64,000 nt of DNA. Origin: Clostridioides difficile ATCC 9689 = DSM 1296. GTDB taxonomy: Bacteria > Bacillota > Clostridia > Peptostreptococcales > Peptostreptococcaceae. Both the position numbers and the translations under genes were made by a program. The stretch lies in NCBI RefSeq assembly GCF_001077535.1, contig NZ_CP011968.1, forward strand, positions 2,418,001-2,482,000, written 5' to 3'. Below the pieces are notes generated by a model. It did no database searches and was not told the origin of the DNA. It saw only the letters and a list, made by a program, of their open reading frames with translations. Shown here one piece after another: positions 1 to 64,000 of this stretch. Position 1 is the stretch's first letter. Each line of letters starts with the position of its first letter.

Positions 1-1341
1 TGTATATTGTATAAATGCCATCATATCTCCAACTTGCATTGCTCCAGAATCAACACTGTATGCACCTCTCCAAACTATAAGAACTGTGATAAGGTTCATT
101 ATAAGCATCATAGCAGGCATCATACATGTCATAACTCTATTTACAAAAAGATTTGTTTTAGTTAAATTTTTATTTGCTTTATCAAATCTTTCTTCTTCAT
201 GTTTTTCAGTACTAAAAGCTCTGATAACTGGAATACCAGTAATTATTTCACGGCTTACTAAGTTTAACTTATCAACAAGCTTTTGAACCAGTTTAAACTT
301 AGGCATAACCACTGAGAATAACACTACAATTAATGATAAGATAGCAACTACTGCTACTGCTATAATCCAGGCCATTGAAGTATTTGTGTTTAAAACCTTT
401 ATCACTCCACCTATAGCCATTATAGGTGCATAGAATACTATTCTAAGCAACATAACCATCAACATTTGTATCTGTTGAATATCATTTGTACTACGAGTAA
501 TTAATGAAGCTGTAGAAAATTCATTCATTTCAGTATTTGAAAATGACATAACTTTTCTAAATACTCCACTTCTTAAATTTCTACCTACACTTGCGGCTAC
601 TCTTGCTGCTAAAAATCCTACTGTTATTGTAGCTACCATACTAATCATTGCTATACCAAGCATTTTAGCACCAGTAAATAATATATAATTATTTTGAGTT
701 TTTTCTGTATCAATACCTATTTTCTCATATTCTGACCTTACATATGAAACAGAGCTTTGTGTTATCATACTCTCTGGCATACTTTCAAAGCCTTTGCTCA
801 TCTCTTTAGTCAATGTATCTAACTGTTCCTTTGGCATTGCTGATAACAATTTAAATATATCAACATCTCCACTTTGAGTAGCTTGTGGTGGAAGTTTACT
901 CATTAACTGAGCTTTCATAGCTTTTACCTCTTTACTATCGCCCTCAAGCCCTGATACTATTAAAATAGCTTTACCAAAAATAACATTTAAATCATCTATA
1001 GTGTCTTTGTCTTTAGTATTTAACTCATAAAGAGATTCATCTTTTAGACCTGGGTACTTATCTTTATACTTAACATAATCCTTTTTATTCAGCAAAGTAT
1101 AATTATCTAGTACTTTATCCTTACTACTTTTATCCATAAATAAAGTAATTTTATTTAATTCACTCTCTCTAATCACAGATGGAACAGAGTTTTCTACTCC
1201 ACCTTGTTGTATACCTACATTTACTATATTGGATGTGTATTCTGGTAAAGAAAGGTCACATACCGCTTGAATTACCAATAGACAGACTATTATTACTATT
1301 GATAATGCCGATTTCTTTAAATATTTAATTAATTTAAACAT
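1..1341 (-). CDS. ABC exporter, membrane half (3' part outside window)
   Basis: This is the N-terminal ~447 residues of an ABC transporter subunit that runs off the left edge. It starts at ATG 1341 behind AAGGGAAGAA. The protein has a first membrane segment at about residues 10-27, then a long polar stretch to about residue 190, then several membrane helices with the sequence REIITGIPVIRAFSTEKHEE, typical of ABC type I exporter membrane domains. The nucleotide-binding domain lies outside the window. A large extracytoplasmic insert between the first two helices is common in Firmicute multidrug exporters. The MarR-type gene lies 67 bases upstream on the same strand, so drug- or ligand-induced efflux is likely; the substrate is unknown. 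Confidence 0.85.
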   Translation of the reverse strand, partial: MFKLIKYLKKSALSIVIIVCLLVIQAVCDLSLPEYTSNIVNVGIQQGGVENSVPSVIRESELNKITLFMDKSSKDKVLDNYTLLNKKDYVKYKDKYPGLKDESLYELNTKDKDTIDDLNVIFGKAILIVSGLEGDSKEVKAMKAQLMSKLPPQATQSGDVDIFKLLSAMPKEQLDTLTKEMSKGFESMPESMITQSSVSYVRSEYEKIGIDTEKTQNNYILFTGAKMLGIAMISMVATITVGFLAARVAASVGRNLRSGVFRKVMSFSNTEMNEFSTASLITRSTNDIQQIQMLMVMLLRIVFYAPIMAIGGVIKVLNTNTSMAWIIAVAVVAILSLIVVLFSVVMPKFKLVQKLVDKLNLVSREIITGIPVIRAFSTEKHEEERFDKANKNLTKTNLFVNRVMTCMMPAMMLIMNLITVLIVWRGAYSVDSGAMQVGDMMAFIQYT

Positions 1342-1363
1342 ACATTTCTTCCCTTCTGTAATA

Positions 1364-1379
1364 TTAATTAGTCTAATAA
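1364..1379. promoter_or_regulatory. Candidate MarR operator in front of the exporter gene
   Basis: TTAATTAGTCTAATAA lies between marR and the exporter, 22 bases upstream of the exporter start. It shares the TTAGTC core with the two copies upstream of marR. Binding is inferred. Confidence 0.4.
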
Positions 1380-1408
1380 CATTAAATTGAAAAACATTAT
1401 TTTAAACT

Positions 1409-1870
1409 TTAAAAATATTTTTCATCTTCATGCTTATGACATCCTGCTTTTAAATTATCTCGTACTTGCATTAGAAGTCTTCTAAGTACTATTTTTTCTT
1501 CTTCACTAAATCCTAAAAAAAACTCTCTTTCCAATTCCTTGTTAAATTCTTCAACTTTATTACATATTTCTAAACCTTTGTCTGTCAAAAAAATCCTAGA
1601 TACTCTTTGGTCCTTTTCATCTTGTTTTCTTTCCACAAGTCCAGCTTTTTCCATCCTCTTTATCATAACTGTAGTTGTAGATGCTTTTACTTTCCTTTTA
1701 TCTGCTAATTCTTTTTGACTTTGCCCATCTTTCATCTTTAAAGAAAAAAGTATTTGGGGTTGACCATGATATAAGCCTAATTTATCAAAATAAAAATGAG
1801 TTCTTATAAAATATATTCGCATTAATTGCAAGAAAACATCATTTAATTTTTCTTCAGAATTGCTATTCAT
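1409..1870 (-). CDS. MarR family transcriptional regulator
   Basis: The 153-residue protein has the MarR winged-helix layout. A dimerisation helix region at the N-terminus precedes a recognition-helix region (KELADKRKVKASTTTVMIKR, residues ~54-73), a wing with DEKDQRVSRIFLTDKG (~78-93) and a C-terminal helix pair. The DxRxxR-type wing motif is present. The C-terminus ends in a Cys/His-containing tail (GCHKHEDEKYF) that could respond to metal or redox, though this is speculation. It heads an operon with the ABC exporter downstream. Palindromes containing TTAGTC lie just upstream and fit autoregulation. Confidence 0.92.
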   Translation of the reverse strand: MNSNSEEKLNDVFLQLMRIYFIRTHFYFDKLGLYHGQPQILFSLKMKDGQSQKELADKRKVKASTTTVMIKRMEKAGLVERKQDEKDQRVSRIFLTDKGLEICNKVEEFNKELEREFFLGFSEEEKIVLRRLLMQVRDNLKAGCHKHEDEKYF

Positions 1871-1894
1871 ACTTGCCCTCCTTATTTTTTATAT

Positions 1895-1912
1895 TACTTA
1901 GTCAGCTAAGTA
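1895..1912. promoter_or_regulatory. Candidate MarR operator (perfect 7-4-7 inverted repeat)
   Basis: TACTTAGTCAGCTAAGTA is a perfect 7-bp inverted repeat around TCAG, 25 bases upstream of the marR start. The core TTAGTCAGCTA recurs at 2035-2045. The size and placement fit a MarR dimer site; this is inferred from sequence only. Confidence 0.55.
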
Positions 1913-2034
1913 TTATTTTACTATACTGCATGCATTTTTTCAATATATTTATAAAAAATTCATATAAATTTCATTTATTAAATATTTTTATATCATATAG
2001 TTATAATTTTAATAAATAATAGTAAGATTTTTAA

Positions 2035-2045
2035 TTAGTCAGCTA
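2035..2045. promoter_or_regulatory. Second copy of the MarR operator core
   Basis: TTAGTCAGCTA repeats the core of the 1895-1912 palindrome 140 bases further upstream. The right arm is imperfect (ACTTAT). Confidence 0.35.
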
Positions 2046-2102
2046 CTTATATTTTTTATTGTAAAGCTTAAAATAAACCTTTTCATATATTTTTAAATAA
2101 AA

Positions 2103-2134
2103 AAGTTGTCCCAAAATAAATTTTGAAACAACAT
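2103..2134 (-). terminator. Intrinsic terminator of the carbonic anhydrase gene
   Basis: Read on the - strand, GTTGT and ACAAC arms with an inner CAAAAT/ATTTTG stem form a hairpin followed by a T-rich run. It lies 40 bases past the stop codon of the carbonic anhydrase gene. Confidence 0.65.
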
Positions 2135-2174
2135 CATATTCAACAGTATCTTGATTATATAACATTATGATACT

Positions 2175-2741
2175 CTACTTATCTTCATATCCATTTACAA
2201 CAACATCTAACTTCCCAGTTTCAGGTGATATAATTAGACCATGTACAATAATACCATCTGGAATTAAAGGATGCCCTTTTATTAAATCAATACTATCTTT
2301 TACAGATTCTTCTGCAGAATCGAATCCATGTAACCATTGTTTTGTATCAATTCCAGCACTACGAAGTGTAAGTATTACATCATTAGATATTCCTCTATCT
2401 AAAATTTTACCAAGTAACTTATCCGTATCAACATTACACATACCACATCCATGATGCCCTACAACCATAACCTCATCTACATCAAATTCGTAAATTGCAA
2501 CTAAAACACTTCTCATAATACTTCCAAAAGGATGCATTATAGTAGCTCCTGCATTTTTTATTAGTTTCACATCTCCATTTTTCAAATTCATAGCCTTAGG
2601 CAAAAGCTCAGTTAATCTTGTATCCATACAAGATAAGACTACTATTTTTTTATTTGGATGTTTTGATGTCACATATTGTTCATATTCTTTGTTCTCTACA
2701 AATGATTTATTATATTCTAATATCTCTTCAAGTTTTCTCAT
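2175..2741 (-). CDS. Beta-class carbonic anhydrase
   Basis: The 188-residue protein interconverts CO2 and bicarbonate. The zinc site is visible: CMDTRL gives the first Cys and the Asp-Arg pair, and HHGCGM gives the His and second Cys, as in compact beta-carbonic anhydrases. The start is set at ATG 2741, eight bases after AGAGGGTGA; a longer reading frame upstream has no ribosome site and reads into AT-rich DNA. The length fits the short type II beta family of Firmicutes. It is monocistronic with its own terminator. Function as an active enzyme is inferred from intact ligands. Confidence 0.9.
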   Translation of the reverse strand: MRKLEEILEYNKSFVENKEYEQYVTSKHPNKKIVVLSCMDTRLTELLPKAMNLKNGDVKLIKNAGATIMHPFGSIMRSVLVAIYEFDVDEVMVVGHHGCGMCNVDTDKLLGKILDRGISNDVILTLRSAGIDTKQWLHGFDSAEESVKDSIDLIKGHPLIPDGIIVHGLIISPETGKLDVVVNGYEDK

Positions 2742-3079
2742 ATGTAATATCACCCTCTTTAAAAATTTTTTTATTATTATATCACTATTAAAGTACAATA
2801 TATACACATATAATTTAATTTATATTTATTAAATTATTTTATAAGATTATTACTCTACTATAAATCTTGTATATAACTTGTATTTATAAGTATTTGTATA
2901 TTTATTTTTTATAATCTAAACTAATATTATATATTTTCATTATTTTTTTAATTATAATTTTTTTAAAATTTTATTCTAAATGCCTTACTTATAATTAATT
3001 TTTTATTTCACCTATATATAATTAGATTTAAAAATGTTTACCTTACCAATATAATGATTAAACTCAAAAGTCTTATTGA

Positions 3080-3134
3080 AAAATTTTCTATTTACATAAA
3101 TTGTTCAATATATAAAATAGAAAATTTTTTTAAT
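3080..3134 (+). terminator. Hairpin plus T-run in the sin upstream region
   Basis: A 14-bp perfect stem (AAAATTTTCTATTT at 3080-3093 with its complement at 3115-3128) is followed by a T-rich run on the + strand. No + strand gene precedes it, so it may end an unannotated small RNA or be chance in AT-rich DNA. Confidence 0.4.
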
Positions 3135-3294
3135 TTTCAAAATATATTCTACATATCTAATATGTAATTACAATAAAAAATGCTATAATTAACATATTAT
3201 TAATTCGTTTTATTATTGTAGTATGGCTATGAAATTATGAAAATATTTCTCTAATTAAAAATATGATTTATCCATATTTGTTTATTGTAGATAC

Positions 3295-3380
3295 AGACTA
3301 TACAAAAATAAATAGCACTTATTTCAGTATAAAAACATATATAGTCTATATTTAGACTAAAAAAGTATAAATAGTCTATA
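3295..3380. promoter_or_regulatory. Cluster of AGTCTA half-sites upstream of sinR
   Basis: Half-sites occur at 3295-3302 (AGACTATA), 3341-3350 (ATAGTCTATA), 3351-3360 (TTTAGACTAA) and 3371-3380 (ATAGTCTATA). The middle two form the perfect 7-4-7 palindrome TAGTCTATATTTAGACTA at 3342-3359. The cluster lies 50-130 bases upstream of the sinR start and could bind an Xre-type dimer such as SinR; this is inference. Confidence 0.45.
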
Positions 3381-3427
3381 TAAAACAACTTAAACTATGA
3401 ATATAATCTAAAGTGGAGGGATAATAA

Positions 3428-3766
3428 TTGGCAAATATAGGAAAAATAATAGGAGATAGAATAAAAGTCTATAGAACAAAATTGGGATATAGTCAAGAGT
3501 TTCTAGCAGAAAAGGCAGGTTTACATCCAACATATATTGGTCAGATTGAAAGAGCTGAGACAAATACATCTATCAATATTATAATGAAAATTGCTACTGC
3601 TTTAGACATACCACTTGAATTGTTATTTGCAAATATTATTACAACAGAAGGCGTTGATAACTCTGTACCTTTAGAATGTTATGAAATGATTAATAAATTA
3701 ACTGAAAAAGAACAAATTGCAATGCTAGAGTTAATAAAGTGCATCATTAAATACAAAGAAATATAA
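3428..3766 (+). CDS. sinR: SinR-like Xre family regulator
   Basis: The 112-residue protein has an N-terminal helix-turn-helix (LGYSQEFLAEKAGLHPTYIG, residues ~18-37, then QIERAETNTS) and a C-terminal helical region resembling the SinR/SinI multimerisation hook. Translation starts at TTG 3428 behind GGAGGG. In C. difficile the tandem genes sinR (112 aa) and sinR' (105 aa) form the sin locus, which affects sporulation, toxin production and motility; SinR' is reported to antagonise SinR by protein contact. The lengths here match exactly. The gene is followed directly by sinR' and a terminator, so the two are co-transcribed. Confidence 0.88.
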   Translation: MANIGKIIGDRIKVYRTKLGYSQEFLAEKAGLHPTYIGQIERAETNTSINIIMKIATALDIPLELLFANIITTEGVDNSVPLECYEMINKLTEKEQIAMLELIKCIIKYKEI

Positions 3767-3787
3767 GTGAGGGAAATAGTAACAATA

Positions 3788-4105
3788 ATGAATTATATAG
3801 GTAAAAGACTTAAAGAAGAACGGAAAAAAGCAAATTTAACTTCAAAAGAATTTGCAAATATGGTTGGAGTATCGCCTTGGTATATAACTCAAATCGAAAG
3901 TGGTAAAAAGAATCCAAGTCTTAAAACATTCATAAAATTTGTAAATATATTAAATATTTCTGCAGATGTTCTTATAAAAGATATTACTTCCACTGGAAAA
4001 ACATATTTAGAAAATGATATAAATGAAGAGTTAAAAGACTTAAATTCAAGAGAACTAAATCTGATATCACAGATTATAGACATCATAAAAAAGAATAAAA
4101 TATAA
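3788..4105 (+). CDS. sinR': SinR' (SinR antagonist), Xre family
   Basis: The start is placed at ATG 3788, giving 105 residues, the length reported for C. difficile SinR'. An upstream in-frame GTG at 3767 is part of the probable ribosome site GTGAGGG. An Xre helix-turn-helix occupies residues ~6-60 (KKANLTSKEFANMVGVSPWY, then QIESGKKNPS). A short C-terminal helix follows (ELNLISQIIDIIKKN). It lies 21 bases after sinR in the same operon. Unlike B. subtilis SinI it keeps a DNA-binding domain, so it is best seen as a second SinR paralogue. Confidence 0.85.
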   Translation: MNYIGKRLKEERKKANLTSKEFANMVGVSPWYITQIESGKKNPSLKTFIKFVNILNISADVLIKDITSTGKTYLENDINEELKDLNSRELNLISQIIDIIKKNKI

Positions 4106-4130
4106 TTCTTTATATTTTATATAAAAAAAA

Positions 4131-4160
4131 AGGTTATTTGAAATAAATAACCTTTTTTTG
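4131..4160 (+). terminator. Terminator of the sin operon
   Basis: AGGTTATTT and AAATAACCT (4131-4139 and 4145-4153) form a 9-bp stem with a 5-base loop followed by a T-run, 25 bases after the sinR' stop. Confidence 0.9.
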
Positions 4161-4254
4161 TCTTTTTGTGTTAACATTGTCTTATAGTGCTAATGAGTAC
4201 TATTAGACCATGTTCTATGGCCTTATTTTAATATAAAACGATTGGAGATAGGCT

Positions 4255-4932
4255 ATGATTGTGATTGAAGGTAGCGATAAATTTAAGATTGCAAAAGAAT
4301 ATATTGATGTAGAATATACTCTTTTTAGCAAAGTAACTTTTAGGTATGAAAAGTTGAAATTTAAAGATAATGCTGAATTGGAAAAAATTAAGATGTTTAA
4401 ATATAAAAATGGCTACATCCCTAATAAATTAAACCTTTCTTTTGGATATGGATTCTCTTCTTATAAAAAGCAAATAATTAGAGAAACTGTAGATACTTTA
4501 AGATTGACAGAAATTTTTTCAAGCGAGAACATAGAAGATATTAAATTTATAAAAGATGGTACAAAAAAATTAGAAATTAGCATAGAGAAAGTTGTGAAAT
4601 TTAAACGTCGAAAAAAAAGAAATTATGTTTGTTGCTATTGCCCTGATATGTATAGAGACATAAAACTCGACAAAGAATCTATCAATAAGATATACAACAG
4701 AAAAATAAAAATAGAAAGAGAAGTTAATATTTTTGAAGATGAGGATGTTATAATAAACAAGAAAGTATTGAAGTTTCCAAAGTCTTGGACAAAGAATATG
4801 CAAAAATATTGGTTAAGTGAAAATAAGTATCCCATACATTCTACTGTAATTGATGATGATAGATATAAATGTTGTAATGTACAATATACAAAAAATAGAG
4901 TGATAATATTATATTACATATATAACCATTAA
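4255..4932 (+). CDS. Uncharacterised 225-residue protein
   Basis: I do not recognise this protein. It starts at ATG 4255 behind GGAGATAGG. It is highly charged, with a basic cluster (KFKRRKKRNY) followed by cysteines in CCYCPD at about residues 126-131 and CC near the C-terminus, which might bind metal. There is no signal peptide or membrane segment. Codon use is AT-rich like the host. It stands alone between the sin terminator and a terminator at 5157-5210. A nucleic-acid role could be guessed from the basic patch, but nothing proves it. Confidence 0.7.
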   Translation: MIVIEGSDKFKIAKEYIDVEYTLFSKVTFRYEKLKFKDNAELEKIKMFKYKNGYIPNKLNLSFGYGFSSYKKQIIRETVDTLRLTEIFSSENIEDIKFIKDGTKKLEISIEKVVKFKRRKKRNYVCCYCPDMYRDIKLDKESINKIYNRKIKIEREVNIFEDEDVIINKKVLKFPKSWTKNMQKYWLSENKYPIHSTVIDDDRYKCCNVQYTKNRVIILYYIYNH

Positions 4933-5259
4933 TATACATAATTACAAAAAAATAATGACAAATATACATAATACAAATATATCTTCTACTTTAGATAAAA
5001 CAGTTATTATGAAAACTTACTATCTATAAATAATAGAAATGCTAGTATACCATCTATAATCTAATGTCTAGTAGGTTTTAATGGCATATTTTAAATATGC
5101 CATAGTTGATTTATAAGATTTTCTATATCACTTTCAAAATACACACTAAATAGTTGCTTTTCAGATATAATTGCCCAATTTAAATTTTACTATCTGAAAA
5201 GTTTTTTATATTTAATTTATATCTTCAAAAATACCGTCTAATATTTCTATATAATTAAT
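4933..5259. other. Intergenic region between convergent genes
   Basis: It holds a 23-base palindrome centred on 5092 (ATGGCATATT and its complement) and a terminator hairpin. I see no coding sequence. Confidence 0.6.
5157..5210 (+). terminator. Terminator-like hairpin after the unknown gene
   Basis: CTTTTCAGATA (5157-5167) pairs perfectly with TATCTGAAAAG (5191-5201) and T6 follows. The 23-base loop is long. Confidence 0.6.
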
Positions 5260-6027
5260 TTAATTAATACTCTTATGTAATAGATTAAGTACTGAATTTA
5301 ACTCTTTAAATGATATTTGCCCTGGTGCTGAAACACTTTTTGCAGCTCCAAAAGTCAATGCAGAACCAAATATTTCACCACACAATCTACTTATAACACC
5401 CATTCCTGACATTGACATTGTTATTATTGGTCTATCTGCATAAATTTTAAACATTTCATTTGTAGCTTCAAGTAGCACTAACACATCTTTTTCATTTTGC
5501 GGCATAACAGCTATTTTGGGTAAATCTGCGCCCAATTCCTGCATTCTACATAAACGAGATACAATCTCTTCTTTTTTTGGAGTTTTATTAAAATCATGAT
5601 TAGATATAATTACTTTCACTTCTTTTTTATGAGCAAAATTAACTACTTCATCTATGACCTCATCTCCCATAAATAACTCTACATCTATTAAATCTACTAA
5701 ACCTGTATTAGAAATTTCTTTATTCAAAGTAGTATAATAATCTCTTGATATTAATTTTTCTCCCCCTTCTACTACACTTCTAAATGTGAATAATAAAGGG
5801 ATATCATGTATATAACTTCTTAATTCATAGAGAACTTCCTTAACTTCTTTAATATTTTCTACATTCTCAAAAAAATCAACTCGCCACTCTATAATATCCA
5901 AACATGCATCTTTTAACTCTTTAGCCTCTTTTATAATATCTTTTTTATTTTTCCCAATAATTGGTACACAAATTTTAGGTCTACCTTCTCCAATAGTAAT
6001 ATTTTTTACTTGAACTTTTCTTTTCAT
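5260..6027 (-). CDS. aroD: Type I 3-dehydroquinate dehydratase
   Basis: This enzyme dehydrates 3-dehydroquinate to 3-dehydroshikimate in the shikimate pathway through a Schiff base. The 255-residue protein has the type I signature: the EWRVDFFEN strand near the N-terminus, the catalytic His in IISNHDFNKTP and the Schiff-base Lys in LPKIAVMP. The C-terminal SMSGMGVISR and SAPGQIS segments are conserved. The start is ATG 6027, five bases after GGAGGAG; the upstream ATG at 6039 overlaps that ribosome site. It is transcribed alone here, with no other aro genes beside it. Confidence 0.96.
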   Translation of the reverse strand: MKRKVQVKNITIGEGRPKICVPIIGKNKKDIIKEAKELKDACLDIIEWRVDFFENVENIKEVKEVLYELRSYIHDIPLLFTFRSVVEGGEKLISRDYYTTLNKEISNTGLVDLIDVELFMGDEVIDEVVNFAHKKEVKVIISNHDFNKTPKKEEIVSRLCRMQELGADLPKIAVMPQNEKDVLVLLEATNEMFKIYADRPIITMSMSGMGVISRLCGEIFGSALTFGAAKSVSAPGQISFKELNSVLNLLHKSIN

Positions 6028-6372
6028 ATTCTCCTCCATAATCAGAAATTCTATAGGACTTTAAATTCTATTTTCTGCACAATTTAATTATACATTAAAA
6101 ATACTATACATTATAAAAATACTAATTTAAAAATAATTTTTATTCTAATTCTTAAAACAATCCCACATATTTTAGAAAAGGTACTCTATAATATACAAAC
6201 ACTTCTTTTTTACCTAAATTTATTTTAACATCCTATAATTTTCATAATATTCTTTAAATTTTATTCATATAAACAATATTATTCTGGATGCTAATAGAAT
6301 TAATCTATAAATCATAGTATAATTATGCAGAAATAACTCGAATTTCACTACTTATGAAGAGATTGAATATTA
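6028..6372. other. Intergenic region between aroD and the LysR remnant
   Basis: About 345 AT-rich bases. It must hold the aroD promoter. No gene or clear structured element was recognised. Confidence 0.5.
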
Positions 6373-6552
6373 ATGAATCTAAATCATTTGCATTATTTAA
6401 GAGTTTTGACTAAAGTTGAACACCATACAAAAGTAGCTACTCAATTGTTTATACCCCAACCAAGCTTAAGTAATGTTATATAGATTCTCGAAAAAGAATT
6501 TAGTATCTTTTTATTTGAAAAACTTATATTAAATTTGATTATCTTTTCATAA
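6373..6552 (+). pseudogene. LysR-type regulator remnant, disrupted
   Basis: From ATG 6373 the frame reads MNLNHLHYLRVLTKVEHHTK, followed by a PQPSLSN helix-turn-helix segment typical of LysR N-termini. A TAG stops it at 6481. The same frame continues with ILEKEFSIFLFEK, the usual LysR wing sequence, and then loses similarity at about 6530. Only ~57 of ~290 expected codons remain, and the rest is not found to the right of the mobile element in this window. It probably marks the insertion point of the Tn916-like element, followed by decay. Confidence 0.75.
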
Positions 6553-6557
6553 GTTGG
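6548..6557. repeat. Direct repeat copy 1 (possible integrase arm site)
   Basis: CATAAGTTGG occurs here and at 6621-6630, within the non-coding end of the element. Tn916-family integrases bind direct repeats near the element ends through their N-terminal domain; this role is inferred. Confidence 0.45.
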
Positions 6558-6558
6558 T

Positions 6559-6605
6559 AAATGTCGATATATCCTGTATCTACAAGGAGTATCGACATTT
6601 TCTTT
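6559..6605. repeat. Perfect 11-bp inverted repeat at the element end
   Basis: AAATGTCGATA (6559-6569) pairs with TATCGACATTT (6590-6600) around a 20-base loop, with a T-rich run on the + strand. It may be a terminator-like hairpin or a protein site at the end of the element. Confidence 0.45.
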
Positions 6606-6620
6606 TTGGAAGATACTTTG

Positions 6621-6630
6621 CATAAGTTGG
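6621..6630. repeat. Direct repeat copy 2 (possible integrase arm site)
   Basis: A second exact CATAAGTTGG, 73 bases from the first. Flanking bases (TTGCATAAGTTGGCATTTA against TTTCATAAGTTGGTAAATG) are also similar. Confidence 0.45.
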
Positions 6631-6698
6631 CATTTAACCGTATAAGAATGCCATCAAAAGTAGTAAATAAGTAGTAAACTCTAGTCATACTACTAGGC

Positions 6699-7541
6699 TT
6701 ATAACCGTTCCATTTCAGCTCTCGCAGAACTAAATGAACCATGTGCATAATAGCCAAGCGTCATAGTAATGTTTTTATGCCCCATAATATATTGCAATAT
6801 ATTAGGACTCATTCCTTTGTTAGCCATATTTGTACAGAGTGTATGCATAAAGATATATGGCGTAATCTTTGGTAGCTTGTCCTCATGGGTCTTGTTATAC
6901 TTCTTGACTAACGCTCTTAACATGCTTTGATAATGAGTTGCTTGTTTTGGTAATCCATCTTGTTTAAGAAATAGGAAGTTCTGGTAACCATCAACAATGA
7001 TTGGTTCTGCTTTAGCGTTCTTACGCCGTTCAACGATACGTTCAAATGATTGATAAGCTCTTTCAGTCATTGGAATTTCTCGCTTACCCTGTGTGGTCTT
7101 TGGAACTTCTACATAATAGCCAATCTTAGTATCACTCAACAATTGATGGTCTACCATAATGGCTTTATTTTTCATATCCAATTCTAAAGTCAAACCGCAT
7201 AATTCAGAAATGCGTAGTCCTGTTTCTAAGAGGATAACAACATCATCATAATATTTACAATAAGTCTTATCGCTCTCCATAAAGGATAATAAGCCCATTT
7301 CCTGTTCTGGTGTTAGAGCGATTTTTGGTTCTGTTGTATCTTCCAAAACATCACTTAACTGAAAATTAAATGGATTCTTTCTAATACAGTCGTCTTGAAT
7401 TGCCATGAAAAACGACGCTTTCAGTGAGCGCTTATAATTGCCAATGGATTTATAAGCACACCCATCTTCACTCATTCGGATAGCCCAGCTTTTAGCGTCT
7501 GATAATTTAACCATATCAATGCTTTTTGCACCTAGTGGGTC
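6699..7541 (-). pseudogene. int: Tn916-type integrase, C-terminal part (catalytic domain)
   Basis: This is a tyrosine recombinase core and catalytic domain lacking its arm-binding domain. Similarity begins at DPLGAKSID, whose Asp codon is 7541-7539; the first ATG is at 7514 and an in-frame stop lies just upstream. The box I Arg (TGLRISELCGL), the beta-hairpin Lys (TTQGKRE), the third-box His (YIMGHKN) and the Tyr (LGYYAHG) are kept. In box II, where Tn916 has HSLRHT, this copy reads YIFMHT, so both the His and the Arg are lost. The missing N-terminal part is at 13143-13490 on the other strand. It should be inactive. Confidence 0.88.
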
Positions 7542-7614
7542 ATTGATAGTATCTATATTTTGATTTATAATTTATACATTTTTTTAAAAACAGACTTTTA
7601 ACTGTAAAGAATCT

Positions 7615-8313
7615 ATGTATAAACTTAGCTATGTTGTCCGTGTATCTACAAAGGATCTTGACGAGCTAAAAAGGCATTGTGATGAAGTCAAAGACTTTTA
7701 CGACGACTTATCAATCAAGCTCGTGCATCCCTTTGGGGATATGTTGGGATTGCATGGCGAATTTATTCCTGTCAGCAAACGTTACATCAATGATTATATT
7801 CAATATGTCACTTCGGATTTTTTGGCTGGACTTGGTTTTGGAGCGACACAAACCCTTGGCGAACATGAGGATATCTATGTTAGCTACAATCTGGACACTG
7901 GAAAGAATGTCTATCTAAAACCTGCCCTTGCTAGTCAAGGGGTAAAGGGTTCTATTACCAATGCGTTAGCGTCTGCGTTTATCGGTTCATTGGGTGGTGG
8001 TAAATTATTCAGTAACAATATGCTTGTTTACTATGCGGTACTATTCGGCGGATAGGCGGTCATAGTTGACCCTAAAGCAAAACGCGGCAAATGGAAAGAA
8101 ACGCTACCAGAAATAGCCCATGAGATAAACATTGTCAATTTAACCAGTGATGATGAAAACAAAGGATTGCTTGACCATTACGTCATTTTGAGCCGTAAAA
8201 AGGATTCTGAAAGTTTAGCGATTGATATCCTAACATTTCTTACTGGTATCTCCAGTCGTGACAGTGATAAGTTTTTGCAGAAAAATGACAACTGGAAAAT
8301 AATAATGGAATAG
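7615..8313 (+). pseudogene. Tn916 Orf16 (VirB4-like conjugation ATPase) fragment
   Basis: The frame matches the central part of the conjugation ATPase of Tn916-like elements, with conserved stretches such as DFLAGLGFGATQTLGE, ASQGVKGSITNALASAFIGS and LTFLTGISSRD. A TAG at 8053 interrupts it, and the same frame continues to TAG 8311. The Walker A motif, normally GSLGGGKS, reads GSLGGGKL, so the nucleotide-binding Ser/Thr is lost. Both ends are missing: Orf16 is normally over 800 residues and only ~230 remain. It is a relic of the conjugation module. Confidence 0.85.
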
Positions 8314-8363
8314 TTTCTATGTAAATATATTTTTACTATCTTACCTAACTAATTGAAAGATGA

Positions 8364-8369
8364 TATAAT
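8364..8369 (+). promoter_or_regulatory. Probable -10 box of the cargo regulator gene
   Basis: TATAAT lies 32 bases upstream of the regulator start, with TTACCT 17 bases further upstream as a weak -35. No GGTCA palindrome is present here, unlike the other two cargo promoters. Confidence 0.45.
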
Positions 8370-8400
8370 TTAATCAAAGATTTGGTAAGGAGGGATGAAT

Positions 8401-9021
8401 ATGCATTTAATTGATTTTATGAATGAAGATATTAAAAAGAAGCTTGTTAAAAAAACGTATAAAAAGAAAGAGACTATTCTTTTTGCTGAGCAAGAAAATG
8501 AATATGTAATTCTTATGATTGACGGTATTGCAGAAGCATTCATCTTAAATGTGAAAGGAAACATCTCAACGATTCATCTTTATAGAAGTGGTAGTTTTTT
8601 TGGAGAAATGGAACAATTTAATGATGGGAAAAAACCCGTTGAAATTGTCGCTTTCACAGATTGTAATGTATATAAACTTCATAGAGATGATTTTTTAAAC
8701 TGGTTAAGGGGAGATTTTGAAGCTACAAAATTTCTGATTCGAGAAATATCTAGTAAATTAGTTGTAAATGCTGAATTAATTGAAGAATTATCATCTTTAA
8801 GTGTTAAAGAACGACTTCTGAGGTGTATATCCTTACACTATTATAGAAGTGAATTAAATCTGCTTACCAAAAAACAGCTTGCTAGCGAAGTAAACGCTCC
8901 AATTAGAAGCATTAATCGTGCTATAAATGAATGTGTACAAGAACATCTAATTGCTTATGAAAACAAAAGATTTAGTGTAATTAATCAGCGAGAGGTATTA
9001 AAGAATCTTCCTACAACATAA
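8401..9021 (+). CDS. Crp/Fnr-like transcriptional regulator of the element's cargo
   Basis: The ~206-residue protein has an N-terminal cyclic-nucleotide-binding fold (residues ~15-115, with SGSFFGEMEQFNDGKKP at the phosphate-binding cassette position) and a C-terminal winged helix (TKKQLASEVNAPIRSINRAI). It lacks the Cys cluster of FNR. The start is placed at ATG 8401, six bases after AGGAGGG, because the ATG at 8395 abuts the ribosome site. It is first in the cargo and followed by a terminator. Two palindromes downstream, each at the class II activator position, are probable targets. The effector is unknown. Confidence 0.88.
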   Translation: MHLIDFMNEDIKKKLVKKTYKKKETILFAEQENEYVILMIDGIAEAFILNVKGNISTIHLYRSGSFFGEMEQFNDGKKPVEIVAFTDCNVYKLHRDDFLNWLRGDFEATKFLIREISSKLVVNAELIEELSSLSVKERLLRCISLHYYRSELNLLTKKQLASEVNAPIRSINRAINECVQEHLIAYENKRFSVINQREVLKNLPTT

Positions 9022-9031
9022 GTATAATTTC

Positions 9032-9070
9032 AAAAAAGTATTGAATAATAATTATTCAATGCTTTTTTAT
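9032..9070 (+). terminator. Terminator of the Crp-like regulator gene
   Basis: ATTGAATAAT and ATTATTCAAT (9040-9060) form a perfect stem, extended by AAAAAAG/CTTTTTT, with T6 after it, 11 bases past the regulator stop. Confidence 0.85.
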
Positions 9071-9074
9071 TTCG

Positions 9075-9086
9075 GGTCAAGTGACC
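9075..9086. promoter_or_regulatory. GGTCA-N2-TGACC palindrome, class II activator position
   Basis: GGTCAAGTGACC is centred exactly 32 bases upstream of the centre of TATAAT at 9110-9115, near -41.5 from the expected start of transcription. The -35 position reads TATTTT, so the promoter should need an activator. The adjacent Crp-like protein is the natural candidate. Confidence 0.6.
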
Positions 9087-9109
9087 TATTTTTTTTTATT
9101 TCTTCATTA

Positions 9110-9115
9110 TATAAT
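9110..9115 (+). promoter_or_regulatory. -10 box of the nucleotidyltransferase gene
   Basis: TATAAT lies 62 bases upstream of the gene start, without a -35 match at 17 bases spacing. Confidence 0.6.
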
Positions 9116-9176
9116 ACTCCTATGCATAATTATGTTGGATTGATAGCTAATAAAAGACAGTGAGAGGTGTTATATT

Positions 9177-9959
9177 ATGACTAAAACACAACAGAAAATG
9201 ATACAAAACGTATTAGAATTTTCAAAAAGAGATAGTAGGATAATAGGACTTGCAATTAGCGGTTCTTATATCACAAAATCGTTAGATGAATATTCTGATT
9301 TGGATTTTCTGATTGTAGCAGATGATAAATCCTATGAAGAAGTTATCGAAGAGAGATTACTTATTGTGGAACAGTTTGGAACATTAGTTTCTGCTTTTAC
9401 TGGCGAACATGTTGGAGAACCTCGATTGATAATTTCCCTCTATGATTCCCCTGTTCTTCATGTTGATTTTAAGTTTACAACCTTAGATGGTTTACTAGAT
9501 AGGGTTGAAGATTCAGCTATTCTCTATGAAGAAAACAACTGCATAACAGAAATTTATTCTAAAAAAGAAGCATACTTCCCAACTCCAGACTTACAGTGGA
9601 TTGAAGATAGATTTTGGATTTGGGTTCATTACGCTTGCACTAAGATTGGACGTAGAGAACTATTTGAAACAATTGATTTTTTATCTTTTTTAAGACAATC
9701 AGTACTTGCCCCATTAATACAACTTCTCTTAGGTAAATTACCTCGTGGAGTTAGAAAAATTGAATTGGACGCACCCCAATATATTGAAGCATTAGAAAAG
9801 ACGGTTGCTAACCATGAATATAAAAGCTGTGTTAATGCATTGCAGGCTACTATCAACCTGTATCTTGAGTTAAGAGAGGAATTATCACAAAGTCCTATTG
9901 TCCGAAAGGTTGAAGCTGAAAGGGTTGCATTACAGTATTTTCAAGATTTAATCAAATAA
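9177..9959 (+). CDS. Nucleotidyltransferase, antibiotic-modifying type (ANT/Lnu-like)
   Basis: The 260-residue protein starts at ATG 9177 behind GTGAGAGGTG. It opens with a polymerase-beta-type nucleotidyltransferase domain: the GSYITKSLDEYSDLDFLIV motif (residues ~29-47) gives the GS and paired Asp residues, and HVDFKF near residue 103 is a likely third acidic position. The C-terminal half is helical, as in aminoglycoside and lincosamide nucleotidyltransferases of similar length. The family includes drug-modifying enzymes, but the substrate here cannot be told from sequence. It is preceded by an activator-type palindrome and followed by its own terminator. Confidence 0.75.
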   Translation: MTKTQQKMIQNVLEFSKRDSRIIGLAISGSYITKSLDEYSDLDFLIVADDKSYEEVIEERLLIVEQFGTLVSAFTGEHVGEPRLIISLYDSPVLHVDFKFTTLDGLLDRVEDSAILYEENNCITEIYSKKEAYFPTPDLQWIEDRFWIWVHYACTKIGRRELFETIDFLSFLRQSVLAPLIQLLLGKLPRGVRKIELDAPQYIEALEKTVANHEYKSCVNALQATINLYLELREELSQSPIVRKVEAERVALQYFQDLIK

Positions 9960-9968
9960 ACCCAAAGT

Positions 9969-10005
9969 AAAAAAATATTGAATAGTAAATATTCAGTGTT
10001 TTTTC
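9969..10005 (+). terminator. Terminator of the nucleotidyltransferase gene
   Basis: An A-run, then a stem of TATTGAATA with TATTCAGTG, then T6, ten bases after the stop codon. Confidence 0.8.
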
Positions 10006-10011
10006 ATTTTT

Positions 10012-10023
10012 GGTCAAATGACC
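10012..10023. promoter_or_regulatory. GGTCA-N2-TGACC palindrome, second copy
   Basis: GGTCAAATGACC is centred 32 bases upstream of the centre of TATAAT at 10047-10052, the same geometry as the first copy. The -35 position reads TAGATT. Confidence 0.6.
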
Positions 10024-10046
10024 TAGATTAGTTGTTGTAACAATTC

Positions 10047-10052
10047 TATAAT
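10047..10052 (+). promoter_or_regulatory. -10 box of the synthetase-like/GNAT operon
   Basis: TATAAT lies 32 bases upstream of the gene start, downstream of the palindrome. Confidence 0.6.
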
Positions 10053-10083
10053 TATTTTGAAAGTAACAGTATGGAGGATAACT

Positions 10084-11010
10084 ATGAGTGATATTTTAAG
10101 TAGAATTACAAATAAAATTGGGGATAAGAATATAGTTGATAAGTTATCAGCTCTATCAAAATCAGATTTGAACTCACTTCTATTAGAAGTGTTTGATAGA
10201 CAAGCAAATACTTTAACTGCAACTGATATTCTAAAGTCATACCAACTAAATAGATTTACTATCCCTAGCGGTATAGATCCAGAAGAAATTCATGCTTTGG
10301 AATCAAATTTATTGAGAAAAGCATTCAATATGGATATCAAGACGATTATGCTTTCTCCCTCTGCCCCATTAGGTAGCTGTAGCGTTTTTGGCTCCGTAGA
10401 TCAATATAACGTAGTAAGTGCTCTACGAGGGACAGAAACACTTGCAGACCCCTCAAATATGTTGGCAATAATTATTGCTGATAAATTAAAAAGAAAAGAA
10501 GAAAATAATACCATACCTATCCACATGGCTACTACTGCTAGGGTAATAAGAGCACAAAATTTTGTAGGTAAAGGTTTATATTCACATTTTGGCTTATATT
10601 GTATGGTTTCATCTGGTATAGATACAGGGTCTTACACTTGTGAAAAAATGTTGTTAGAAAAGCACTTAAACTATTATAAAGATATATTAAGTGAAATAGA
10701 AAATGTTCGTTTCTCTATTATTCTACGCAAAAGAAACGGATACAAAGATAATGACGGATTTTTCGACAGAATGGTTGAAACTATCAAACTTATTTTTCCT
10801 AATATAGAGTTATCAATTCATAATGATGATGTTGATAATAATTATTATAAAGGTATCAATTTCAAAATATCGGTCAAACAAGGAAATGAAACCGTTGAAA
10901 TAGCTGACGGTGGATTTGTTGACTGGACTTATCAAATGCTTGGAAATAAAAAAGAACGCTGTTTGATAAGTGGTATTGGCTTAGAAAGATTTCTTGTAGC
11001 TGTTTCATAA
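10084..11010 (+). CDS. Protein resembling class II aminoacyl-tRNA synthetase core
   Basis: The 308-residue protein starts at ATG 10084 behind GGAGGATAACT. I do not recognise a named family. Its C-terminus, CLISGIGLERFLVAV, resembles motif 3 of class II synthetases (GxGxERF), and the stretch around TTARVIRAQNFVGKG, then YSHFGLYC, could correspond to motif 2. No anticodon-binding domain is present, so a free-standing catalytic paralogue, as in HisZ, PoxA or amino-acid-activating relatives, is possible. The GNAT gene starts 14 bases downstream, suggesting a shared operon and possibly linked chemistry. The aminoacyl-type reaction is inferred only from these motifs. Confidence 0.6.
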   Translation: MSDILSRITNKIGDKNIVDKLSALSKSDLNSLLLEVFDRQANTLTATDILKSYQLNRFTIPSGIDPEEIHALESNLLRKAFNMDIKTIMLSPSAPLGSCSVFGSVDQYNVVSALRGTETLADPSNMLAIIIADKLKRKEENNTIPIHMATTARVIRAQNFVGKGLYSHFGLYCMVSSGIDTGSYTCEKMLLEKHLNYYKDILSEIENVRFSIILRKRNGYKDNDGFFDRMVETIKLIFPNIELSIHNDDVDNNYYKGINFKISVKQGNETVEIADGGFVDWTYQMLGNKKERCLISGIGLERFLVAVS

Positions 11011-11023
11011 AAGGAGAAGAAAA

Positions 11024-11529
11024 ATGGAACTTATAGAGTGGAATTATGCTTATATTACCGAGTTAGTTGAGTTTGCGAATGATAAAGAAATTGCAAACAA
11101 TCTTCGTGACAACTTCCCCCACCCTTATAGGGAGCAAAACGCTAGAGATTTTATTAGTTTTTGTTTGGCAACTCCAGATGTTAAACAACTTAGCTATGCT
11201 ATTTTTTATCAAGAAAGGGCTATTGGAAGTATCAGCCTAACATTTGAAGAAGATACCTCTATTAATAAAAATGCTGAATTAGGTTACTGGCTTGCTAGGA
11301 ACTATTGGGGCAAAGGGATAGCAACAAATGCAATAAAAGAAATATGCAAAATTGCCTTTGAAAAATACAACCTTAACAAAATTCATGCTAATGTATATTC
11401 CTACAATAGAGGGTCAAGTAAAGTATTGGAAAAATGTGGTTTTAAGATTGAAGAATACTGTCACAATTCATAATAAAGAATAGAAACATGATTGATTGCC
11501 ATGTATATAGTTTAATTCGACCGCAATAG
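11024..11529 (+). pseudogene. GNAT N-acetyltransferase, frameshifted near its C-terminus
   Basis: From ATG 11024 (ribosome site AAGGAGAAG) the frame gives 149 residues of a RimJ/RimL-type acetyltransferase. Acetyl-CoA-binding residues are seen in RNYWGKGIATNAI and YNRGSSKVLEKCGF. The frame ends early at TAA 11471. One frame over, ILSQFIIKN...IDCHVYSLIRPQ, which ends at TAG 11527, is the missing C-terminus. One extra G at about 11454 would restore the family pattern KIEGILSQ. So the gene has a one-base deletion, or this is a sequencing error. It is co-transcribed with the synthetase-like gene. Confidence 0.8.
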
Positions 11530-11832
11530 CATTTATTAGAATTAACCTACTTTTTAATAACAGAATAAGTTTTTCCCCTCTATTAATTTCTTATGCATCT
11601 TTGTATTTTTATGAAAAGCTAGCCAATGCATATTTCCATACATCAATATGGTGGTGGCTTACAACCAATATAAATTAAATACGTTTTAAAGAATACACAT
11701 TTTTGCCCTATAGGCAGAGTGTGTATTTTTTTCTCTTTTTTTTGAAATTTATCGAAGATTTAATTCCCTCCCACCGTGATAGGAGTAAGCAAGGTTATTT
11801 AACTCCTTGCGATGGAAAGAGGGTGAAATCTT
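11530..11832. other. Gap between cargo and orf7
   Basis: It contains a terminator-like hairpin at 11694-11733 and, just before orf7, the repeat-rich TAGGAGTAAGCAAGG leader. No gene was recognised. Confidence 0.5.
11694..11733 (+). terminator. Terminator at the right border of the cargo
   Basis: ATACACA...TGCC pairs with GGCA...TGTGTAT and is followed by T7. It would stop cargo transcripts from entering orf7. Confidence 0.65.
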
Positions 11833-12240
11833 ATGGTTGATGAAAAGACAATTGAACATCAATTCGACAGTTTCTGTAAAACAGTTTTGCGTAACTATGC
11901 TAGAGATATTTATGACGAAAATAAACGCAGAAATGATTATTTGGTATCTCTCGAATCTTTGTCACTTGCAGAATTAAGTAAATTGAGTATTTTAGATGAT
12001 TATGATTCTAACTACATCTGTATGGTTTCTTACGACTACAACATACGAATTGAAGATGTATTAATGGCACAAGCAATCGGAAAACTTACAAAAAGAAAAC
12101 AAGATATAATTCTACTTTCATTCTTTCTCAACATGACAAATGCTGACATAGCAACATTGATGGATTTAGCAGAAAATACCATACATTATCACAAAACAAA
12201 TGCACTAAAAGAGTTGAAAGAACTCATGGAGGAACATTGA
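11833..12240 (+). CDS. Tn916 Orf7-like sigma-factor-related regulator
   Basis: The 135-residue protein matches the size and position of Tn916 Orf7. Its C-terminal half (residues ~80-130) is a sigma region 4-like helix-turn-helix: KLTKRKQDIILLSFFLNMTN, then ADIATLMDLAENTIHYHKTN. In Tn916, orf7 and orf8 lie downstream of tet(M) and drive transcription toward xis and int and on into the conjugation genes of the circular form. It starts at ATG 11833 after AGAGGGTG. It has no visible defect and overlaps the spacing of orf8 by only a few bases. Confidence 0.85.
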   Translation: MVDEKTIEHQFDSFCKTVLRNYARDIYDENKRRNDYLVSLESLSLAELSKLSILDDYDSNYICMVSYDYNIRIEDVLMAQAIGKLTKRKQDIILLSFFLNMTNADIATLMDLAENTIHYHKTNALKELKELMEEH

Positions 12241-12472
12241 AATGAAACCTACTAAAGAAGTATTACCTTTTACAATTATTTTACTTGCTGTACATGGCGA
12301 TGTAAATGCAATAAACGGAATACTTAAACATTTTGAACACTATATCATTCGTCTTTCACAGAAAACTTTATTTGATGAATACGGAAATCCCTATATTCAT
12401 GTAGAAGAAGAAACAAAGCGAATGCTAGGAACAAAACTAATCACTGCTATTTTGAGATTTAATTTGTCTTAA
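12241..12472 (+). CDS. Tn916 Orf8-like helix-turn-helix protein
   Basis: The 76-residue protein starts at ATG 12242, immediately after the orf7 stop, behind GGAGGAAC. It has the Tn916 Orf8 size and pattern: an N-terminal PFTIILLAVHGDVNAINGIL segment, then HFEHYIIRLSQKTL and a C-terminal KLITAILRF helix. These proteins resemble sigma region 2-like helical domains and act with Orf7 in regulation of conjugative elements. It appears complete. A terminator-like hairpin follows. Confidence 0.82.
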
Positions 12473-12861
12473 TCTCGCCCTCTCTCCATGTATCAAGCTA
12501 TTTGGTACATGGAGAATCACTAATTATTTGTCTATAAAAGCCCACAAGCTATTGTGATTTTTTATAGGCAAATCAATGCCGACTGTTCTTTGACAACTGA
12601 ATAAAGTAGATAGATACGTTTGTGATACAGATAGCCAACAAATACTATACGCCATGACCTTAATCAAGAGAGCTACTATATAGTGATTTGTGAATAACCT
12701 TTGGAACGGTTGTTTTGCCGTAACCTGTACCACAGTATAATGATACACCTGTATGACACGGTTCTGCCCATAAGAATGGGATTGGTTGAAATACCAATGG
12801 AGCTTACCAAAGCCATCTATCTACTTCTGAACTACGAACATAGAAAGGAGTGATACATTCT
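12473..12861. other. Non-coding stretch between orf8 and xis
   Basis: This 389-base region is conserved in position in Tn916-like elements upstream of xis. It contains a hairpin at 12484-12515 and a likely promoter near TATAAT at 12737-12742. Other-strand reading frames here lack ribosome sites. Confidence 0.55.
12484..12515 (+). terminator. Hairpin after orf8
   Basis: TCTCCATGTA and TACATGGAGA form a perfect 10-bp stem around a 12-base loop. No strong T-run follows, so it could attenuate or stabilise the transcript. Confidence 0.5.
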
Positions 12862-13065
12862 ATGAACAATACTGATGTACCTATTTGGGAAAAATATACC
12901 TTGACGATTGAAGAAGCGTCAAAATACTTTCGTATTGGAGAGAAAAAATTACGTAAACTTGCTGATGAAAACCTTGATTCTGGCTGGGTCATTATGAATA
13001 GCAATCGCATTCAAATAAAGAGAAAACAATTTGAGAAAATCGTTGATACACTTGACGTTATCTAA
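12862..13065 (+). CDS. xis: Tn916-type excisionase
   Basis: The 67-residue protein has the exact length of Tn916 Xis and its conserved sequence: [20 protein letters not shown], then ESGWVIMN-like and [12 protein letters not shown] segments. It is a winged-helix DNA-bending factor that directs the integrase to excision. ATG 12862 follows AAGGAGTG; an ATG four codons earlier overlaps poorly with that site. It lies 77 bases upstream of the N-terminal integrase fragment, the normal xis-int arrangement. It looks intact, but its integrase partner is broken. Confidence 0.93.
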
Positions 13066-13142
13066 TGAAATTGAGCCTTATATGTTATAATATTCATATG
13101 ACGTATCAAGCTCAATTCGGTTATTGAGAGGAGCTTCTTATC

Positions 13143-13496
13143 ATGTCAACTGAAAAAAGACGAGATAATAAAGATAGAATTTTAAGAACTGGAGAGAGCC
13201 AGAGAAAAGATGGAAGATACGCATATAAGTATGTATATTCATTTGGTAAACCACAATTTGTTTACTCTTGGAAACTTGTACCTACTGATAAACCCCCAAA
13301 GGGAAAACGTGATGATATATCATTAAGGGATAAGGAAAAAGCAATACAAAATGACCTTGATGATAGCATTGACACTATTGGTAAGAAAATGACAGTTTGT
13401 CAGTTATACGCTAAAAAGAATGTACTAAGAAAGAATATCCGACTTAACACTAAAAAAGGACGCCATTATCTTATGAAGATTCTTAACAAGGAGTGA
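13143..13496 (+). pseudogene. int: Tn916-type integrase, N-terminal (arm-binding) part
   Basis: The frame starts at ATG 13143 behind GAGAGGAG and matches the Tn916 integrase N-terminus: EKRRDNKDRIL, TGESQRKDGRYAYKY, SFGKPQFVYSWKLV, then GKKMTVCQLYAKKN. It is the arm-site-binding domain plus the start of the core-binding domain. Similarity ends after ILNK (13490) and a stop follows two codons later. Joining base 13490 in frame to base 7541 of the opposite strand gives ILNK-DPLGAKSID, with the same spacing as Tn916 (ILKKDKLGVRSID) and 396 codons in all. The gene was therefore cut in two by a rearrangement. Confidence 0.88.
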
Positions 13497-13567
13497 TTCT
13501 GTGAAGAGATGTATTGTAGTAGTGGAATAGTCAAAAACATAATATATATTAAAGGAGAGATTTAAAT

Positions 13568-14200
13568 ATGACTATTCCAAGTTCAAATAAGGTATATCCA
13601 AGAAGTAATGATTATCAAACTGTATATCTTAAAAATGTAATAACAAGGGAAAATATAGAAGTTGGAGATTACACAATATATAATGACTTTTATAATGACC
13701 CAAGAGATTTTGAGAAAAACAATGTATTGTATCATTACCCTATAAACAATGATAAATTAATAATTGGTAAGTTTTGCTCAATAGCATGTAATGCAAAATT
13801 TCTAATGACTAGTGGAAATCACTCAATGAAATCAAAATCCACATATACTTTTCCCATCTTTTATGAAGAATGGAAACTCGATATCAACCATATAACGGAC
13901 GCTTGGGACAATAAGGGTAACATTATAATTGGAAATGATGTGTGGATAGGTTATGATTCTATAATTATGTCAGGTGTAAATATTGGTGATGGTGCAATTA
14001 TTGGAACAAGAGCAGTAGTTACTAATGACGTCCCACCGTATTCTATTGTTGGAGGAGTACCTGCAAAAATTATAAAAAAGAGATTTAATAATGATACAAT
14101 TTCAAAATTATTAGAAATTAAATGGTGGGATTGGCCATATAAAAAAATTCAATCAAACATTAAGCATATTCAATCAGGAAATATTGATAAATTAGTTTAA
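13568..14200 (+). CDS. CatB/Vat-type xenobiotic acetyltransferase
   Basis: The 210-residue protein has the left-handed beta-helix acetyltransferase fold: hexapeptide repeats around IIGKFCSIACNAKF and IIIGNDVWIGYDSIIMSGVNIG, the catalytic-loop His in SGNHSMKS and a C-terminal VGGVPAKIIKKRF signature. It would move acetyl from acetyl-CoA to a hydroxyl of a drug such as chloramphenicol or a streptogramin A. The length matches CatB/Vat enzymes. ATG 13568 follows AAAGGAGAG. It starts 72 bases right of the integrase breakpoint and is AT-rich like the host; it may be a native gene rather than cargo. Confidence 0.85.
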   Translation: MTIPSSNKVYPRSNDYQTVYLKNVITRENIEVGDYTIYNDFYNDPRDFEKNNVLYHYPINNDKLIIGKFCSIACNAKFLMTSGNHSMKSKSTYTFPIFYEEWKLDINHITDAWDNKGNIIIGNDVWIGYDSIIMSGVNIGDGAIIGTRAVVTNDVPPYSIVGGVPAKIIKKRFNNDTISKLLEIKWWDWPYKKIQSNIKHIQSGNIDKLV

Positions 14201-14311
14201 TATTTTATAATTTATTTATATTAAACTTTACTTTAATAATCATTTTATAAGAGCTTTTTCAAAATTTGTATATTATTTTAATATATATAAATTTAATACA
14301 ACATTAAATAA

Positions 14312-14357
14312 AATAAAAAGTAAAGTTACTTAATAAAAAGTTACTTTACTTTTTATT
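14312..14357 (+). terminator. Hairpin downstream of the CatB/Vat-type gene
   Basis: AATAAAAAGTAAAGT (14312-14326) pairs perfectly with ACTTTACTTTTTATT (14343-14357), and the 3' arm itself is T-rich. Confidence 0.6.
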
Positions 14358-14465
14358 ATTTAAATTCCTGTTTTTATTATAATAGGTAAAATTCTATTAA
14401 ACTAGTTCACATTTTCATTATTATTGATATATTATATATGAATATACCATTTTGTTTTTTAATAA

Positions 14466-14516
14466 AAAAATCATGCTACATCAATAGTAAGCAACTATTA
14501 ATGTAGCATGATTTTT
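14466..14516. terminator. Bidirectional terminator
   Basis: ATCATGCTACAT...AATAGT pairs with ACTATT...ATGTAGCATGAT. T-runs lie on both sides, so it can stop the + strand acetyltransferase and the - strand radical SAM gene. Confidence 0.85.
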
Positions 14517-14570
14517 TGTATCTAAATAATCTTAGTATTTACCTATCAATATAGATTGATATATCAAAAA

Positions 14571-15440
14571 CTATAGTCTTCTATATTCTTCTCTTTTTAG
14601 CTTTTGGTTACTTAGATAGTAATCAATTTCATCAATTAAACGTTGTTTATCATCAGGTAATACACCTTTTAAATTAGCATAATTTGATGCATGATTACTT
14701 CTAAATACAATTTTTTCATTAGCATCTATATTCTTTATCATCTCTTTAATTTCTTGTAACACAGCCTTATCCTCTAGTATTGTAAACTCTCCTGCCTTAA
14801 GTAAATCGTAAAGTTCAGTATTAGGTTCTACCATTAAACTAAGTACACCCACATAATCTGGTGAAATTGCTCCTAACATTTTTCCTGTATCAACTGCATG
14901 CTGATGTGTTTTTTTAGTTCCTCCAAGACCTGCTATTACAGTGGCTGATAATTTAATCCCACTTTTTTTAACTTTTCTACCAACTTTTATTAATTGTTCA
15001 CTACTAAAACCTTTCTTAATATCTTCTAATACTTCATTGCTTCCACTTTCAAGCCCTAGATAAATCATTTTAACACCAAGTTTTCTTAATTCTTTAAGTT
15101 CATCATCAGATTTTTTCTCTATAGATTTAGGAGAGCCGTACATAGTAATTCTTTCACACTCTGGAAAAACTTCTTTTATATATAAAATAATATCTCTTAA
15201 TTTCTCCATTGGTATTATCAATGCATCTCCATCTGCTAAGAATATTCTTTCTACATGCTTATAATATCTTCTAAATATATCAATTTCATTTTTTATTACT
15301 TCTAGTGGCTTTATTTTAAATTTTTTAGATTTGTACATACTACAAAACGTACATTTGTTATGAGAACATCCTAGTGTGACTTGTATTATAAGACTATAAG
15401 CCTCACTTGGTGGTCTGTAAAGTGGCATATCGTATTCCAT
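14571..15440 (-). CDS. Radical SAM protein (Elp3-like fold), unknown reaction
   Basis: The 289-residue protein carries the iron-sulfur motif GCSHNKCTFCSMYKSKKF at residues ~25-42, with four residues between the first two cysteines (Cx4Cx2C), as found in a common bacterial radical SAM subfamily. FLADGDALI and LGLESGSNEVL are the SAM-binding strands. ATG 15440 follows AAGGGGGAT. Related proteins are often labelled coproporphyrinogen oxidase-like, but no substrate is assigned. It has its own terminator and lies about 100 bases from the hydrolase gene upstream on the same strand. Confidence 0.88.
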   Translation of the reverse strand: MEYDMPLYRPPSEAYSLIIQVTLGCSHNKCTFCSMYKSKKFKIKPLEVIKNEIDIFRRYYKHVERIFLADGDALIIPMEKLRDIILYIKEVFPECERITMYGSPKSIEKKSDDELKELRKLGVKMIYLGLESGSNEVLEDIKKGFSSEQLIKVGRKVKKSGIKLSATVIAGLGGTKKTHQHAVDTGKMLGAISPDYVGVLSLMVEPNTELYDLLKAGEFTILEDKAVLQEIKEMIKNIDANEKIVFRSNHASNYANLKGVLPDDKQRLIDEIDYYLSNQKLKREEYRRL

Positions 15441-15536
15441 ATTAAAATCCCCCTTGTAATAAAATATTCATTCTATTATATTATTAATATTTACTTTAAA
15501 TAATAACTTATAAAATTATATTTTTTAAATTTTAGT

Positions 15537-16394
15537 TTAAGATATATTCTTTAAAAATTTAATGATACTATTGGCAGTAATATTAAGTTGTTTTTCTTGA
15601 CTTATAATAGCATCATTATCTCCCTTTTGTTTTCCATAATCTCCAAATTGTGCATGATTTCCTCCTTCAATCTCAACATAAGTTGTATCATCAGGAAGTT
15701 TTTGTTTTGATTCTACAAGACTTTTAAAATTGACTACTCCATCTTTGCTCCCCCATATAGATATAACTTTTTTTCCTAATTCTTTCAACTCATCACCCAT
15801 TGGATAAGAAGCTAAAAATACAACGCCTTCAATTAATTTATTATCACGTGCAAAATTTGATGCTGCAACTCCTCCTAATGAATGACCTCCTATTACCCAA
15901 TGTTCTATGTTGTTGTAAGAATCCATAACTTTCTGTGCCTTATTAGTTCCAAGTATAGCTAGATTAAGTGGCATCTTTACGATTACAACCTCATATCCAC
16001 TTTCTGCTATTTTTCTTGCAAGTGGAGCATAAGATTCTATTTCTACTTTAGCTCCTGGATACAAAATTAAACCTTTAGAAACTTTTCTTCCTTTTGGTGT
16101 AAATGAAATGTTTTCATTTACAGTTACTTCAACTTTACTATTGCTGACTAGAGCTTCTTTTGCCAGCTTTTGAGGTTCATATGTTTTATTTATCCATATG
16201 AAAAAGCCAAGCAAAATCAATACAAATAGTATACCTATTCCCTTAAATATCTTATTCTTTATGTTAAATTTTCTATTATTATTTTTATCATCTTTGTTCT
16301 CAACCTCATCATAAAGTAAAGGTCTCTCAAGTTCCATAGTTATACTAAATGTATCATATTTCTTATTACGCTTTACCTTTACATCTTTACTCAT
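15537..16394 (-). CDS. Membrane-anchored alpha/beta hydrolase
   Basis: A 285-residue protein with one N-terminal membrane segment (GILFVLILLGFFIWI, residues ~55-70) preceded by a charged cytoplasmic tail, so the hydrolase domain is outside. The catalytic Ser is in GGHSLGGVAA, the Asp probably in SIWGSKDGVV and the His in EGGNHAQFGDY. This matches the Abhydrolase_5 group of lipase/esterase-like proteins. The start is ATG 16394, eight bases after GGGGGTT; an ATG five codons earlier lies upstream of that site. The substrate is unknown. Confidence 0.87.
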   Translation of the reverse strand: MSKDVKVKRNKKYDTFSITMELERPLLYDEVENKDDKNNNRKFNIKNKIFKGIGILFVLILLGFFIWINKTYEPQKLAKEALVSNSKVEVTVNENISFTPKGRKVSKGLILYPGAKVEIESYAPLARKIAESGYEVVIVKMPLNLAILGTNKAQKVMDSYNNIEHWVIGGHSLGGVAASNFARDNKLIEGVVFLASYPMGDELKELGKKVISIWGSKDGVVNFKSLVESKQKLPDDTTYVEIEGGNHAQFGDYGKQKGDNDAIISQEKQLNITANSIIKFLKNIS

Positions 16395-16558
16395 AAATCT
16401 AACCCCCATAATATTTGAATACTATTATAGTTTATCCTAAGTAAATTGTTTTTTCAACCAATGAAAAAAATCAATATTTTAACTATTTTCATATAAAATT
16501 CATAAATATATGTTTTTTGTTTTTTATATATTATTTTCTTTTAGTATTTTATAAAACA

Positions 16559-16594
16559 AATAGCCATATACTTTATTTTAAATATATGGCTATT
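16559..16594 (-). terminator. Terminator of the FUSC-type gene
   Basis: AATAGCCATATA and TATATGGCTATT form a 12-bp stem; a TTTGTTTT run follows on the - strand, just past the stop at 16609. Confidence 0.8.
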
Positions 16595-16608
16595 CTATAA
16601 TTTAATAT

Positions 16609-18627
16609 CTAAGCTGCTTCTTTTATTGAAACTTTAGTTATATTACTTATTCTATACATTTCTTTGACACCATTTAGAGTTTGCAGTAAGTTTAGACATA
16701 TTATCTTGTCACCTAGACTTTTAGTATTTACAATACTCTCTAAAATTACACTTCTTCCTTCATCATACTTATCTACATTGTAATTTGAAATATAATTAGT
16801 ATCTCTCAATATTTTTTCAACATCTTCATCTTTTATTTTATTTTTATTAACATTTATATATAGATTATACATATTACTTATTAGTAATTTCTGATTTTCT
16901 AAAAAATCCTCTTGATGTTTATCTTTATATATAGCATTTATCAACATAAGTCTATCTTCAATAAGTGATGGTATCAATAATAAATTTTTTATATAGTAAA
17001 CATCAGCTACATTTTCTATAGACTTATTGACTTCATCAATTATATTTTTAACTATTCCTTTATACATTTCTATAACATGTTGATAGCCTGTTTTAGCATC
17101 ATATGGTAATATAAACTTATTTACTATTAATGCAATAATTGCTCCTAATGCTACATATGAAATCCTGCTTATGGTTAAAACATTTGGGTCTCCCATAACT
17201 ACTGCTGAACCAAGAGCTGAAACAGTTACACATACCATTAATTTTCTATAATCAACCACATAAGAGTTTATATACCCTGCTAAAAGAACTATTAACGACC
17301 TTAATGTACTATCTTTTATTATTGAAAATAATACAATAAATATTACAGCTCCTATAAATGTACCTTCTATTCTTTTTCTAGACCTTTGTATACAATTTTC
17401 TGCGTAAGGTTGTGTTAATGAAAAGACAGTTAACATTATCCATCTTCCATCTCTTAAATGGAAATAATCCATAATAAAACCCGCTACAGCTGTAGCTAAA
17501 GCAATCTTTACTGCATAAGAAAATCTTATAGAATTTAAATTAAAGTTTTTCTTATATATTGATAGTCGTTTAAATTCATGAGGTATCTTTGATTTTCTTT
17601 CAGCTTTCTTTTCGTCTCTTGATTTTACTTTTTTATAATCTACTAAAAACTCATATAAATTTTCTAAAACACTATAAATTTCTTTTAAATTTATATTTTT
17701 AGTATCCTGAGCAATAACATAATCTCTAAATCCTAATATCTCTTTATCAGTTATGGTATCTTTATTTTCTAAACACATCTTAATATAGTTTATTTCTTTC
17801 GTTGCTACAACTAAAACATCTGATTTACTATTTATGCTACTTTCTTCTAAAATATTTTTTATATCTTCATCTTCAAATTCTTTACTATCCTTTTTGTATC
17901 TTTCCAGGATTAAACTTATTCTTTCTAATGAAAATAAAATATTCATTATGTCTATACCTCTAATACTGATATAAAAGTCATCTTTTCTATTATCAAAAAT
18001 AACCATTTTCAAATTTTTAGATATAGAATTTATTCTATAATTACAGCTATCTATTTTTCTCATACTAGATTTAATTATAGAACTATCATCATTAATAGTA
18101 TTTTTTAAAAGACTAATTTTTTCTAATAATTCATCACATATAGATATCAGTTCTTTATCTCCGACATTTTTCATCCTATTTCTATTCATAACAAATTGAG
18201 CAATCATTATTATAACTGCTCCAACAGCTAAAGCCGACAATCTCATAGGAAATTCACTTTTTCCTACAGGTATACTTACCATAAATATATACATTAGACC
18301 AAAAGGTACATATACTGCTCTTTTTAAGTCATAACTAAATACATACCCTATTATAAATAATGCTATAAAATTTAATAAAACTCCTAAATACATATTTTGT
18401 ACTGCAAAAAATGATAGTATTCCTAAGATTATATTTATTGCTAAATACTTCAGTAAATTTTTAATTGGAGAAATAGTTAAATCTCTTTCCAAGAGTGTTA
18501 GCATAGCTGTTACTATACCTACACCTATAAGTGTATTTTTACTTCCAAATAAATATATAAATATAGAAATAAATGCTATTATAAAAATAAACAACTTTGT
18601 TTTTGATATTACTAGTTTCTTTGTCAT
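16609..18627 (-). CDS. FUSC family (aromatic acid exporter-like) membrane protein
   Basis: The 672-residue protein repeats a six-helix membrane module twice, at residues ~10-165 and ~375-505, each followed by a long helical cytoplasmic stretch. This is the layout of FUSC/YccS/AaeB proteins, which are linked to efflux of aromatic acids such as fusaric or p-hydroxybenzoic acid. The second module contains DGRWIMLTVFSLTQPYAENC, a conserved FUSC segment. C. difficile makes p-cresol from p-hydroxyphenylacetate, so an aromatic substrate would make sense, but this is only a guess. The start is set at the second of two ATGs, five bases after AGGGGGG. Confidence 0.85.
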   Translation of the reverse strand: MTKKLVISKTKLFIFIIAFISIFIYLFGSKNTLIGVGIVTAMLTLLERDLTISPIKNLLKYLAINIILGILSFFAVQNMYLGVLLNFIALFIIGYVFSYDLKRAVYVPFGLMYIFMVSIPVGKSEFPMRLSALAVGAVIIMIAQFVMNRNRMKNVGDKELISICDELLEKISLLKNTINDDSSIIKSSMRKIDSCNYRINSISKNLKMVIFDNRKDDFYISIRGIDIMNILFSLERISLILERYKKDSKEFEDEDIKNILEESSINSKSDVLVVATKEINYIKMCLENKDTITDKEILGFRDYVIAQDTKNINLKEIYSVLENLYEFLVDYKKVKSRDEKKAERKSKIPHEFKRLSIYKKNFNLNSIRFSYAVKIALATAVAGFIMDYFHLRDGRWIMLTVFSLTQPYAENCIQRSRKRIEGTFIGAVIFIVLFSIIKDSTLRSLIVLLAGYINSYVVDYRKLMVCVTVSALGSAVVMGDPNVLTISRISYVALGAIIALIVNKFILPYDAKTGYQHVIEMYKGIVKNIIDEVNKSIENVADVYYIKNLLLIPSLIEDRLMLINAIYKDKHQEDFLENQKLLISNMYNLYINVNKNKIKDEDVEKILRDTNYISNYNVDKYDEGRSVILESIVNTKSLGDKIICLNLLQTLNGVKEMYRISNITKVSIKEAA

Positions 18628-18835
18628 CATATCCCCCCTAAAAATTTCAACAAGACCAATTTTATCATATTTGTTATCTTATTCAAAATGCGCTTTTTTA
18701 CGGTAGGACTTTAACTTTTTTTATATTTAGAACTATATAATTCATATATAAACGTATTTTTTATATATATAACCGATATATTTTCGTATGCTCCCATATT
18801 TTTTTTGTTTCAAATATTTTTTCAAAAATATAAAA

Positions 18836-18887
18836 ATAACTCTCTCAATAATACTAAAAATGCATTTATCAAGAGAGTTATAATTTA
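18836..18887 (-). terminator. Terminator of the FNT channel gene
   Basis: TAACTCTCT and AGAGAGTTA arms flank a long loop; TTTTTAT follows on the - strand. It lies 11 bases beyond the channel stop. Confidence 0.7.
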
Positions 18888-18897
18888 TACAATAAAT

Positions 18898-19674
18898 TTA
18901 ATTAAGCTTTTCTTTACCTAATATATAAGTTCCAAGACCCATAAATAAAGCTCCTCCAACAATATTTCCAAGTGTTACAGCTACTAAATTATAAATAGCT
19001 CCTCCAATAGTAACTGTACTTATTGTTGGTGAAAATAATGAAACACTATAAATTGTCATATTTGCTACACTATGCTCAAAGCCTGATGTTATAAAAGCAA
19101 ATAAACATAAGAATATCATAATTATTTTTGCAGTATCACTATTAGTTCTAAACGAACACAACACTGATACACATACTAGAATATTACATAAAATCCCTCT
19201 AAAGAAAAGAGCTGTAAATGGCATGGATGCTTTACTAGCTGCTGTATTTGCAAAAAATTCAGCTACAGGTCCTTTGTCTACTAGACCAGTTCCTACAAAT
19301 ATAATGCCTAAAACCAAAGCTCCGATTAAATTACCTACCCAACTGTATGCCCATATTTTAGAAGTATCTTTTATACTTACACCTTTATTTAACATACCAG
19401 CAGACATAACCATATTGTTTCCAGTAAATAACTCTGTTCCCGTCATTATAACCAAACTTAGTGCTATTGCAAATGATAACCCCATTACTATCTTAGTCAT
19501 AGGTGAACCTGCATCAGTCAAAAGTCCTCCAATAGTAAATATCAAAAGTATACCTATACCTACATAAAGTCCTGCAAACGCAGAAGATACCAAATATTTT
19601 ACTTTACTTGTGTTTAATAAATTTATCTTATTTATAGCTGCATTAGTTAATTTATCCAAAGTTTCTTTATGCAT
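18898..19674 (-). CDS. FNT family channel, probable hydrosulfide channel
   Basis: The 258-residue protein is a formate/nitrite-transporter family channel with six membrane helices and conserved stretches such as GTELFTGNNMVMSAG and WVGNLIGALVLG. C. difficile has an FNT protein encoded next to asrABC that was shown to pass hydrosulfide ions, and the position here, 57 bases downstream of asrC on the same strand, fits that protein. It would export the HS- made by sulfite reduction. ATG 19674 follows GAAGAGGGAA. Formate or nitrite transport cannot be excluded from sequence alone. Confidence 0.88.
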   Translation of the reverse strand: MHKETLDKLTNAAINKINLLNTSKVKYLVSSAFAGLYVGIGILLIFTIGGLLTDAGSPMTKIVMGLSFAIALSLVIMTGTELFTGNNMVMSAGMLNKGVSIKDTSKIWAYSWVGNLIGALVLGIIFVGTGLVDKGPVAEFFANTAASKASMPFTALFFRGILCNILVCVSVLCSFRTNSDTAKIIMIFLCLFAFITSGFEHSVANMTIYSVSLFSPTISTVTIGGAIYNLVAVTLGNIVGGALFMGLGTYILGKEKLN

Positions 19675-19730
19675 AATTCCCTCTTCCTTCTATTAAATTT
19701 TAATTTATTCAAATATATGTTTTACTCAAT

Positions 19731-20702
19731 TTATAGATATTTAATTCCACTCCAGTATATGTTTTCGTACATTTTAGTTATTTCTGGAAGCTCTACACCT
19801 TCAAGTGCCCATTTTTTAAATTCCATAAATCCTGTTCTATCAATTATATATCCTATATGTTCTTTTCCTCCTGGTGCATCTTTATCTATATACTTTTCTA
19901 CATATCTATAAGTATTAAGTATTATCTTTATTATGCTGTCCTCATCTACCCATAAAAGAAAATCTTCTGCTAGTCTAGGTTTTTTCTTTCCTGTTCTACC
20001 CATTATAGCTAATCTATAGTATTTTTTCTCATCTCTAGTCCATGCATTTGTTGGGCAATTTAGTACACACTCTCCACAGCCTATACACTTATCTTTATCT
20101 CTTACCACCTTATTATTTTCTGTTTTTAATGCTCCAACAGATATCTTAGAACATTTTTTTACACATGCTCCACAATTTACACATCTATCCTTTTCATATA
20201 TTGGTAAAGCCATACCAATAATTCCAAAGTCATTCATTCTAGCTTTTATACAATCATTTGGACAACCAGTTAAAGCCACTTTAAAATGTAAATCATTTGG
20301 AAATATAGCTTTTTCTATTCTTTTAGCAAATTCAGTTGTATTATATTGAGCCTTTGGACAGACTTTATTTCCTATACAAGCTGCTATATTTCTTGTACCT
20401 GCCGCTGGATAACCTGCGTTTTTCTCACTTTGATTTATATTCATTTTTTCAATAACAGGTTGTATAATTTTATTTATATCTTCCATATCTTCCATATTTA
20501 TTCCTAATATTTCAAACCCCTGTCTTGTAGTTATGTGCACCTGTCCATTGCCGTACTCACTTGCAATTTTAGAAACTATAGCTAAACTTTCAGGGTCAAT
20601 AAGACCACCAGGTACTCTAACTCTTAAAGAAGTCTCATATTTTGTTTTTGTAATTCTATAAGCATTTTTCATTACTTTTTTGGTATTTAAATCTCTTATC
20701 AC
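19731..20702 (-). CDS. asrC: Anaerobic sulfite reductase subunit C (siroheme subunit)
   Basis: AsrC holds the siroheme and coupled [4Fe-4S] centre that reduce sulfite to sulfide. Cysteines for it lie in CIGNKVCPKAQ and LTGCPNDC, downstream of the sulfite-binding-type TTRQGFEI. Two ferredoxin clusters are inserted (CVNCGACVKKC and CIGCGECVLNCP). The start is placed at GTG 20702, six bases after AGGGGGTG; an in-frame GTG at 20711 overlaps that site. It starts 12 bases after the asrB stop. Confidence 0.93.
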   Translation of the reverse strand: MIRDLNTKKVMKNAYRITKTKYETSLRVRVPGGLIDPESLAIVSKIASEYGNGQVHITTRQGFEILGINMEDMEDINKIIQPVIEKMNINQSEKNAGYPAAGTRNIAACIGNKVCPKAQYNTTEFAKRIEKAIFPNDLHFKVALTGCPNDCIKARMNDFGIIGMALPIYEKDRCVNCGACVKKCSKISVGALKTENNKVVRDKDKCIGCGECVLNCPTNAWTRDEKKYYRLAIMGRTGKKKPRLAEDFLLWVDEDSIIKIILNTYRYVEKYIDKDAPGGKEHIGYIIDRTGFMEFKKWALEGVELPEITKMYENIYWSGIKYL

Positions 20703-20714
20703 AAACTTCACCCC

Positions 20715-21506
20715 CTAATCAATAAGATTTTTAGCATATGAATAATCAAATACTGGTCCATCTAAACATATGTAAGTATCATCCATTTTACAATGTCCAC
20801 ATTTACCTATTCCACAACACATTTTTCTTTCATAAGAAACCCAAATGTTCTTTTCATCTAAATCTCTTTTTAAAAATTCTTCTACTGTAAATTTCATCAT
20901 CATTGGAGGTCCAACTACAACTATAGAAGTATTGTTTATATCTTTCATATCCAATTCTGGTATGTATTTTGTTACTAATCCTACATTACCACTATATCCT
21001 TCCTCTGCTCCATCTACAGTAACTAAAATATCAAGTTTTTTACTCCATCTCTTTAAATCATCTGCAAATAAAATATCTTTTGGTGATTTAAATCCTACTA
21101 TTAATTTAAACTTTTCGCATTTTTCTTTATTATTATAAAAATATTCAACTATTCCTCTTACAGGGGCTAATGCACTTCCTCCTGCCACTACTACAATTTC
21201 TCTTCCTTCATAAAGGGATACATCAAATCCATTTCCATAAGGACCTCTTATAAAAAAAGAATCTCCTTCTTTATAATTAAACAACTCGCTAGTTACTTTT
21301 CCTACATTTCTTATTGTAAAGTCAATATAATCCTCTCCATATCCTGATACTGATATTGGACTTTCACCGTATTTAGGTATAGATATCTCATAAAACTTTC
21401 CAGGCAATACACCTTTTGTATTGCAGTTTACTCTAAAAGTCCATTCTTTATCAGTATGTTTAACTATATCTAGTATTTTTGCACTTACTGGTATATATGG
21501 GTTCAT
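20715..21506 (-). CDS. asrB: Anaerobic sulfite reductase subunit B (flavin, NADH)
   Basis: The 263-residue protein is a ferredoxin-NAD reductase-type electron-transfer subunit. It has an FAD-binding beta-barrel, the glycine-rich GPYGNGFDVSLYEGREIVVV and AGGSALAPVRGI for NAD(P)H and flavin, and a C-terminal [2Fe-2S] binding segment CCGIGKCGHCKMDDTYIC. It passes electrons from NAD(P)H to AsrC. Its ATG directly follows the asrA stop codon (TAA-ATG), so translation is coupled. A GGAGG site sits inside the end of asrA. Confidence 0.95.
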   Translation of the reverse strand: MNPYIPVSAKILDIVKHTDKEWTFRVNCNTKGVLPGKFYEISIPKYGESPISVSGYGEDYIDFTIRNVGKVTSELFNYKEGDSFFIRGPYGNGFDVSLYEGREIVVVAGGSALAPVRGIVEYFYNNKEKCEKFKLIVGFKSPKDILFADDLKRWSKKLDILVTVDGAEEGYSGNVGLVTKYIPELDMKDINNTSIVVVGPPMMMKFTVEEFLKRDLDEKNIWVSYERKMCCGIGKCGHCKMDDTYICLDGPVFDYSYAKNLID

Positions 21507-22514
21507 TTATACTTCCTCCTTACTAATTACTAAATCATTTATTTTTTCTATACACTTTGAAAATGATATGTATTGCGGACAGGCATCATCACATCTTCCA
21601 CAGCCAACACACATATGATATCCGAATCTTTTTTTAAAATCATGTATTTTATGCATAGTTTTAAATCTCATTCTTTCGCCTTGTTTTTTTCTAAAAGAAT
21701 TTCCACCTGCTATATCTGTATATCCATCTACTTGACAAGAAGCCCAAACCCTTCTTCTCTCACCTACATTTTCGTTTTCCTTATAGAAAATATCCTGCAT
21801 TGTAAAACATGAACATGTTGGACATACAAAATTACATCTACCACATCCTATACATCTTGTATCATATTCATCCCATATTGAATTTCCTATCATTTCATTT
21901 GAATCAATATTCTCTGGCACATCTACAGATATTAAATTATCAGTTACATAATCAACATTAAATTCAGTTGCTTCTCCATTAAATACTTCAAATTCACTAT
22001 CCTTTAAATCTAAGTACAGTGTATCTCCTTCTATATTTAATCCAATTGAATAATTATCAGTTTTGTTAGAATCCATGCTCACACAAAAACAGTTTCTAAA
22101 ACTTTCCTTACACCCTACAAGTGCAAACTTTACTTTATCTCTGATATTTTTATAAAAATAATCTTTTTCTTCACCATTATTTAGATATATTTCATCAAGT
22201 CTTTTTATACCATTTATGTCACAAGCTCTTAAGAAAATTAAAATTTTCTTGTTGTCTAAATCGCTTTCCTTAAACTCTTTTTCAGTAAAATAAAACAATA
22301 CTTGATTTATGGGAAGTACAACTTCTTTTGGTGAAAAGTTTGCTTTCTTAGCAAATTCCATTTCTTCAAAAGCGTTTACCTCCTTGTATCTTATAACATC
22401 AGTATCTGAAAAAGTACCTTTAAATGGGATTAAAACTGGTGCAAATATCTTGTAGTCTTTTTTTAGATAATTCAGACCTTCATTGAACTTAGATGAATCT
22501 AATTTTAGTTTCAT
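21507..22514 (-). CDS. asrA: Anaerobic sulfite reductase subunit A (4Fe-4S)
   Basis: The 335-residue protein carries two ferredoxin-like [4Fe-4S] sites in its C-terminal half (CIGCGRCNFVCPTC and CVGCGRCDDACP), like AsrA of Salmonella. It is the electron-input subunit of the sulfite reductase. The start is ATG 22514 behind AGAAAGGTGAT. It is the first gene of asrABC and the channel gene. A Crp-type palindrome 80-93 bases upstream fits control by the adjacent Crp/Fnr-family regulator. Confidence 0.95.
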   Translation of the reverse strand: MKLKLDSSKFNEGLNYLKKDYKIFAPVLIPFKGTFSDTDVIRYKEVNAFEEMEFAKKANFSPKEVVLPINQVLFYFTEKEFKESDLDNKKILIFLRACDINGIKRLDEIYLNNGEEKDYFYKNIRDKVKFALVGCKESFRNCFCVSMDSNKTDNYSIGLNIEGDTLYLDLKDSEFEVFNGEATEFNVDYVTDNLISVDVPENIDSNEMIGNSIWDEYDTRCIGCGRCNFVCPTCSCFTMQDIFYKENENVGERRRVWASCQVDGYTDIAGGNSFRKKQGERMRFKTMHKIHDFKKRFGYHMCVGCGRCDDACPQYISFSKCIEKINDLVISKEEV

Positions 22515-22565
22515 TTTTATCACCTTTCTTATATTTTAGTTTTACTTACTTGCTATCTTGTTTAA

Positions 22566-22571
22566 ATCTTA
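22566..22571 (-). promoter_or_regulatory. -10 box of the asr operon
   Basis: TAAGAT on the - strand, centred 32 bases downstream of the Crp-type palindrome. The -35 position (CGGAAG) is not consensus, consistent with an activator-dependent promoter. Confidence 0.5.
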
Positions 22572-22592
22572 ACACTTTATTTTCTATGCTTC

Positions 22593-22608
22593 CGTGATAA
22601 TTATCACA
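22593..22608. promoter_or_regulatory. Crp-type palindrome at the asr promoter
   Basis: GTGATAATTATCAC (22594-22607) is a perfect 14-bp palindrome and matches TGTGA-N6-TCACA on one side fully. Its centre is 32 bases upstream of the -10 centre, near -41.5. Confidence 0.7.
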
Positions 22609-22827
22609 GTTTCAAAAATAATAAAAAAAATATTAATGGAGTTTATTAAGTTCTGTTAATATTTTTTTATTATCTACATTATTCAATTTCAAATCTAATC
22701 ACTTAAATACAATCATTAAGTACAATAAAACTACTATCTACTCAATTTTTTGAATAAAAAAGAATCTTATTTGTTTTTTTATACAATTCAATAGGGTAAA
22801 ATAAAAATTAATAAATTAGACAATAAA

Positions 22828-22852
22828 AAAGAATCTATAAATAGATTCTCTT
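22828..22852 (-). terminator. Terminator of the crp-like gene
   Basis: AGAATCTAT and ATAGATTCT form a short-loop stem followed by T6 on the - strand. Confidence 0.85.
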
Positions 22853-22904
22853 AATAATATTTTTATTTAATTAAAATTCTAATAATACTCTTACTTAATC
22901 ATAA

Positions 22905-23594
22905 TTAATTATTTTTAAAATACCTTGATAATTCAATTTCTTTAACATAAAAACCTTTATTGTCAATTTTAATAAGTTCTTCTTTTTGCAATACCTTTAT
23001 CATTCTGGAAACAGTCTCCCTTTTACAGCCAAGCATATCAGCTAAATATGTAACTGTAATATTTACATTTAGTAAAGTCCATTCTCCACAGCAAACTCCA
23101 AATTCTCTACTTAACCTATATAATTTTGCTGCAAGTTTTTTATCTACTTTTATGGATATAGAATTTTTCAACTGTCTATATAAACGTCTTATTCTTCTTT
23201 CCATATAAGAAATAATATCCTTTGTAAGTTGAAAATCATTTTGCATAAGTTCTAAAAATTCTTCAATACTATAATAAGCTACAATTGAATTTTCAAATGC
23301 TTCACAGCCAACAGTAGAGTTTTTAGAAGCGTCAAGTGTAATATCATTTATGACTTCCCCACTATTTAATATGAAAATTACTTTTCTCTCTCCATTTTCA
23401 CTTATCTTAAAAATAGATACCTTTCCTTCTAAAAGTATATAAACACTGTCTAAGCTATCTTTTTCATAAAATAAAATTTCTTTTTTTTGTAATCTTTTTA
23501 GTTTAACTTTTTCTTTAAGTTGATTCTTCGTTTTAGTACTTAAATTATTAAAAATTATTACTTTATCAATATTATAATCTTTTAATTTAGACAT
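22905..23594 (-). CDS. Crp/Fnr family regulator, probable activator of asr
   Basis: The 229-residue protein has a cyclic-nucleotide-binding-type domain (residues ~20-120, including SVYILLEGKVSIFKISENGE) and a Crp winged helix (VTYLADMLGCKRETVSRMIK, residues ~180-199). The recognition helix RETVSR is close to that of E. coli Crp, which binds TGTGA, and a near-perfect Crp site lies upstream of asrA, the next gene on this strand. The start is ATG 23594, seven bases after GGAATGGAGAG. Sulfite or redox sensing is possible but no FNR-type cysteine cluster is seen. Confidence 0.87.
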   Translation of the reverse strand: MSKLKDYNIDKVIIFNNLSTKTKNQLKEKVKLKRLQKKEILFYEKDSLDSVYILLEGKVSIFKISENGERKVIFILNSGEVINDITLDASKNSTVGCEAFENSIVAYYSIEEFLELMQNDFQLTKDIISYMERRIRRLYRQLKNSISIKVDKKLAAKLYRLSREFGVCCGEWTLLNVNITVTYLADMLGCKRETVSRMIKVLQKEELIKIDNKGFYVKEIELSRYFKNN

Positions 23595-23656
23595 GTAATA
23601 TCTCTCCATTCCTAAATTTTTAAGAGAGCTCTATAAAACATTACAAATTTCTTATT

Positions 23657-24505
23657 TTATTCATTTTTAAACAATTTTATAGCATTTGTAGTTTTAATTT
23701 TCCTTTCAATAGCTTCATTAGAAAGTTCTTTTACTACCTGTGTATATACTAAATCAATAATGAAAAATTGTGCTAATTTAGAAGATATTGAACCGGTTTC
23801 CAGTACTGTTTCTCCCGATACATAAGATAAGTGTACATCTGAAATATCCTTTAATTCAGAATTTTTATTTTCAGTAATTGATATAATTTTAGCATTATTG
23901 GCTCTTGCAAGCTTTACAGTTTTTATAATCTCTTCTGTTTCACCAGAATGTGAAATTGCAATTATTAAATCTCCTTCTTCCATTATGGAAGACATCATTA
24001 TCATTGTATGACTACTGTCAAAACTTACACAATTAAGACCTATTCTCATAAATTTATAGTTTGAATCCTGTGCTATTATACCAGAATATCCAATACCTAT
24101 GAAGTAAACTTTCTTTGCATTTATTATAAGCCTTGCGCAGTCATGTACATCCTTACTATTGATTATCTCTACTGTGTTCTCTAAAGTGGTTACATTTGAA
24201 CTTAAAAGTTTTTTTGCTGTATCCAAAGCTGGCTCATCATTTTGTATATTTTTATTTATAATATTTTTTTTATTGATAGTTGATATTTCTTGTGCTAAAG
24301 TAACTTTAAAATCCTGTAATCCATTAAAATTCATTTTTTTTACAAACCTAGTTATAGTTGCTTCACCAATATTGCTCTCTTTAGCTATTTGTGATATTGG
24401 TTTATAAAATACATCATCTATATTTTCTTTTATATAAGCTATTAATAATTTATCTGATTTTGTGACTTTAAAAGTTGGTGATTCCAATTGTTCTAAAATA
24501 CTCAT
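23657..24505 (-). CDS. RpiR/MurR family regulator of the sialic-acid genes
   Basis: The 282-residue protein has an N-terminal HTH_6 domain (ISQIAKESNIGEATITRFVK, residues ~38-57) and a C-terminal SIS sugar-isomerase domain (YFIGIGYSGIIAQD, IAISHSGETEE). RpiR proteins of this type sense sugar phosphates, and NanR of clostridia, which responds to N-acetylmannosamine-6-phosphate, belongs to this family. It is the last gene of the nan cluster, 18 bases after the ROK kinase, so it is probably autoregulated with it. Confidence 0.87.
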   Translation of the reverse strand: MSILEQLESPTFKVTKSDKLLIAYIKENIDDVFYKPISQIAKESNIGEATITRFVKKMNFNGLQDFKVTLAQEISTINKKNIINKNIQNDEPALDTAKKLLSSNVTTLENTVEIINSKDVHDCARLIINAKKVYFIGIGYSGIIAQDSNYKFMRIGLNCVSFDSSHTMIMMSSIMEEGDLIIAISHSGETEEIIKTVKLARANNAKIISITENKNSELKDISDVHLSYVSGETVLETGSISSKLAQFFIIDLVYTQVVKELSNEAIERKIKTTNAIKLFKNE

Positions 24506-24523
24506 TAAAAACCCTTCTATTCT

Positions 24524-25411
24524 TTATATTTTGTTTAAAAAATTATATAATGCTCCAAGCATTCCTGCATCATTTTGTCTCTTTGCAAATTCTATATTAG
24601 TGTTTTTGTAAACTCTCTCTATAAGAACCTCCTTTAATGCTTTGTCTATTTTTTGTTTTAGGAACTTTTCTTGTGCCATAATCCCACCACCTAAAATTAC
24701 CACTTCTGGATTTATTACATAACATATATTTGCGATTCCAACTGCTAATGATTTTATCATATTATCGAGTTCTTTTAAACAATCTTCATCATTATTCTTT
24801 GCTAAATCAAAAATTATTTTTCCATTTAAGTCATTTTCATTCAAATTTTTTATTTTTGCTACTTTTTTAATTAGACTGCTAGTAGATGCCAATTCTTGAA
24901 AAGAACTTCCATTTACATTCATATATCCTACTTCACCAGCACTATTACTAAACCCATTTATCAGTTTATTATTTATTATAATACATCCACCAATTCCAGT
25001 ACCTATTGTTAAACATATAGAAGATGTTGCACCTCTACCTGCTCCAAGCCACATTTCACCAAGTCCAGCACAATTAACATCATTTTCAACTTCACATTTT
25101 ATATTAAACTCTTTTTCTACTTCTTTTTTTAATTGCATGCCCTTATAGTTTGGAATTAATTCTTCTAATGCAAATAGTATTTTACCTTCAACTGGGTCAA
25201 CCATACCTGCAGTTGATATACATATACCACTTATTTCATTTTCCTCTATATATTTTTTTACTATATCTTTTATTTTGGCTAATATTCCTTCTCCACCTTT
25301 TTCCTTTGCTTCAGTATCAAGACTTGATTTATCAATTATAAATCCATCTTCTCTAATAAAACCATATTTTATTGAAGTACCCCCAACATCTATACAAACG
25401 TAATTTTTCAT
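24524..25411 (-). CDS. nanK: ROK kinase, probable N-acetylmannosamine kinase
   Basis: The 295-residue protein has the ROK features: the N-terminal phosphate loop VCIDVGGTSIKYG, the catalytic DVNCAGLGEMWLG and an ATP-binding CLTIGTGIGGCII. The ROK zinc-binding Cys/His motif is not evident, as in several NanK proteins. In this cluster the expected reaction is ATP-dependent phosphorylation of ManNAc, the product of NanA. The start is ATG 25411 behind GGAGATATG. The substrate is inferred from context, as ROK members also include glucokinases. Confidence 0.88.
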   Translation of the reverse strand: MKNYVCIDVGGTSIKYGFIREDGFIIDKSSLDTEAKEKGGEGILAKIKDIVKKYIEENEISGICISTAGMVDPVEGKILFALEELIPNYKGMQLKKEVEKEFNIKCEVENDVNCAGLGEMWLGAGRGATSSICLTIGTGIGGCIIINNKLINGFSNSAGEVGYMNVNGSSFQELASTSSLIKKVAKIKNLNENDLNGKIIFDLAKNNDEDCLKELDNMIKSLAVGIANICYVINPEVVILGGGIMAQEKFLKQKIDKALKEVLIERVYKNTNIEFAKRQNDAGMLGALYNFLNKI

Positions 25412-25468
25412 AACATATCTCCATACAAATTATTTTTATAAATTAACAACTCTATTTAAAATTTTATA

Positions 25469-26272
25469 TTACACAAATCTTTTACTTATCTTTTCCAATT
25501 CACAGATATATTTCCTTGCTTCTGATAAGTCTATAGTATCACTTAATACACTTTTTTCTTTGGTTATATGATACTTATAAATATTTTTACATAAGTCCTC
25601 TCCTAACATATTAAGACCTTCTTGAGTGTAATGAACATCATCAATAGTTAATCCTCTGTCATGAAACTGCATAGCAATTTTGCTTCCTACACATAATATA
25701 TCACATTCACTACAAGCCGACTCCTGTGCTGCTGCAATTCGTCTTGTTCTAATAAAATATTCATCTTCTCCAAGCCAATAACCAGTTAAACTTACAAACA
25801 TTTTATCAATCATACATTCTTCTTTAAGCCTATACGCAATTTTTTTTAGACTTTCTTTATAGTACAATACATCACTACCATATTTTGCATCACTTTCACC
25901 TTGAATCCAAATAACGTATTTATTTTCTATATTATAATGTTTACTTAAGGTAGTACAGCCTGTATTAAATTTTTCTATAGTGTCATTTAGAAACCAGTTA
26001 TTATCATGATTCCAGTTTTTTATTCTTGAACCATCTTTTGCATTGTGAATAAAACAAACTTTATTTCCAGTAAGCTTATTCCATTCATTTGAAAATGCAG
26101 GTGCTATAGTACCATCACCTTCTGAAGTCTCTAGCTCACATCTCATATTTATAATTTCATCAGTACTCAAATATTCAAAACAATTTTCATTTGGAATGAT
26201 GCTCTCTTTTGGATTTCCCAATCCTCTAGCATTGCTTTGTCCTATTAATAAGAATACATCTATATTTTCCAT
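25469..26272 (-). CDS. SGNH-type sialate O-acetylesterase-like protein
   Basis: The 267-residue protein starts at ATG 26272 behind AAAGGAG. It belongs to the SASA/DUF303 carbohydrate acetylesterase group: the nucleophile Ser lies in FLLIGQSNARG (residues ~8-18), the block III-like WIQGESDA is present, and the acid/base Asp-x-x-His is in DDVHYT near residue 216. There is no signal peptide, so it acts inside the cell. It probably removes O-acetyl groups from imported sialic acids, which fits its place in the nan cluster. Confidence 0.87.
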   Translation of the reverse strand: MENIDVFLLIGQSNARGLGNPKESIIPNENCFEYLSTDEIINMRCELETSEGDGTIAPAFSNEWNKLTGNKVCFIHNAKDGSRIKNWNHDNNWFLNDTIEKFNTGCTTLSKHYNIENKYVIWIQGESDAKYGSDVLYYKESLKKIAYRLKEECMIDKMFVSLTGYWLGEDEYFIRTRRIAAAQESACSECDILCVGSKIAMQFHDRGLTIDDVHYTQEGLNMLGEDLCKNIYKYHITKEKSVLSDTIDLSEARKYICELEKISKRFV

Positions 26273-26330
26273 AAGTTAACTCCTTTACAAAATTTTAAGC
26301 TTTTAATTATTTTCAATTTTCTCATAAAAA

Positions 26331-26414
26331 ACTAAGGCTGAAAATAGTAATCTAACTAAAATTTACGAAGTCTCACTAATCGCTGAAAGTTAAATCACTA
26401 TTTTCAGCCCTAGT
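26331..26414 (-). terminator. Long RNA hairpin between yhcH-like and esterase genes
   Basis: Two 26-base arms (26331-26356 and 26389-26414) match at 23 positions; in the - strand transcript the other three become G-U pairs, so all 26 pair. A run of about six U follows. It should terminate or reduce transcription between the two parts of the nan cluster. Confidence 0.75.
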
Positions 26415-26431
26415 GGTTATATAAATTATCA

Positions 26432-26884
26432 TTATCTAACCAAAACCTTAAAAATAGCTTTTTTGATATTTTCTTTTTCTAAAACTTTTATTCCTGTCAT
26501 ATGAGCATCTTCCGGATAACAAACTAAAAAATCACCTTTTCTAAGTTCCATGTATCCATTATTTTTACCATCAAGAGGCAAGAAATCGCCCTTTTCTTCA
26601 TATATTTTTTGTTCTAAATTTTCTATAAAATTTATATCTATTCGTTCACATCCATCAAGCATCAAATGAACATCTATATACTTCTTATGAGCTTCCCAGA
26701 ATCTATCTTCTTTTTCACAAGTTTTATACTCTACAATATTCACAAAAATATCATCACCATCTATTGTATAAGTACCTTTTTCATAATCTATTAATGAATT
26801 ATCTTTAGCATATTCAAAACATCTAAGTAAATCTTCATGCAATGTTGAATATGTCTTACTATGATTTATATTTCCAAATATCAT
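26432..26884 (-). CDS. YhcH/YjgK/YiaL family protein, probable sialic-acid anomerase
   Basis: The 150-residue cupin-like protein belongs to the YhcH/YjgK/YiaL (EbgC-related) family, with conserved WEAHKKYIDVHLMLDG and AHMTGIKV carrying the metal-binding His and acidic residues. E. coli YhcH (NanQ) speeds anomer conversion of sialic acid. Its presence after the transporter supports the same job here. The start is ATG 26884, about eight bases after GGGAGAT; the in-frame GTG 26890 lies within the spacer. Confidence 0.88.
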   Translation of the reverse strand: MIFGNINHSKTYSTLHEDLLRCFEYAKDNSLIDYEKGTYTIDGDDIFVNIVEYKTCEKEDRFWEAHKKYIDVHLMLDGCERIDINFIENLEQKIYEEKGDFLPLDGKNNGYMELRKGDFLVCYPEDAHMTGIKVLEKENIKKAIFKVLVR

Positions 26885-26952
26885 AAGCACTATCTCCCTA
26901 TATAATTATAAAGTCTATTTTTATACTTTTATATACAAAGTATATTATACAA

Positions 26953-26994
26953 TCTTATAGAGTAACTAAATTATTTATCTAATCACTCTATAAG
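26953..26994 (-). other. Intercistronic hairpin downstream of nanT
   Basis: TCTTATAGAGT and ACTCTATAAGA form a perfect 11-bp stem. There is no T-run, so RNA processing or stability is more likely than termination. Confidence 0.5.
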
Positions 26995-27013
26995 ACAATT
27001 TATCATTTAAATA

Positions 27014-28516
27014 TTATTTTTCATAATAAACAGTAGTCTCAGCTTTTGGTAAAGATACTTTTGCTTTAACTTTAGCTTCTATTGCACTAACTATTGTACC
27101 TACCACTACAGAAGTCGTGATTGTTATTAGAGAATATGCCCAAGAAGTTACTTCTGGCATACGGTATTTTAAATAAACAACTAAAATTGCTGATACTATG
27201 AATCCAACATATGCTCCCATTTTAGTCGCTTTTTTACAAAATGCACCAAGTACAAATATTCCTGCTAAAACACCTAGTACTAGCCCCATAAAACTATTAA
27301 ACCATTCATATGCTGACTTTATTTCTCCATTTGCTAATACTATTGCAACAGCTATAGAAAGTATACCTACACCTAATGATATATATTGTGCTATCTTAGT
27401 TTGCTTTTCCATACTTATATCTTTTGTTATGATAGTTTGTATATCTAAAGTCCAACTTGTAGCAACTGAATTAAGCCCTGTCGATAAAGTTGATTGAGAA
27501 GCTGCATATATCGCTGCAAGTAGTATTCCTGTTATACCCACTGGTAATTCATAAGCTATATATGATGCAAATACTTGGTCTTGTTGAACTGTTTGAGCTA
27601 AATCTGGGTTTTGAGTATAGTATATAAATAAACAAGTTCCAATTAGATAAAATACTGTTGCAAGTCCCATTGATAAAACACCATTTCCATATGTCATTTT
27701 ATTAAGTTGCTTTATATCAGTTGTTGTAGTAAACCTTTGAACTATATCTTGACTCGATACATATGATGAAAAAGTATTAAGACCAGCTCCAATAAATATT
27801 ATAAATGCACTTGTAGATAGTATATTTTTATCAAACATAACTTCATTACTTGCTAAGAACTTGTGTCCAGTTGTAAGAGTATCCATTACTGTTCCAAAAC
27901 CACCATTTATACTTGCTATTAAATAGAACAATGTCCCTGTAACACCTACTATTAATACCATACCTTGTATAAAATCGGTCCACAAGACAGCCTTTAATCC
28001 ACCTGTATATGAATAAATTATTGCTATTACACCCATAACTACTATCAATACATTTACAGGTATTCCTGTAAGACCAGCTAGAACCACTGATGGAAGATAC
28101 ATTATGATAGACATACGTCCTATTTGATATATTATAAACATCAAAGCTCCAAGTACTCTAAGACCTTTACTTTCGTATCTCATTTCTAAGTATTCATATG
28201 CTGTATCTATTTCTAACCTACTATATAGAGGTAAGAAAAATTTTATTGTCAAAGGTATTGCTATAAACATACCTAATTGTGCAAACCACAAAATCCAAGT
28301 ACCACCATAAGAATTTCCTGCTAATGATAAAAATGATATTGGACTTAATAATGTGGCAAATATTGATACTGATGTAACCCACCACGGAATAGTTCCATCA
28401 CCTTTGAAGAACTCTTTTCCCTTCATTTCCTTTTTTGAAAATAACAATCCTGCAAATAAAACTGCCAATAAGTAAACCACTAGTATTGCAAAATCTATCC
28501 AAGTAAATCCTACCAT
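27014..28516 (-). CDS. nanT: Sodium:solute symporter, probable sialic acid transporter
   Basis: The 500-residue protein has about 13 membrane helices and the sodium:solute symporter pattern, such as FATLLSPISFLSLAGNSYGG, the LKAVLWTDFIQGMVLIVGV segment and AIYAASQSTLSTGLNSVATS. SSS-family transporters carry Neu5Ac in several bacteria. It sits between nanA and the YhcH-like gene. ATG 28516 follows GGGAGGATTAG. The call as NanT rests on context; sodium coupling is a family property. Confidence 0.9.
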   Translation of the reverse strand: MVGFTWIDFAILVVYLLAVLFAGLLFSKKEMKGKEFFKGDGTIPWWVTSVSIFATLLSPISFLSLAGNSYGGTWILWFAQLGMFIAIPLTIKFFLPLYSRLEIDTAYEYLEMRYESKGLRVLGALMFIIYQIGRMSIIMYLPSVVLAGLTGIPVNVLIVVMGVIAIIYSYTGGLKAVLWTDFIQGMVLIVGVTGTLFYLIASINGGFGTVMDTLTTGHKFLASNEVMFDKNILSTSAFIIFIGAGLNTFSSYVSSQDIVQRFTTTTDIKQLNKMTYGNGVLSMGLATVFYLIGTCLFIYYTQNPDLAQTVQQDQVFASYIAYELPVGITGILLAAIYAASQSTLSTGLNSVATSWTLDIQTIITKDISMEKQTKIAQYISLGVGILSIAVAIVLANGEIKSAYEWFNSFMGLVLGVLAGIFVLGAFCKKATKMGAYVGFIVSAILVVYLKYRMPEVTSWAYSLITITTSVVVGTIVSAIEAKVKAKVSLPKAETTVYYEK

Positions 28517-28548
28517 TTGACTAATCCTCCCATACTAAAAGTATTTTA

Positions 28549-29430
28549 TTAAAAATACTTTCTGTATATTTCTTTTGCTCTTGATTTCATTTCATCAGTT
28601 GCTTCTTTCATAGGTTGTCTACAGTATCCAGCCTCAACACCTTGTTCTTCAAGTAGTAATTTAATTGTTTGATATAAGCCATTTCCTAATATATCTGTTA
28701 TTAAATCATTAGTCACATGTTGTACTTCAAGTGCTTCTGATATTTTTTCATTCTTAGTTAATTCGAATATTTGTCTAGCTCTGACACCGTTTACATTGAA
28801 TGTAGAACCAATTGCCCCATCTACACCTAAAACTGTAGCTGGTAACATCATTTCATCAAATCCTGCAAATATTAATTTATTTGGGAATGTTTTTCTCATT
28901 CTCTCTAATAAGTAGAAATCTGCTGCTGTAAACTTAACACCTATTATTTTTTCATTTTCAAATAATTCTCCAAACTGGTCTAAACTCATATCAACACCAG
29001 TTAAAAATGGTATAGAGTATATTATTAATCTATTATCTACAGAATTTATTATTGTATTATAATAGTGTTTTATTTCTTCAAAATCAAATTTATAGTAAAA
29101 AGGTGTAACAGCACTTATTGCATCATATCCTAAATCAGTTGTAAATTTAGCAAGTTCTACAGCTTCTTTTAAATTAACTGAACCAACTTGAGCTATTAAT
29201 TTTATTTCTTCTTTCACTTCATCTTTAGCTATTTCAAATATTCTTTTCTTTTCATCAGTTGAAAGCATGAAGTTTTCCCCTGTACTTCCTCCTACATAAA
29301 GACCATCTACTTTACAAACATCTATATTGTGTCTAATTATTTGTCTTAACCCTTTTTCATTTATATTTCCTTCCTTATCAAATGAAACTAATAATGCTGA
29401 ATAAATTCCCTTCATATCTGTTGTTCTCAT
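28549..29430 (-). CDS. nanA: N-acetylneuraminate lyase
   Basis: The 293-residue TIM-barrel enzyme splits sialic acid into ManNAc and pyruvate. It has GGSTGENF (carboxylate-binding), the Tyr in LIIYSIPFLTG and the Schiff-base Lys in IGVKFTAADFY. The length matches NanA. The start is ATG 29430 (MRTTDMKGIYSALL), six bases after GGAGGTAAA; the upstream frame overlaps the ribosome site. It lies about 70 bases downstream of nanE. Confidence 0.95.
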   Translation of the reverse strand: MRTTDMKGIYSALLVSFDKEGNINEKGLRQIIRHNIDVCKVDGLYVGGSTGENFMLSTDEKKRIFEIAKDEVKEEIKLIAQVGSVNLKEAVELAKFTTDLGYDAISAVTPFYYKFDFEEIKHYYNTIINSVDNRLIIYSIPFLTGVDMSLDQFGELFENEKIIGVKFTAADFYLLERMRKTFPNKLIFAGFDEMMLPATVLGVDGAIGSTFNVNGVRARQIFELTKNEKISEALEVQHVTNDLITDILGNGLYQTIKLLLEEQGVEAGYCRQPMKEATDEMKSRAKEIYRKYF

Positions 29431-29499
29431 ATCTTTACCTCCAATTTTAATTTTCAAATATAGTTAAATATAATAATTTTTTAATTTATAAATTAATTT

Positions 29500-30171
29500 T
29501 TAATTAATTTCAATTGCTTTAACAAATTTTTCTGTTATTAATTGTGGTCTTGTTATTGCTGAACCTACTACTGATGAATGAACACCCAACTCAAAGACCT
29601 TTTTTAAATCTTGAGGAGTATTTACCTTTCCTTCAGCTATTACAGGTATTTCTAAATCTTTAACTAATCTTTCCATTAATACAAAATCTGGACCTTCTAA
29701 TGTTTTAGTATATGGAGTATATCCAGATAGTGTAGTTGAAACGCAATCTACACCGTACTCTTGTGCTTTGATAGCCTCATCATAATTTGAAATATCTGCC
29801 ATTACTAGAACACCGTTTTCTTTTATATACTTTATAAGTTCTTTTAAGTCTTCATTATTTGGTCTAACTCTATTGGTAGCATCTAATGCTATCATTTCAC
29901 ACCCTGTTGTTAAAAGTTCATCAACTTCTTTTTTAGTTGGCGTTATATATATATCTGAATCTTCATAGTTTCTCTTTATAATACCTATAACAGGAAGTCC
30001 AGTAACTTTTTTTATTTCAATAATATCTTCAACTCCTTGAGCTCTAATTCCAACAGCTCCACCTTCCATAGCAGCCTTAGCCATTCTCCCCATTATAAAA
30101 GGACTATGAAGAGGTTCATCTTCTAAAGCTTGGCATGATACTATTAATCTTCCCTTTACCTTATCTAGCAT
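29500..30171 (-). CDS. nanE: N-acetylmannosamine-6-phosphate 2-epimerase
   Basis: The 223-residue TIM-barrel protein converts ManNAc-6-P to GlcNAc-6-P, which then enters amino-sugar metabolism. It has the NanE family stretches GGAVGIRAQG, PVIGIIKRNY, MIALDATNRVRP and PVIAEGKVNTPQDLKKVFEL. It is the first gene of the nan cluster and is preceded by the promoter at 30221-30249. ATG 30171 follows ACGAGGTAA. Confidence 0.95.
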   Translation of the reverse strand: MLDKVKGRLIVSCQALEDEPLHSPFIMGRMAKAAMEGGAVGIRAQGVEDIIEIKKVTGLPVIGIIKRNYEDSDIYITPTKKEVDELLTTGCEMIALDATNRVRPNNEDLKELIKYIKENGVLVMADISNYDEAIKAQEYGVDCVSTTLSGYTPYTKTLEGPDFVLMERLVKDLEIPVIAEGKVNTPQDLKKVFELGVHSSVVGSAITRPQLITEKFVKAIEIN

Positions 30172-30220
30172 TTTTTAAATTACCTCGTTTCTGAAATTTA
30201 TTTTCTTGATTTATGTATTA

Positions 30221-30249
30221 ATAATAACATGAAAACTTTTTCTTTGCAA
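30221..30249 (-). promoter_or_regulatory. nan promoter with candidate operator in the spacer
   Basis: On the - strand, TTGCAA (30249-30244), a 17-base spacer and TATTAT (30226-30221) form a promoter. The spacer contains GAAAACTTTTTC at 30231-30242, an inverted repeat of GAAAA with TTTTC like operators of RpiR-type regulators. Confidence 0.55.
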
Positions 30250-30404
30250 TATTTTTTCATATTTTTTTCTTGCATCTATATTTTTACTGATTTATTTTAT
30301 ATATTAGCTTGTTTTTTACATTTAAAAGAAATTTTATTTCATTTTTTTGGTGTTTATTTTCATTTTATATAACTACTGTTATAAGTCCATTTAAATAATT
30401 TCAA

Positions 30405-30440
30405 TAAAAAAACCCATGTATACTATACATAGGTTTCCCA
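30405..30440 (-). terminator. Terminator of the zinc-ribbon gene
   Basis: ACCCATGTAT and ATACATAGGT arms form a stem followed by T7 on the - strand, just past the stop at 30444. Confidence 0.85.
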
Positions 30441-30443
30441 ATA

Positions 30444-30935
30444 TTATTCTAAATCTATTATAATTTTTCTTCCACAGCATGGACAAAATTCAGCCTCTGT
30501 ATCTATCTCACTTTCACAATAACCACAAATTATAAAATCATCACATTCATTTTCCAATTCAAATTTTTTACCACATTCAGCACAATATTTATCATTTACA
30601 TTTCCAACATAACCACACTCACAAGTTACATTACTTTCTGCCATTTCCATTTCATTAATTTCCATATTTTTTTCATAAATTAACTTATCAAGTTCTAGTA
30701 ACTCATCACAGAATTTATCAAAACTATTATCATTAATAGAATCTTCTCTAATTTTTTGATATGTCAGTATTCCCATTTCCAAGAATATCTTTGCTTTCTC
30801 TTCTTGAATATCATCAATCTCTCTATTTAATTTTGATTTTTCTTTATATAATTCAACTTTAAATTTTCCACTACCAAACTTTTTCTTAACCTTAGAAAAT
30901 TTATCATCTACTTTATTATTAGTATTTCCTTCCAC
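30444..30935 (-). CDS. Zinc-ribbon protein with helical N-terminal part
   Basis: The ~163-residue protein has a helical, coiled-coil-prone region (residues ~25-90) and then two zinc ribbons: CECGYVGNVNDKYCAECGKK and CGYCESEIDTEAEFCPCCGR. The function is unknown. A GTG start at 30935, seven bases after GGAGGG, is preferred to the in-frame TTG at 30950 that overlaps the site. It starts 21 bases after the membrane zinc-ribbon gene, so the two probably act together. Confidence 0.8.
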   Translation of the reverse strand: MEGNTNNKVDDKFSKVKKKFGSGKFKVELYKEKSKLNREIDDIQEEKAKIFLEMGILTYQKIREDSINDNSFDKFCDELLELDKLIYEKNMEINEMEMAESNVTCECGYVGNVNDKYCAECGKKFELENECDDFIICGYCESEIDTEAEFCPCCGRKIIIDLE

Positions 30936-30956
30936 AGAAATTCCCTCCAATCATAT

Positions 30957-32321
30957 TTAATCAGCTAAATTTAGCTTATATCCTATTAAAGATATCACAA
31001 AACTATATACAAATGAAATCACAATAGCTTGTAAGACTTTAAATTGCATTATTAAAGTTGTTCCATAATTAGTTGTATTAAAGAAATTAATATTACTATC
31101 TAGTATAAATGTACTAAATAAAGCCAATATTCCCATCAAAAATGCATAATATATACTAAATACTATTATAGGTCTTATACTATCTGTATTATACTTAAAT
31201 CTTAGCTTGTATCCATTTAATAATAATATTAACATAGACAATGCTCCCATTGCATAAAACATTAATTTAGTATCTCCAAATAAAGATGAAGAACTTAAAG
31301 TAAACATTGATACTGTTGAGTTTATTATGGTTACTGAAATTCCATTTGCAAAAGCCCACATATAACTAGCTATTTGTGGGAGTATAGTAAATAAATTTAA
31401 TCCATTTGAATAACTACTCATATCTAGTTCATTTAAGTAACTACTATCAGATATAGTTAGTACCAATAGTATTACTAATACTAAAACATAACCTAATATG
31501 AATGTTCTTATAGAATTTGAAAAAAGAGATAAATACATATTTTCTTTTTCATAACTTTTTTTATAAGTAGTTATGTATGTACATATAAACCCTAATACGA
31601 ATCCATTTAAAAGAACACTAAAAAATTCATAACTATATTCTAATGCATATCCATATTCTAACATACTATGTGAACTAGTTTTTACATTAGTAAAAATAGA
31701 TAAAATAGCTAAAACTAATCCATAAAAAATTCCAACTCCTAGAGAATTTGCTAATACAGTTTTTGAATCTCTACATCTTTTTCTCATAAAAATTAGGTTT
31801 GATATTAATAATACCAAAATAGGGATTATAAGTAATATCAACAAACCTATATTGGCATTTATAAACCCAGAACCCATCATGGTAGACATAGATACACTAA
31901 TTTGACCCAAGTTGAGAGCTAGGATTATATGTGCTGGATTTACTAAATAACTAATATCATTAAATTGAATAGTTATAATAGCTTTAAATATCAATGCAAT
32001 AATAAACAATATAAATATGGTTGTAAATGTTGTTAAAAATACACCTCTTTTATTTGCATGATATGAAAGCTCTTTTATTTTAGATTTCAAGTCTAGTTTT
32101 GTTTCAAGTGGTCTTAATGATGCTATTTCATAAAGTTCATTTCCACAAAATTTACAGTAATTATCCTTAGTATTATTTTCTTTATTGCAACTAGAACAAA
32201 TTTTTTCTTCTTTACTTTTAAGAGTGATATGGCTATTTTTTATTTTTCTAGTTGGTTCACCTGTATTTTTGGAATAATTATTATGTGAATAATTCATATT
32301 ATTTATTTTCTTTTCACCCAT
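30957..32321 (-). CDS. Zinc-ribbon membrane protein
   Basis: The 454-residue protein begins with a zinc ribbon (ICSSCNKEN...NYCKFCGNEL at residues ~40-65) and continues with roughly ten hydrophobic helices from residue ~95 to the end. It resembles the many uncharacterised Firmicute zinc-ribbon membrane proteins; no catalytic motif is seen. The start is ATG 32321 behind GGAGGGAAA, since the 12 codons upstream include the ribosome site. It is the first gene of a two-gene unit with the small zinc-ribbon protein. Confidence 0.8.
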   Translation of the reverse strand: MGEKKINNMNYSHNNYSKNTGEPTRKIKNSHITLKSKEEKICSSCNKENNTKDNYCKFCGNELYEIASLRPLETKLDLKSKIKELSYHANKRGVFLTTFTTIFILFIIALIFKAIITIQFNDISYLVNPAHIILALNLGQISVSMSTMMGSGFINANIGLLILLIIPILVLLISNLIFMRKRCRDSKTVLANSLGVGIFYGLVLAILSIFTNVKTSSHSMLEYGYALEYSYEFFSVLLNGFVLGFICTYITTYKKSYEKENMYLSLFSNSIRTFILGYVLVLVILLVLTISDSSYLNELDMSSYSNGLNLFTILPQIASYMWAFANGISVTIINSTVSMFTLSSSSLFGDTKLMFYAMGALSMLILLLNGYKLRFKYNTDSIRPIIVFSIYYAFLMGILALFSTFILDSNINFFNTTNYGTTLIMQFKVLQAIVISFVYSFVISLIGYKLNLAD

Positions 32322-32628
32322 TTTTTCCCTCCAAGTTTTACTATTGTAAATTATCAAATATAACTATATCATATAAAACTTAATTATACCTTAATTGGAT
32401 ATATTTATCTATTTTATTTGTTTATTGCTGTTGTTTTTTAACAGGTCTTGATATTTAAATAGTTTGTTAATGCGAACTTTATTATTTATATTTTATTATG
32501 CTTAATTTAAATTTATTCTATTCTTTATTTTCAGTAGTAAACTATCTGTAAATCTTAATTATAATAAAGTATTAATCAATAAAGTTACTCGACATTATCT
32601 AATAAATTTTATCTATCACAATTTTAGA

Positions 32629-32657
32629 TTGTTACACACAATATATTTTGATATAAT
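32629..32657 (+). promoter_or_regulatory. Promoter of the diguanylate cyclase gene
   Basis: TTGTTA and TATAAT spaced by 17 bases, 82 bases upstream of the ATG at 32740. Confidence 0.55.
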
Positions 32658-32670
32658 TAAATCATAAACG

Positions 32671-32712
32671 AAGTATTCCAAATATCTAATGATAGAAAGG
32701 AATACTTATTTT
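32671..32712 (+). terminator. Hairpin in the leader of the cyclase gene
   Basis: AAGTATTCC (32671-32679) pairs with GGAATACTT (32699-32707), followed by ATTTTTA. It sits between promoter and start codon, so it may attenuate expression. Confidence 0.5.
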
Positions 32713-32739
32713 TATGCTTTATTTTTAATGGAGGCTTAT

Positions 32740-33915
32740 ATGAACTTAGAAAAAATAAAAAAATTTTTTGGATTTCCTCTAGACAAAAAACACAAAGACA
32801 ATGTTGAGAAAGAACTCTGCAATTATCTTTATAATACGGGTAAAATCATTTGCATAATAATAGTAATATCTCAAATAATTATGATGATATCAATCTCAGC
32901 TAGAGAAGGAGGCCCTTTTGTCACACCAAGACGCCAATGGTATTTTTATATGTATGTAACACTATTTTGTGTATCTTCTGTCTTTATGTTTGTATTTTCT
33001 TACCTTTGGAATAAAAAAAAGGATTGCTGTACGTTTTATATAAATTTATGGATAATTTATGTGACTTTTTTCTGCCTATGGGGTTGTGTAATTACTCTAC
33101 TTGACCAGTTAGGTGGAAATGACCTAAGTGTATTTAGTTATATTATGTTAGCAGCTGCAGCTTTCTCAGTATTAAAATTTGGAGAATCAGTAATAGTTTT
33201 TGGAGGATGCTTTTTGTTTCTTAATTTATTCTTACCTGGGATTCAAACTATACCAGGCAATGAGTTTAGTAATATTGTCAACACATTTTTTATAACATCC
33301 CTTGCCATTTTTGTTTCTACAATGCTATATAGAAATCGTGTATTTACTTACTATGATAAACTTTTAATTAGTCAACAATATGAAGAAATATCTCATATAA
33401 ATAATTTACTTAACGACAAAGTTATGACAGATGACCTTACTAAAATGAACAACCGTAGGTACCTTGAAGATATTCTACAAAAAAAATTAATCAGCCATGC
33501 AAATCAAGAACCTATAACTGGAATGATGATAGATATAGATTATTTTAAACAATTTAATGATAATTATGGACATCAAAAGGGAGACTATTGTCTACAAAAT
33601 ATTGCCAAAGTAATTTTAGATTTTACAAGTTCTGAAAATGAACATGCTATACGATATGGTGGTGAGGAATTTTTTATATGTATTTTTAACTGTAATGAGG
33701 CAGAGGCTAAACTTAAATCAGAATGTTTACGAAAAATTATAGAGTGCTGCAATTTTGAGCGTGATGATGTTCCTTTAAAATGTGTAACTGTTAGTATTGG
33801 AGTTTATACAAAGAAAATTGAAAAGACAATAACATTAAATGAGTTTATAAGTAATTGTGATAAGGCTCTATATACTGCAAAAGAACAAGGACGTAATTGT
33901 GTTGCATTTTATTAA
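32740..33915 (+). CDS. Membrane diguanylate cyclase (GGDEF)
   Basis: The 391-residue protein has about six membrane helices (residues ~20-215) and a C-terminal GGDEF domain with an intact active site, RYGGEEFFICIF, and the GTP/metal-binding MTDDLTKMNNRRYLE and DIDYFKQFND. It should make cyclic di-GMP, which in C. difficile favours aggregation and represses motility and toxin. No RxxD inhibitory site is visible just before GGEEF (ENEHAIRYGGEEF), so feedback control may be absent. The start is ATG 32740 behind GGAGGC. Confidence 0.92.
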   Translation: MNLEKIKKFFGFPLDKKHKDNVEKELCNYLYNTGKIICIIIVISQIIMMISISAREGGPFVTPRRQWYFYMYVTLFCVSSVFMFVFSYLWNKKKDCCTFYINLWIIYVTFFCLWGCVITLLDQLGGNDLSVFSYIMLAAAAFSVLKFGESVIVFGGCFLFLNLFLPGIQTIPGNEFSNIVNTFFITSLAIFVSTMLYRNRVFTYYDKLLISQQYEEISHINNLLNDKVMTDDLTKMNNRRYLEDILQKKLISHANQEPITGMMIDIDYFKQFNDNYGHQKGDYCLQNIAKVILDFTSSENEHAIRYGGEEFFICIFNCNEAEAKLKSECLRKIIECCNFERDDVPLKCVTVSIGVYTKKIEKTITLNEFISNCDKALYTAKEQGRNCVAFY

Positions 33916-34002
33916 AAAGTTACATACTATTACATAAACCTATAAGTATTATATCGCAAAATAAAAGTAATCAAATTATATATTTATAGTACAATAAAAA
34001 TA

Positions 34003-34040
34003 ACTTGCATATCTCTAAAATAGATAAATATGCAAGTCAT
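34003..34040. terminator. Bidirectional terminator between cyclase and asnS
   Basis: ACTTGCATAT (34003-34012) pairs with ATATGCAAGT (34028-34037). An A-rich tract lies on one side and a short T-rich tract on the other, in a convergent gap. Confidence 0.7.
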
Positions 34041-34087
34041 TTTAGTGTTTATACTTAAAGTTATATAGGTTTTATTATATATAATTA

Positions 34088-35485
34088 TTAAAATTCAGCA
34101 TTTTTAGGAGTTCTTGGGAAAGGTATAACGTCTCTTATGTTAGACATACCTGTCATATACATAATTATTCTTTCAAATCCAAGACCAAATCCAGAGTGAG
34201 TAGCAGTACCAAACTTTCTAAGTTCTAAATACCACCAATAATCTTCTTCTCTTAATCCCATTTCATTAATTCTATCTAACAATACATCTTCTCTTTCTTC
34301 TCTTTGAGAACCTCCTACGATTTCTCCAACTCCAGGAACTAGTAAATCCATTGCTCTAACAGTTTTACCATCTTCATTCATTCTCATATAGAAAGCTTTT
34401 ATATCTTTTGGATAATCTGTAACAAACACTGGACAATTATATATTTGCTCCGTTATATATCTTTCATGCTCAGTTTGAAGGTCACATCCCCACTCAACAG
34501 GATATTCAAATTCATGACCAGATTCAATTAATAATTCCACTGCTTTAGTATACGTTATTCTAATAAACTCAGAGTTTACTATCTTATTTAATCTTTCTAA
34601 CAATCCTTTATCTATAAAACTATTAAAAAATTCCATTTCTTCAGGAGCATTTTCTAATACATAGCTTATAACATATTTTATCATATCTTCTGCAAGTTCC
34701 ATGTTATCTTCAAGGTCTGCAAAAACTATTTCTGGCTCTATCATCCAAAATTCTGAAGCATGTCTTCCTGTATAAGAGTTTTCAGCTCTAAATGTAGGTC
34801 CAAAAGTATAAACGTTTCTAAAAGAAAGTGCCATTATCTCGGCATTTAATTGACCACTAACTGTTAAATTAGCCTCTTTTCCAAAGAAATCTTGAGTATA
34901 GTCTATTTTGCCATCTTCAGTTTTTGGAATATCATTTAAATCCATAGTTGTTATTCTAAACATCTCTCCTGCACCTTCACAGTCACTACCTGTTATGATT
35001 GGAGAATGTGCATATACAAAGTTTCTTTCTTGGAAGAATTTGTGTATTGCATAGGCAGCTATTGATCTTACTCTAAATACAGCTGAAAAAGTATTACTTC
35101 TTGGTCTTAAATGTGCTATCGTTCTTAAATATTCAAGCGTATGTCTCTTCTTTTGTAGTGGATACGAACTATCTGATTCCCCTTCTACAACTATGCTTTT
35201 TGCATGTATTTCGACTGGTTGTTTAGCCCCTTCTGTAGATACTAACTCTCCCTCTACAAGTATAGATGAGCTTATTGCTAATTTTCCTACCTCTTTAAAA
35301 TTTTCTACTTTCTCATCAAATACTATCTGCATATTTTTAAAGAAGCTTCCATCATTTAGCTCTATAAATCCAAAATTTTTAGATACTCTAGATGTTCTTA
35401 TCCATCCAGCTACTTTTACAGTCTTCCCTATGTACTGTTCTTTTTCTCTGTACAATTCTTTTACTGTTATAAATTCCTTTTGCAT
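34088..35485 (-). CDS. asnS: Asparaginyl-tRNA synthetase
   Basis: The 465-residue class IIb synthetase attaches Asn to tRNA-Asn. It has an N-terminal OB-fold anticodon-binding domain (residues ~15-105), motif 2 in [16 protein letters not shown] and motif 3 in [15 protein letters not shown]. The AsnRS-type end [11 protein letters not shown] separates it from AspRS. ATG 35485 follows AGGAGGATT. Expression is controlled by the T-box leader directly upstream, whose probable specifier codon AAC matches asparagine. Confidence 0.96.
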
Positions 35486-35529
35486 TTTAAATCCTCCTAG
35501 TATAATTGTTATTAATTTCTTTTAAATAT

Positions 35530-35822
35530 AATTTCAATAAAAAAAGCCCTTCATCCCTATATAAAGGGACGAAAGACTATTACTCTCGCGGTACCACCCT
35601 AGTTGTCATAATGACCTCTTAGTTAAGCAATGCTTAAAGCCTATAACGGTGCCTTCCGTCTAAGTCTACTTACTAAATAAGCTTTCGATTAGAAACTCCA
35701 AGATGTTCTTCAATATAAACCTCGTATTGAGCTTTCACCATCCTCAACTCGCTAGAACTACATTTTATATCTACTCTTCTCTTCACAGTATTTATCTTTT
35801 ATTATTTCTGCTAATTAACAAA
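35530..35822 (-). ncRNA. T-box riboswitch leader of asnS
   Basis: On the - strand the leader contains the T-box sequence AGGGTGGTACCGCG (35600-35587), upstream stem I elements and a terminator at 35577-35539 (GTCCCT...AGGGAT, then T7). Uncharged tRNA would favour the antiterminator. A likely specifier AAC (Asn) lies in GAAGAACATC near 35716. Confidence 0.93.
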
Positions 35823-35851
35823 ATTATACCAATTTATAAATTTTTAGTCAA
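35823..35851 (-). promoter_or_regulatory. asnS promoter
   Basis: TTGACT (35851-35846), exactly 17 bases and TATAAT (35828-35823): a near-consensus sigma-A promoter in front of the T-box. Confidence 0.85.
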
Positions 35852-35963
35852 TAAATTTATATAATTGATACTGATTGTTATTTAAAATATAATAATTCTA
35901 CCTTACATAATGATAATAAATACTTATCTTCATTACTTCTTTATTACTTCAATTTCCAAAATT

Positions 35964-36158
35964 TTATAATTTACTTCCATTGTCAACCCAGTCTTTTGCT
36001 TCTTCGACACCCTTAATTGAAGGTATTGAAACTTTACTATGAGGTTTTAATTTTTCAACATCAGCCCATGCTGCTGTCGACTCATTTCCAACTAAAAGTG
36101 AACTTTTAAGTCTTTTATTATCTTTACCTTTTAATGCTCTTGCCTTTTTACTTTCCAA
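35964..36158 (-). CDS. Small DUF3787-like protein
   Basis: The 64-residue protein resembles the DUF3787 family of clostridia, with STAAWADVEKLKP followed by VSIPS and EEAKDWVDNG. The function is unknown. The start is inferred as TTG 36158, five bases after GAGGTGAT. It is monocistronic between the T-box and cspC. Such small proteins are largely restricted to spore-forming clostridia, and the neighbouring csp genes act in germination, but a link is only suggested by position. Confidence 0.7.
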   Translation of the reverse strand: MESKKARALKGKDNKRLKSSLLVGNESTAAWADVEKLKPHSKVSIPSIKGVEEAKDWVDNGSKL

Positions 36159-36430
36159 AACTATCACCTCTATTATTTATTTTGTAATAGTTTTAGCAAT
36201 TTTACAAATAAAATTCATAAGTCTAAATTATAATGATTTTTAAATTAACATCATATCTTTTCAATACTTAATTTATACCTATTTATATACAAAATATTTA
36301 CTTTGTGTATTCAAAATATAAAACTATTTTTTAATTTTCATATTTATTTTTTATGCTATTTTTCTACTCTATCTAAAGTATTTGATACAATTAAACTAAT
36401 AATCAATTATAATTTTACATAGGTTCTTAT
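36159..36430. other. AT-rich gap between cspC end and the small protein gene
   Basis: About 270 bases with the small gene's promoter somewhere inside. No terminator or other element was clear. Confidence 0.4.
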
Positions 36431-41566
<5,136 letters not shown>

Positions 41567-41679
41567 TTAGACTATATAATTTTTTAAGTTTCAGTTATAC
41601 AATTTATAATAGATATATTAAAAAAAATAAATAATGATGGTACAATTTTGAATAAATCATACCATCATTTATATTTACT

Positions 41680-42876
41680 TTATCTTGAAACCATTAAATT
41701 TTTCAATGCTTTCTCAAGACCTTTTACAGTCAATGGAAACATATTAAATTCACTTTGTATCATTCTTTGAGTTTGATACCAATAATTAATTGAATCCCAT
41801 CCATCTCTAAGTTCTGGATTCATCCATACAATTTTACTGTACTTTCTCTTAAACCTTTTAAGCCACTCTATACCAGGTGTGTAATTATATGGACCACGAT
41901 AGTTACCACCAATATGAAGCAACTCAGAAGGCGACATAGAAGCATCTCCAACAATTATAACTTTATAGTTTTTATCTATATTTTTTAATATCCATTCAGT
42001 ATTAATATATTTACTTAACCAACATTCAGGTGTTGTAAATAATCTATCATAAATACAGTTATGGAAATAATATATCTTTACATCTTTAAAATGATTTGAT
42101 TTACTTACAGACTGAAATAATGTATTACATAAAGTGCTATACCCTCTCATTGAACCACCTGAATCCATAAGCAATAAAAGCTTCACTGTATTTTTTCTTG
42201 GCTTCTCAAAAAATAACTTTAAATATCCTGCATTATTACAAGTCTCTTCAATAGTCTTATCCAAATCAAGTTCTGTCTTTGGAGCATCTATTCTAGTAGA
42301 AAATTGACGAAGTCTCTTTAGTGCAACTTGAAATTGACGCATATTTAAAACTTCATCATCTCTAAAATCTCTGTATTTTCTTTCTCCTGCAACTTCAAGA
42401 ACAGCTCTACCATAAGTAGAATTTCCACCTATACGTATACCAGTTTGCCCTTTTCCTGAATGTCCTAACTCTGAAGTGCCTCCTGTGCCTATCCAATAAT
42501 TACCACCATTATGAGGAGAGTCTTGTTCTTTTATTCGTTCCTCCAATTTAGCTCTTAATTTATCAAGATTTATATTTGGATTTTGTTCTAATCTTTCAAA
42601 CTCTTCTAAATCTATATCTGGTTTTTTAAGCCAATTCATAATCTCTTCTGGAATTTCTTCTTGGTGTTCTATACCTTTAAAATACTCCAAAAACACTGCA
42701 TCAAACTTATCAAAATCACTTTCACTTTTTATTAAAATCATCCTGCAAAGATAGTAAAAATTTGAAAAGTTTGAATAGCACAGTCCTTTATCCAATGCTT
42801 CAATTAAAGTCATCCATTCATTTAAAGATACATTTAATCCTCTTGACCTCAATAAATAAAAAAATTCAATAAACAT
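41680..42876 (-). CDS. VWA domain (CoxE-like) protein
   Basis: The 398-residue protein has a C-terminal von Willebrand factor A domain whose metal site begins LLLMDSGGSMRGY (DxGxS), followed by a conserved Asp in VIIVGDASMSPSEL. The N-terminal half is helical and charged. Such proteins pair with MoxR ATPases to act as chaperones that load metals or remodel enzymes. Here the MoxR gene is 20 bases upstream on the same strand. The target is unknown; no obvious client enzyme lies beside it. Confidence 0.9.
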   Translation of the reverse strand: MFIEFFYLLRSRGLNVSLNEWMTLIEALDKGLCYSNFSNFYYLCRMILIKSESDFDKFDAVFLEYFKGIEHQEEIPEEIMNWLKKPDIDLEEFERLEQNPNINLDKLRAKLEERIKEQDSPHNGGNYWIGTGGTSELGHSGKGQTGIRIGGNSTYGRAVLEVAGERKYRDFRDDEVLNMRQFQVALKRLRQFSTRIDAPKTELDLDKTIEETCNNAGYLKLFFEKPRKNTVKLLLLMDSGGSMRGYSTLCNTLFQSVSKSNHFKDVKIYYFHNCIYDRLFTTPECWLSKYINTEWILKNIDKNYKVIIVGDASMSPSELLHIGGNYRGPYNYTPGIEWLKRFKRKYSKIVWMNPELRDGWDSINYWYQTQRMIQSEFNMFPLTVKGLEKALKNLMVSR

Positions 42877-42896
42877 AATTATCCAGCTCCTATTAA

Positions 42897-43718
42897 CTAT
42901 AAGTGTCTTTGCATAGATTCAATATCCTCATTATTCTTAAGTAGTATTCCTGCAAAAGGAACTTCTTTTTCTATTTTTTCAATAGGCATTCCACTCAAAG
43001 TTAATGCTTGTATCCAGTCTATTAACTCTGATGTACTAGGCTTTTTTTGTATGTCCTTTAAACTTCTAATCCAATAAAAAGTAGTCATTACTTGTTCCAA
43101 TAGGTGTTCTTCTACTTTATCAAAATGTACTTTAACTATTTCTTCCATCATGTCTCTATCAGGAAATTCTATATAATGAAATATGCATCTTCTTAAAAAA
43201 GCATCTGGAAGTTCTTTTTCCGCATTTGAAGTTATAATAACTATTGGTCTTTGTTTAGCTCTTACAGTTTCTTTTGTCTCATTTATGTAAAACTCCATTT
43301 TATCCAATTCCCAAAGCAAGTCATTTGGAAATTCTAAATCCGCCTTATCTATTTCATCTATTAAAAGAATTACTTGTTGATTTGAGCTAAAGGCCTCTCC
43401 TAGTTTACCATATTTTATGTACTTGCTAATATCATCTACACCTTCTCCTCCAAATTGGCTATCATAAAGTCTTTGAACAGTATCATATACATAAAGCCCT
43501 TCTTGTGCTTTTGTAGTTGATTTTATATTCCAAATTACTAAATCTTTTTTTAATTCATTTGAAATTGCTTGTGCTAGCATAGTTTTACCTGTTCCAGGTT
43601 CGCCCTTAATCAAAAGTGGCTTTTCAAGAGCAATAGCAACATTAACTGATGCCATCAATTCTGGTGATACTACATAATCACTACTTCCTCTAAAGTTAGA
43701 TATCTCTTTTTTTATCAT
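42897..43718 (-). CDS. MoxR family AAA+ ATPase
   Basis: The 273-residue AAA+ protein has Walker A IKGEPGTGKTML (residues ~36-47), Walker B VILLIDEIDKAD (~118-129), sensor 1 PIVIITSNAEKELPDAF and an arginine finger region FLRRCIFHY. It is the ATPase partner of the VWA protein downstream. ATG 43718 follows AAAGGAGTAGG. The pair is a likely two-gene operon. Confidence 0.93.
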   Translation of the reverse strand: MIKKEISNFRGSSDYVVSPELMASVNVAIALEKPLLIKGEPGTGKTMLAQAISNELKKDLVIWNIKSTTKAQEGLYVYDTVQRLYDSQFGGEGVDDISKYIKYGKLGEAFSSNQQVILLIDEIDKADLEFPNDLLWELDKMEFYINETKETVRAKQRPIVIITSNAEKELPDAFLRRCIFHYIEFPDRDMMEEIVKVHFDKVEEHLLEQVMTTFYWIRSLKDIQKKPSTSELIDWIQALTLSGMPIEKIEKEVPFAGILLKNNEDIESMQRHL

Positions 43719-44181
43719 AAATCCTACTCCTTTTAAACAGTATTTTCTAAATGTATATAGACTTTATTACTATTTTTGATATAAAAATAATAATACAATA
43801 CATTTGTATAGTATTATTCTAAAATTCTATATCTAAATAAAATCACCTCTAAAATATTTAATTTTTATCTTTATTTGTCATAATTAAATGAAATATATAT
43901 TTTAAAGAATAATAAAAGATAGCTTATTGTACAAAATTTAAATTATAAAAACTTAGTTTAATCAAAGGCACCACTTTTTTTCATTTTAGATTATATATAA
44001 ACACAATATAAATAATTTTTATTATTTTAGCTATAAACATAAAGTTTTAACGTATTTATAATTTCATATTAATCATACTATATTAATACTGCTTTTTATT
44101 GTATAATAAGCTATAAATATTAACTTTAACTTAGATTTAAGTATATCTAAATTTAATAAATATAAGAAAGGTTGTGTTATT
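43719..44181. other. Divergent intergenic region
   Basis: About 460 AT-rich bases between the MoxR gene and the AI-2E-family gene. It must contain both promoters; nothing else was recognised. Confidence 0.5.
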
Positions 44182-45276
44182 TTGCAAGATAAAAAAATTT
44201 ATCTAAATATTGTACTCACTGTAGTTGTTTCATATATCTTGATTAAAGTTATTGATAATTACAAATATTTTTTTGGAGTGATAAGTTTATTAATGTCACT
44301 ACTAACACCATTTATAATAGCATTTGTATTAGCATATATATTCAACCCACTAGTAAAGTTCTTAGAAAGCAAATTAAATTTTAAGAGAATATATTCGTTA
44401 CTTCTTACTTATGGTGTACTCATAGTTATACTAATTTCCTTTATATTATTTACAGTTCCATCCATAGTAAATAGTTTAGCTGATTTAGTTGCTCAAATTC
44501 CTACATACATAGATAAAACAGAGCAATTCTTATTCGACTTAGGTAAGAGTTTACAATCAGTTGACCCTAATACATTAAAAGAGTATGGTGACAAAATTAT
44601 GAGTGTAATGCCTAAATTTAGTAACTTGCTTATTGGTTCACTTGGTGGGATATTTAGCACTACATTTTCAGTTGGAAAATTTATAGTACAATTTCTTTTA
44701 GGTTTTATAATTTGTTTCTATATATTATTAGAAAAAGAAAAATTCTTACTGTTTACAAAAAAAGTAGTTTATATTTCCTTAGGTAAAAAATATGGAGACT
44801 TTATAATAGAACTATGTCAAAGCTTAAATTTAAATATTGGTAAATACTTTACAGGTAAGATTTTAGATTCTTTTATAGTTGGAGTACTTTCTGGAATTGG
44901 TCTTTACTTTTTAAAATCTGAATATGCACTATTATTTGGTACACTTATGGGTGTCATGAATATGGTTCCATATTTTGGTCCAGTAATAGGTATGGCACCA
45001 GTTGTAATAATTAATTTATTCTCCAATCCAACAATTGCTTTAACTTCTTTAATTTACTTAATAATAATTCAACAAGTTGAAGTTACATTTATAGAGCCAA
45101 AAATCGTAGGTGGACAACTAGGTCTTAGCCCATTCTTTACAATCCTAGCAGTTACTGTTGGTGGAGGATTCTTTGGTATACCTGGTATGATTCTATCTGC
45201 TCCTGTGATGGGCGTTATAAAGATATACTTCTGTGAGTTTGTAAATCGTAGACATGATAAAATACAAATGGAATAA
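44182..45276 (+). CDS. AI-2E family transporter (PerM/YtvI-like)
   Basis: The 364-residue protein has about eight membrane helices with the family signatures FAYILNP-like FVLAYIFNPLVKFLE (residues ~48-62) and, near the C-terminus, QQVEVTFIEPKIVGGQLGLS followed by GGGFFGIPGMILSAPVMG. Members are reported as autoinducer-2 exporters or sodium/proton antiporters; most are uncharacterised. Translation starts at TTG 44182, downstream of AAGAAAGG. Confidence 0.88.
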   Translation: MQDKKIYLNIVLTVVVSYILIKVIDNYKYFFGVISLLMSLLTPFIIAFVLAYIFNPLVKFLESKLNFKRIYSLLLTYGVLIVILISFILFTVPSIVNSLADLVAQIPTYIDKTEQFLFDLGKSLQSVDPNTLKEYGDKIMSVMPKFSNLLIGSLGGIFSTTFSVGKFIVQFLLGFIICFYILLEKEKFLLFTKKVVYISLGKKYGDFIIELCQSLNLNIGKYFTGKILDSFIVGVLSGIGLYFLKSEYALLFGTLMGVMNMVPYFGPVIGMAPVVIINLFSNPTIALTSLIYLIIIQQVEVTFIEPKIVGGQLGLSPFFTILAVTVGGGFFGIPGMILSAPVMGVIKIYFCEFVNRRHDKIQME

Positions 45277-45426
45277 AAATACAATTTAATTACGATTTTG
45301 TAATCAAAAGTTACAGCTGTGTAACTGTAATATTATTCTCTTTAATGGTAATATTTAATTATAGGAAACATACAATATTATTAAGTAATGAATCTTATAT
45401 AATTAAACATGAAAGAGGGTTTTAGT

Positions 45427-45783
45427 ATGAAAAAAGCACTTATATCTTTATTAGTTTTATCTTGTTTGTTATTAACTGCACCAGTAAATGAATCTTCTTA
45501 TGCAGATTCTCAAAAGAATGTTCCTGTAAGCCAAAATACTAAATTGACTCAAGAACAAGCTAAAGAACTTTTAGTAAAATACAACAATGAAGTTGATTAC
45601 ATATATCAAGGAAATGCTAGTGATTTTGAAGCATTAAAAGCTAAAAATCTTAATGGTTATGTATTTTTACCAGATGCAGATGGTGATATTGGTTACTTTG
45701 TAAATGAAAATACTTCTGAGATATATTACTTCCACCCAAGTGGATATCTTGAATTAGTTAATCAACAACAAAATAATAAATAA
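45427..45783 (+). CDS. Small secreted protein
   Basis: The 118-residue protein has a classical signal peptide: MKKALISLLVLSCLLLTAPV, then a likely cleavage near SSYADS. The mature part of about 90 residues contains KLTQEQAKELLVKYNNEVDY and GYVFLPDADGDIGYFV. I do not recognise its family. The start is ATG 45427 behind GAGGG, six codons inside the longest frame. It is monocistronic with a strong terminator after it. Confidence 0.8.
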   Translation: MKKALISLLVLSCLLLTAPVNESSYADSQKNVPVSQNTKLTQEQAKELLVKYNNEVDYIYQGNASDFEALKAKNLNGYVFLPDADGDIGYFVNENTSEIYYFHPSGYLELVNQQQNNK

Positions 45784-45788
45784 CTAAT

Positions 45789-45835
45789 AAAAAATGGATG
45801 CAAATTGATATAAATTTGACATCCATTTTCTTTTT
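45789..45835. terminator. Terminator between the secreted protein gene and eam
   Basis: AAATGGATG...AAATT pairs with AATTT...CATCCATTT and T-rich DNA follows. It lies in a convergent gap and may serve both genes. Confidence 0.8.
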
Positions 45836-45875
45836 ATTTTAAAGTTGTTTCTTTTTATAAACTTTAAATATTTTT

Positions 45876-47144
45876 TTAATCCTGTGCTTGTTCTTTTATA
45901 AGTTTCTTTATATCTACAGCAGGTTCATCTTCCATTTTTATAACTTTTCCTTCCCATGTTCTAAGCATAACGTAATCTGTTCCTTTTGATACAAGGTATT
46001 GAGGAAGCAAAGGAGTCTTTCCTCCTCCTTTTGGAGCATTTACTATATATGTTGGTATAGCCATTCCTGATGTATATCCTCTTAAATACTCCATGATTTC
46101 AAGACCATCATCTACTGATGTATTGAAATGTTTTGTTCCCTTTACATGTTTACTTTGGAATATATAATAAGGTTTTACTCTTATTTTCAGTAATTCTTGA
46201 TTTAAACATCTCATTACAAATTTATCATTATTTATTCCATTTAATAATACTGCCTGATTTCCTAATGGAACTCCTGCATTTGCTAACTTTTCACAAGCTT
46301 CTTTAGATTCCTTAGTTATTTCCATTGGATGATTAAAATGAGTATTTATATATATAGGGTGATATTTTTTTAGCATATTGCAAAATTCATCTGTAATTCT
46401 TTGTGGCATTGTAACAAGAGTCCTAGTACCTAATCTAACATAATCAACATGTGGTATCTCTTTAAGTTGGCTAAGAATCCACTCTAAATAATCATCTTTT
46501 AATGTAAGAGCATCTCCACCAGTTACTAGTACATCTCTTATTTCTTCATTTTCTCTGATATAGTCTATAGATTCTTGGATAATAGCTTTTGACTTATGAG
46601 AATCTTGTTGTCCAATATTTCTTCTTCTCTGACAGTGTCTACAATACATAGCACACTCATTTGTTACATTTATTATTAATCTATCCGGGTATCTTCTAGT
46701 TATACATCCTGCTGGGTTTGTATACTCTTCTCCCATTGGGTCCAAATCTTCTTGTTCATCTTCCAACTCTATATGTGTTGGTATAGACAGTAATTTTATT
46801 GGGTCACATATATCTTCTGGGTCTATAAGACTCAAATAATATGGAGATATTGCCCATCTAAATTGAGTACCAACCTCTTTTATATATTCTTTTTCTTTTT
46901 TAGTTAGAGTTATAATTTTTGATAAAGTATCTACATCTGTTATTCTATTTGATAATTGCCATTTGTAGTTATTCCAATCCTCTTCAGTTCCATTTAAGAT
47001 ACTTAATATTTTCTGTTTTCGTTTATTTATCTCTTCTTCTTTTTCAAGACCTCTGTTAATCGTTTTTCTAGCCTGAATATAATCATCAATTTTTGATTTT
47101 AATTCAGCAGCTCTCTCTAAGGATATTCTAGTTTGTTCATTCAT
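45876..47144 (-). CDS. eam: Glutamate 2,3-aminomutase (radical SAM, PLP)
   Basis: The 422-residue enzyme makes beta-glutamate from L-glutamate. It belongs to the lysine 2,3-aminomutase family: radical SAM cysteines in CAMYCRHC (residues 164-171) and the PLP Lys probably in PKGGGKTP. The lysine-binding Asp pair of lysine aminomutases is replaced by Lys332 (IFQSKHVKG) and Asn369 (YIVNAPKGG), exactly the residues reported for C. difficile glutamate 2,3-aminomutase. Beta-glutamate is a compatible solute, so a role in osmotic tolerance is plausible. The ATG is separated from an AAGGAGG by a hairpin (47153-47187). Confidence 0.95.
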   Translation of the reverse strand: MNEQTRISLERAAELKSKIDDYIQARKTINRGLEKEEEINKRKQKILSILNGTEEDWNNYKWQLSNRITDVDTLSKIITLTKKEKEYIKEVGTQFRWAISPYYLSLIDPEDICDPIKLLSIPTHIELEDEQEDLDPMGEEYTNPAGCITRRYPDRLIINVTNECAMYCRHCQRRRNIGQQDSHKSKAIIQESIDYIRENEEIRDVLVTGGDALTLKDDYLEWILSQLKEIPHVDYVRLGTRTLVTMPQRITDEFCNMLKKYHPIYINTHFNHPMEITKESKEACEKLANAGVPLGNQAVLLNGINNDKFVMRCLNQELLKIRVKPYYIFQSKHVKGTKHFNTSVDDGLEIMEYLRGYTSGMAIPTYIVNAPKGGGKTPLLPQYLVSKGTDYVMLRTWEGKVIKMEDEPAVDIKKLIKEQAQD

Positions 47145-47152
47145 AATTTTTT

Positions 47153-47196
47153 GCTATCAAAGTTAACTACTTGTATTATTTGATAGCGTCCTCCTT
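47153..47196 (-). promoter_or_regulatory. Hairpin between ribosome site and start codon of eam
   Basis: On the - strand, AAGGAGG (47196-47190) is followed by TTTGATAGC's complement and GCTATCAAA arms (47187-47179 and 47161-47153), then AAAAAATT and the ATG. Folding the 9-bp stem would bring the ribosome site to about ten bases from the start codon. Confidence 0.55.
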
Positions 47197-47476
47197 TCTG
47201 ATGTGTTTATATCATTCTGATAGGCAGATTTAATTTTGCCATATAGATTTTATAACAAATGAAATTGAATTAATTTTTGCATTTTTTCTGTTATTTCGCA
47301 CATTTATGAATATTTTTCAACCTTCGTCAATAAATTACAATAAATTATGCATTTTTTTTAACAAATGATTAATTTTTTCTATTTTTAAGAATTATTTTAC
47401 CATAAAACGATTATATTTTCAAGATTATTAAAATTAAATTTTTTAATAAAAAGTAAAGTATTTCATTAAATAATAA

Positions 47477-47517
47477 AAGCGGAGGTTTATTATAATAAAT
47501 TTCTCCGCCTTTTTATT
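47477..47517. terminator. Terminator of the MocR gene, usable from both sides
   Basis: GCGGAG (47479-47484) with flanking bases pairs with CTCCGC (47503-47508); the inner stem continues as TTTATTATAATAAA. T-runs are on both sides. Confidence 0.85.
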
Positions 47518-47545
47518 TATTTAATTAAATAATAGTAAAATAAAT

Positions 47546-48928
47546 TTAACTCTTAAGAAGTGACTTTATTATATTAAGCCCTTTTTCTAATTCTTCTACA
47601 TCTTTTGGAGCTGTTACACAAATACGAACTGCTTTTGGAACTGTAGAGTTTCCTACTGAAAATCGTTCAGCACAATATACTTGAACTCCTAGATTTTTTG
47701 CAGAAATTTCAAATGATTTTCCATCCAATTCATCAGGAAGAAGTAACCAACGAAAACTGCAATTCTTATCACCAATCAAATTATAATCTGACAAAACTTT
47801 ATCAGCAACTTCATTTCTTTCTATAATTGCATCTCTTTTCTCTTGTATAATTTTATCTATAATAGGAGAATATAATAAACGGTGTACTATTTCTGCTGTA
47901 AATGGAGAAACCATTAGATTCATATTATATAGTGCATTTTCTAAATTTTCTATATATCGTTTTGGAGCAACTACAAATGCTACTCTAAGACCAGCACATA
48001 AAAATTTAGATGTACTAAAAATATATATAGTATTATCACTAGCTAAAGAAAATATGGGAGTTTGTATACCGTCTCTAAAAATGCTATTTATAGCATCTTC
48101 AATAATTATTATATTATATTGCTTTGCTATCTTGGCTATCTTTTTACGAGATAAATCAGACATAGTATGTGTCGTTGGATTATGATAATCTGGTATAAGA
48201 TATATGCCTTTTATATTTTCATTTTTACAATAACTTTCAAGATATTCAATCGATATTTCATTATTTTCTTGAGGAATTGGGACTAATTGAATACCTATCA
48301 TTTTAGCTATTGACTTAATTCCAGAAAAACTTAAAGAATCTGTAGCAATTCTATCACCAGCTTTAAATAATCCTAGTAAAGTTGCACATATAGCATTTTG
48401 CCCTCCTGTAGATAATAATATATTTTCTTCACTGGTGTATACATTATTTCTTTCTATCCATTTTGCAATTGACTTTTTTTGCATATATGTGCCAGATGGA
48501 GACATGTATTGTAAAAACCTATCCATTTCTGGTTGTTTTAGTACATTTTTAATAAAGTCAATAATATATGTATTTTGCTCATACGGAGGATGAACTGTCC
48601 CCAACTCAATTATGTCTTTTGATTCCGTTTGATATAATAATGTATTACTTACATTTACATCAGAAGAAATGAATGTTCCCTTTCCCACTTTTGCACATAT
48701 TAGTCCCTTTTCTTCGCAAAGTTTAAATGCTCGTGTTATTGTACTTAAGTTTAAATCTAGAAAATCTGCTAATTCCCGTTGTGGAGGCAGTTTATCTCCA
48801 GGATTTAAATTTCCTCTTTTAATATCTTCTTCTAATAACATTGCTAAAGTTTTATATATTGGTGGTTTTCGGTTATCTAATTTTGGTTTCCATGTCATAG
48901 GATAGTTTTCAAAAGAATTTATTGGCAT
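47546..48928 (-). CDS. MocR/GntR-type regulator with aminotransferase domain
   Basis: The 460-residue protein joins an N-terminal GntR winged helix (RELADFLDLNLSTITRAFKL, residues ~49-68) to a class I aminotransferase-like domain. The PLP Lys is in YIFSTSKFLCAGLRV and PDYHNPTTHTMS is the conserved PLP-pocket stretch. MocR proteins sense PLP or amino-compound adducts. It is divergent from the Asp/Glu racemase gene, with inverted ATTGTA repeats between them, so the racemase is its likely target. ATG 48928 follows AGAGGAG. Confidence 0.92.
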   Translation of the reverse strand: MPINSFENYPMTWKPKLDNRKPPIYKTLAMLLEEDIKRGNLNPGDKLPPQRELADFLDLNLSTITRAFKLCEEKGLICAKVGKGTFISSDVNVSNTLLYQTESKDIIELGTVHPPYEQNTYIIDFIKNVLKQPEMDRFLQYMSPSGTYMQKKSIAKWIERNNVYTSEENILLSTGGQNAICATLLGLFKAGDRIATDSLSFSGIKSIAKMIGIQLVPIPQENNEISIEYLESYCKNENIKGIYLIPDYHNPTTHTMSDLSRKKIAKIAKQYNIIIIEDAINSIFRDGIQTPIFSLASDNTIYIFSTSKFLCAGLRVAFVVAPKRYIENLENALYNMNLMVSPFTAEIVHRLLYSPIIDKIIQEKRDAIIERNEVADKVLSDYNLIGDKNCSFRWLLLPDELDGKSFEISAKNLGVQVYCAERFSVGNSTVPKAVRICVTAPKDVEELEKGLNIIKSLLKS

Positions 48929-48950
48929 ATAATTACTCCTCTTAATTATA

Positions 48951-48980
48951 ATTGTACTCCATACAATTTTATTATTGTAT
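48951..48980. promoter_or_regulatory. Candidate MocR operator
   Basis: ATTGTA-N5-TACAAT (48951-48967) is a perfect inverted repeat and a third ATTGTAT follows at 48974-48980. It lies between the divergent regulator and racemase genes, 23 bases upstream of the regulator start. Confidence 0.5.
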
Positions 48981-49052
48981 GCTTCTATTTTAGATGCTAT
49001 ACTTGTATTTGTAAATAGCTATTTCAAAATAAATAAATAAGAGAGGTATAAT

Positions 49053-49739
49053 ATGAAGACTATAGGCTTAATTGGTGGTATGAGTTGGGAAAGTACCATT
49101 ACATATTATCAAGTTATTAATACAGTAATAAAAGAAAGATTAGGTGGACTACACTCTTCTAAATGTATACTTTACAGTGTAGATTTTCAAGAAATTGAAG
49201 AATGCCAATCTAGTGGAAATTGGGAAAAAAGCGCCAAAATTTTAGCTGATGCTGCAATTAAATTACAAGAGGCAGGGGCAGATTTTATTGTTATCTGTAC
49301 TAATACTATGCATAAGGTATCAGATAAAATACAAGAAAGTATACATATTCCATTACTTCACATAGCAGATGTAACTGCTACGGTATTAAGGGAAAAAGAA
49401 ATAAAAAAAGTGGCCTTATTAGGTACTAAATATACAATGGAACAAGATTTTTATAAAAATGTAATTATTAATAATGGAATTGAAGTCTTAATTCCAAATG
49501 AAGAAGACCGTATAATAGTAAATGACACAATATTTAATGAACTTTGCTTAGGAATTATATCTGAATCTTCAAAAAAAGCTTTCTTATCTATTATAGATAA
49601 GCTTGGCAAACAAGGTGCAGAGGCTGTTATATTAGGATGTACAGAAATAGGTCTTTTAATTAAACAAAATGACACTTCTATTCCACTATTTGATACGACA
49701 GTAATACATGCAATAGAAGCTGCACTAAGTTCAATTTAA
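49053..49739 (+). CDS. Aspartate/glutamate racemase family protein
   Basis: The 228-residue protein has the two catalytic cysteines of the Asp/Glu racemase family, in VICTNTMHKV (residue ~82) and ILGCTEIGLL (~193), and the N-terminal GLIGGMSWESTITYYQ typical of the YgeA/RacX subgroup. It would interconvert L- and D-amino acids; the YgeA group has broad or unusual substrates. It is divergent from the MocR regulator. ATG 49053 follows AGAGAGGT. Confidence 0.9.
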   Translation: MKTIGLIGGMSWESTITYYQVINTVIKERLGGLHSSKCILYSVDFQEIEECQSSGNWEKSAKILADAAIKLQEAGADFIVICTNTMHKVSDKIQESIHIPLLHIADVTATVLREKEIKKVALLGTKYTMEQDFYKNVIINNGIEVLIPNEEDRIIVNDTIFNELCLGIISESSKKAFLSIIDKLGKQGAEAVILGCTEIGLLIKQNDTSIPLFDTTVIHAIEAALSSI

Positions 49740-49837
49740 GACAATATTGATTAATAAAAAAAATATCTATAGATTTGTGTAAATAAGACTTTTTATAATT
49801 TATATTACTAGAGATTTTAAACCTATATATTGTAACA

Positions 49838-49875
49838 AAAAAGGATAGTATAATTACCCTATACTATCCTTTTTC
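49838..49875. terminator. Bidirectional terminator
   Basis: AAAAAGGATAGTATA pairs with CTATACTATCCTTTTT (one loop of about six bases). It lies between convergent racemase and Big2 genes. Confidence 0.88.
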
Positions 49876-49923
49876 TTAATTTAATATTTAAATAAACTCA
49901 ACACTTTCAATTTGTATACAAAT

Positions 49924-51459
49924 CTATCTTACATTTATAACATCACTATTTTGAGAGCTATTTCCATTATAATTTGCAACAACATAAATATCTAGATTTA
50001 AATCTCCTTCAGGAATACTTATAGTATGCTCATTTCCCTGTATATCACTTTGATATAGAGTAAATTCTCCATCTCCATTAGTATTATTTTTTACATATAT
50101 ACTGTAAGTACAGTCCTTATGAGATATACTACTCCAGTTAACTCTAATGACATTATTATCTCTATCAACATTAGCTGATATATTTTCTACCCTCATATCT
50201 TTAATATTATTATCATTATTTGAATTTCCATTTCCATTGGTAATATTTATTACATTACTTGGCTTAGTTGTATCTGAATCCTTTTTCCCTATGACATAAA
50301 TATCAAAATCTATATTTTGATTACCCTTCATATCTACTTCTATAGTCGCATATACCTTGTTAGACTTACCTAAATCACTTTCATTTATAGTTATAGATTT
50401 AATTTTCTTAAATGATTCTCCTGACAACTTATCTTTAAGATATATATCATAATCAAAGACATCTTTCATATAATCCCATTCAAGTTTAATAATAACTTTA
50501 TTGTTTACTATTTTATGTGAACCAACCAAGTTTTGTATATAGTCATTCGTTATAGTTTCTTTGACTACTGTTACTGTTATTACTTTAGATTTATCTCCAC
50601 AAGTTATTCTCACCCTATCTTTACCTTCTCTAAGCCCTACAACATTTCCATTACTACTTAAACTTATTGCTCTTTCTACAGGTAATTTTGAATCTACTAA
50701 CTCATAATATATTTTTGGTGGTTCTAAACCAGGTGGAGAAGTTATTATATCTGGTTTCAATTTTTCATTCTGGTCAACTTCTATTTTTATATCATCCATA
50801 TTTATTTCAGCAACTCTAGCTTGAATCCTAAATGTTCTCTCAATTTCTTTATTTCCACACTTAGCATATATTGTAGCTTTACCAACTCCAACTGCACTTA
50901 CTTTATTTCCTTTGATTTTTAAAATATTTTCATTGCTACTCTTATAAACTGGCTTATATGATTTTTTAAACTTATCATAATCAACTTCTATTGTACTTTC
51001 TATAGTAGCACTATCACCAACATGTTTTAAATCCCCATTAATCTCCATATCTAGTGATTCTACCTCTGGGTCTACTACTTTTATAGTAGCCTTTTTTAAT
51101 ACTCTTGAATTTTTCATGATACCCACAGAAGAATACCCAACCTTTAATGCTGTCATTTTATTTCCATCTATTTTTAAAGTCCCTGAGTTATCCAATACAT
51201 TAAACCAAATATTTGGATTTTTAGCATACGAAGGAACCTTAATATATTCACCTGTAGACAAAGTAACTGTTTCATTTAATTTTACTACATATTTATCTAT
51301 ATCTTTAACATATTCCCCATCTACAATTTCAATTTCTACTCCCTTTACCATTGGTCTAAGTATTCCAAATTTAAAAAGGTAGTACTGCGCAACAAGCAAT
51401 ATAGGAATAGATATAATTATGGCAATTTTTCTGTATTTCTTATTTTTTACAAATATCAT
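49924..51459 (-). CDS. Membrane-anchored surface protein with Big2-like domains
   Basis: The 511-residue protein has one N-terminal membrane segment (IAIIISIPILLVAQYYLF, residues ~12-29) and an otherwise extracellular chain. It contains at least two bacterial Ig-like (Big2) repeats: NSGTLKIDGNKMTALKVGYS and SNENILKIKGNKVSAVGVGK, with a third around SLSSNGNVVGLREGKD. The C-terminal ~200 residues form two beta-rich, fibronectin III-like units separated by an Asn-rich linker (NGNGNSNNDNN). No sortase or choline-binding motif is seen. It is a probable cell-surface or envelope protein of unknown role. Confidence 0.82.
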   Translation of the reverse strand: MIFVKNKKYRKIAIIISIPILLVAQYYLFKFGILRPMVKGVEIEIVDGEYVKDIDKYVVKLNETVTLSTGEYIKVPSYAKNPNIWFNVLDNSGTLKIDGNKMTALKVGYSSVGIMKNSRVLKKATIKVVDPEVESLDMEINGDLKHVGDSATIESTIEVDYDKFKKSYKPVYKSSNENILKIKGNKVSAVGVGKATIYAKCGNKEIERTFRIQARVAEINMDDIKIEVDQNEKLKPDIITSPPGLEPPKIYYELVDSKLPVERAISLSSNGNVVGLREGKDRVRITCGDKSKVITVTVVKETITNDYIQNLVGSHKIVNNKVIIKLEWDYMKDVFDYDIYLKDKLSGESFKKIKSITINESDLGKSNKVYATIEVDMKGNQNIDFDIYVIGKKDSDTTKPSNVINITNGNGNSNNDNNIKDMRVENISANVDRDNNVIRVNWSSISHKDCTYSIYVKNNTNGDGEFTLYQSDIQGNEHTISIPEGDLNLDIYVVANYNGNSSQNSDVINVR

Positions 51460-51733
51460 CTATCCACTTCCTTTTAGCCTAATATATAATCATTTGTTTT
51501 GTAAGCAATCTACCTAAGTTAAATATTGGGATAAACTGGAAAATTATTATATTTCAGAATATCCCTATACTAATTATAAACCATAAATTTAAAATTTAAA
51601 ACTAAAATTAATGTTAATTTCTTACTATTACAATAGTCTAATTTTAGTGAAATAACATTTGTCTTGTCAGCTGAAAAGTTATATAATTAATTAAAAAGAA
51701 ATTATACTTATATTATATGAGGAGGATTTTAAA

Positions 51734-52783
51734 TTGGAAATCAATTATAAAAAAAGAAATTTCAAATCATTTGCTAAAAGAAAAAATATTGAAATTTCTG
51801 TTCAAAGGTATCTTATTGACGCACTAAGTTATATGGCACTCGGTCTTTTTTCGTCCCTTTTAATTGGAACAATTTTCAATACATTAGGAGATAATTTCAA
51901 TATTTCTCTTTTTACTGAAGTTATAAGCCCTCTTGCTAAACAGGTTACTGGTCCAGCTATAGCAGTGGCTATTGCGTATGGACTTCAAGCACCTCCACTT
52001 GTACTATTTTCTTGTGCACTTGTTGGAGCTTGTGGTAATGAATTAGGAGGACCTGTTGGAGCATTTGTCGCTACACTTTTTGCTGTAGAGGTTGGAAAAT
52101 TAGTTTCAAAAGAAACAAAAATAGATATATTGGTTACACCTGCTGTAACAATACTAATTGGAGTACTTGTAGCTGAACTTATTGGTCCAGCTGTTTCTGC
52201 TTTTATGACTTCATTTGGAAATATAATAATGCAAGCTACAACTATGCAACCTATAATAATGGGAGCTTTAGTCTCTGCACTTGTTGGAATAGCTCTTACA
52301 TTACCTATAAGTAGTGCAGCTATTTGTATGATGTTAAGTTTAGGTGGTCTTGCTGGTGGGGCAGCAACTGTAGGTTGTTGTTGCCAAATGGTAGGCTTTG
52401 CTGTTATGAGCTTTAGGGAAAATGGAGTTGGTGGCCTTGTGGCACAAGGTCTTGGGACATCTATGTTGCAAGTACCTAATATAATAAAAAATTGGAAAAT
52501 TTGGATACCACCTACTGTAGCTTCAATATTACTTGGACCATTATCTACAACAATATTCAAAATGGAGAATATTCCTATTGGTTCTGGTATGGGCACTTGT
52601 GGATTGGTTGGACAATTTGGAACAGTAACTGCTATGCAAAGTGCTGGAAAAGGAGGTATATCTATGTGGGTTGGTATACTTTTACTTAATTTTATACTTC
52701 CTGCTATTGTAACTTTGTTGATTTCAGAATTTATGAGAAAAAAAGGTCTAATAAAACCTGAAGATTTAAAACTAGATGTATAA
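51734..52783 (+). CDS. PTS-IIC-like membrane protein (PTS_EIIC_2 family)
   Basis: The 349-residue protein has about nine membrane helices and glycine-rich family stretches such as CALVGACGNELGGPVGAF, LSLGGLAGGAATVGCCCQM and GSGMGTCGLVGQFGTV. It matches the PTS_EIIC_2 family, which are stand-alone IIC-like proteins with no linked IIA or IIB. None is encoded here, so sugar phosphorylation by this protein is doubtful. Translation starts at TTG 51734 behind GGAGGATTTTAAA. Confidence 0.83.
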   Translation: MEINYKKRNFKSFAKRKNIEISVQRYLIDALSYMALGLFSSLLIGTIFNTLGDNFNISLFTEVISPLAKQVTGPAIAVAIAYGLQAPPLVLFSCALVGACGNELGGPVGAFVATLFAVEVGKLVSKETKIDILVTPAVTILIGVLVAELIGPAVSAFMTSFGNIIMQATTMQPIIMGALVSALVGIALTLPISSAAICMMLSLGGLAGGAATVGCCCQMVGFAVMSFRENGVGGLVAQGLGTSMLQVPNIIKNWKIWIPPTVASILLGPLSTTIFKMENIPIGSGMGTCGLVGQFGTVTAMQSAGKGGISMWVGILLLNFILPAIVTLLISEFMRKKGLIKPEDLKLDV

Positions 52784-52793
52784 ATTAAAAACT

Positions 52794-52832
52794 ACTCCTT
52801 TTACTTATATAAAAGTAAGGAGTAGTTTTTTT
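52794..52832. terminator. Bidirectional terminator
   Basis: AAAACTACTCCTT pairs with AAGGAGTAGTTTT and T8 follows on the + strand; the A-run gives T's on the - strand for the convergent gene. Confidence 0.9.
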
Positions 52833-53866
52833 TATGAAAATTCCAACATTTTTTTTAATAGCCAATCCATAGAACCTTTAACTTCATTCCAAATCACTAT
52901 GTTTTCATCATAGTAATAGACAGCTTCTGCCTTTTCTTCCTCTGTAACAAATTCTCTACCAAAAGCATTTCGCCAATCTAACAAATATAATCCAACGTAC
53001 TTATTTTTACTTCTAGCAACCTTAATAGAATCATTTGCCAAAAACATACTTTTATTTTTAAAGTAATAAAGAGCTTTACTGTACATCCATGTAGCAGATT
53101 TTTCTTCTTTATAAAGTTCAAATAATTTATTTATTGAAGTTCTATCATTTAATCTAATTAATACATTTAATAATTTGTATCTTATTCCCTGCTCATCACT
53201 AGGATTAATTTCTATTAAATATTCTAATACTTTTTTGGACTCCTTTAGATTATTAATACTTTCTAACTTTCTAGCAAGGGATTCAAGTGCTATCATATAG
53301 GCTCTGGTAGATAAACCTTTCCAAAATCCAAGTTCTTTATCTTCTTTAGTAATCATACTTTTACCTATATTTACAGCTTCCTCCATATATCTAATTGATT
53401 CAATATCACTATTCGCATCTTGTGATAGCTTAATATATCTTTTATATAGTATTTTTTTCTTTTCTAAATCTAAATCTACAGACTTTGATTTGGAATTAGT
53501 CTCTTTTACCCAAAATTCTACATTAGAAATAGCTATAGTATCTTGATTTAAAAAGTCAATACTACAAACATCTTTTATTAAAGACGATTTATTATTTATA
53601 GTATTTAAAGAAACACCTATTTGTTTTGAAAACTCTTTTTTTGTTATATGTAGTGGATGCTTCTTATTGTATAAAAGATTTTGTTCTAAAACTATATTTA
53701 GTATAGCTGAAGACCATATATCAGCTCTAGAAGAATGAATTATCTCTTTATTATTATCTAAAAGGTTTTGCAAAATTTTAAAGCTTATATCTTTGTATTC
53801 TTGATTTAAATTGGAGTTGCAAAATCTATTTATCTTGTCCTTAATTTCTTCTATCTTGCCTGTCAT
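52832..53866 (-). CDS. TPR-containing protein with N-terminal HTH-like domain
   Basis: The 344-residue protein has an N-terminal helical domain (residues ~1-115) with a possible helix-turn-helix, ITKKEFSKQIGVSLNTINNK, and a C-terminal series of tetratricopeptide-like helices (residues ~135-300, for example ALESLARKLESINNLKESKK). N-terminal domains like this in Firmicutes resemble TFIIB-type cyclin-like folds (DUF6398). A regulatory role is possible. ATG 53866 follows GGAGGAGGAG. The cupin gene is 18 bases upstream, so the two form an operon. Confidence 0.75.
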   Translation of the reverse strand: MTGKIEEIKDKINRFCNSNLNQEYKDISFKILQNLLDNNKEIIHSSRADIWSSAILNIVLEQNLLYNKKHPLHITKKEFSKQIGVSLNTINNKSSLIKDVCSIDFLNQDTIAISNVEFWVKETNSKSKSVDLDLEKKKILYKRYIKLSQDANSDIESIRYMEEAVNIGKSMITKEDKELGFWKGLSTRAYMIALESLARKLESINNLKESKKVLEYLIEINPSDEQGIRYKLLNVLIRLNDRTSINKLFELYKEEKSATWMYSKALYYFKNKSMFLANDSIKVARSKNKYVGLYLLDWRNAFGREFVTEEEKAEAVYYYDENIVIWNEVKGSMDWLLKKMLEFS

Positions 53867-53883
53867 GACTCCTCCTCCATATT

Positions 53884-54231
53884 TTACATATATAAAACTA
53901 GTGCTACAAACTCAAGATCTTCTTCTCCTATATTTTCTATAGAATGTTTTTCGCCATCAGCTGTATACACTACATCACCCTCATTTACTTCTACAAATTC
54001 CCCATTATCAAATACTTTACCTTTTCCCTTTAGTATATAATATACTTCAAAATCTGTTGTATGGTCATGCACACCAATTGAACTTCCTACTGGTAAAGCT
54101 ACTCTTTTAAATAGTCTTCCTTTTCCTTTAAGCTCTTCATTTTGTATTATGTTTTCAAGCTTAACCTTTCCTATACCACCATTTAAATTTTCTTTTACTT
54201 CTACTTGTAATTCAGATTTCTTTCTTATCAT
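53884..54231 (-). CDS. Cupin domain protein
   Basis: The 115-residue protein is a single cupin: motif 1 is SIGVHDHTTDFEVYYILKGKG, with two His and one Glu for metal binding, and motif 2 is GDVVYTADGEKHSIEN with the third His. The reaction and ligand are unknown. It has the size of small metal-dependent sugar or small-molecule binding cupins. ATG 54231 follows GGTGGGATG. Confidence 0.87.
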   Translation of the reverse strand: MIRKKSELQVEVKENLNGGIGKVKLENIIQNEELKGKGRLFKRVALPVGSSIGVHDHTTDFEVYYILKGKGKVFDNGEFVEVNEGDVVYTADGEKHSIENIGEEDLEFVALVLYM

Positions 54232-54407
54232 AGCTCATCCCACCTGCCAAACAATCAATCTAACTACTAAATTGGCATATCCTTTCCATAAATATGTTTG
54301 TATTTTAATATAATAATAACATATATTATCATAAAAAAATATTACTGAATACACAAAAATGATACTATTTTTACATATATTTCGACTTAATTAAATTATC
54401 TTACAAG

Positions 54408-54436
54408 TTGACGTCTATATGAAAAAAACATATACT
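54408..54436 (+). promoter_or_regulatory. Promoter of the first POT transporter
   Basis: TTGACG (54408-54413), 17 bases and TATACT (54431-54436), a good sigma-A promoter 53 bases upstream of the ATG at 54489. Confidence 0.7.
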
Positions 54437-54488
54437 CATATAGTATGGTAAAATTTTGTTAAACTATTTATCTGGAGGTTCTCGACAT

Positions 54489-55871
54489 ATGTCAGTTTTA
54501 AAAACGCAAGAAAAACTTAAACAACCTAGAGATTTATATTTCTGCTGTTCAATATTTACCTTTGTAGGACTTGCATACTATGGTATGAAATTGGTATTAT
54601 TATTGTTTTTAGCTGAACAAGTCTCCAAAGGTGGTTTAGGGTTAACACCAGCAGAATCCGCATCAATGCTTGCATCTTTTTTAGCATGGACTTATTTCTC
54701 TCCAGTTATTGGTGGATGGGTCAGTGATAGATTTTTAGGTCCCAAAAACTGTATTATACTTGGAATGCTAATGGTTTCAATTGGTTATTTTCTAGGATAC
54801 ATAGCAAATAGTAAGATGGATATAAACATCATGATATTTTTATCTGGATTAGGAATAGGTTTTTATAAAGGAAACTTACATACTATGGTTGGAAACTTAT
54901 ATACCAATGATGACCCAAGAAAAGATGGAGCTTTCTCTATTACGTATATGGCTACTAATCTAGGTACTTTATTTGGCCCTTTAATATGCGGTTTAGTTGC
55001 TAATGAATGGTTTGCTATGAAAAGCGGATTATCTATAAGTATGTATGGATATAGATATGTATTTTTATTTTCATCAATTACGGTTCTAATAGGTTTATTC
55101 TTCTTTATATTTGGAAACAGAAAGTTTTATAAACCTTTGAATAATGACCCTATTAACGGGAGAGAGTCTATAAGAAAATCACTAGAATATAAGAAAATGC
55201 TCGCTTCAAGACCTTTAACTTTGATTGAGAAAAAAAGAATAATAGTAATATTGGTGTTAGCTTTTTTCACAGTATTTTTTTGGATAGCATATAACCAAGC
55301 CTCTATGTCTATTGCACTCTATACAAAGGAACACATAAATCTTACTGTTGGCAATTTTCAAATTCCTACTTCATGGATAGATTCATACAATGGTCTCCTT
55401 TGTGTTATTCTTGGACCTATCTCTGCTTTAGTATGGGTAAAATTATCTCAAACTAAAAAAGGCGATTTAAGTGTGCCAAAAAAAATGAGCTTAGGTTTTA
55501 TACTATTAGCCATAGCATTTTTGTTTATGATAGTAGCAGTTATACAAACAGGAACAGACCCTAATTCAATTCACAAAGCAAGTGTATTTTGGGTAGTTGG
55601 ATTTTTAACATTCCAAAGTATAGGAGAAATTTGCTTTTCTCCAGTCGGGTATGGTATGGTAAATAAACTTTCGCCTGAAAAGTATATTTCATTACTAATG
55701 GGTGTTTGGTTTTTAGGCAAATTTGCAGCAAATAAATTATCTGGCTATACGCAAGCTATTATAGACCAACTTGGTATGTTACAAGTCTTCATAGTGATAC
55801 CATCATTTTTATTGATATTTGGAATTATACTACTTATAATGAATAAAAAATTAGTAGAATTATCAAATTAA
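54489..55871 (+). CDS. POT family peptide transporter, divergent
   Basis: The 460-residue protein has about 14 membrane helices and POT family sequences such as PVIGGWVSDRFLGPKNCIIL and FYKGNLHTMVGNLYTNDDPRKD. Proton-coupled di- and tripeptide import is the family function. However, the first helix reads FVGLAYYGMK where POT proteins have ER in WERFSYYG, so the conserved Glu-Arg pair used in proton coupling is missing. The coupling or the substrate may differ. The start is ATG 54489, ten bases after GGAGG. Confidence 0.87.
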   Translation: MSVLKTQEKLKQPRDLYFCCSIFTFVGLAYYGMKLVLLLFLAEQVSKGGLGLTPAESASMLASFLAWTYFSPVIGGWVSDRFLGPKNCIILGMLMVSIGYFLGYIANSKMDINIMIFLSGLGIGFYKGNLHTMVGNLYTNDDPRKDGAFSITYMATNLGTLFGPLICGLVANEWFAMKSGLSISMYGYRYVFLFSSITVLIGLFFFIFGNRKFYKPLNNDPINGRESIRKSLEYKKMLASRPLTLIEKKRIIVILVLAFFTVFFWIAYNQASMSIALYTKEHINLTVGNFQIPTSWIDSYNGLLCVILGPISALVWVKLSQTKKGDLSVPKKMSLGFILLAIAFLFMIVAVIQTGTDPNSIHKASVFWVVGFLTFQSIGEICFSPVGYGMVNKLSPEKYISLLMGVWFLGKFAANKLSGYTQAIIDQLGMLQVFIVIPSFLLIFGIILLIMNKKLVELSN

Positions 55872-55901
55872 AAATTTTTTAAAGTTAATAAAATATACAA
55901 T

Positions 55902-55940
55902 AAAAAATCGAGGCATTATAATACCTCGATTTTTATTGTA
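55902..55940. terminator. Bidirectional terminator
   Basis: AAAAATCGAGG pairs with CCTCGATTTTT around a nine-base loop, between convergent genes. Confidence 0.9.
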
Positions 55941-55951
55941 TCTAGTACAAA

Positions 55952-57745
55952 CTATATAGCTCTAGTGTAAACTTTTAACCATTCTCTTTCTTCATCAGTT
56001 AAGAAAGGTGATATTTTATCATAAACTAACTTATGATACCAGTTTAAATAATCTTTTTCATCCTTATTCATTAATTCTGGTACTATACCATCTAAGTCAA
56101 TAGGAGCTAACGTAACAACTTCAAATTCCATAAATTGACCATAGAAATTCTTTTCAGCTTTTCTAACTACAATTTCATTCTCTGTTCTTATACCATGAGA
56201 ACCTTCTATATATATACCTGGTTCATTAGTAGTTACCATTCCTTCTTCAAGAACTGCACTATCAAATCTTTCAGGTACTACTCTCCATCTAAATCCATTT
56301 GGAGCTTCGTGAACATTTAGCACAAATCCTATACCATGTCCAGTTCCACATTGATAATCAATTCCCATATTCCACATGCAACTTCTAGATAGTATGTCTA
56401 AGTTATATCCTCTACAACCATGCAAGAACTTAGCCTTAGAAAGATTTATCATTCCTCTTGCTACAGAAGTAAAGTGTAGTTTTAATTCATCACTTATAGG
56501 TCCTAAAACTGTAGTCCTAGTTATATCAGTAGTTCCATCATAATATTGTCCACCTGAATCTACTAAAAATAATCCTTCTGCCTCTAATTTATAATTTGAC
56601 TCTGGAGTTGCACTATAGTGCATCATTGCAGCATGCTCTTTATATGCAGCAATTGTATTGAAACTTGGCTCAAAGAAACCTTCTTGCTCTCTTCTTAAGT
56701 CCTCTAATTTTTGAGTAGCACTTATTTCAGTGATTTCCATCTTACCTACATTTTTCTTTAACCAGTACATAAATTTAGTGAAAGCTACACCATCTTTTAC
56801 ATGTGAATTTCTTATATTTTCTAATTCTACCTCATTTTTTTGAGCTTTAAAAAACATTACTGGATTGAACTCATCAACTTTCTCAACTTCACAAGGTATA
56901 TTATTGTAAATTGTATAACTAAGCTTAGTTCCATCTAATAAAACTTTTTCAGTTTTGTCTATATTTTTTACAAATTCATACACATCATTATATGGCTTTA
57001 TTTGAACATTTTCCTTAGCTAGTTCATTTAGTATTTCTTCATTTAACTTACTTTCATCAACAAATAGATAAACTTCTTTTAAAGTTATTACTGCATAAGA
57101 AAGTACAACTGGATTATATTTAACATCTCCACCTCTTATATTGAATAACCATGCTATATCATCAAGAGTAGTTATTACATGAGTAGAAGTACCTTTTTCA
57201 CTCATTTTTTCTCTTAATCTAGCTAATTTTGAGCTAAAACTTTCTCCACAATATTTAACATCTAATAAAAATGCTTTACTATCTGATAAAGCAGGTCTAT
57301 CTGGCCATATACTATCTATTAAATCATACTGATATTCTATCTTTATACCTTTTTTAGATAATTTTTCAGCTAATGTAGCTCCTTCTCTAGCAGATATAAC
57401 TCTACCATCAAATCCTAAAGTTCCTCCTTCAGGAATATTTTTATATAAATATTCATCTGTAGTTGGGCAACCTTCTTGTCCCATTTTGAATAATTTTATT
57501 GTACTTCCTTCTAATTGAGATTCTGCCTGTATAAAATATCTTCCATCTGTCCATAACCCAGCTTCGTCTTTAGTCACAATAACCGTCCCTGCTGAACCAT
57601 TAAACCCTGATATAAATTCTCTTGATTTGAAGTAATCTCCTACATATTCACTTTGGTGATTATCAGAAGATGGAATCATATAGGCATCTATATTTTTTTC
57701 TTCCATAAATTTTCTTAATCCACTTAATCTATCTTTTATATTCAC
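55952..57745 (-). CDS. Xaa-Pro aminopeptidase (M24B)
   Basis: The 597-residue enzyme removes N-terminal residues ahead of proline. It has the creatinase-like N-terminal domains and the C-terminal pita-bread fold with metal ligands in LVDSGGQYYDGTTDITRT (two Asp), GTGHGIGFVLNVHE (His), TNEPGIY (Glu) and ENEIVV (Glu). The length is that of the long, three-domain Xaa-Pro aminopeptidase, like APP1. It starts at GTG 57745 behind GAGGAGG. It lies between two POT peptide transporters, consistent with degradation of imported peptides. Confidence 0.94.
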   Translation of the reverse strand: MNIKDRLSGLRKFMEEKNIDAYMIPSSDNHQSEYVGDYFKSREFISGFNGSAGTVIVTKDEAGLWTDGRYFIQAESQLEGSTIKLFKMGQEGCPTTDEYLYKNIPEGGTLGFDGRVISAREGATLAEKLSKKGIKIEYQYDLIDSIWPDRPALSDSKAFLLDVKYCGESFSSKLARLREKMSEKGTSTHVITTLDDIAWLFNIRGGDVKYNPVVLSYAVITLKEVYLFVDESKLNEEILNELAKENVQIKPYNDVYEFVKNIDKTEKVLLDGTKLSYTIYNNIPCEVEKVDEFNPVMFFKAQKNEVELENIRNSHVKDGVAFTKFMYWLKKNVGKMEITEISATQKLEDLRREQEGFFEPSFNTIAAYKEHAAMMHYSATPESNYKLEAEGLFLVDSGGQYYDGTTDITRTTVLGPISDELKLHFTSVARGMINLSKAKFLHGCRGYNLDILSRSCMWNMGIDYQCGTGHGIGFVLNVHEAPNGFRWRVVPERFDSAVLEEGMVTTNEPGIYIEGSHGIRTENEIVVRKAEKNFYGQFMEFEVVTLAPIDLDGIVPELMNKDEKDYLNWYHKLVYDKISPFLTDEEREWLKVYTRAI

Positions 57746-57911
57746 AACAAGACCTCCTCGAAATAATAGTTTGAATAACTAAATATATAAGTATGTAAAG
57801 TTTATTACATAAATATTTTTTGTATAATTTATATAAATCTTATACACTCTAATTATCACAATTATAATTTTAATTATAATATCTATTTGTGTAAAGCTTT
57901 TTTTCATAATC

Positions 57912-57957
57912 AAAGAGGAAATTACATTTAATTTTATATTTAAATGTAACTTCCTTT
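57912..57957 (-). terminator. Hairpin downstream of the second POT gene
   Basis: AGGAAATTACATTTAA pairs with TTAAATGTAACTTCCT with one mismatch. The T-run on the - strand is weak (CCTCTTTGATT). Confidence 0.5.
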
Positions 57958-57997
57958 ATTTAAAGTAATTCATTTATTTACAATAATTCGTCATGAA

Positions 57998-59389
57998 TTA
58001 TTTTTCTTTTGTTAGTAAATCCATAGCCATTAATCTTGTTAATACATTTCTTATTCCCAATAATATTAAACCAAATATTATTAAAACTGTTGCTATTCCT
58101 CCAAATATCTGTAAAAAACCAAGTGTGGCTGTAAAACCAGCAATCTTTCCTGATAATAAACTTGCAAAAAAACTTGTTAGATACCAGGCTCCCATAGACA
58201 ACGTAGCATACTTAGCTGGAGCTAATTTATTGAACATTGCAAGTCCTATAGGAGATAAGAATAATTCACCTACTGTTGTAAATATATAAGTCAATACTAT
58301 AAACAATATACTAGCCTTTACCATTCCATCTGGACCATTAGCTAATGTAGCAAATACCATAACTATAAACCCAACACCCATTATTATCATTCCTAATCCC
58401 ATTTTAACTGGAATAGAGAAATCACCTCTTTTGGTATGAGATAATTTAACCCATAGGGTAGCTAATACTGGGCATAAAGCCACACATAATATAGCATTTA
58501 GTGATGTAAGCCATGCTACTGGCATTTCAAATCCAAATAGAGTTCTATTTACATTATCCCTTACATAAATCATAAAAGAACTTTGTGTTTGATAGTATGC
58601 TGTCCAGAATAAGACCACAAATAAAAATAAAATAACCATTGCTATTATCCTATTTTTCTCCAACTTAGTAAGTGGTCCATACTCAATTTTTTCACCTTTA
58701 TTACCTTTAGTCACAGGATATTTTCCGACTTCATTTAATAATTTTGGTGCAAGAAGTGTAAATATAATCATACCTAACATCATGCCTATACCACAAATTA
58801 AAAATGCCATCTTATATCCATAAGATACTATATCTCCACTTGCTCCTCTTACTGCAAATACATTATCAGAAAGCAATCCACATATTATTGGAGCTATAAA
58901 TGCTCCTACATTTACTGCCATATAGAATAAACTGTATGCTGCATCTTTTCTTGACACATCAGTTTTAGGATATATATCCCCAACTATATTTGAGCAACTT
59001 GATTTAAAAAAACCATTTCCTAAAATAATTATTGATAGACCTACCCAAACCATGGCAATAGATGTAGATGAAGCAAATAGTACGAAATCTCCTATTGCTA
59101 TTAAAAGTGCACCTATAGAAATACATTTTTGTTGACCTAAAACTTTATCTGCTAACCAGCCACCGACTAATGGTGTAAGATATATAAGACCTGTAAATAA
59201 GCCAAACATGGATGTTGCTTCTTGAGTAGAAAGACCTAAACCACCTTGAGCTACACTTGCTGTAAAAAATAATACCAATAAAGCTGTTAAACCATAATAA
59301 CTAAATCTTTCCCACAAAATTGTCATGCAAATAAGCCAAAAACTCTTCGGATGACCACTTTTTTTAGATACGCTTTCTGTACTTGACAT
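57998..59389 (-). CDS. POT family peptide transporter
   Basis: The 463-residue protein is a proton-dependent oligopeptide transporter with about 14 helices. It keeps the helix 1 signature LWERFSYYGLTALLVLFF and TPLVGGWLADKVLGQQKCIS in the helix 2-3 region, and AMFNKLAPAKYATLSMGAWY near the C-terminus. It should import di- and tripeptides. ATG 59389 follows AAAAGGGGG. It is transcribed toward the Xaa-Pro aminopeptidase gene but is separated by about 250 bases and a hairpin. Confidence 0.93.
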   Translation of the reverse strand: MSSTESVSKKSGHPKSFWLICMTILWERFSYYGLTALLVLFFTASVAQGGLGLSTQEATSMFGLFTGLIYLTPLVGGWLADKVLGQQKCISIGALLIAIGDFVLFASSTSIAMVWVGLSIIILGNGFFKSSCSNIVGDIYPKTDVSRKDAAYSLFYMAVNVGAFIAPIICGLLSDNVFAVRGASGDIVSYGYKMAFLICGIGMMLGMIIFTLLAPKLLNEVGKYPVTKGNKGEKIEYGPLTKLEKNRIIAMVILFLFVVLFWTAYYQTQSSFMIYVRDNVNRTLFGFEMPVAWLTSLNAILCVALCPVLATLWVKLSHTKRGDFSIPVKMGLGMIIMGVGFIVMVFATLANGPDGMVKASILFIVLTYIFTTVGELFLSPIGLAMFNKLAPAKYATLSMGAWYLTSFFASLLSGKIAGFTATLGFLQIFGGIATVLIIFGLILLGIRNVLTRLMAMDLLTKEK

Positions 59390-59842
59390 AAAAAAACGCC
59401 CCCTTTTGTTTTATAGTTAAATTTAATATTAATATTGCTTTAACCATTTTAGCACATACTTATAATATCATCTTTTCTATGTTTACTCAATAGATTATCG
59501 CCTGTATTTTCATTTTTTTATTATTATTTTTAAAATTATGAAAAATATTATTTTTTTAGTATCTTCAGAAGAAAATCTTAATATATATATATTTAAATAA
59601 CAACTTAAATCTTCAATTCTTTTTTGTTTATTTTTTCATTTTTGTAAATTTTTATTGAAAAAATTCAAATTAAAAATATTTCTTTTTAATGTCTTTTTGC
59701 ATGTTATTTCTTTGTCACTTCATATATATAAATAGATTTTATTGCAAAATAATAAAAGCTATTTTATACTCTCTATATTGAGAGTAAAAATAGCTTTTAT
59801 CCATACAGTTAATTTTTCTTTTTTTTAATAAATTGACTTTAT
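59390..59842. other. Intergenic region between prsA-like and POT genes
   Basis: About 450 very AT-rich bases. A strong hairpin sits at 59752-59802 beside the prsA-like stop; the rest should hold the POT promoter. No gene was seen. Confidence 0.6.
59752..59802. terminator. Terminator of the prsA-like gene
   Basis: AATAAAAGCTATTTTA...ACTCTC pairs with GAGAGT...AAAATAGCTTTTAT. T-rich DNA occurs in both directions. Confidence 0.85.
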
Positions 59843-60985
59843 CTATTCTTTAGCTTTCATTTGATATTTATCTGTAATTTTAACATTATATTTTTCTTTT
59901 AGATTTTGTATAAGTAGGTTTTGTTTTTCTGATGTTAAACTGCTTACTAAATCTGATTTTACCTCTTCAAATGGCTGATATTTTTCATCAGTTTTCTTAA
60001 TTATATGATATCCATAATCACTTTCTACAAGTTTGTTAGATACCTCTCCCTTCTTCAATGCAAAGGCTGCTTTTTCAAAAGATTCCACCATCTGACCTTT
60101 ACCAAAGAAACCTAAATCTCCACCTGATTCTGCACTACTATCTTCAGAGTATTTTTTAGCTAGAGTAGCAAAATCTTCCCCAGCTTGGGCTTTTTTAAGT
60201 ATTTCTTCAGCTTCTTTCTTAAGTTCAGCTTTTTTGCTACTACTAACTTGCTTACCTTTATCATCAACAGTTTTTATTAAAATATGTGAAGCTCTAACTT
60301 GTAAATAATTGCTCTTGTTTTTATTGTAATAGTTCTCTGCTTCTTTATCAGTAACTTTTGATTTTTCATTTAAATATTTTGATGCTACTAGCTCTTTTTT
60401 CATATCATCTTTTATATATTTTTCAGTCAAATCAAACTGTTTTAAAAACTCTTCTTTAGTCATTCCCATTGCTGATTCTATACTACTCATTAAATTATTA
60501 TACTGAGCATCTAGTTGGTCATTAGTTATACTTATTTTCTCTTTTGCTGCTTCAGAGGATAATATATCAGATGTAATCATAGTTTCAATCATATTTGATT
60601 CATATGAACGTATTTCGTCATCAGTCATAGTAGTTTTTGCATTTAAATAAAATAATGGCTCCATTCTCTTTCTTAACATTTCACCTGTTATTTTTTTATC
60701 CCCAATAGTAGCTACTACCTCACTGCTATTATAGTGTTTTGAAGTAGCAGGCAATTTTCTTCCAGCTTCTTTGCCAAAAATATAGCCTCCACCTAAACAT
60801 ATAGCTCCTACTGCAACAATTGCTACAATAGCTTTAAGTGTTTTGTTGTTTAGCTTTATTTCCCTTTTTTTAACTTTGTTATCAGTATTTTTTTCATCTG
60901 ACACATCATCTTTTTTAGAATTTACATTATCTGAATTTTTAGATTCATCTAATGTATTTTCTTTTGGATTTTTTTCTTCAGACAT
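59843..60985 (-). CDS. PrsA-type parvulin peptidyl-prolyl isomerase
   Basis: The 380-residue protein has a charged cytoplasmic N-terminal tail (residues 1-45), one membrane segment (ATAIVAIVAVGAICLGGGYIF-like, ~48-68), a SurA-type chaperone domain and a parvulin domain from RASHILIKTVDDKG to GYHIIKK (residues ~230-345). It helps secreted proteins fold outside the membrane. Unlike B. subtilis PrsA it has no clear lipobox, so it is anchored by its helix. ATG 60985 follows AAGGAGGG. Confidence 0.92.
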   Translation of the reverse strand: MSEEKNPKENTLDESKNSDNVNSKKDDVSDEKNTDNKVKKREIKLNNKTLKAIVAIVAVGAICLGGGYIFGKEAGRKLPATSKHYNSSEVVATIGDKKITGEMLRKRMEPLFYLNAKTTMTDDEIRSYESNMIETMITSDILSSEAAKEKISITNDQLDAQYNNLMSSIESAMGMTKEEFLKQFDLTEKYIKDDMKKELVASKYLNEKSKVTDKEAENYYNKNKSNYLQVRASHILIKTVDDKGKQVSSSKKAELKKEAEEILKKAQAGEDFATLAKKYSEDSSAESGGDLGFFGKGQMVESFEKAAFALKKGEVSNKLVESDYGYHIIKKTDEKYQPFEEVKSDLVSSLTSEKQNLLIQNLKEKYNVKITDKYQMKAKE

Positions 60986-61095
60986 TAATACCCTCCTTAA
61001 TTTTAATTGTACAATACTTCACCTTTATTATTTTACATTAAAATAATATTAAATGTGTGAATCAGAAATGAAACTCTTATGAATTTAAAATGAAA

Positions 61096-62139
61096 TTAAA
61101 TACTTCTCAAACTATACCTTATAAAGTTTCTTCCTACTTTTGTATCTCCATATTTTAACATTTGTATAACTTCATTCTTTTCCTTTTGCAAATAAATGGC
61201 ACATTCTTCTAAAGACTTAAATATTTCTAAAATGTCACCTTTTTTATTTACTAATTCAACTTTTTTCTTTCCACCTCTTTTGATTATAGACTTATATTTT
61301 TTAAAATATTCATCATATTCTTCATCAATACATTCAAATCTATAATTCATTTTTAATGCTTCAATTTTATCATTTGTCAAAATTTCATTTCTTTTTTCAT
61401 TAGAAAGCCTTATACTAAATATTTTATTGTTTAGAATATTAAATATCTCAGATGGAGATTTGCTATTATCGAGATAGCTCCATTCACTTTTGCAGTATTC
61501 ATCTATATTTAATACTTCACTTAAATAATTTATTGCATCTCCAAAGTAATCCATATATCCATATTTTAAATTTTCTCTTATGTACCCTAATGGAACTTTG
61601 AGTTTTTTACTACACTGTATATGAGTGTCAAAAACCCACTCTTCTTTAGTATACAAGTTTATAGCTTTTATACTTTTTCCTCTTTTTATTTTAATTTCTT
61701 TTATGTACTCTAAATCTTCTTCTGTCAAACATTCACTTACTTCTTTTTCTTCAATAACATTTTTTTCTAGATTATAATTTTCATTTTGGTCAAGTCCTTC
61801 AAACTTATTTAAATCTATTTTTTCACCTTCAACTTGAACTTCTTTTTTACATAATTCTATGTTTTTATCATTAATAATTGCTTCTTTATCATCTAATTTT
61901 ATGGTATTTTCACTAATTAACCAATCTTCTTCTATTATTTTTTCTTCTATTTCATTGTCATCATTTACTACTTCTACTTTAGTTAATATTTCATTATCAA
62001 TATTAACTACAACTCCTTCTTCATCTATCAACTTTTCTTCAGATAATATTTTTTCGTTTTTTAATATTACTTCACCTTCTTCTTTTACTGACTCACTTTT
62101 TTGTCTTTTTTTCACAATACCAAACCACTTTTTTAACAC
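61096..62139 (-). CDS. NUMOD1-like protein with acidic N-terminal region
   Basis: The 347-residue protein has a very acidic, low-complexity N-terminal half (residues ~12-150) and two C-terminal modules that look like nuclease-associated modular domains. One is KAINLYTKEEWVFDTHIQCS (~residue 160); the other is VELVNKKGDILEIFKSLEEC, then YLQKEKNEV and GRNFIRYSL (~290-345). NUMOD units bind DNA in homing endonucleases, but no nuclease domain is present here. The function is unknown. It starts at GTG 62139 behind TTAGGAGGA. Confidence 0.72.
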   Translation of the reverse strand: MLKKWFGIVKKRQKSESVKEEGEVILKNEKILSEEKLIDEEGVVVNIDNEILTKVEVVNDDNEIEEKIIEEDWLISENTIKLDDKEAIINDKNIELCKKEVQVEGEKIDLNKFEGLDQNENYNLEKNVIEEKEVSECLTEEDLEYIKEIKIKRGKSIKAINLYTKEEWVFDTHIQCSKKLKVPLGYIRENLKYGYMDYFGDAINYLSEVLNIDEYCKSEWSYLDNSKSPSEIFNILNNKIFSIRLSNEKRNEILTNDKIEALKMNYRFECIDEEYDEYFKKYKSIIKRGGKKKVELVNKKGDILEIFKSLEECAIYLQKEKNEVIQMLKYGDTKVGRNFIRYSLRSI

Positions 62140-62660
62140 TCAATGTTCCTCCTAATACTTTATTACTATTCTATACTATCATATAAAATATTACTGTTCT
62201 CATAAATCACTTAATTTTCATATGTTTTTGATATGATACTCCCCATGTTTAAAGAAAAGATATTCAAGTGAAAAAGATGACCTATTTCTAGTAGCCCAAC
62301 ATGACATCAAACTTAAGATATGCAATTACTGTTCCTAAACTAATCCATACATCAATTTAGGCTAGTAGATTTTTACTTTCTACACCACTATCAAAAAACT
62401 TACTATTATACTTAGGATACAATTTAACATTTACATAAATAGACTATATTATCATTTGATTTGTATTTATTGCCCATAATGGTATTATATATTAATTATT
62501 TACATAATCCAACAATTTCTATCTATCACCTTATATCTTATATGTAAAAATATATTCAATAATAATTATAAATAACAAAAATGGATTTAATTAATCATAT
62601 AGACCTTGAAACTCAACATGATTAATTAAATCCATTATAATTAATATAAAAAATTTAAAA
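62140..62660. other. Long intergenic region
   Basis: About 520 bases. It contains a terminator at 62579-62637; the remaining ~430 bases are AT-rich without a gene that I can support. Confidence 0.6.
62579..62637 (-). terminator. Terminator of the DUF2238-like gene
   Basis: AATGGATTTAATTAATCAT and its exact complement form a 19-bp stem, followed on the - strand by TTTTTGTTATTT. Confidence 0.85.
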
Positions 62661-63218
62661 CTATATATTAGATTTTTTTACTATAAAAGGAATAGTTATA
62701 ATTGTACCTATTAAAGCATCTACCATATCAATCATAGTATCTTCTAACCCTCCGGCCTGTGTAGTAGTCCCAACAAAAGTATCCATTAAAAATTCACCTA
62801 TTTCCCATAAACTCGCTACTCCCATACTAAACATAAATAAAAATATAACTAAAAACACTTTACTCATTTTACTTATCTCTCTTTGTGTATAAAAGTATTT
62901 AATTATAGAAAAAGCCACAATACAAGATATTATACCTGACCATAAATGCAAAAAATCATCATAATAATTTATATCATAAAAATTAAAACAAGTACCTAAC
63001 AATGATGAAAACATTATAAATAAAGCAAGCATTATATATAATTCTTTACTCAATAATCTTTCAGTTTGCTTATTTATAAAACTCAAAATGAAAGTACCAA
63101 CTAAACTAATTGCTACTAGACCTAGACTTCCATATTCTTTGTTTGCTACAAAAAATACGGCAGATAAAATATAAACTATATACAATAGTATAGTTATTGG
63201 CTTTAAAAGTTTATTCAT
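62661..63218 (-). CDS. DUF2238/YjdF-like membrane protein
   Basis: The ~185-residue protein has about five membrane helices. Conserved polar residues lie at the membrane edges: YYDDFLHLWSG (residues ~86-96) and SLWEIGEFLMD followed by GGLEDTMIDM (~137-168), the pattern of the YjdF/DUF2238 family. The function of the family is unknown. The start is ATG 63218 about ten bases after GGAAGG; a GTG two codons upstream is possible. Confidence 0.78.
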   Translation of the reverse strand: MNKLLKPITILLYIVYILSAVFFVANKEYGSLGLVAISLVGTFILSFINKQTERLLSKELYIMLALFIMFSSLLGTCFNFYDINYYDDFLHLWSGIISCIVAFSIIKYFYTQREISKMSKVFLVIFLFMFSMGVASLWEIGEFLMDTFVGTTTQAGGLEDTMIDMVDALIGTIITIPFIVKKSNI

Positions 63219-63245
63219 ATACACTTTACCTTCCTAAAAATAATT

Positions 63246-64000
63246 TTATAATAACTTAGGATTAACATCATTATCACCATGTCCATAAAGTTTTAATGGC
63301 TTAAGAGCTGGTCCTTCAAGTATATTTCCCTTATAGTCAAATCTAGAACCATGACATGGACAGTCCCATGTTTTTTCTTCACTGTTAAAATTAAGTTCAC
63401 ATCCTAAATGAGTACATGTAGTGTCTACAATATAAAAATCTCCATTATCATCCTTATATACACCATATCTTTTTCCATCAATATTAACAATCTTTCCTTC
63501 TCCATTATTTTTAGGCATATCTCCACTACCTATTTTTAATTTTCCACTTACATAATTTATTGCTACGTTTGCATTTTCCTTTATAAAATCTTTTGAAAAG
63601 TAGCTACCTAGTCTGGATGGATTAAAAGTATCTTTATAATCAGAATTATTATTTATTATTAAATCTTTTATTATTATTCCAGCAGCAGTTCCATTAGTAA
63701 TTCCCCATTTAGAGAACCCTGTAGCTACATAAATATTGTCTTCTCTTTTGTTGATATAACCAATATAAGGAACATTGTCAAAACTCATATTATCTTGAGC
63801 AGACCATTTCCCCTTAAAATCTTTTACCTTAAAGACTTCTTTACCATAATGCTCTAAATCATCAAATATTTCTTTCTCAGTTCCTCCCTGACCAACTTTA
63901 TGGTCTCCTCCTCCAAAAATCAGTAAATTTTCACTTCCATCATTATATTGTCTAAAAGTTATTGATGGGTCATCTATACTTATAAACATACCATCTGCTA
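63246..64000 (-). CDS. FAD-dependent oxidoreductase with Rieske domain (5' part outside)
   Basis: This is the C-terminal ~250 residues of a larger protein that runs off the right edge. The visible part contains the end of a DadA-like FAD oxidoreductase (ENLLIFGGGDHKVGQGG, then VATGFSKWGITNGTAAGIII) and a C-terminal Rieske [2Fe-2S] domain with CTHLGC and CPCHGS. Such fusions, like B. subtilis YhfW, are thought to be amine or amino-acid oxidising dehydrogenases; the substrate is unknown. The frame is open to the last base, so its start is not visible. Confidence 0.9.
   Translation of the reverse strand, partial: ADGMFISIDDPSITFRQYNDGSENLLIFGGGDHKVGQGGTEKEIFDDLEHYGKEVFKVKDFKGKWSAQDNMSFDNVPYIGYINKREDNIYVATGFSKWGITNGTAAGIIIKDLIINNNSDYKDTFNPSRLGSYFSKDFIKENANVAINYVSGKLKIGSGDMPKNNGEGKIVNIDGKRYGVYKDDNGDFYIVDTTCTHLGCELNFNSEEKTWDCPCHGSRFDYKGNILEGPALKPLKLYGHGDNDVNPKLL

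Follow-up and report, generated by a model that had tools for sequence, protein, structure and literature searches.

In this study, we present evidence that the gene at 8401-9021 of the window, the stretch of 64,000 nucleotides of Clostridioides difficile ATCC 9689 = DSM 1296 that was analysed, encodes a YeiL-like activator of the Crp/Fnr superfamily that would bind the palindrome GGTCA-N2-TGACC as a dimer and act from a class II position at two promoters of the neighboring cargo genes, a reading to which we assign a probability of about 0.85. In the sequences compared, the candidate site, its placement, the 23-nt gap to a -10 box and the link with a neighboring regulator gene are conserved across lineages; binding by the regulator, activation and control by a ligand are what we infer from this conservation. 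In the proposed mechanism, the regulator would bind a ligand that is probably nucleoside-like, and its dimer would dock at both sites, centered near -41.5 from the predicted transcription starts. The docked regulator would then recruit polymerase to class II promoters that have no -35 element, promoter 1 serving the nucleotidyltransferase gene and promoter 2 the operon of the HisRS-like protein and the GNAT acetyltransferase (Table 1).

Table 1. Features of the regulator, its cargo and the surrounding element in the window (positions of the window; strand; support)
Feature	Position	Strand	Support
TcpF-type conjugation ATPase fragment, ends at in-frame stop	7615..8055	+	NCBIfam TcpF 1.1e-86, positions 346-491 of 813
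Crp/Fnr-superfamily regulator, YeiL-like, 206 aa	8401..9021	+	Pfam cNMP_binding 2.5e-14, over cut-off
Intrinsic terminator hairpin of regulator gene, copy 1	9032..9068	+	RNA fold -15.2 kcal/mol, z -7.6 vs shuffles
Operator 1 (predicted), GGTCAAGTGACC	9075..9086		Conserved in relatives
-10 box TATAAT, nucleotidyltransferase promoter (predicted)	9110..9115	+	23 nt past operator 1
Nucleotidyltransferase, Adenyl_transf type, 260 aa	9177..9959	+	Pfam Adenyl_transf 5.5e-10, 39.3 bits vs 22
Intrinsic terminator hairpin of nucleotidyltransferase gene, copy 2	9970..10004	+	RNA fold -12.8 kcal/mol, z -6.4 vs shuffles
Operator 2 (predicted), GGTCAAATGACC	10012..10023		Conserved in relatives
-10 box TATAAT, HisRS-like/GNAT promoter (predicted)	10047..10052	+	23 nt past operator 2
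Class II synthetase-like protein, HisRS-like (308 aa, no anticodon-binding domain)	10084..11010	+	Family profile
GNAT acetyltransferase	11024..11473	+	Pfam Acetyltransf_3 3.4e-25
Sigma-factor-like and HTH_16 genes, Tn916 family	11833..12472	+	Pfam Sigma70_r4_2 8.1e-11, HTH_16 2e-23
Tn916-type integrase, N-terminal part	13143..13496	+	Pfam Integrase_DNA 3.7e-31

The two blocks at 9032-9088 and 9969-10025 align without gaps, with 48 of 57 positions identical overall and 42 of 51 past the A-run. These identities were recomputed here, and the duplication, the palindromes, the TATAAT coordinates and the distances of 32 bases between the centers of palindrome and TATAAT (that is, a 23-nt gap in both copies) all agree with what had been described in a sequence-only reading of this DNA. 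The exact palindrome occurs at two places in the whole 4.15-Mb genome, both of them here; the reversed control pattern is absent from the genome, and 0.007 occurrences would be expected in the window from base composition. With a 17-nt spacer, the -35 slots before the two boxes hold TATTTT and TAGATT, which match TTGACA at 1/6 and 3/6 positions and bear out the claim that neither promoter has a -35 element. Since TATAAT by itself is frequent (141 on the plus strand of the window), it is the spacing conserved in relatives, and not the hexamer, that supports the -10 assignments. A dimer site near -41.5, counted from the start that the -10 box predicts, together with a weak or missing -35 element is the layout of a class II Crp/Fnr promoter; the class II site of E. 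coli CRP likewise lies near -41.5.

We compared 28 loci bearing the synthetase-like gene, comprising 24 from a scan of the genome collection with an alignment of the synthetase-like protein, three taken from the order sample, and the window itself; a site was called where at least 9 of the 10 fixed bases were present in the 200 nt that precede the synthetase-like gene. The regulator lies beside this gene or its neighbors in 15 of the 28 loci. The site was found in 14 of these 15 (10 perfect, 4 with one mismatch) versus 2 of the 13 loci without the regulator, a co-occurrence with a Fisher p of 5e-5 among loci that are not all independent, and the earlier proposal that a local Crp-like regulator acts near -41.5 on the cargo promoters gains support from it. 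The regulator-bearing exception, L022, has no site before the synthetase-like gene, its second spacer being deleted, and keeps the one before the nucleotidyltransferase gene, so that the operon as a whole could be transcribed from one promoter. Both regulator-less loci with a site belong to Paenibacillus (L025, 9/10; L034, 10/10) and retain the gap of 23, and the regulator is not detectable in their genomes at E<=1e-3; their site is either a relic left after loss of the regulator or the site of another protein. The site is also missing from the other 11 of the 13 regulator-less loci, and the synthetase-like gene can therefore do without the switch.

The palindrome also emerged when the motif was not given beforehand. 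Seven lineages (the window, L027, L028, L029, L030, L038 and L042), with regulators 50-57% identical to that of the window, were searched for 5+5 dyads with gaps of 0-10 in 150 nt of upstream sequence, and solely GGTCA-N2-TGACC and its one-base-shifted form were present in all seven. No dyad reached more than 3/7 in 200 dinucleotide-preserving shuffled sets or more than 2/7 in seven regulator-less loci. Summed over these lineages, the -10 score peaks at the gap of 23 with 34 of 42, a value equalled at no gap in the shuffles (0/2000); the hexamer at this gap matches at six positions in the window, L027 and L028, five in L030, four in L038 and L042, and three in L029. A better hexamer is found at gap 26 in L038 and L019, and the need for an activator is less obvious in L042 because its -35 slot is near consensus (5/6). 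A 9/10 site was also observed in L038 (1947-1958), directly 5' of another Crp-like gene of Breznakia (1973-2725) and 3' of a TATAAT.

At the level of whole genomes, the regulator (E<=1e-106) and the synthetase-like protein (E<=2e-110) each occur in 8 of the 297 genomes of the order sample, and the two sets of genomes coincide, two marginal synthetase-like matches (E 3.5e-4 and 6.9e-4) not being counted as holding the gene. Among 19 genomes from which loci were derived, the regulator was detected at E<=1e-15 in 6/6 with an in-locus regulator and in 0/13 others, and among 398 genomes of the phylum its own genome alone contained it at E<=1e-25. A genome-wide regulon was considered and rejected; the six regulator-bearing locus genomes contain 25 exact palindromes versus 24 for the reversed control, and the regulon therefore looks local. 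The L028 genome was left out of both the 19-genome regulator search and this count.

The regulator gene, which has a further in-frame ATG at 8395, encodes a protein with an N-terminal cNMP-type beta-roll (PF00027, 53.4 bits vs a cut-off of 27.5) and a C-terminal Crp-type helix-turn-helix (HTH_Crp_2, 25.2 bits, slightly below the cut-off of 27), and it aligns over nearly its full length with Vfr and CRP chains; this domain order places it in the Crp/Fnr superfamily. The best NCBIfam model by E-value is YeiL (PRK10402), which matches 12/12 module regulators; at 43.4 bits versus a curated cut-off of 180, the window protein falls outside the YeiL subfamily proper, and the genes that the module is predicted to govern differ from those of E. 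coli YeiL. It shares domain order and full-length similarity with E. coli CRP and Vfr and differs from them in the phosphate-binding cassette, where their Arg-Ser (R82 and S83 of the cAMP pocket in CRP) is replaced by Lys78-Pro79, invariant in 12/12 module regulators. Because of this replacement, cAMP is unlikely to be the ligand. The RS-x-NR of the recognition helix is present in 12/12 module regulators and in 19/22 of the more distant relatives described below (missing in L098, L105 and L112). The CRP site is TGTGA-N6-TCACA, whereas the module site is GGTCA-N2-TGACC. The half-sites of Listeria PrfA are two bases apart and near -41.5, as in the module site, although their sequence is unlike it. 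A second Crp-like gene, at 22905-23609 on the minus strand, is the sole other match to the regulator profile in its own genome at E<=0.01 (6.7e-11), and it adjoins putative anaerobic sulfite reductase genes at 19731-22523 (translations read by eye).

What the regulator senses is suggested by its closest relatives outside the module. In the order sample, the eight module regulators rank first and are followed by a single bridging sequence in genome G170 (E 1.5e-54) and then by YeiL-like regulators at E 3.0e-25 to 3.1e-19; all 23 of the latter were examined except G250, which lies at a contig end. Nucleoside uptake or salvage genes adjoin the regulator in 20 of these 22 loci. One neighbor per locus was picked by eye before the Pfam scan, and the picked genes encode 12 PnrA-like (Bmp) substrate-binding proteins, seven cytidine deaminases and one DeoC-type aldolase, the remaining two being a rubrerythrin (L093, where the contig ends past the regulator) and an Hsp90 (L098). 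In a dyad test on 17 of the 22 loci, in which the window motif was not used, GGACA-N2-TGTCC was the commonest palindromic dyad upstream (7/8 and 6/9 in two groups). It stands upstream of the regulator in 18/22 relatives (absent in L104, L105, L108 and L112), and the 10 Bmp-type loci with this dyad likewise show a 23-nt gap between it and the -10 box (score 53/60). In the deaminase-type regulator loci (L089, L093-L097 and L100), the gap to TATAAT is 41 in 7/7 (42/42), which puts the site near -59.5; the class I activator position is close to -59.5. Recognition helices of the GGACA-site groups read NIRSVNR or TQRSINR and the like.

The bridging locus (L088, in G170) carries a regulator gene with an in-frame stop codon, its product sharing 36% identity with the window regulator over 144 residues; the recognition helix encoded beyond the stop reads TPIRSLNRAI, which closely resembles the APIRSINRAI of the window regulator and differs from the helices of the GGACA-site groups. 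A perfect GGTCA-N2-TGACC is followed there, after 23 nt, by TATACT toward a divergent nucleoside hydrolase gene (IU_nuc_hydro 1.9e-77). The G170 genome has no match to the synthetase-like protein, and within its genome family of 41 the regulator was found in G170 alone (1/41). This locus would tie the module's type of operator to nucleoside metabolism more directly. On the sequence evidence, the predicted module site belongs to a wider operator family that includes GGACA-N2-TGTCC at nucleoside-salvage regulators. In E. coli, yeiL adjoins rihB, nupX and psuTGK, and the clostridial relatives likewise adjoin nucleoside genes; GG-x-CA-N2-TG-x-CC is absent from the E. coli yeiL-rihB stretch, unlike the module. 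The ligand is probably nucleoside-like, given that the next relatives share this kind of site and adjoin genes for the uptake and salvage of nucleosides. With the neighbors of these relatives as its basis, our best guess would be that the inducer is such a compound.

The strongest competing explanation is that the palindromes are operators at which the regulator represses, or both activates and represses. The position of the site before the regulator gene in L029, L030 and L088 (perfect) and in L028 (8/10), 0-8 nt 3' of a -10-like box, suggests autorepression in these four loci and fits that view; the window has no GGTCA-N2-TGACC site at the regulator's own promoter. At the cargo, however, the sites lie upstream at the class II distance, without a -35 element in the window, and the upstream gap is the same in the Bmp-type relatives, so that we consider repression at the cargo a rather improbable reading. 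It is less probable still that some other DNA-binding protein uses the site, the neighboring regulator being incidental: L025 and L034 do keep a site without a detectable regulator, but the co-occurrence of 14/15 versus 2/13 argues against it, as does the fact that the regulator's relatives have, ahead of their own genes, a form of the site that differs by a single base in each half. Activation by the adjacent regulator remains our preferred reading.

The sequence-only reading had treated the terminator hairpin and the palindrome as one terminator-operator module. The palindrome part of that proposal holds as a candidate operator, and the hairpin with its T-run does not belong to it: a hairpin at the same place in L019 is unrelated to those of the window, and the site of L042 starts 5 nt past the regulator gene, so the hairpins are ordinary terminators of the upstream genes and lie outside the switch. 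The palindrome itself might be an RNA element within a tandem terminator and not a DNA operator, since GGGTCAAGTGACCT with its T-run at copy 1 scores as terminator-like and folds modestly (-6.2 kcal/mol, z -2.8). We find this very improbable, because no comparable T-run follows the palindrome in copy 2 or in the other dyad-test loci, the palindrome accompanies the presence of the regulator, and in L088 it sits between two divergent genes. Least credible of all is that the duplicated block is functionless and conserved by common descent alone, as the very similar Clostridioides and Enterococcus copies might suggest, given that no other 5+5 dyad is found in all seven lineages and shuffled sets stay at 3/7 or below.

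With regard to the history of the two copies, window block 2 differs from its counterpart in Enterococcus L023 at three positions (a hand count on the alignment) and from window block 1 at 9 of 57; the window copies thus differ more from each other than block 2 does from L023, and the duplication is therefore not very recent. Enterococcus L023 and L024 lack the nucleotidyltransferase gene, and their spacer between the regulator and the synthetase-like gene corresponds to both window flanks joined at a short shared run of letters. This fits paired blocks that accompany the nucleotidyltransferase segment, either through gain in the window or through loss in Enterococcus.

The cargo lies among genes that resemble the Tn916 family, namely an integrase DNA-binding domain, a TcpF-type fragment that we take to be Orf16 of Tn916, and sigma-factor-like and HTH_16 genes that presumably correspond to Orf7 and Orf8 of that family. 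The integrase and conjugation genes are present in the window in fragmentary form. Integrase pieces at 6699-7514 (minus strand) and 13143-13496 (plus strand) flank the cargo on opposite strands, and both are 94% identical (over 261 and 117 residues) to a single 393-aa integrase of L014; the element has therefore undergone rearrangement and survives as a remnant. Between the flanking Tn916-type genes we found no tet(M), in contrast to Tn916 itself. In L013 the same cargo lies between open reading frames that we take to be Orf13 and Orf7, and the position between them is presumably the tet(M) slot of Tn916. A search of the plasmid collection gave one DNA match of 74.5% over 3% of the query and one protein match of 29.7%, that of the phage collection gave no match, and viral contigs held no relatives of the synthetase-like protein or the regulator. 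Rfam at gathering scores gave nothing within 6000-14500. Elsewhere in the window, 13568-14200 (plus strand) encodes a hexapeptide acetyltransferase like the Vat-type streptogramin acetyltransferases, at 240 bits versus a curated cut-off of 300, and 24524-30171 (minus strand) holds a putative operon for the catabolism of sialic acid, close to a gene for an RpiR-type regulator (translations read by eye).

The nucleotidyltransferase scores far below the cut-off of every NCBIfam drug-resistance model that it touches, and at 16 bits against ANT_6 (cut-off 420) it is outside the ANT(6)-type adenylyltransferases. The synthetase-like protein on its own has no Pfam or NCBIfam match, and none of the solved structures searched by sequence matches it. 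Its relationship became visible at the family level: weak Pfam tRNA-synt_His matches (best 2.2e-4) occur in 18 of its 23 members, a search of two sequences with the family profile picks out the host HisS (3.7e-4), with a C-terminal stretch (YY...F, GG..D) aligned, and the host HisZ-like protein gives no significant match to the profile. An AlphaFold model of the protein has a pLDDT of 74.8 and a pTM of 0.73, residues 92-120 and 156-164 being poorly modelled. With 308 aa, weak similarity confined to the core and no anticodon-binding domain, the product of 10084-11010 is, as far as its sequence tells, HisRS-like and not a histidyl-tRNA synthetase. The GNAT protein is of RimJ/RimL type by NCBIfam matches below cut-off. 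PADLOC and PHROGs yielded weak matches and, for the GNAT protein, a generic acetyltransferase family, and make no case for the cassette as a defense system.

The enzyme cassette occurs in Clostridioides, Enterococcus, Geosporobacter, Limnobaculum, Citrobacter and Breznakia, and has probably spread by horizontal transfer. The fold families of its enzymes, this spread and its slot in the element suggest an inducible detoxification or resistance set against a nucleoside-like compound, which is the weakest step of our argument and which we put forward tentatively, at well under even odds. In its most specific and somewhat more doubtful form, a YeiL-type nucleoside sensor that reads GGTCA, not GGACA, might have been captured by a Tn916-like element and might now switch a mobile resistance cassette, the inducer being the antibiotic itself. 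The HisRS-like ligase, the GNAT protein and the ANT-like nucleotidyltransferase would on this same speculative account act against a nucleoside-type or aminoacyl-nucleoside antibiotic.

In the literature searched, we recognized no description of the cassette or of a bacterial operator of this kind. The consensus sequence occurs in papers on oestrogen receptors or oestradiol, as judged from the portions of those papers that were available, and the available portions of PMC3158075, PMC6814731 and PMC3616900 do not mention the cassette or the operator. The present analysis provides a complete, predicted assignment of regulator, operator and promoter in a branch of the Crp/Fnr superfamily that has been little described, and links this branch to nucleoside uptake and salvage. 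It also points to an operator code that may be family-wide, GG[A/T]CA-N2-TG[T/A]CC, and the switch of the cassette suggests compounds against which its enzymes could be tried.
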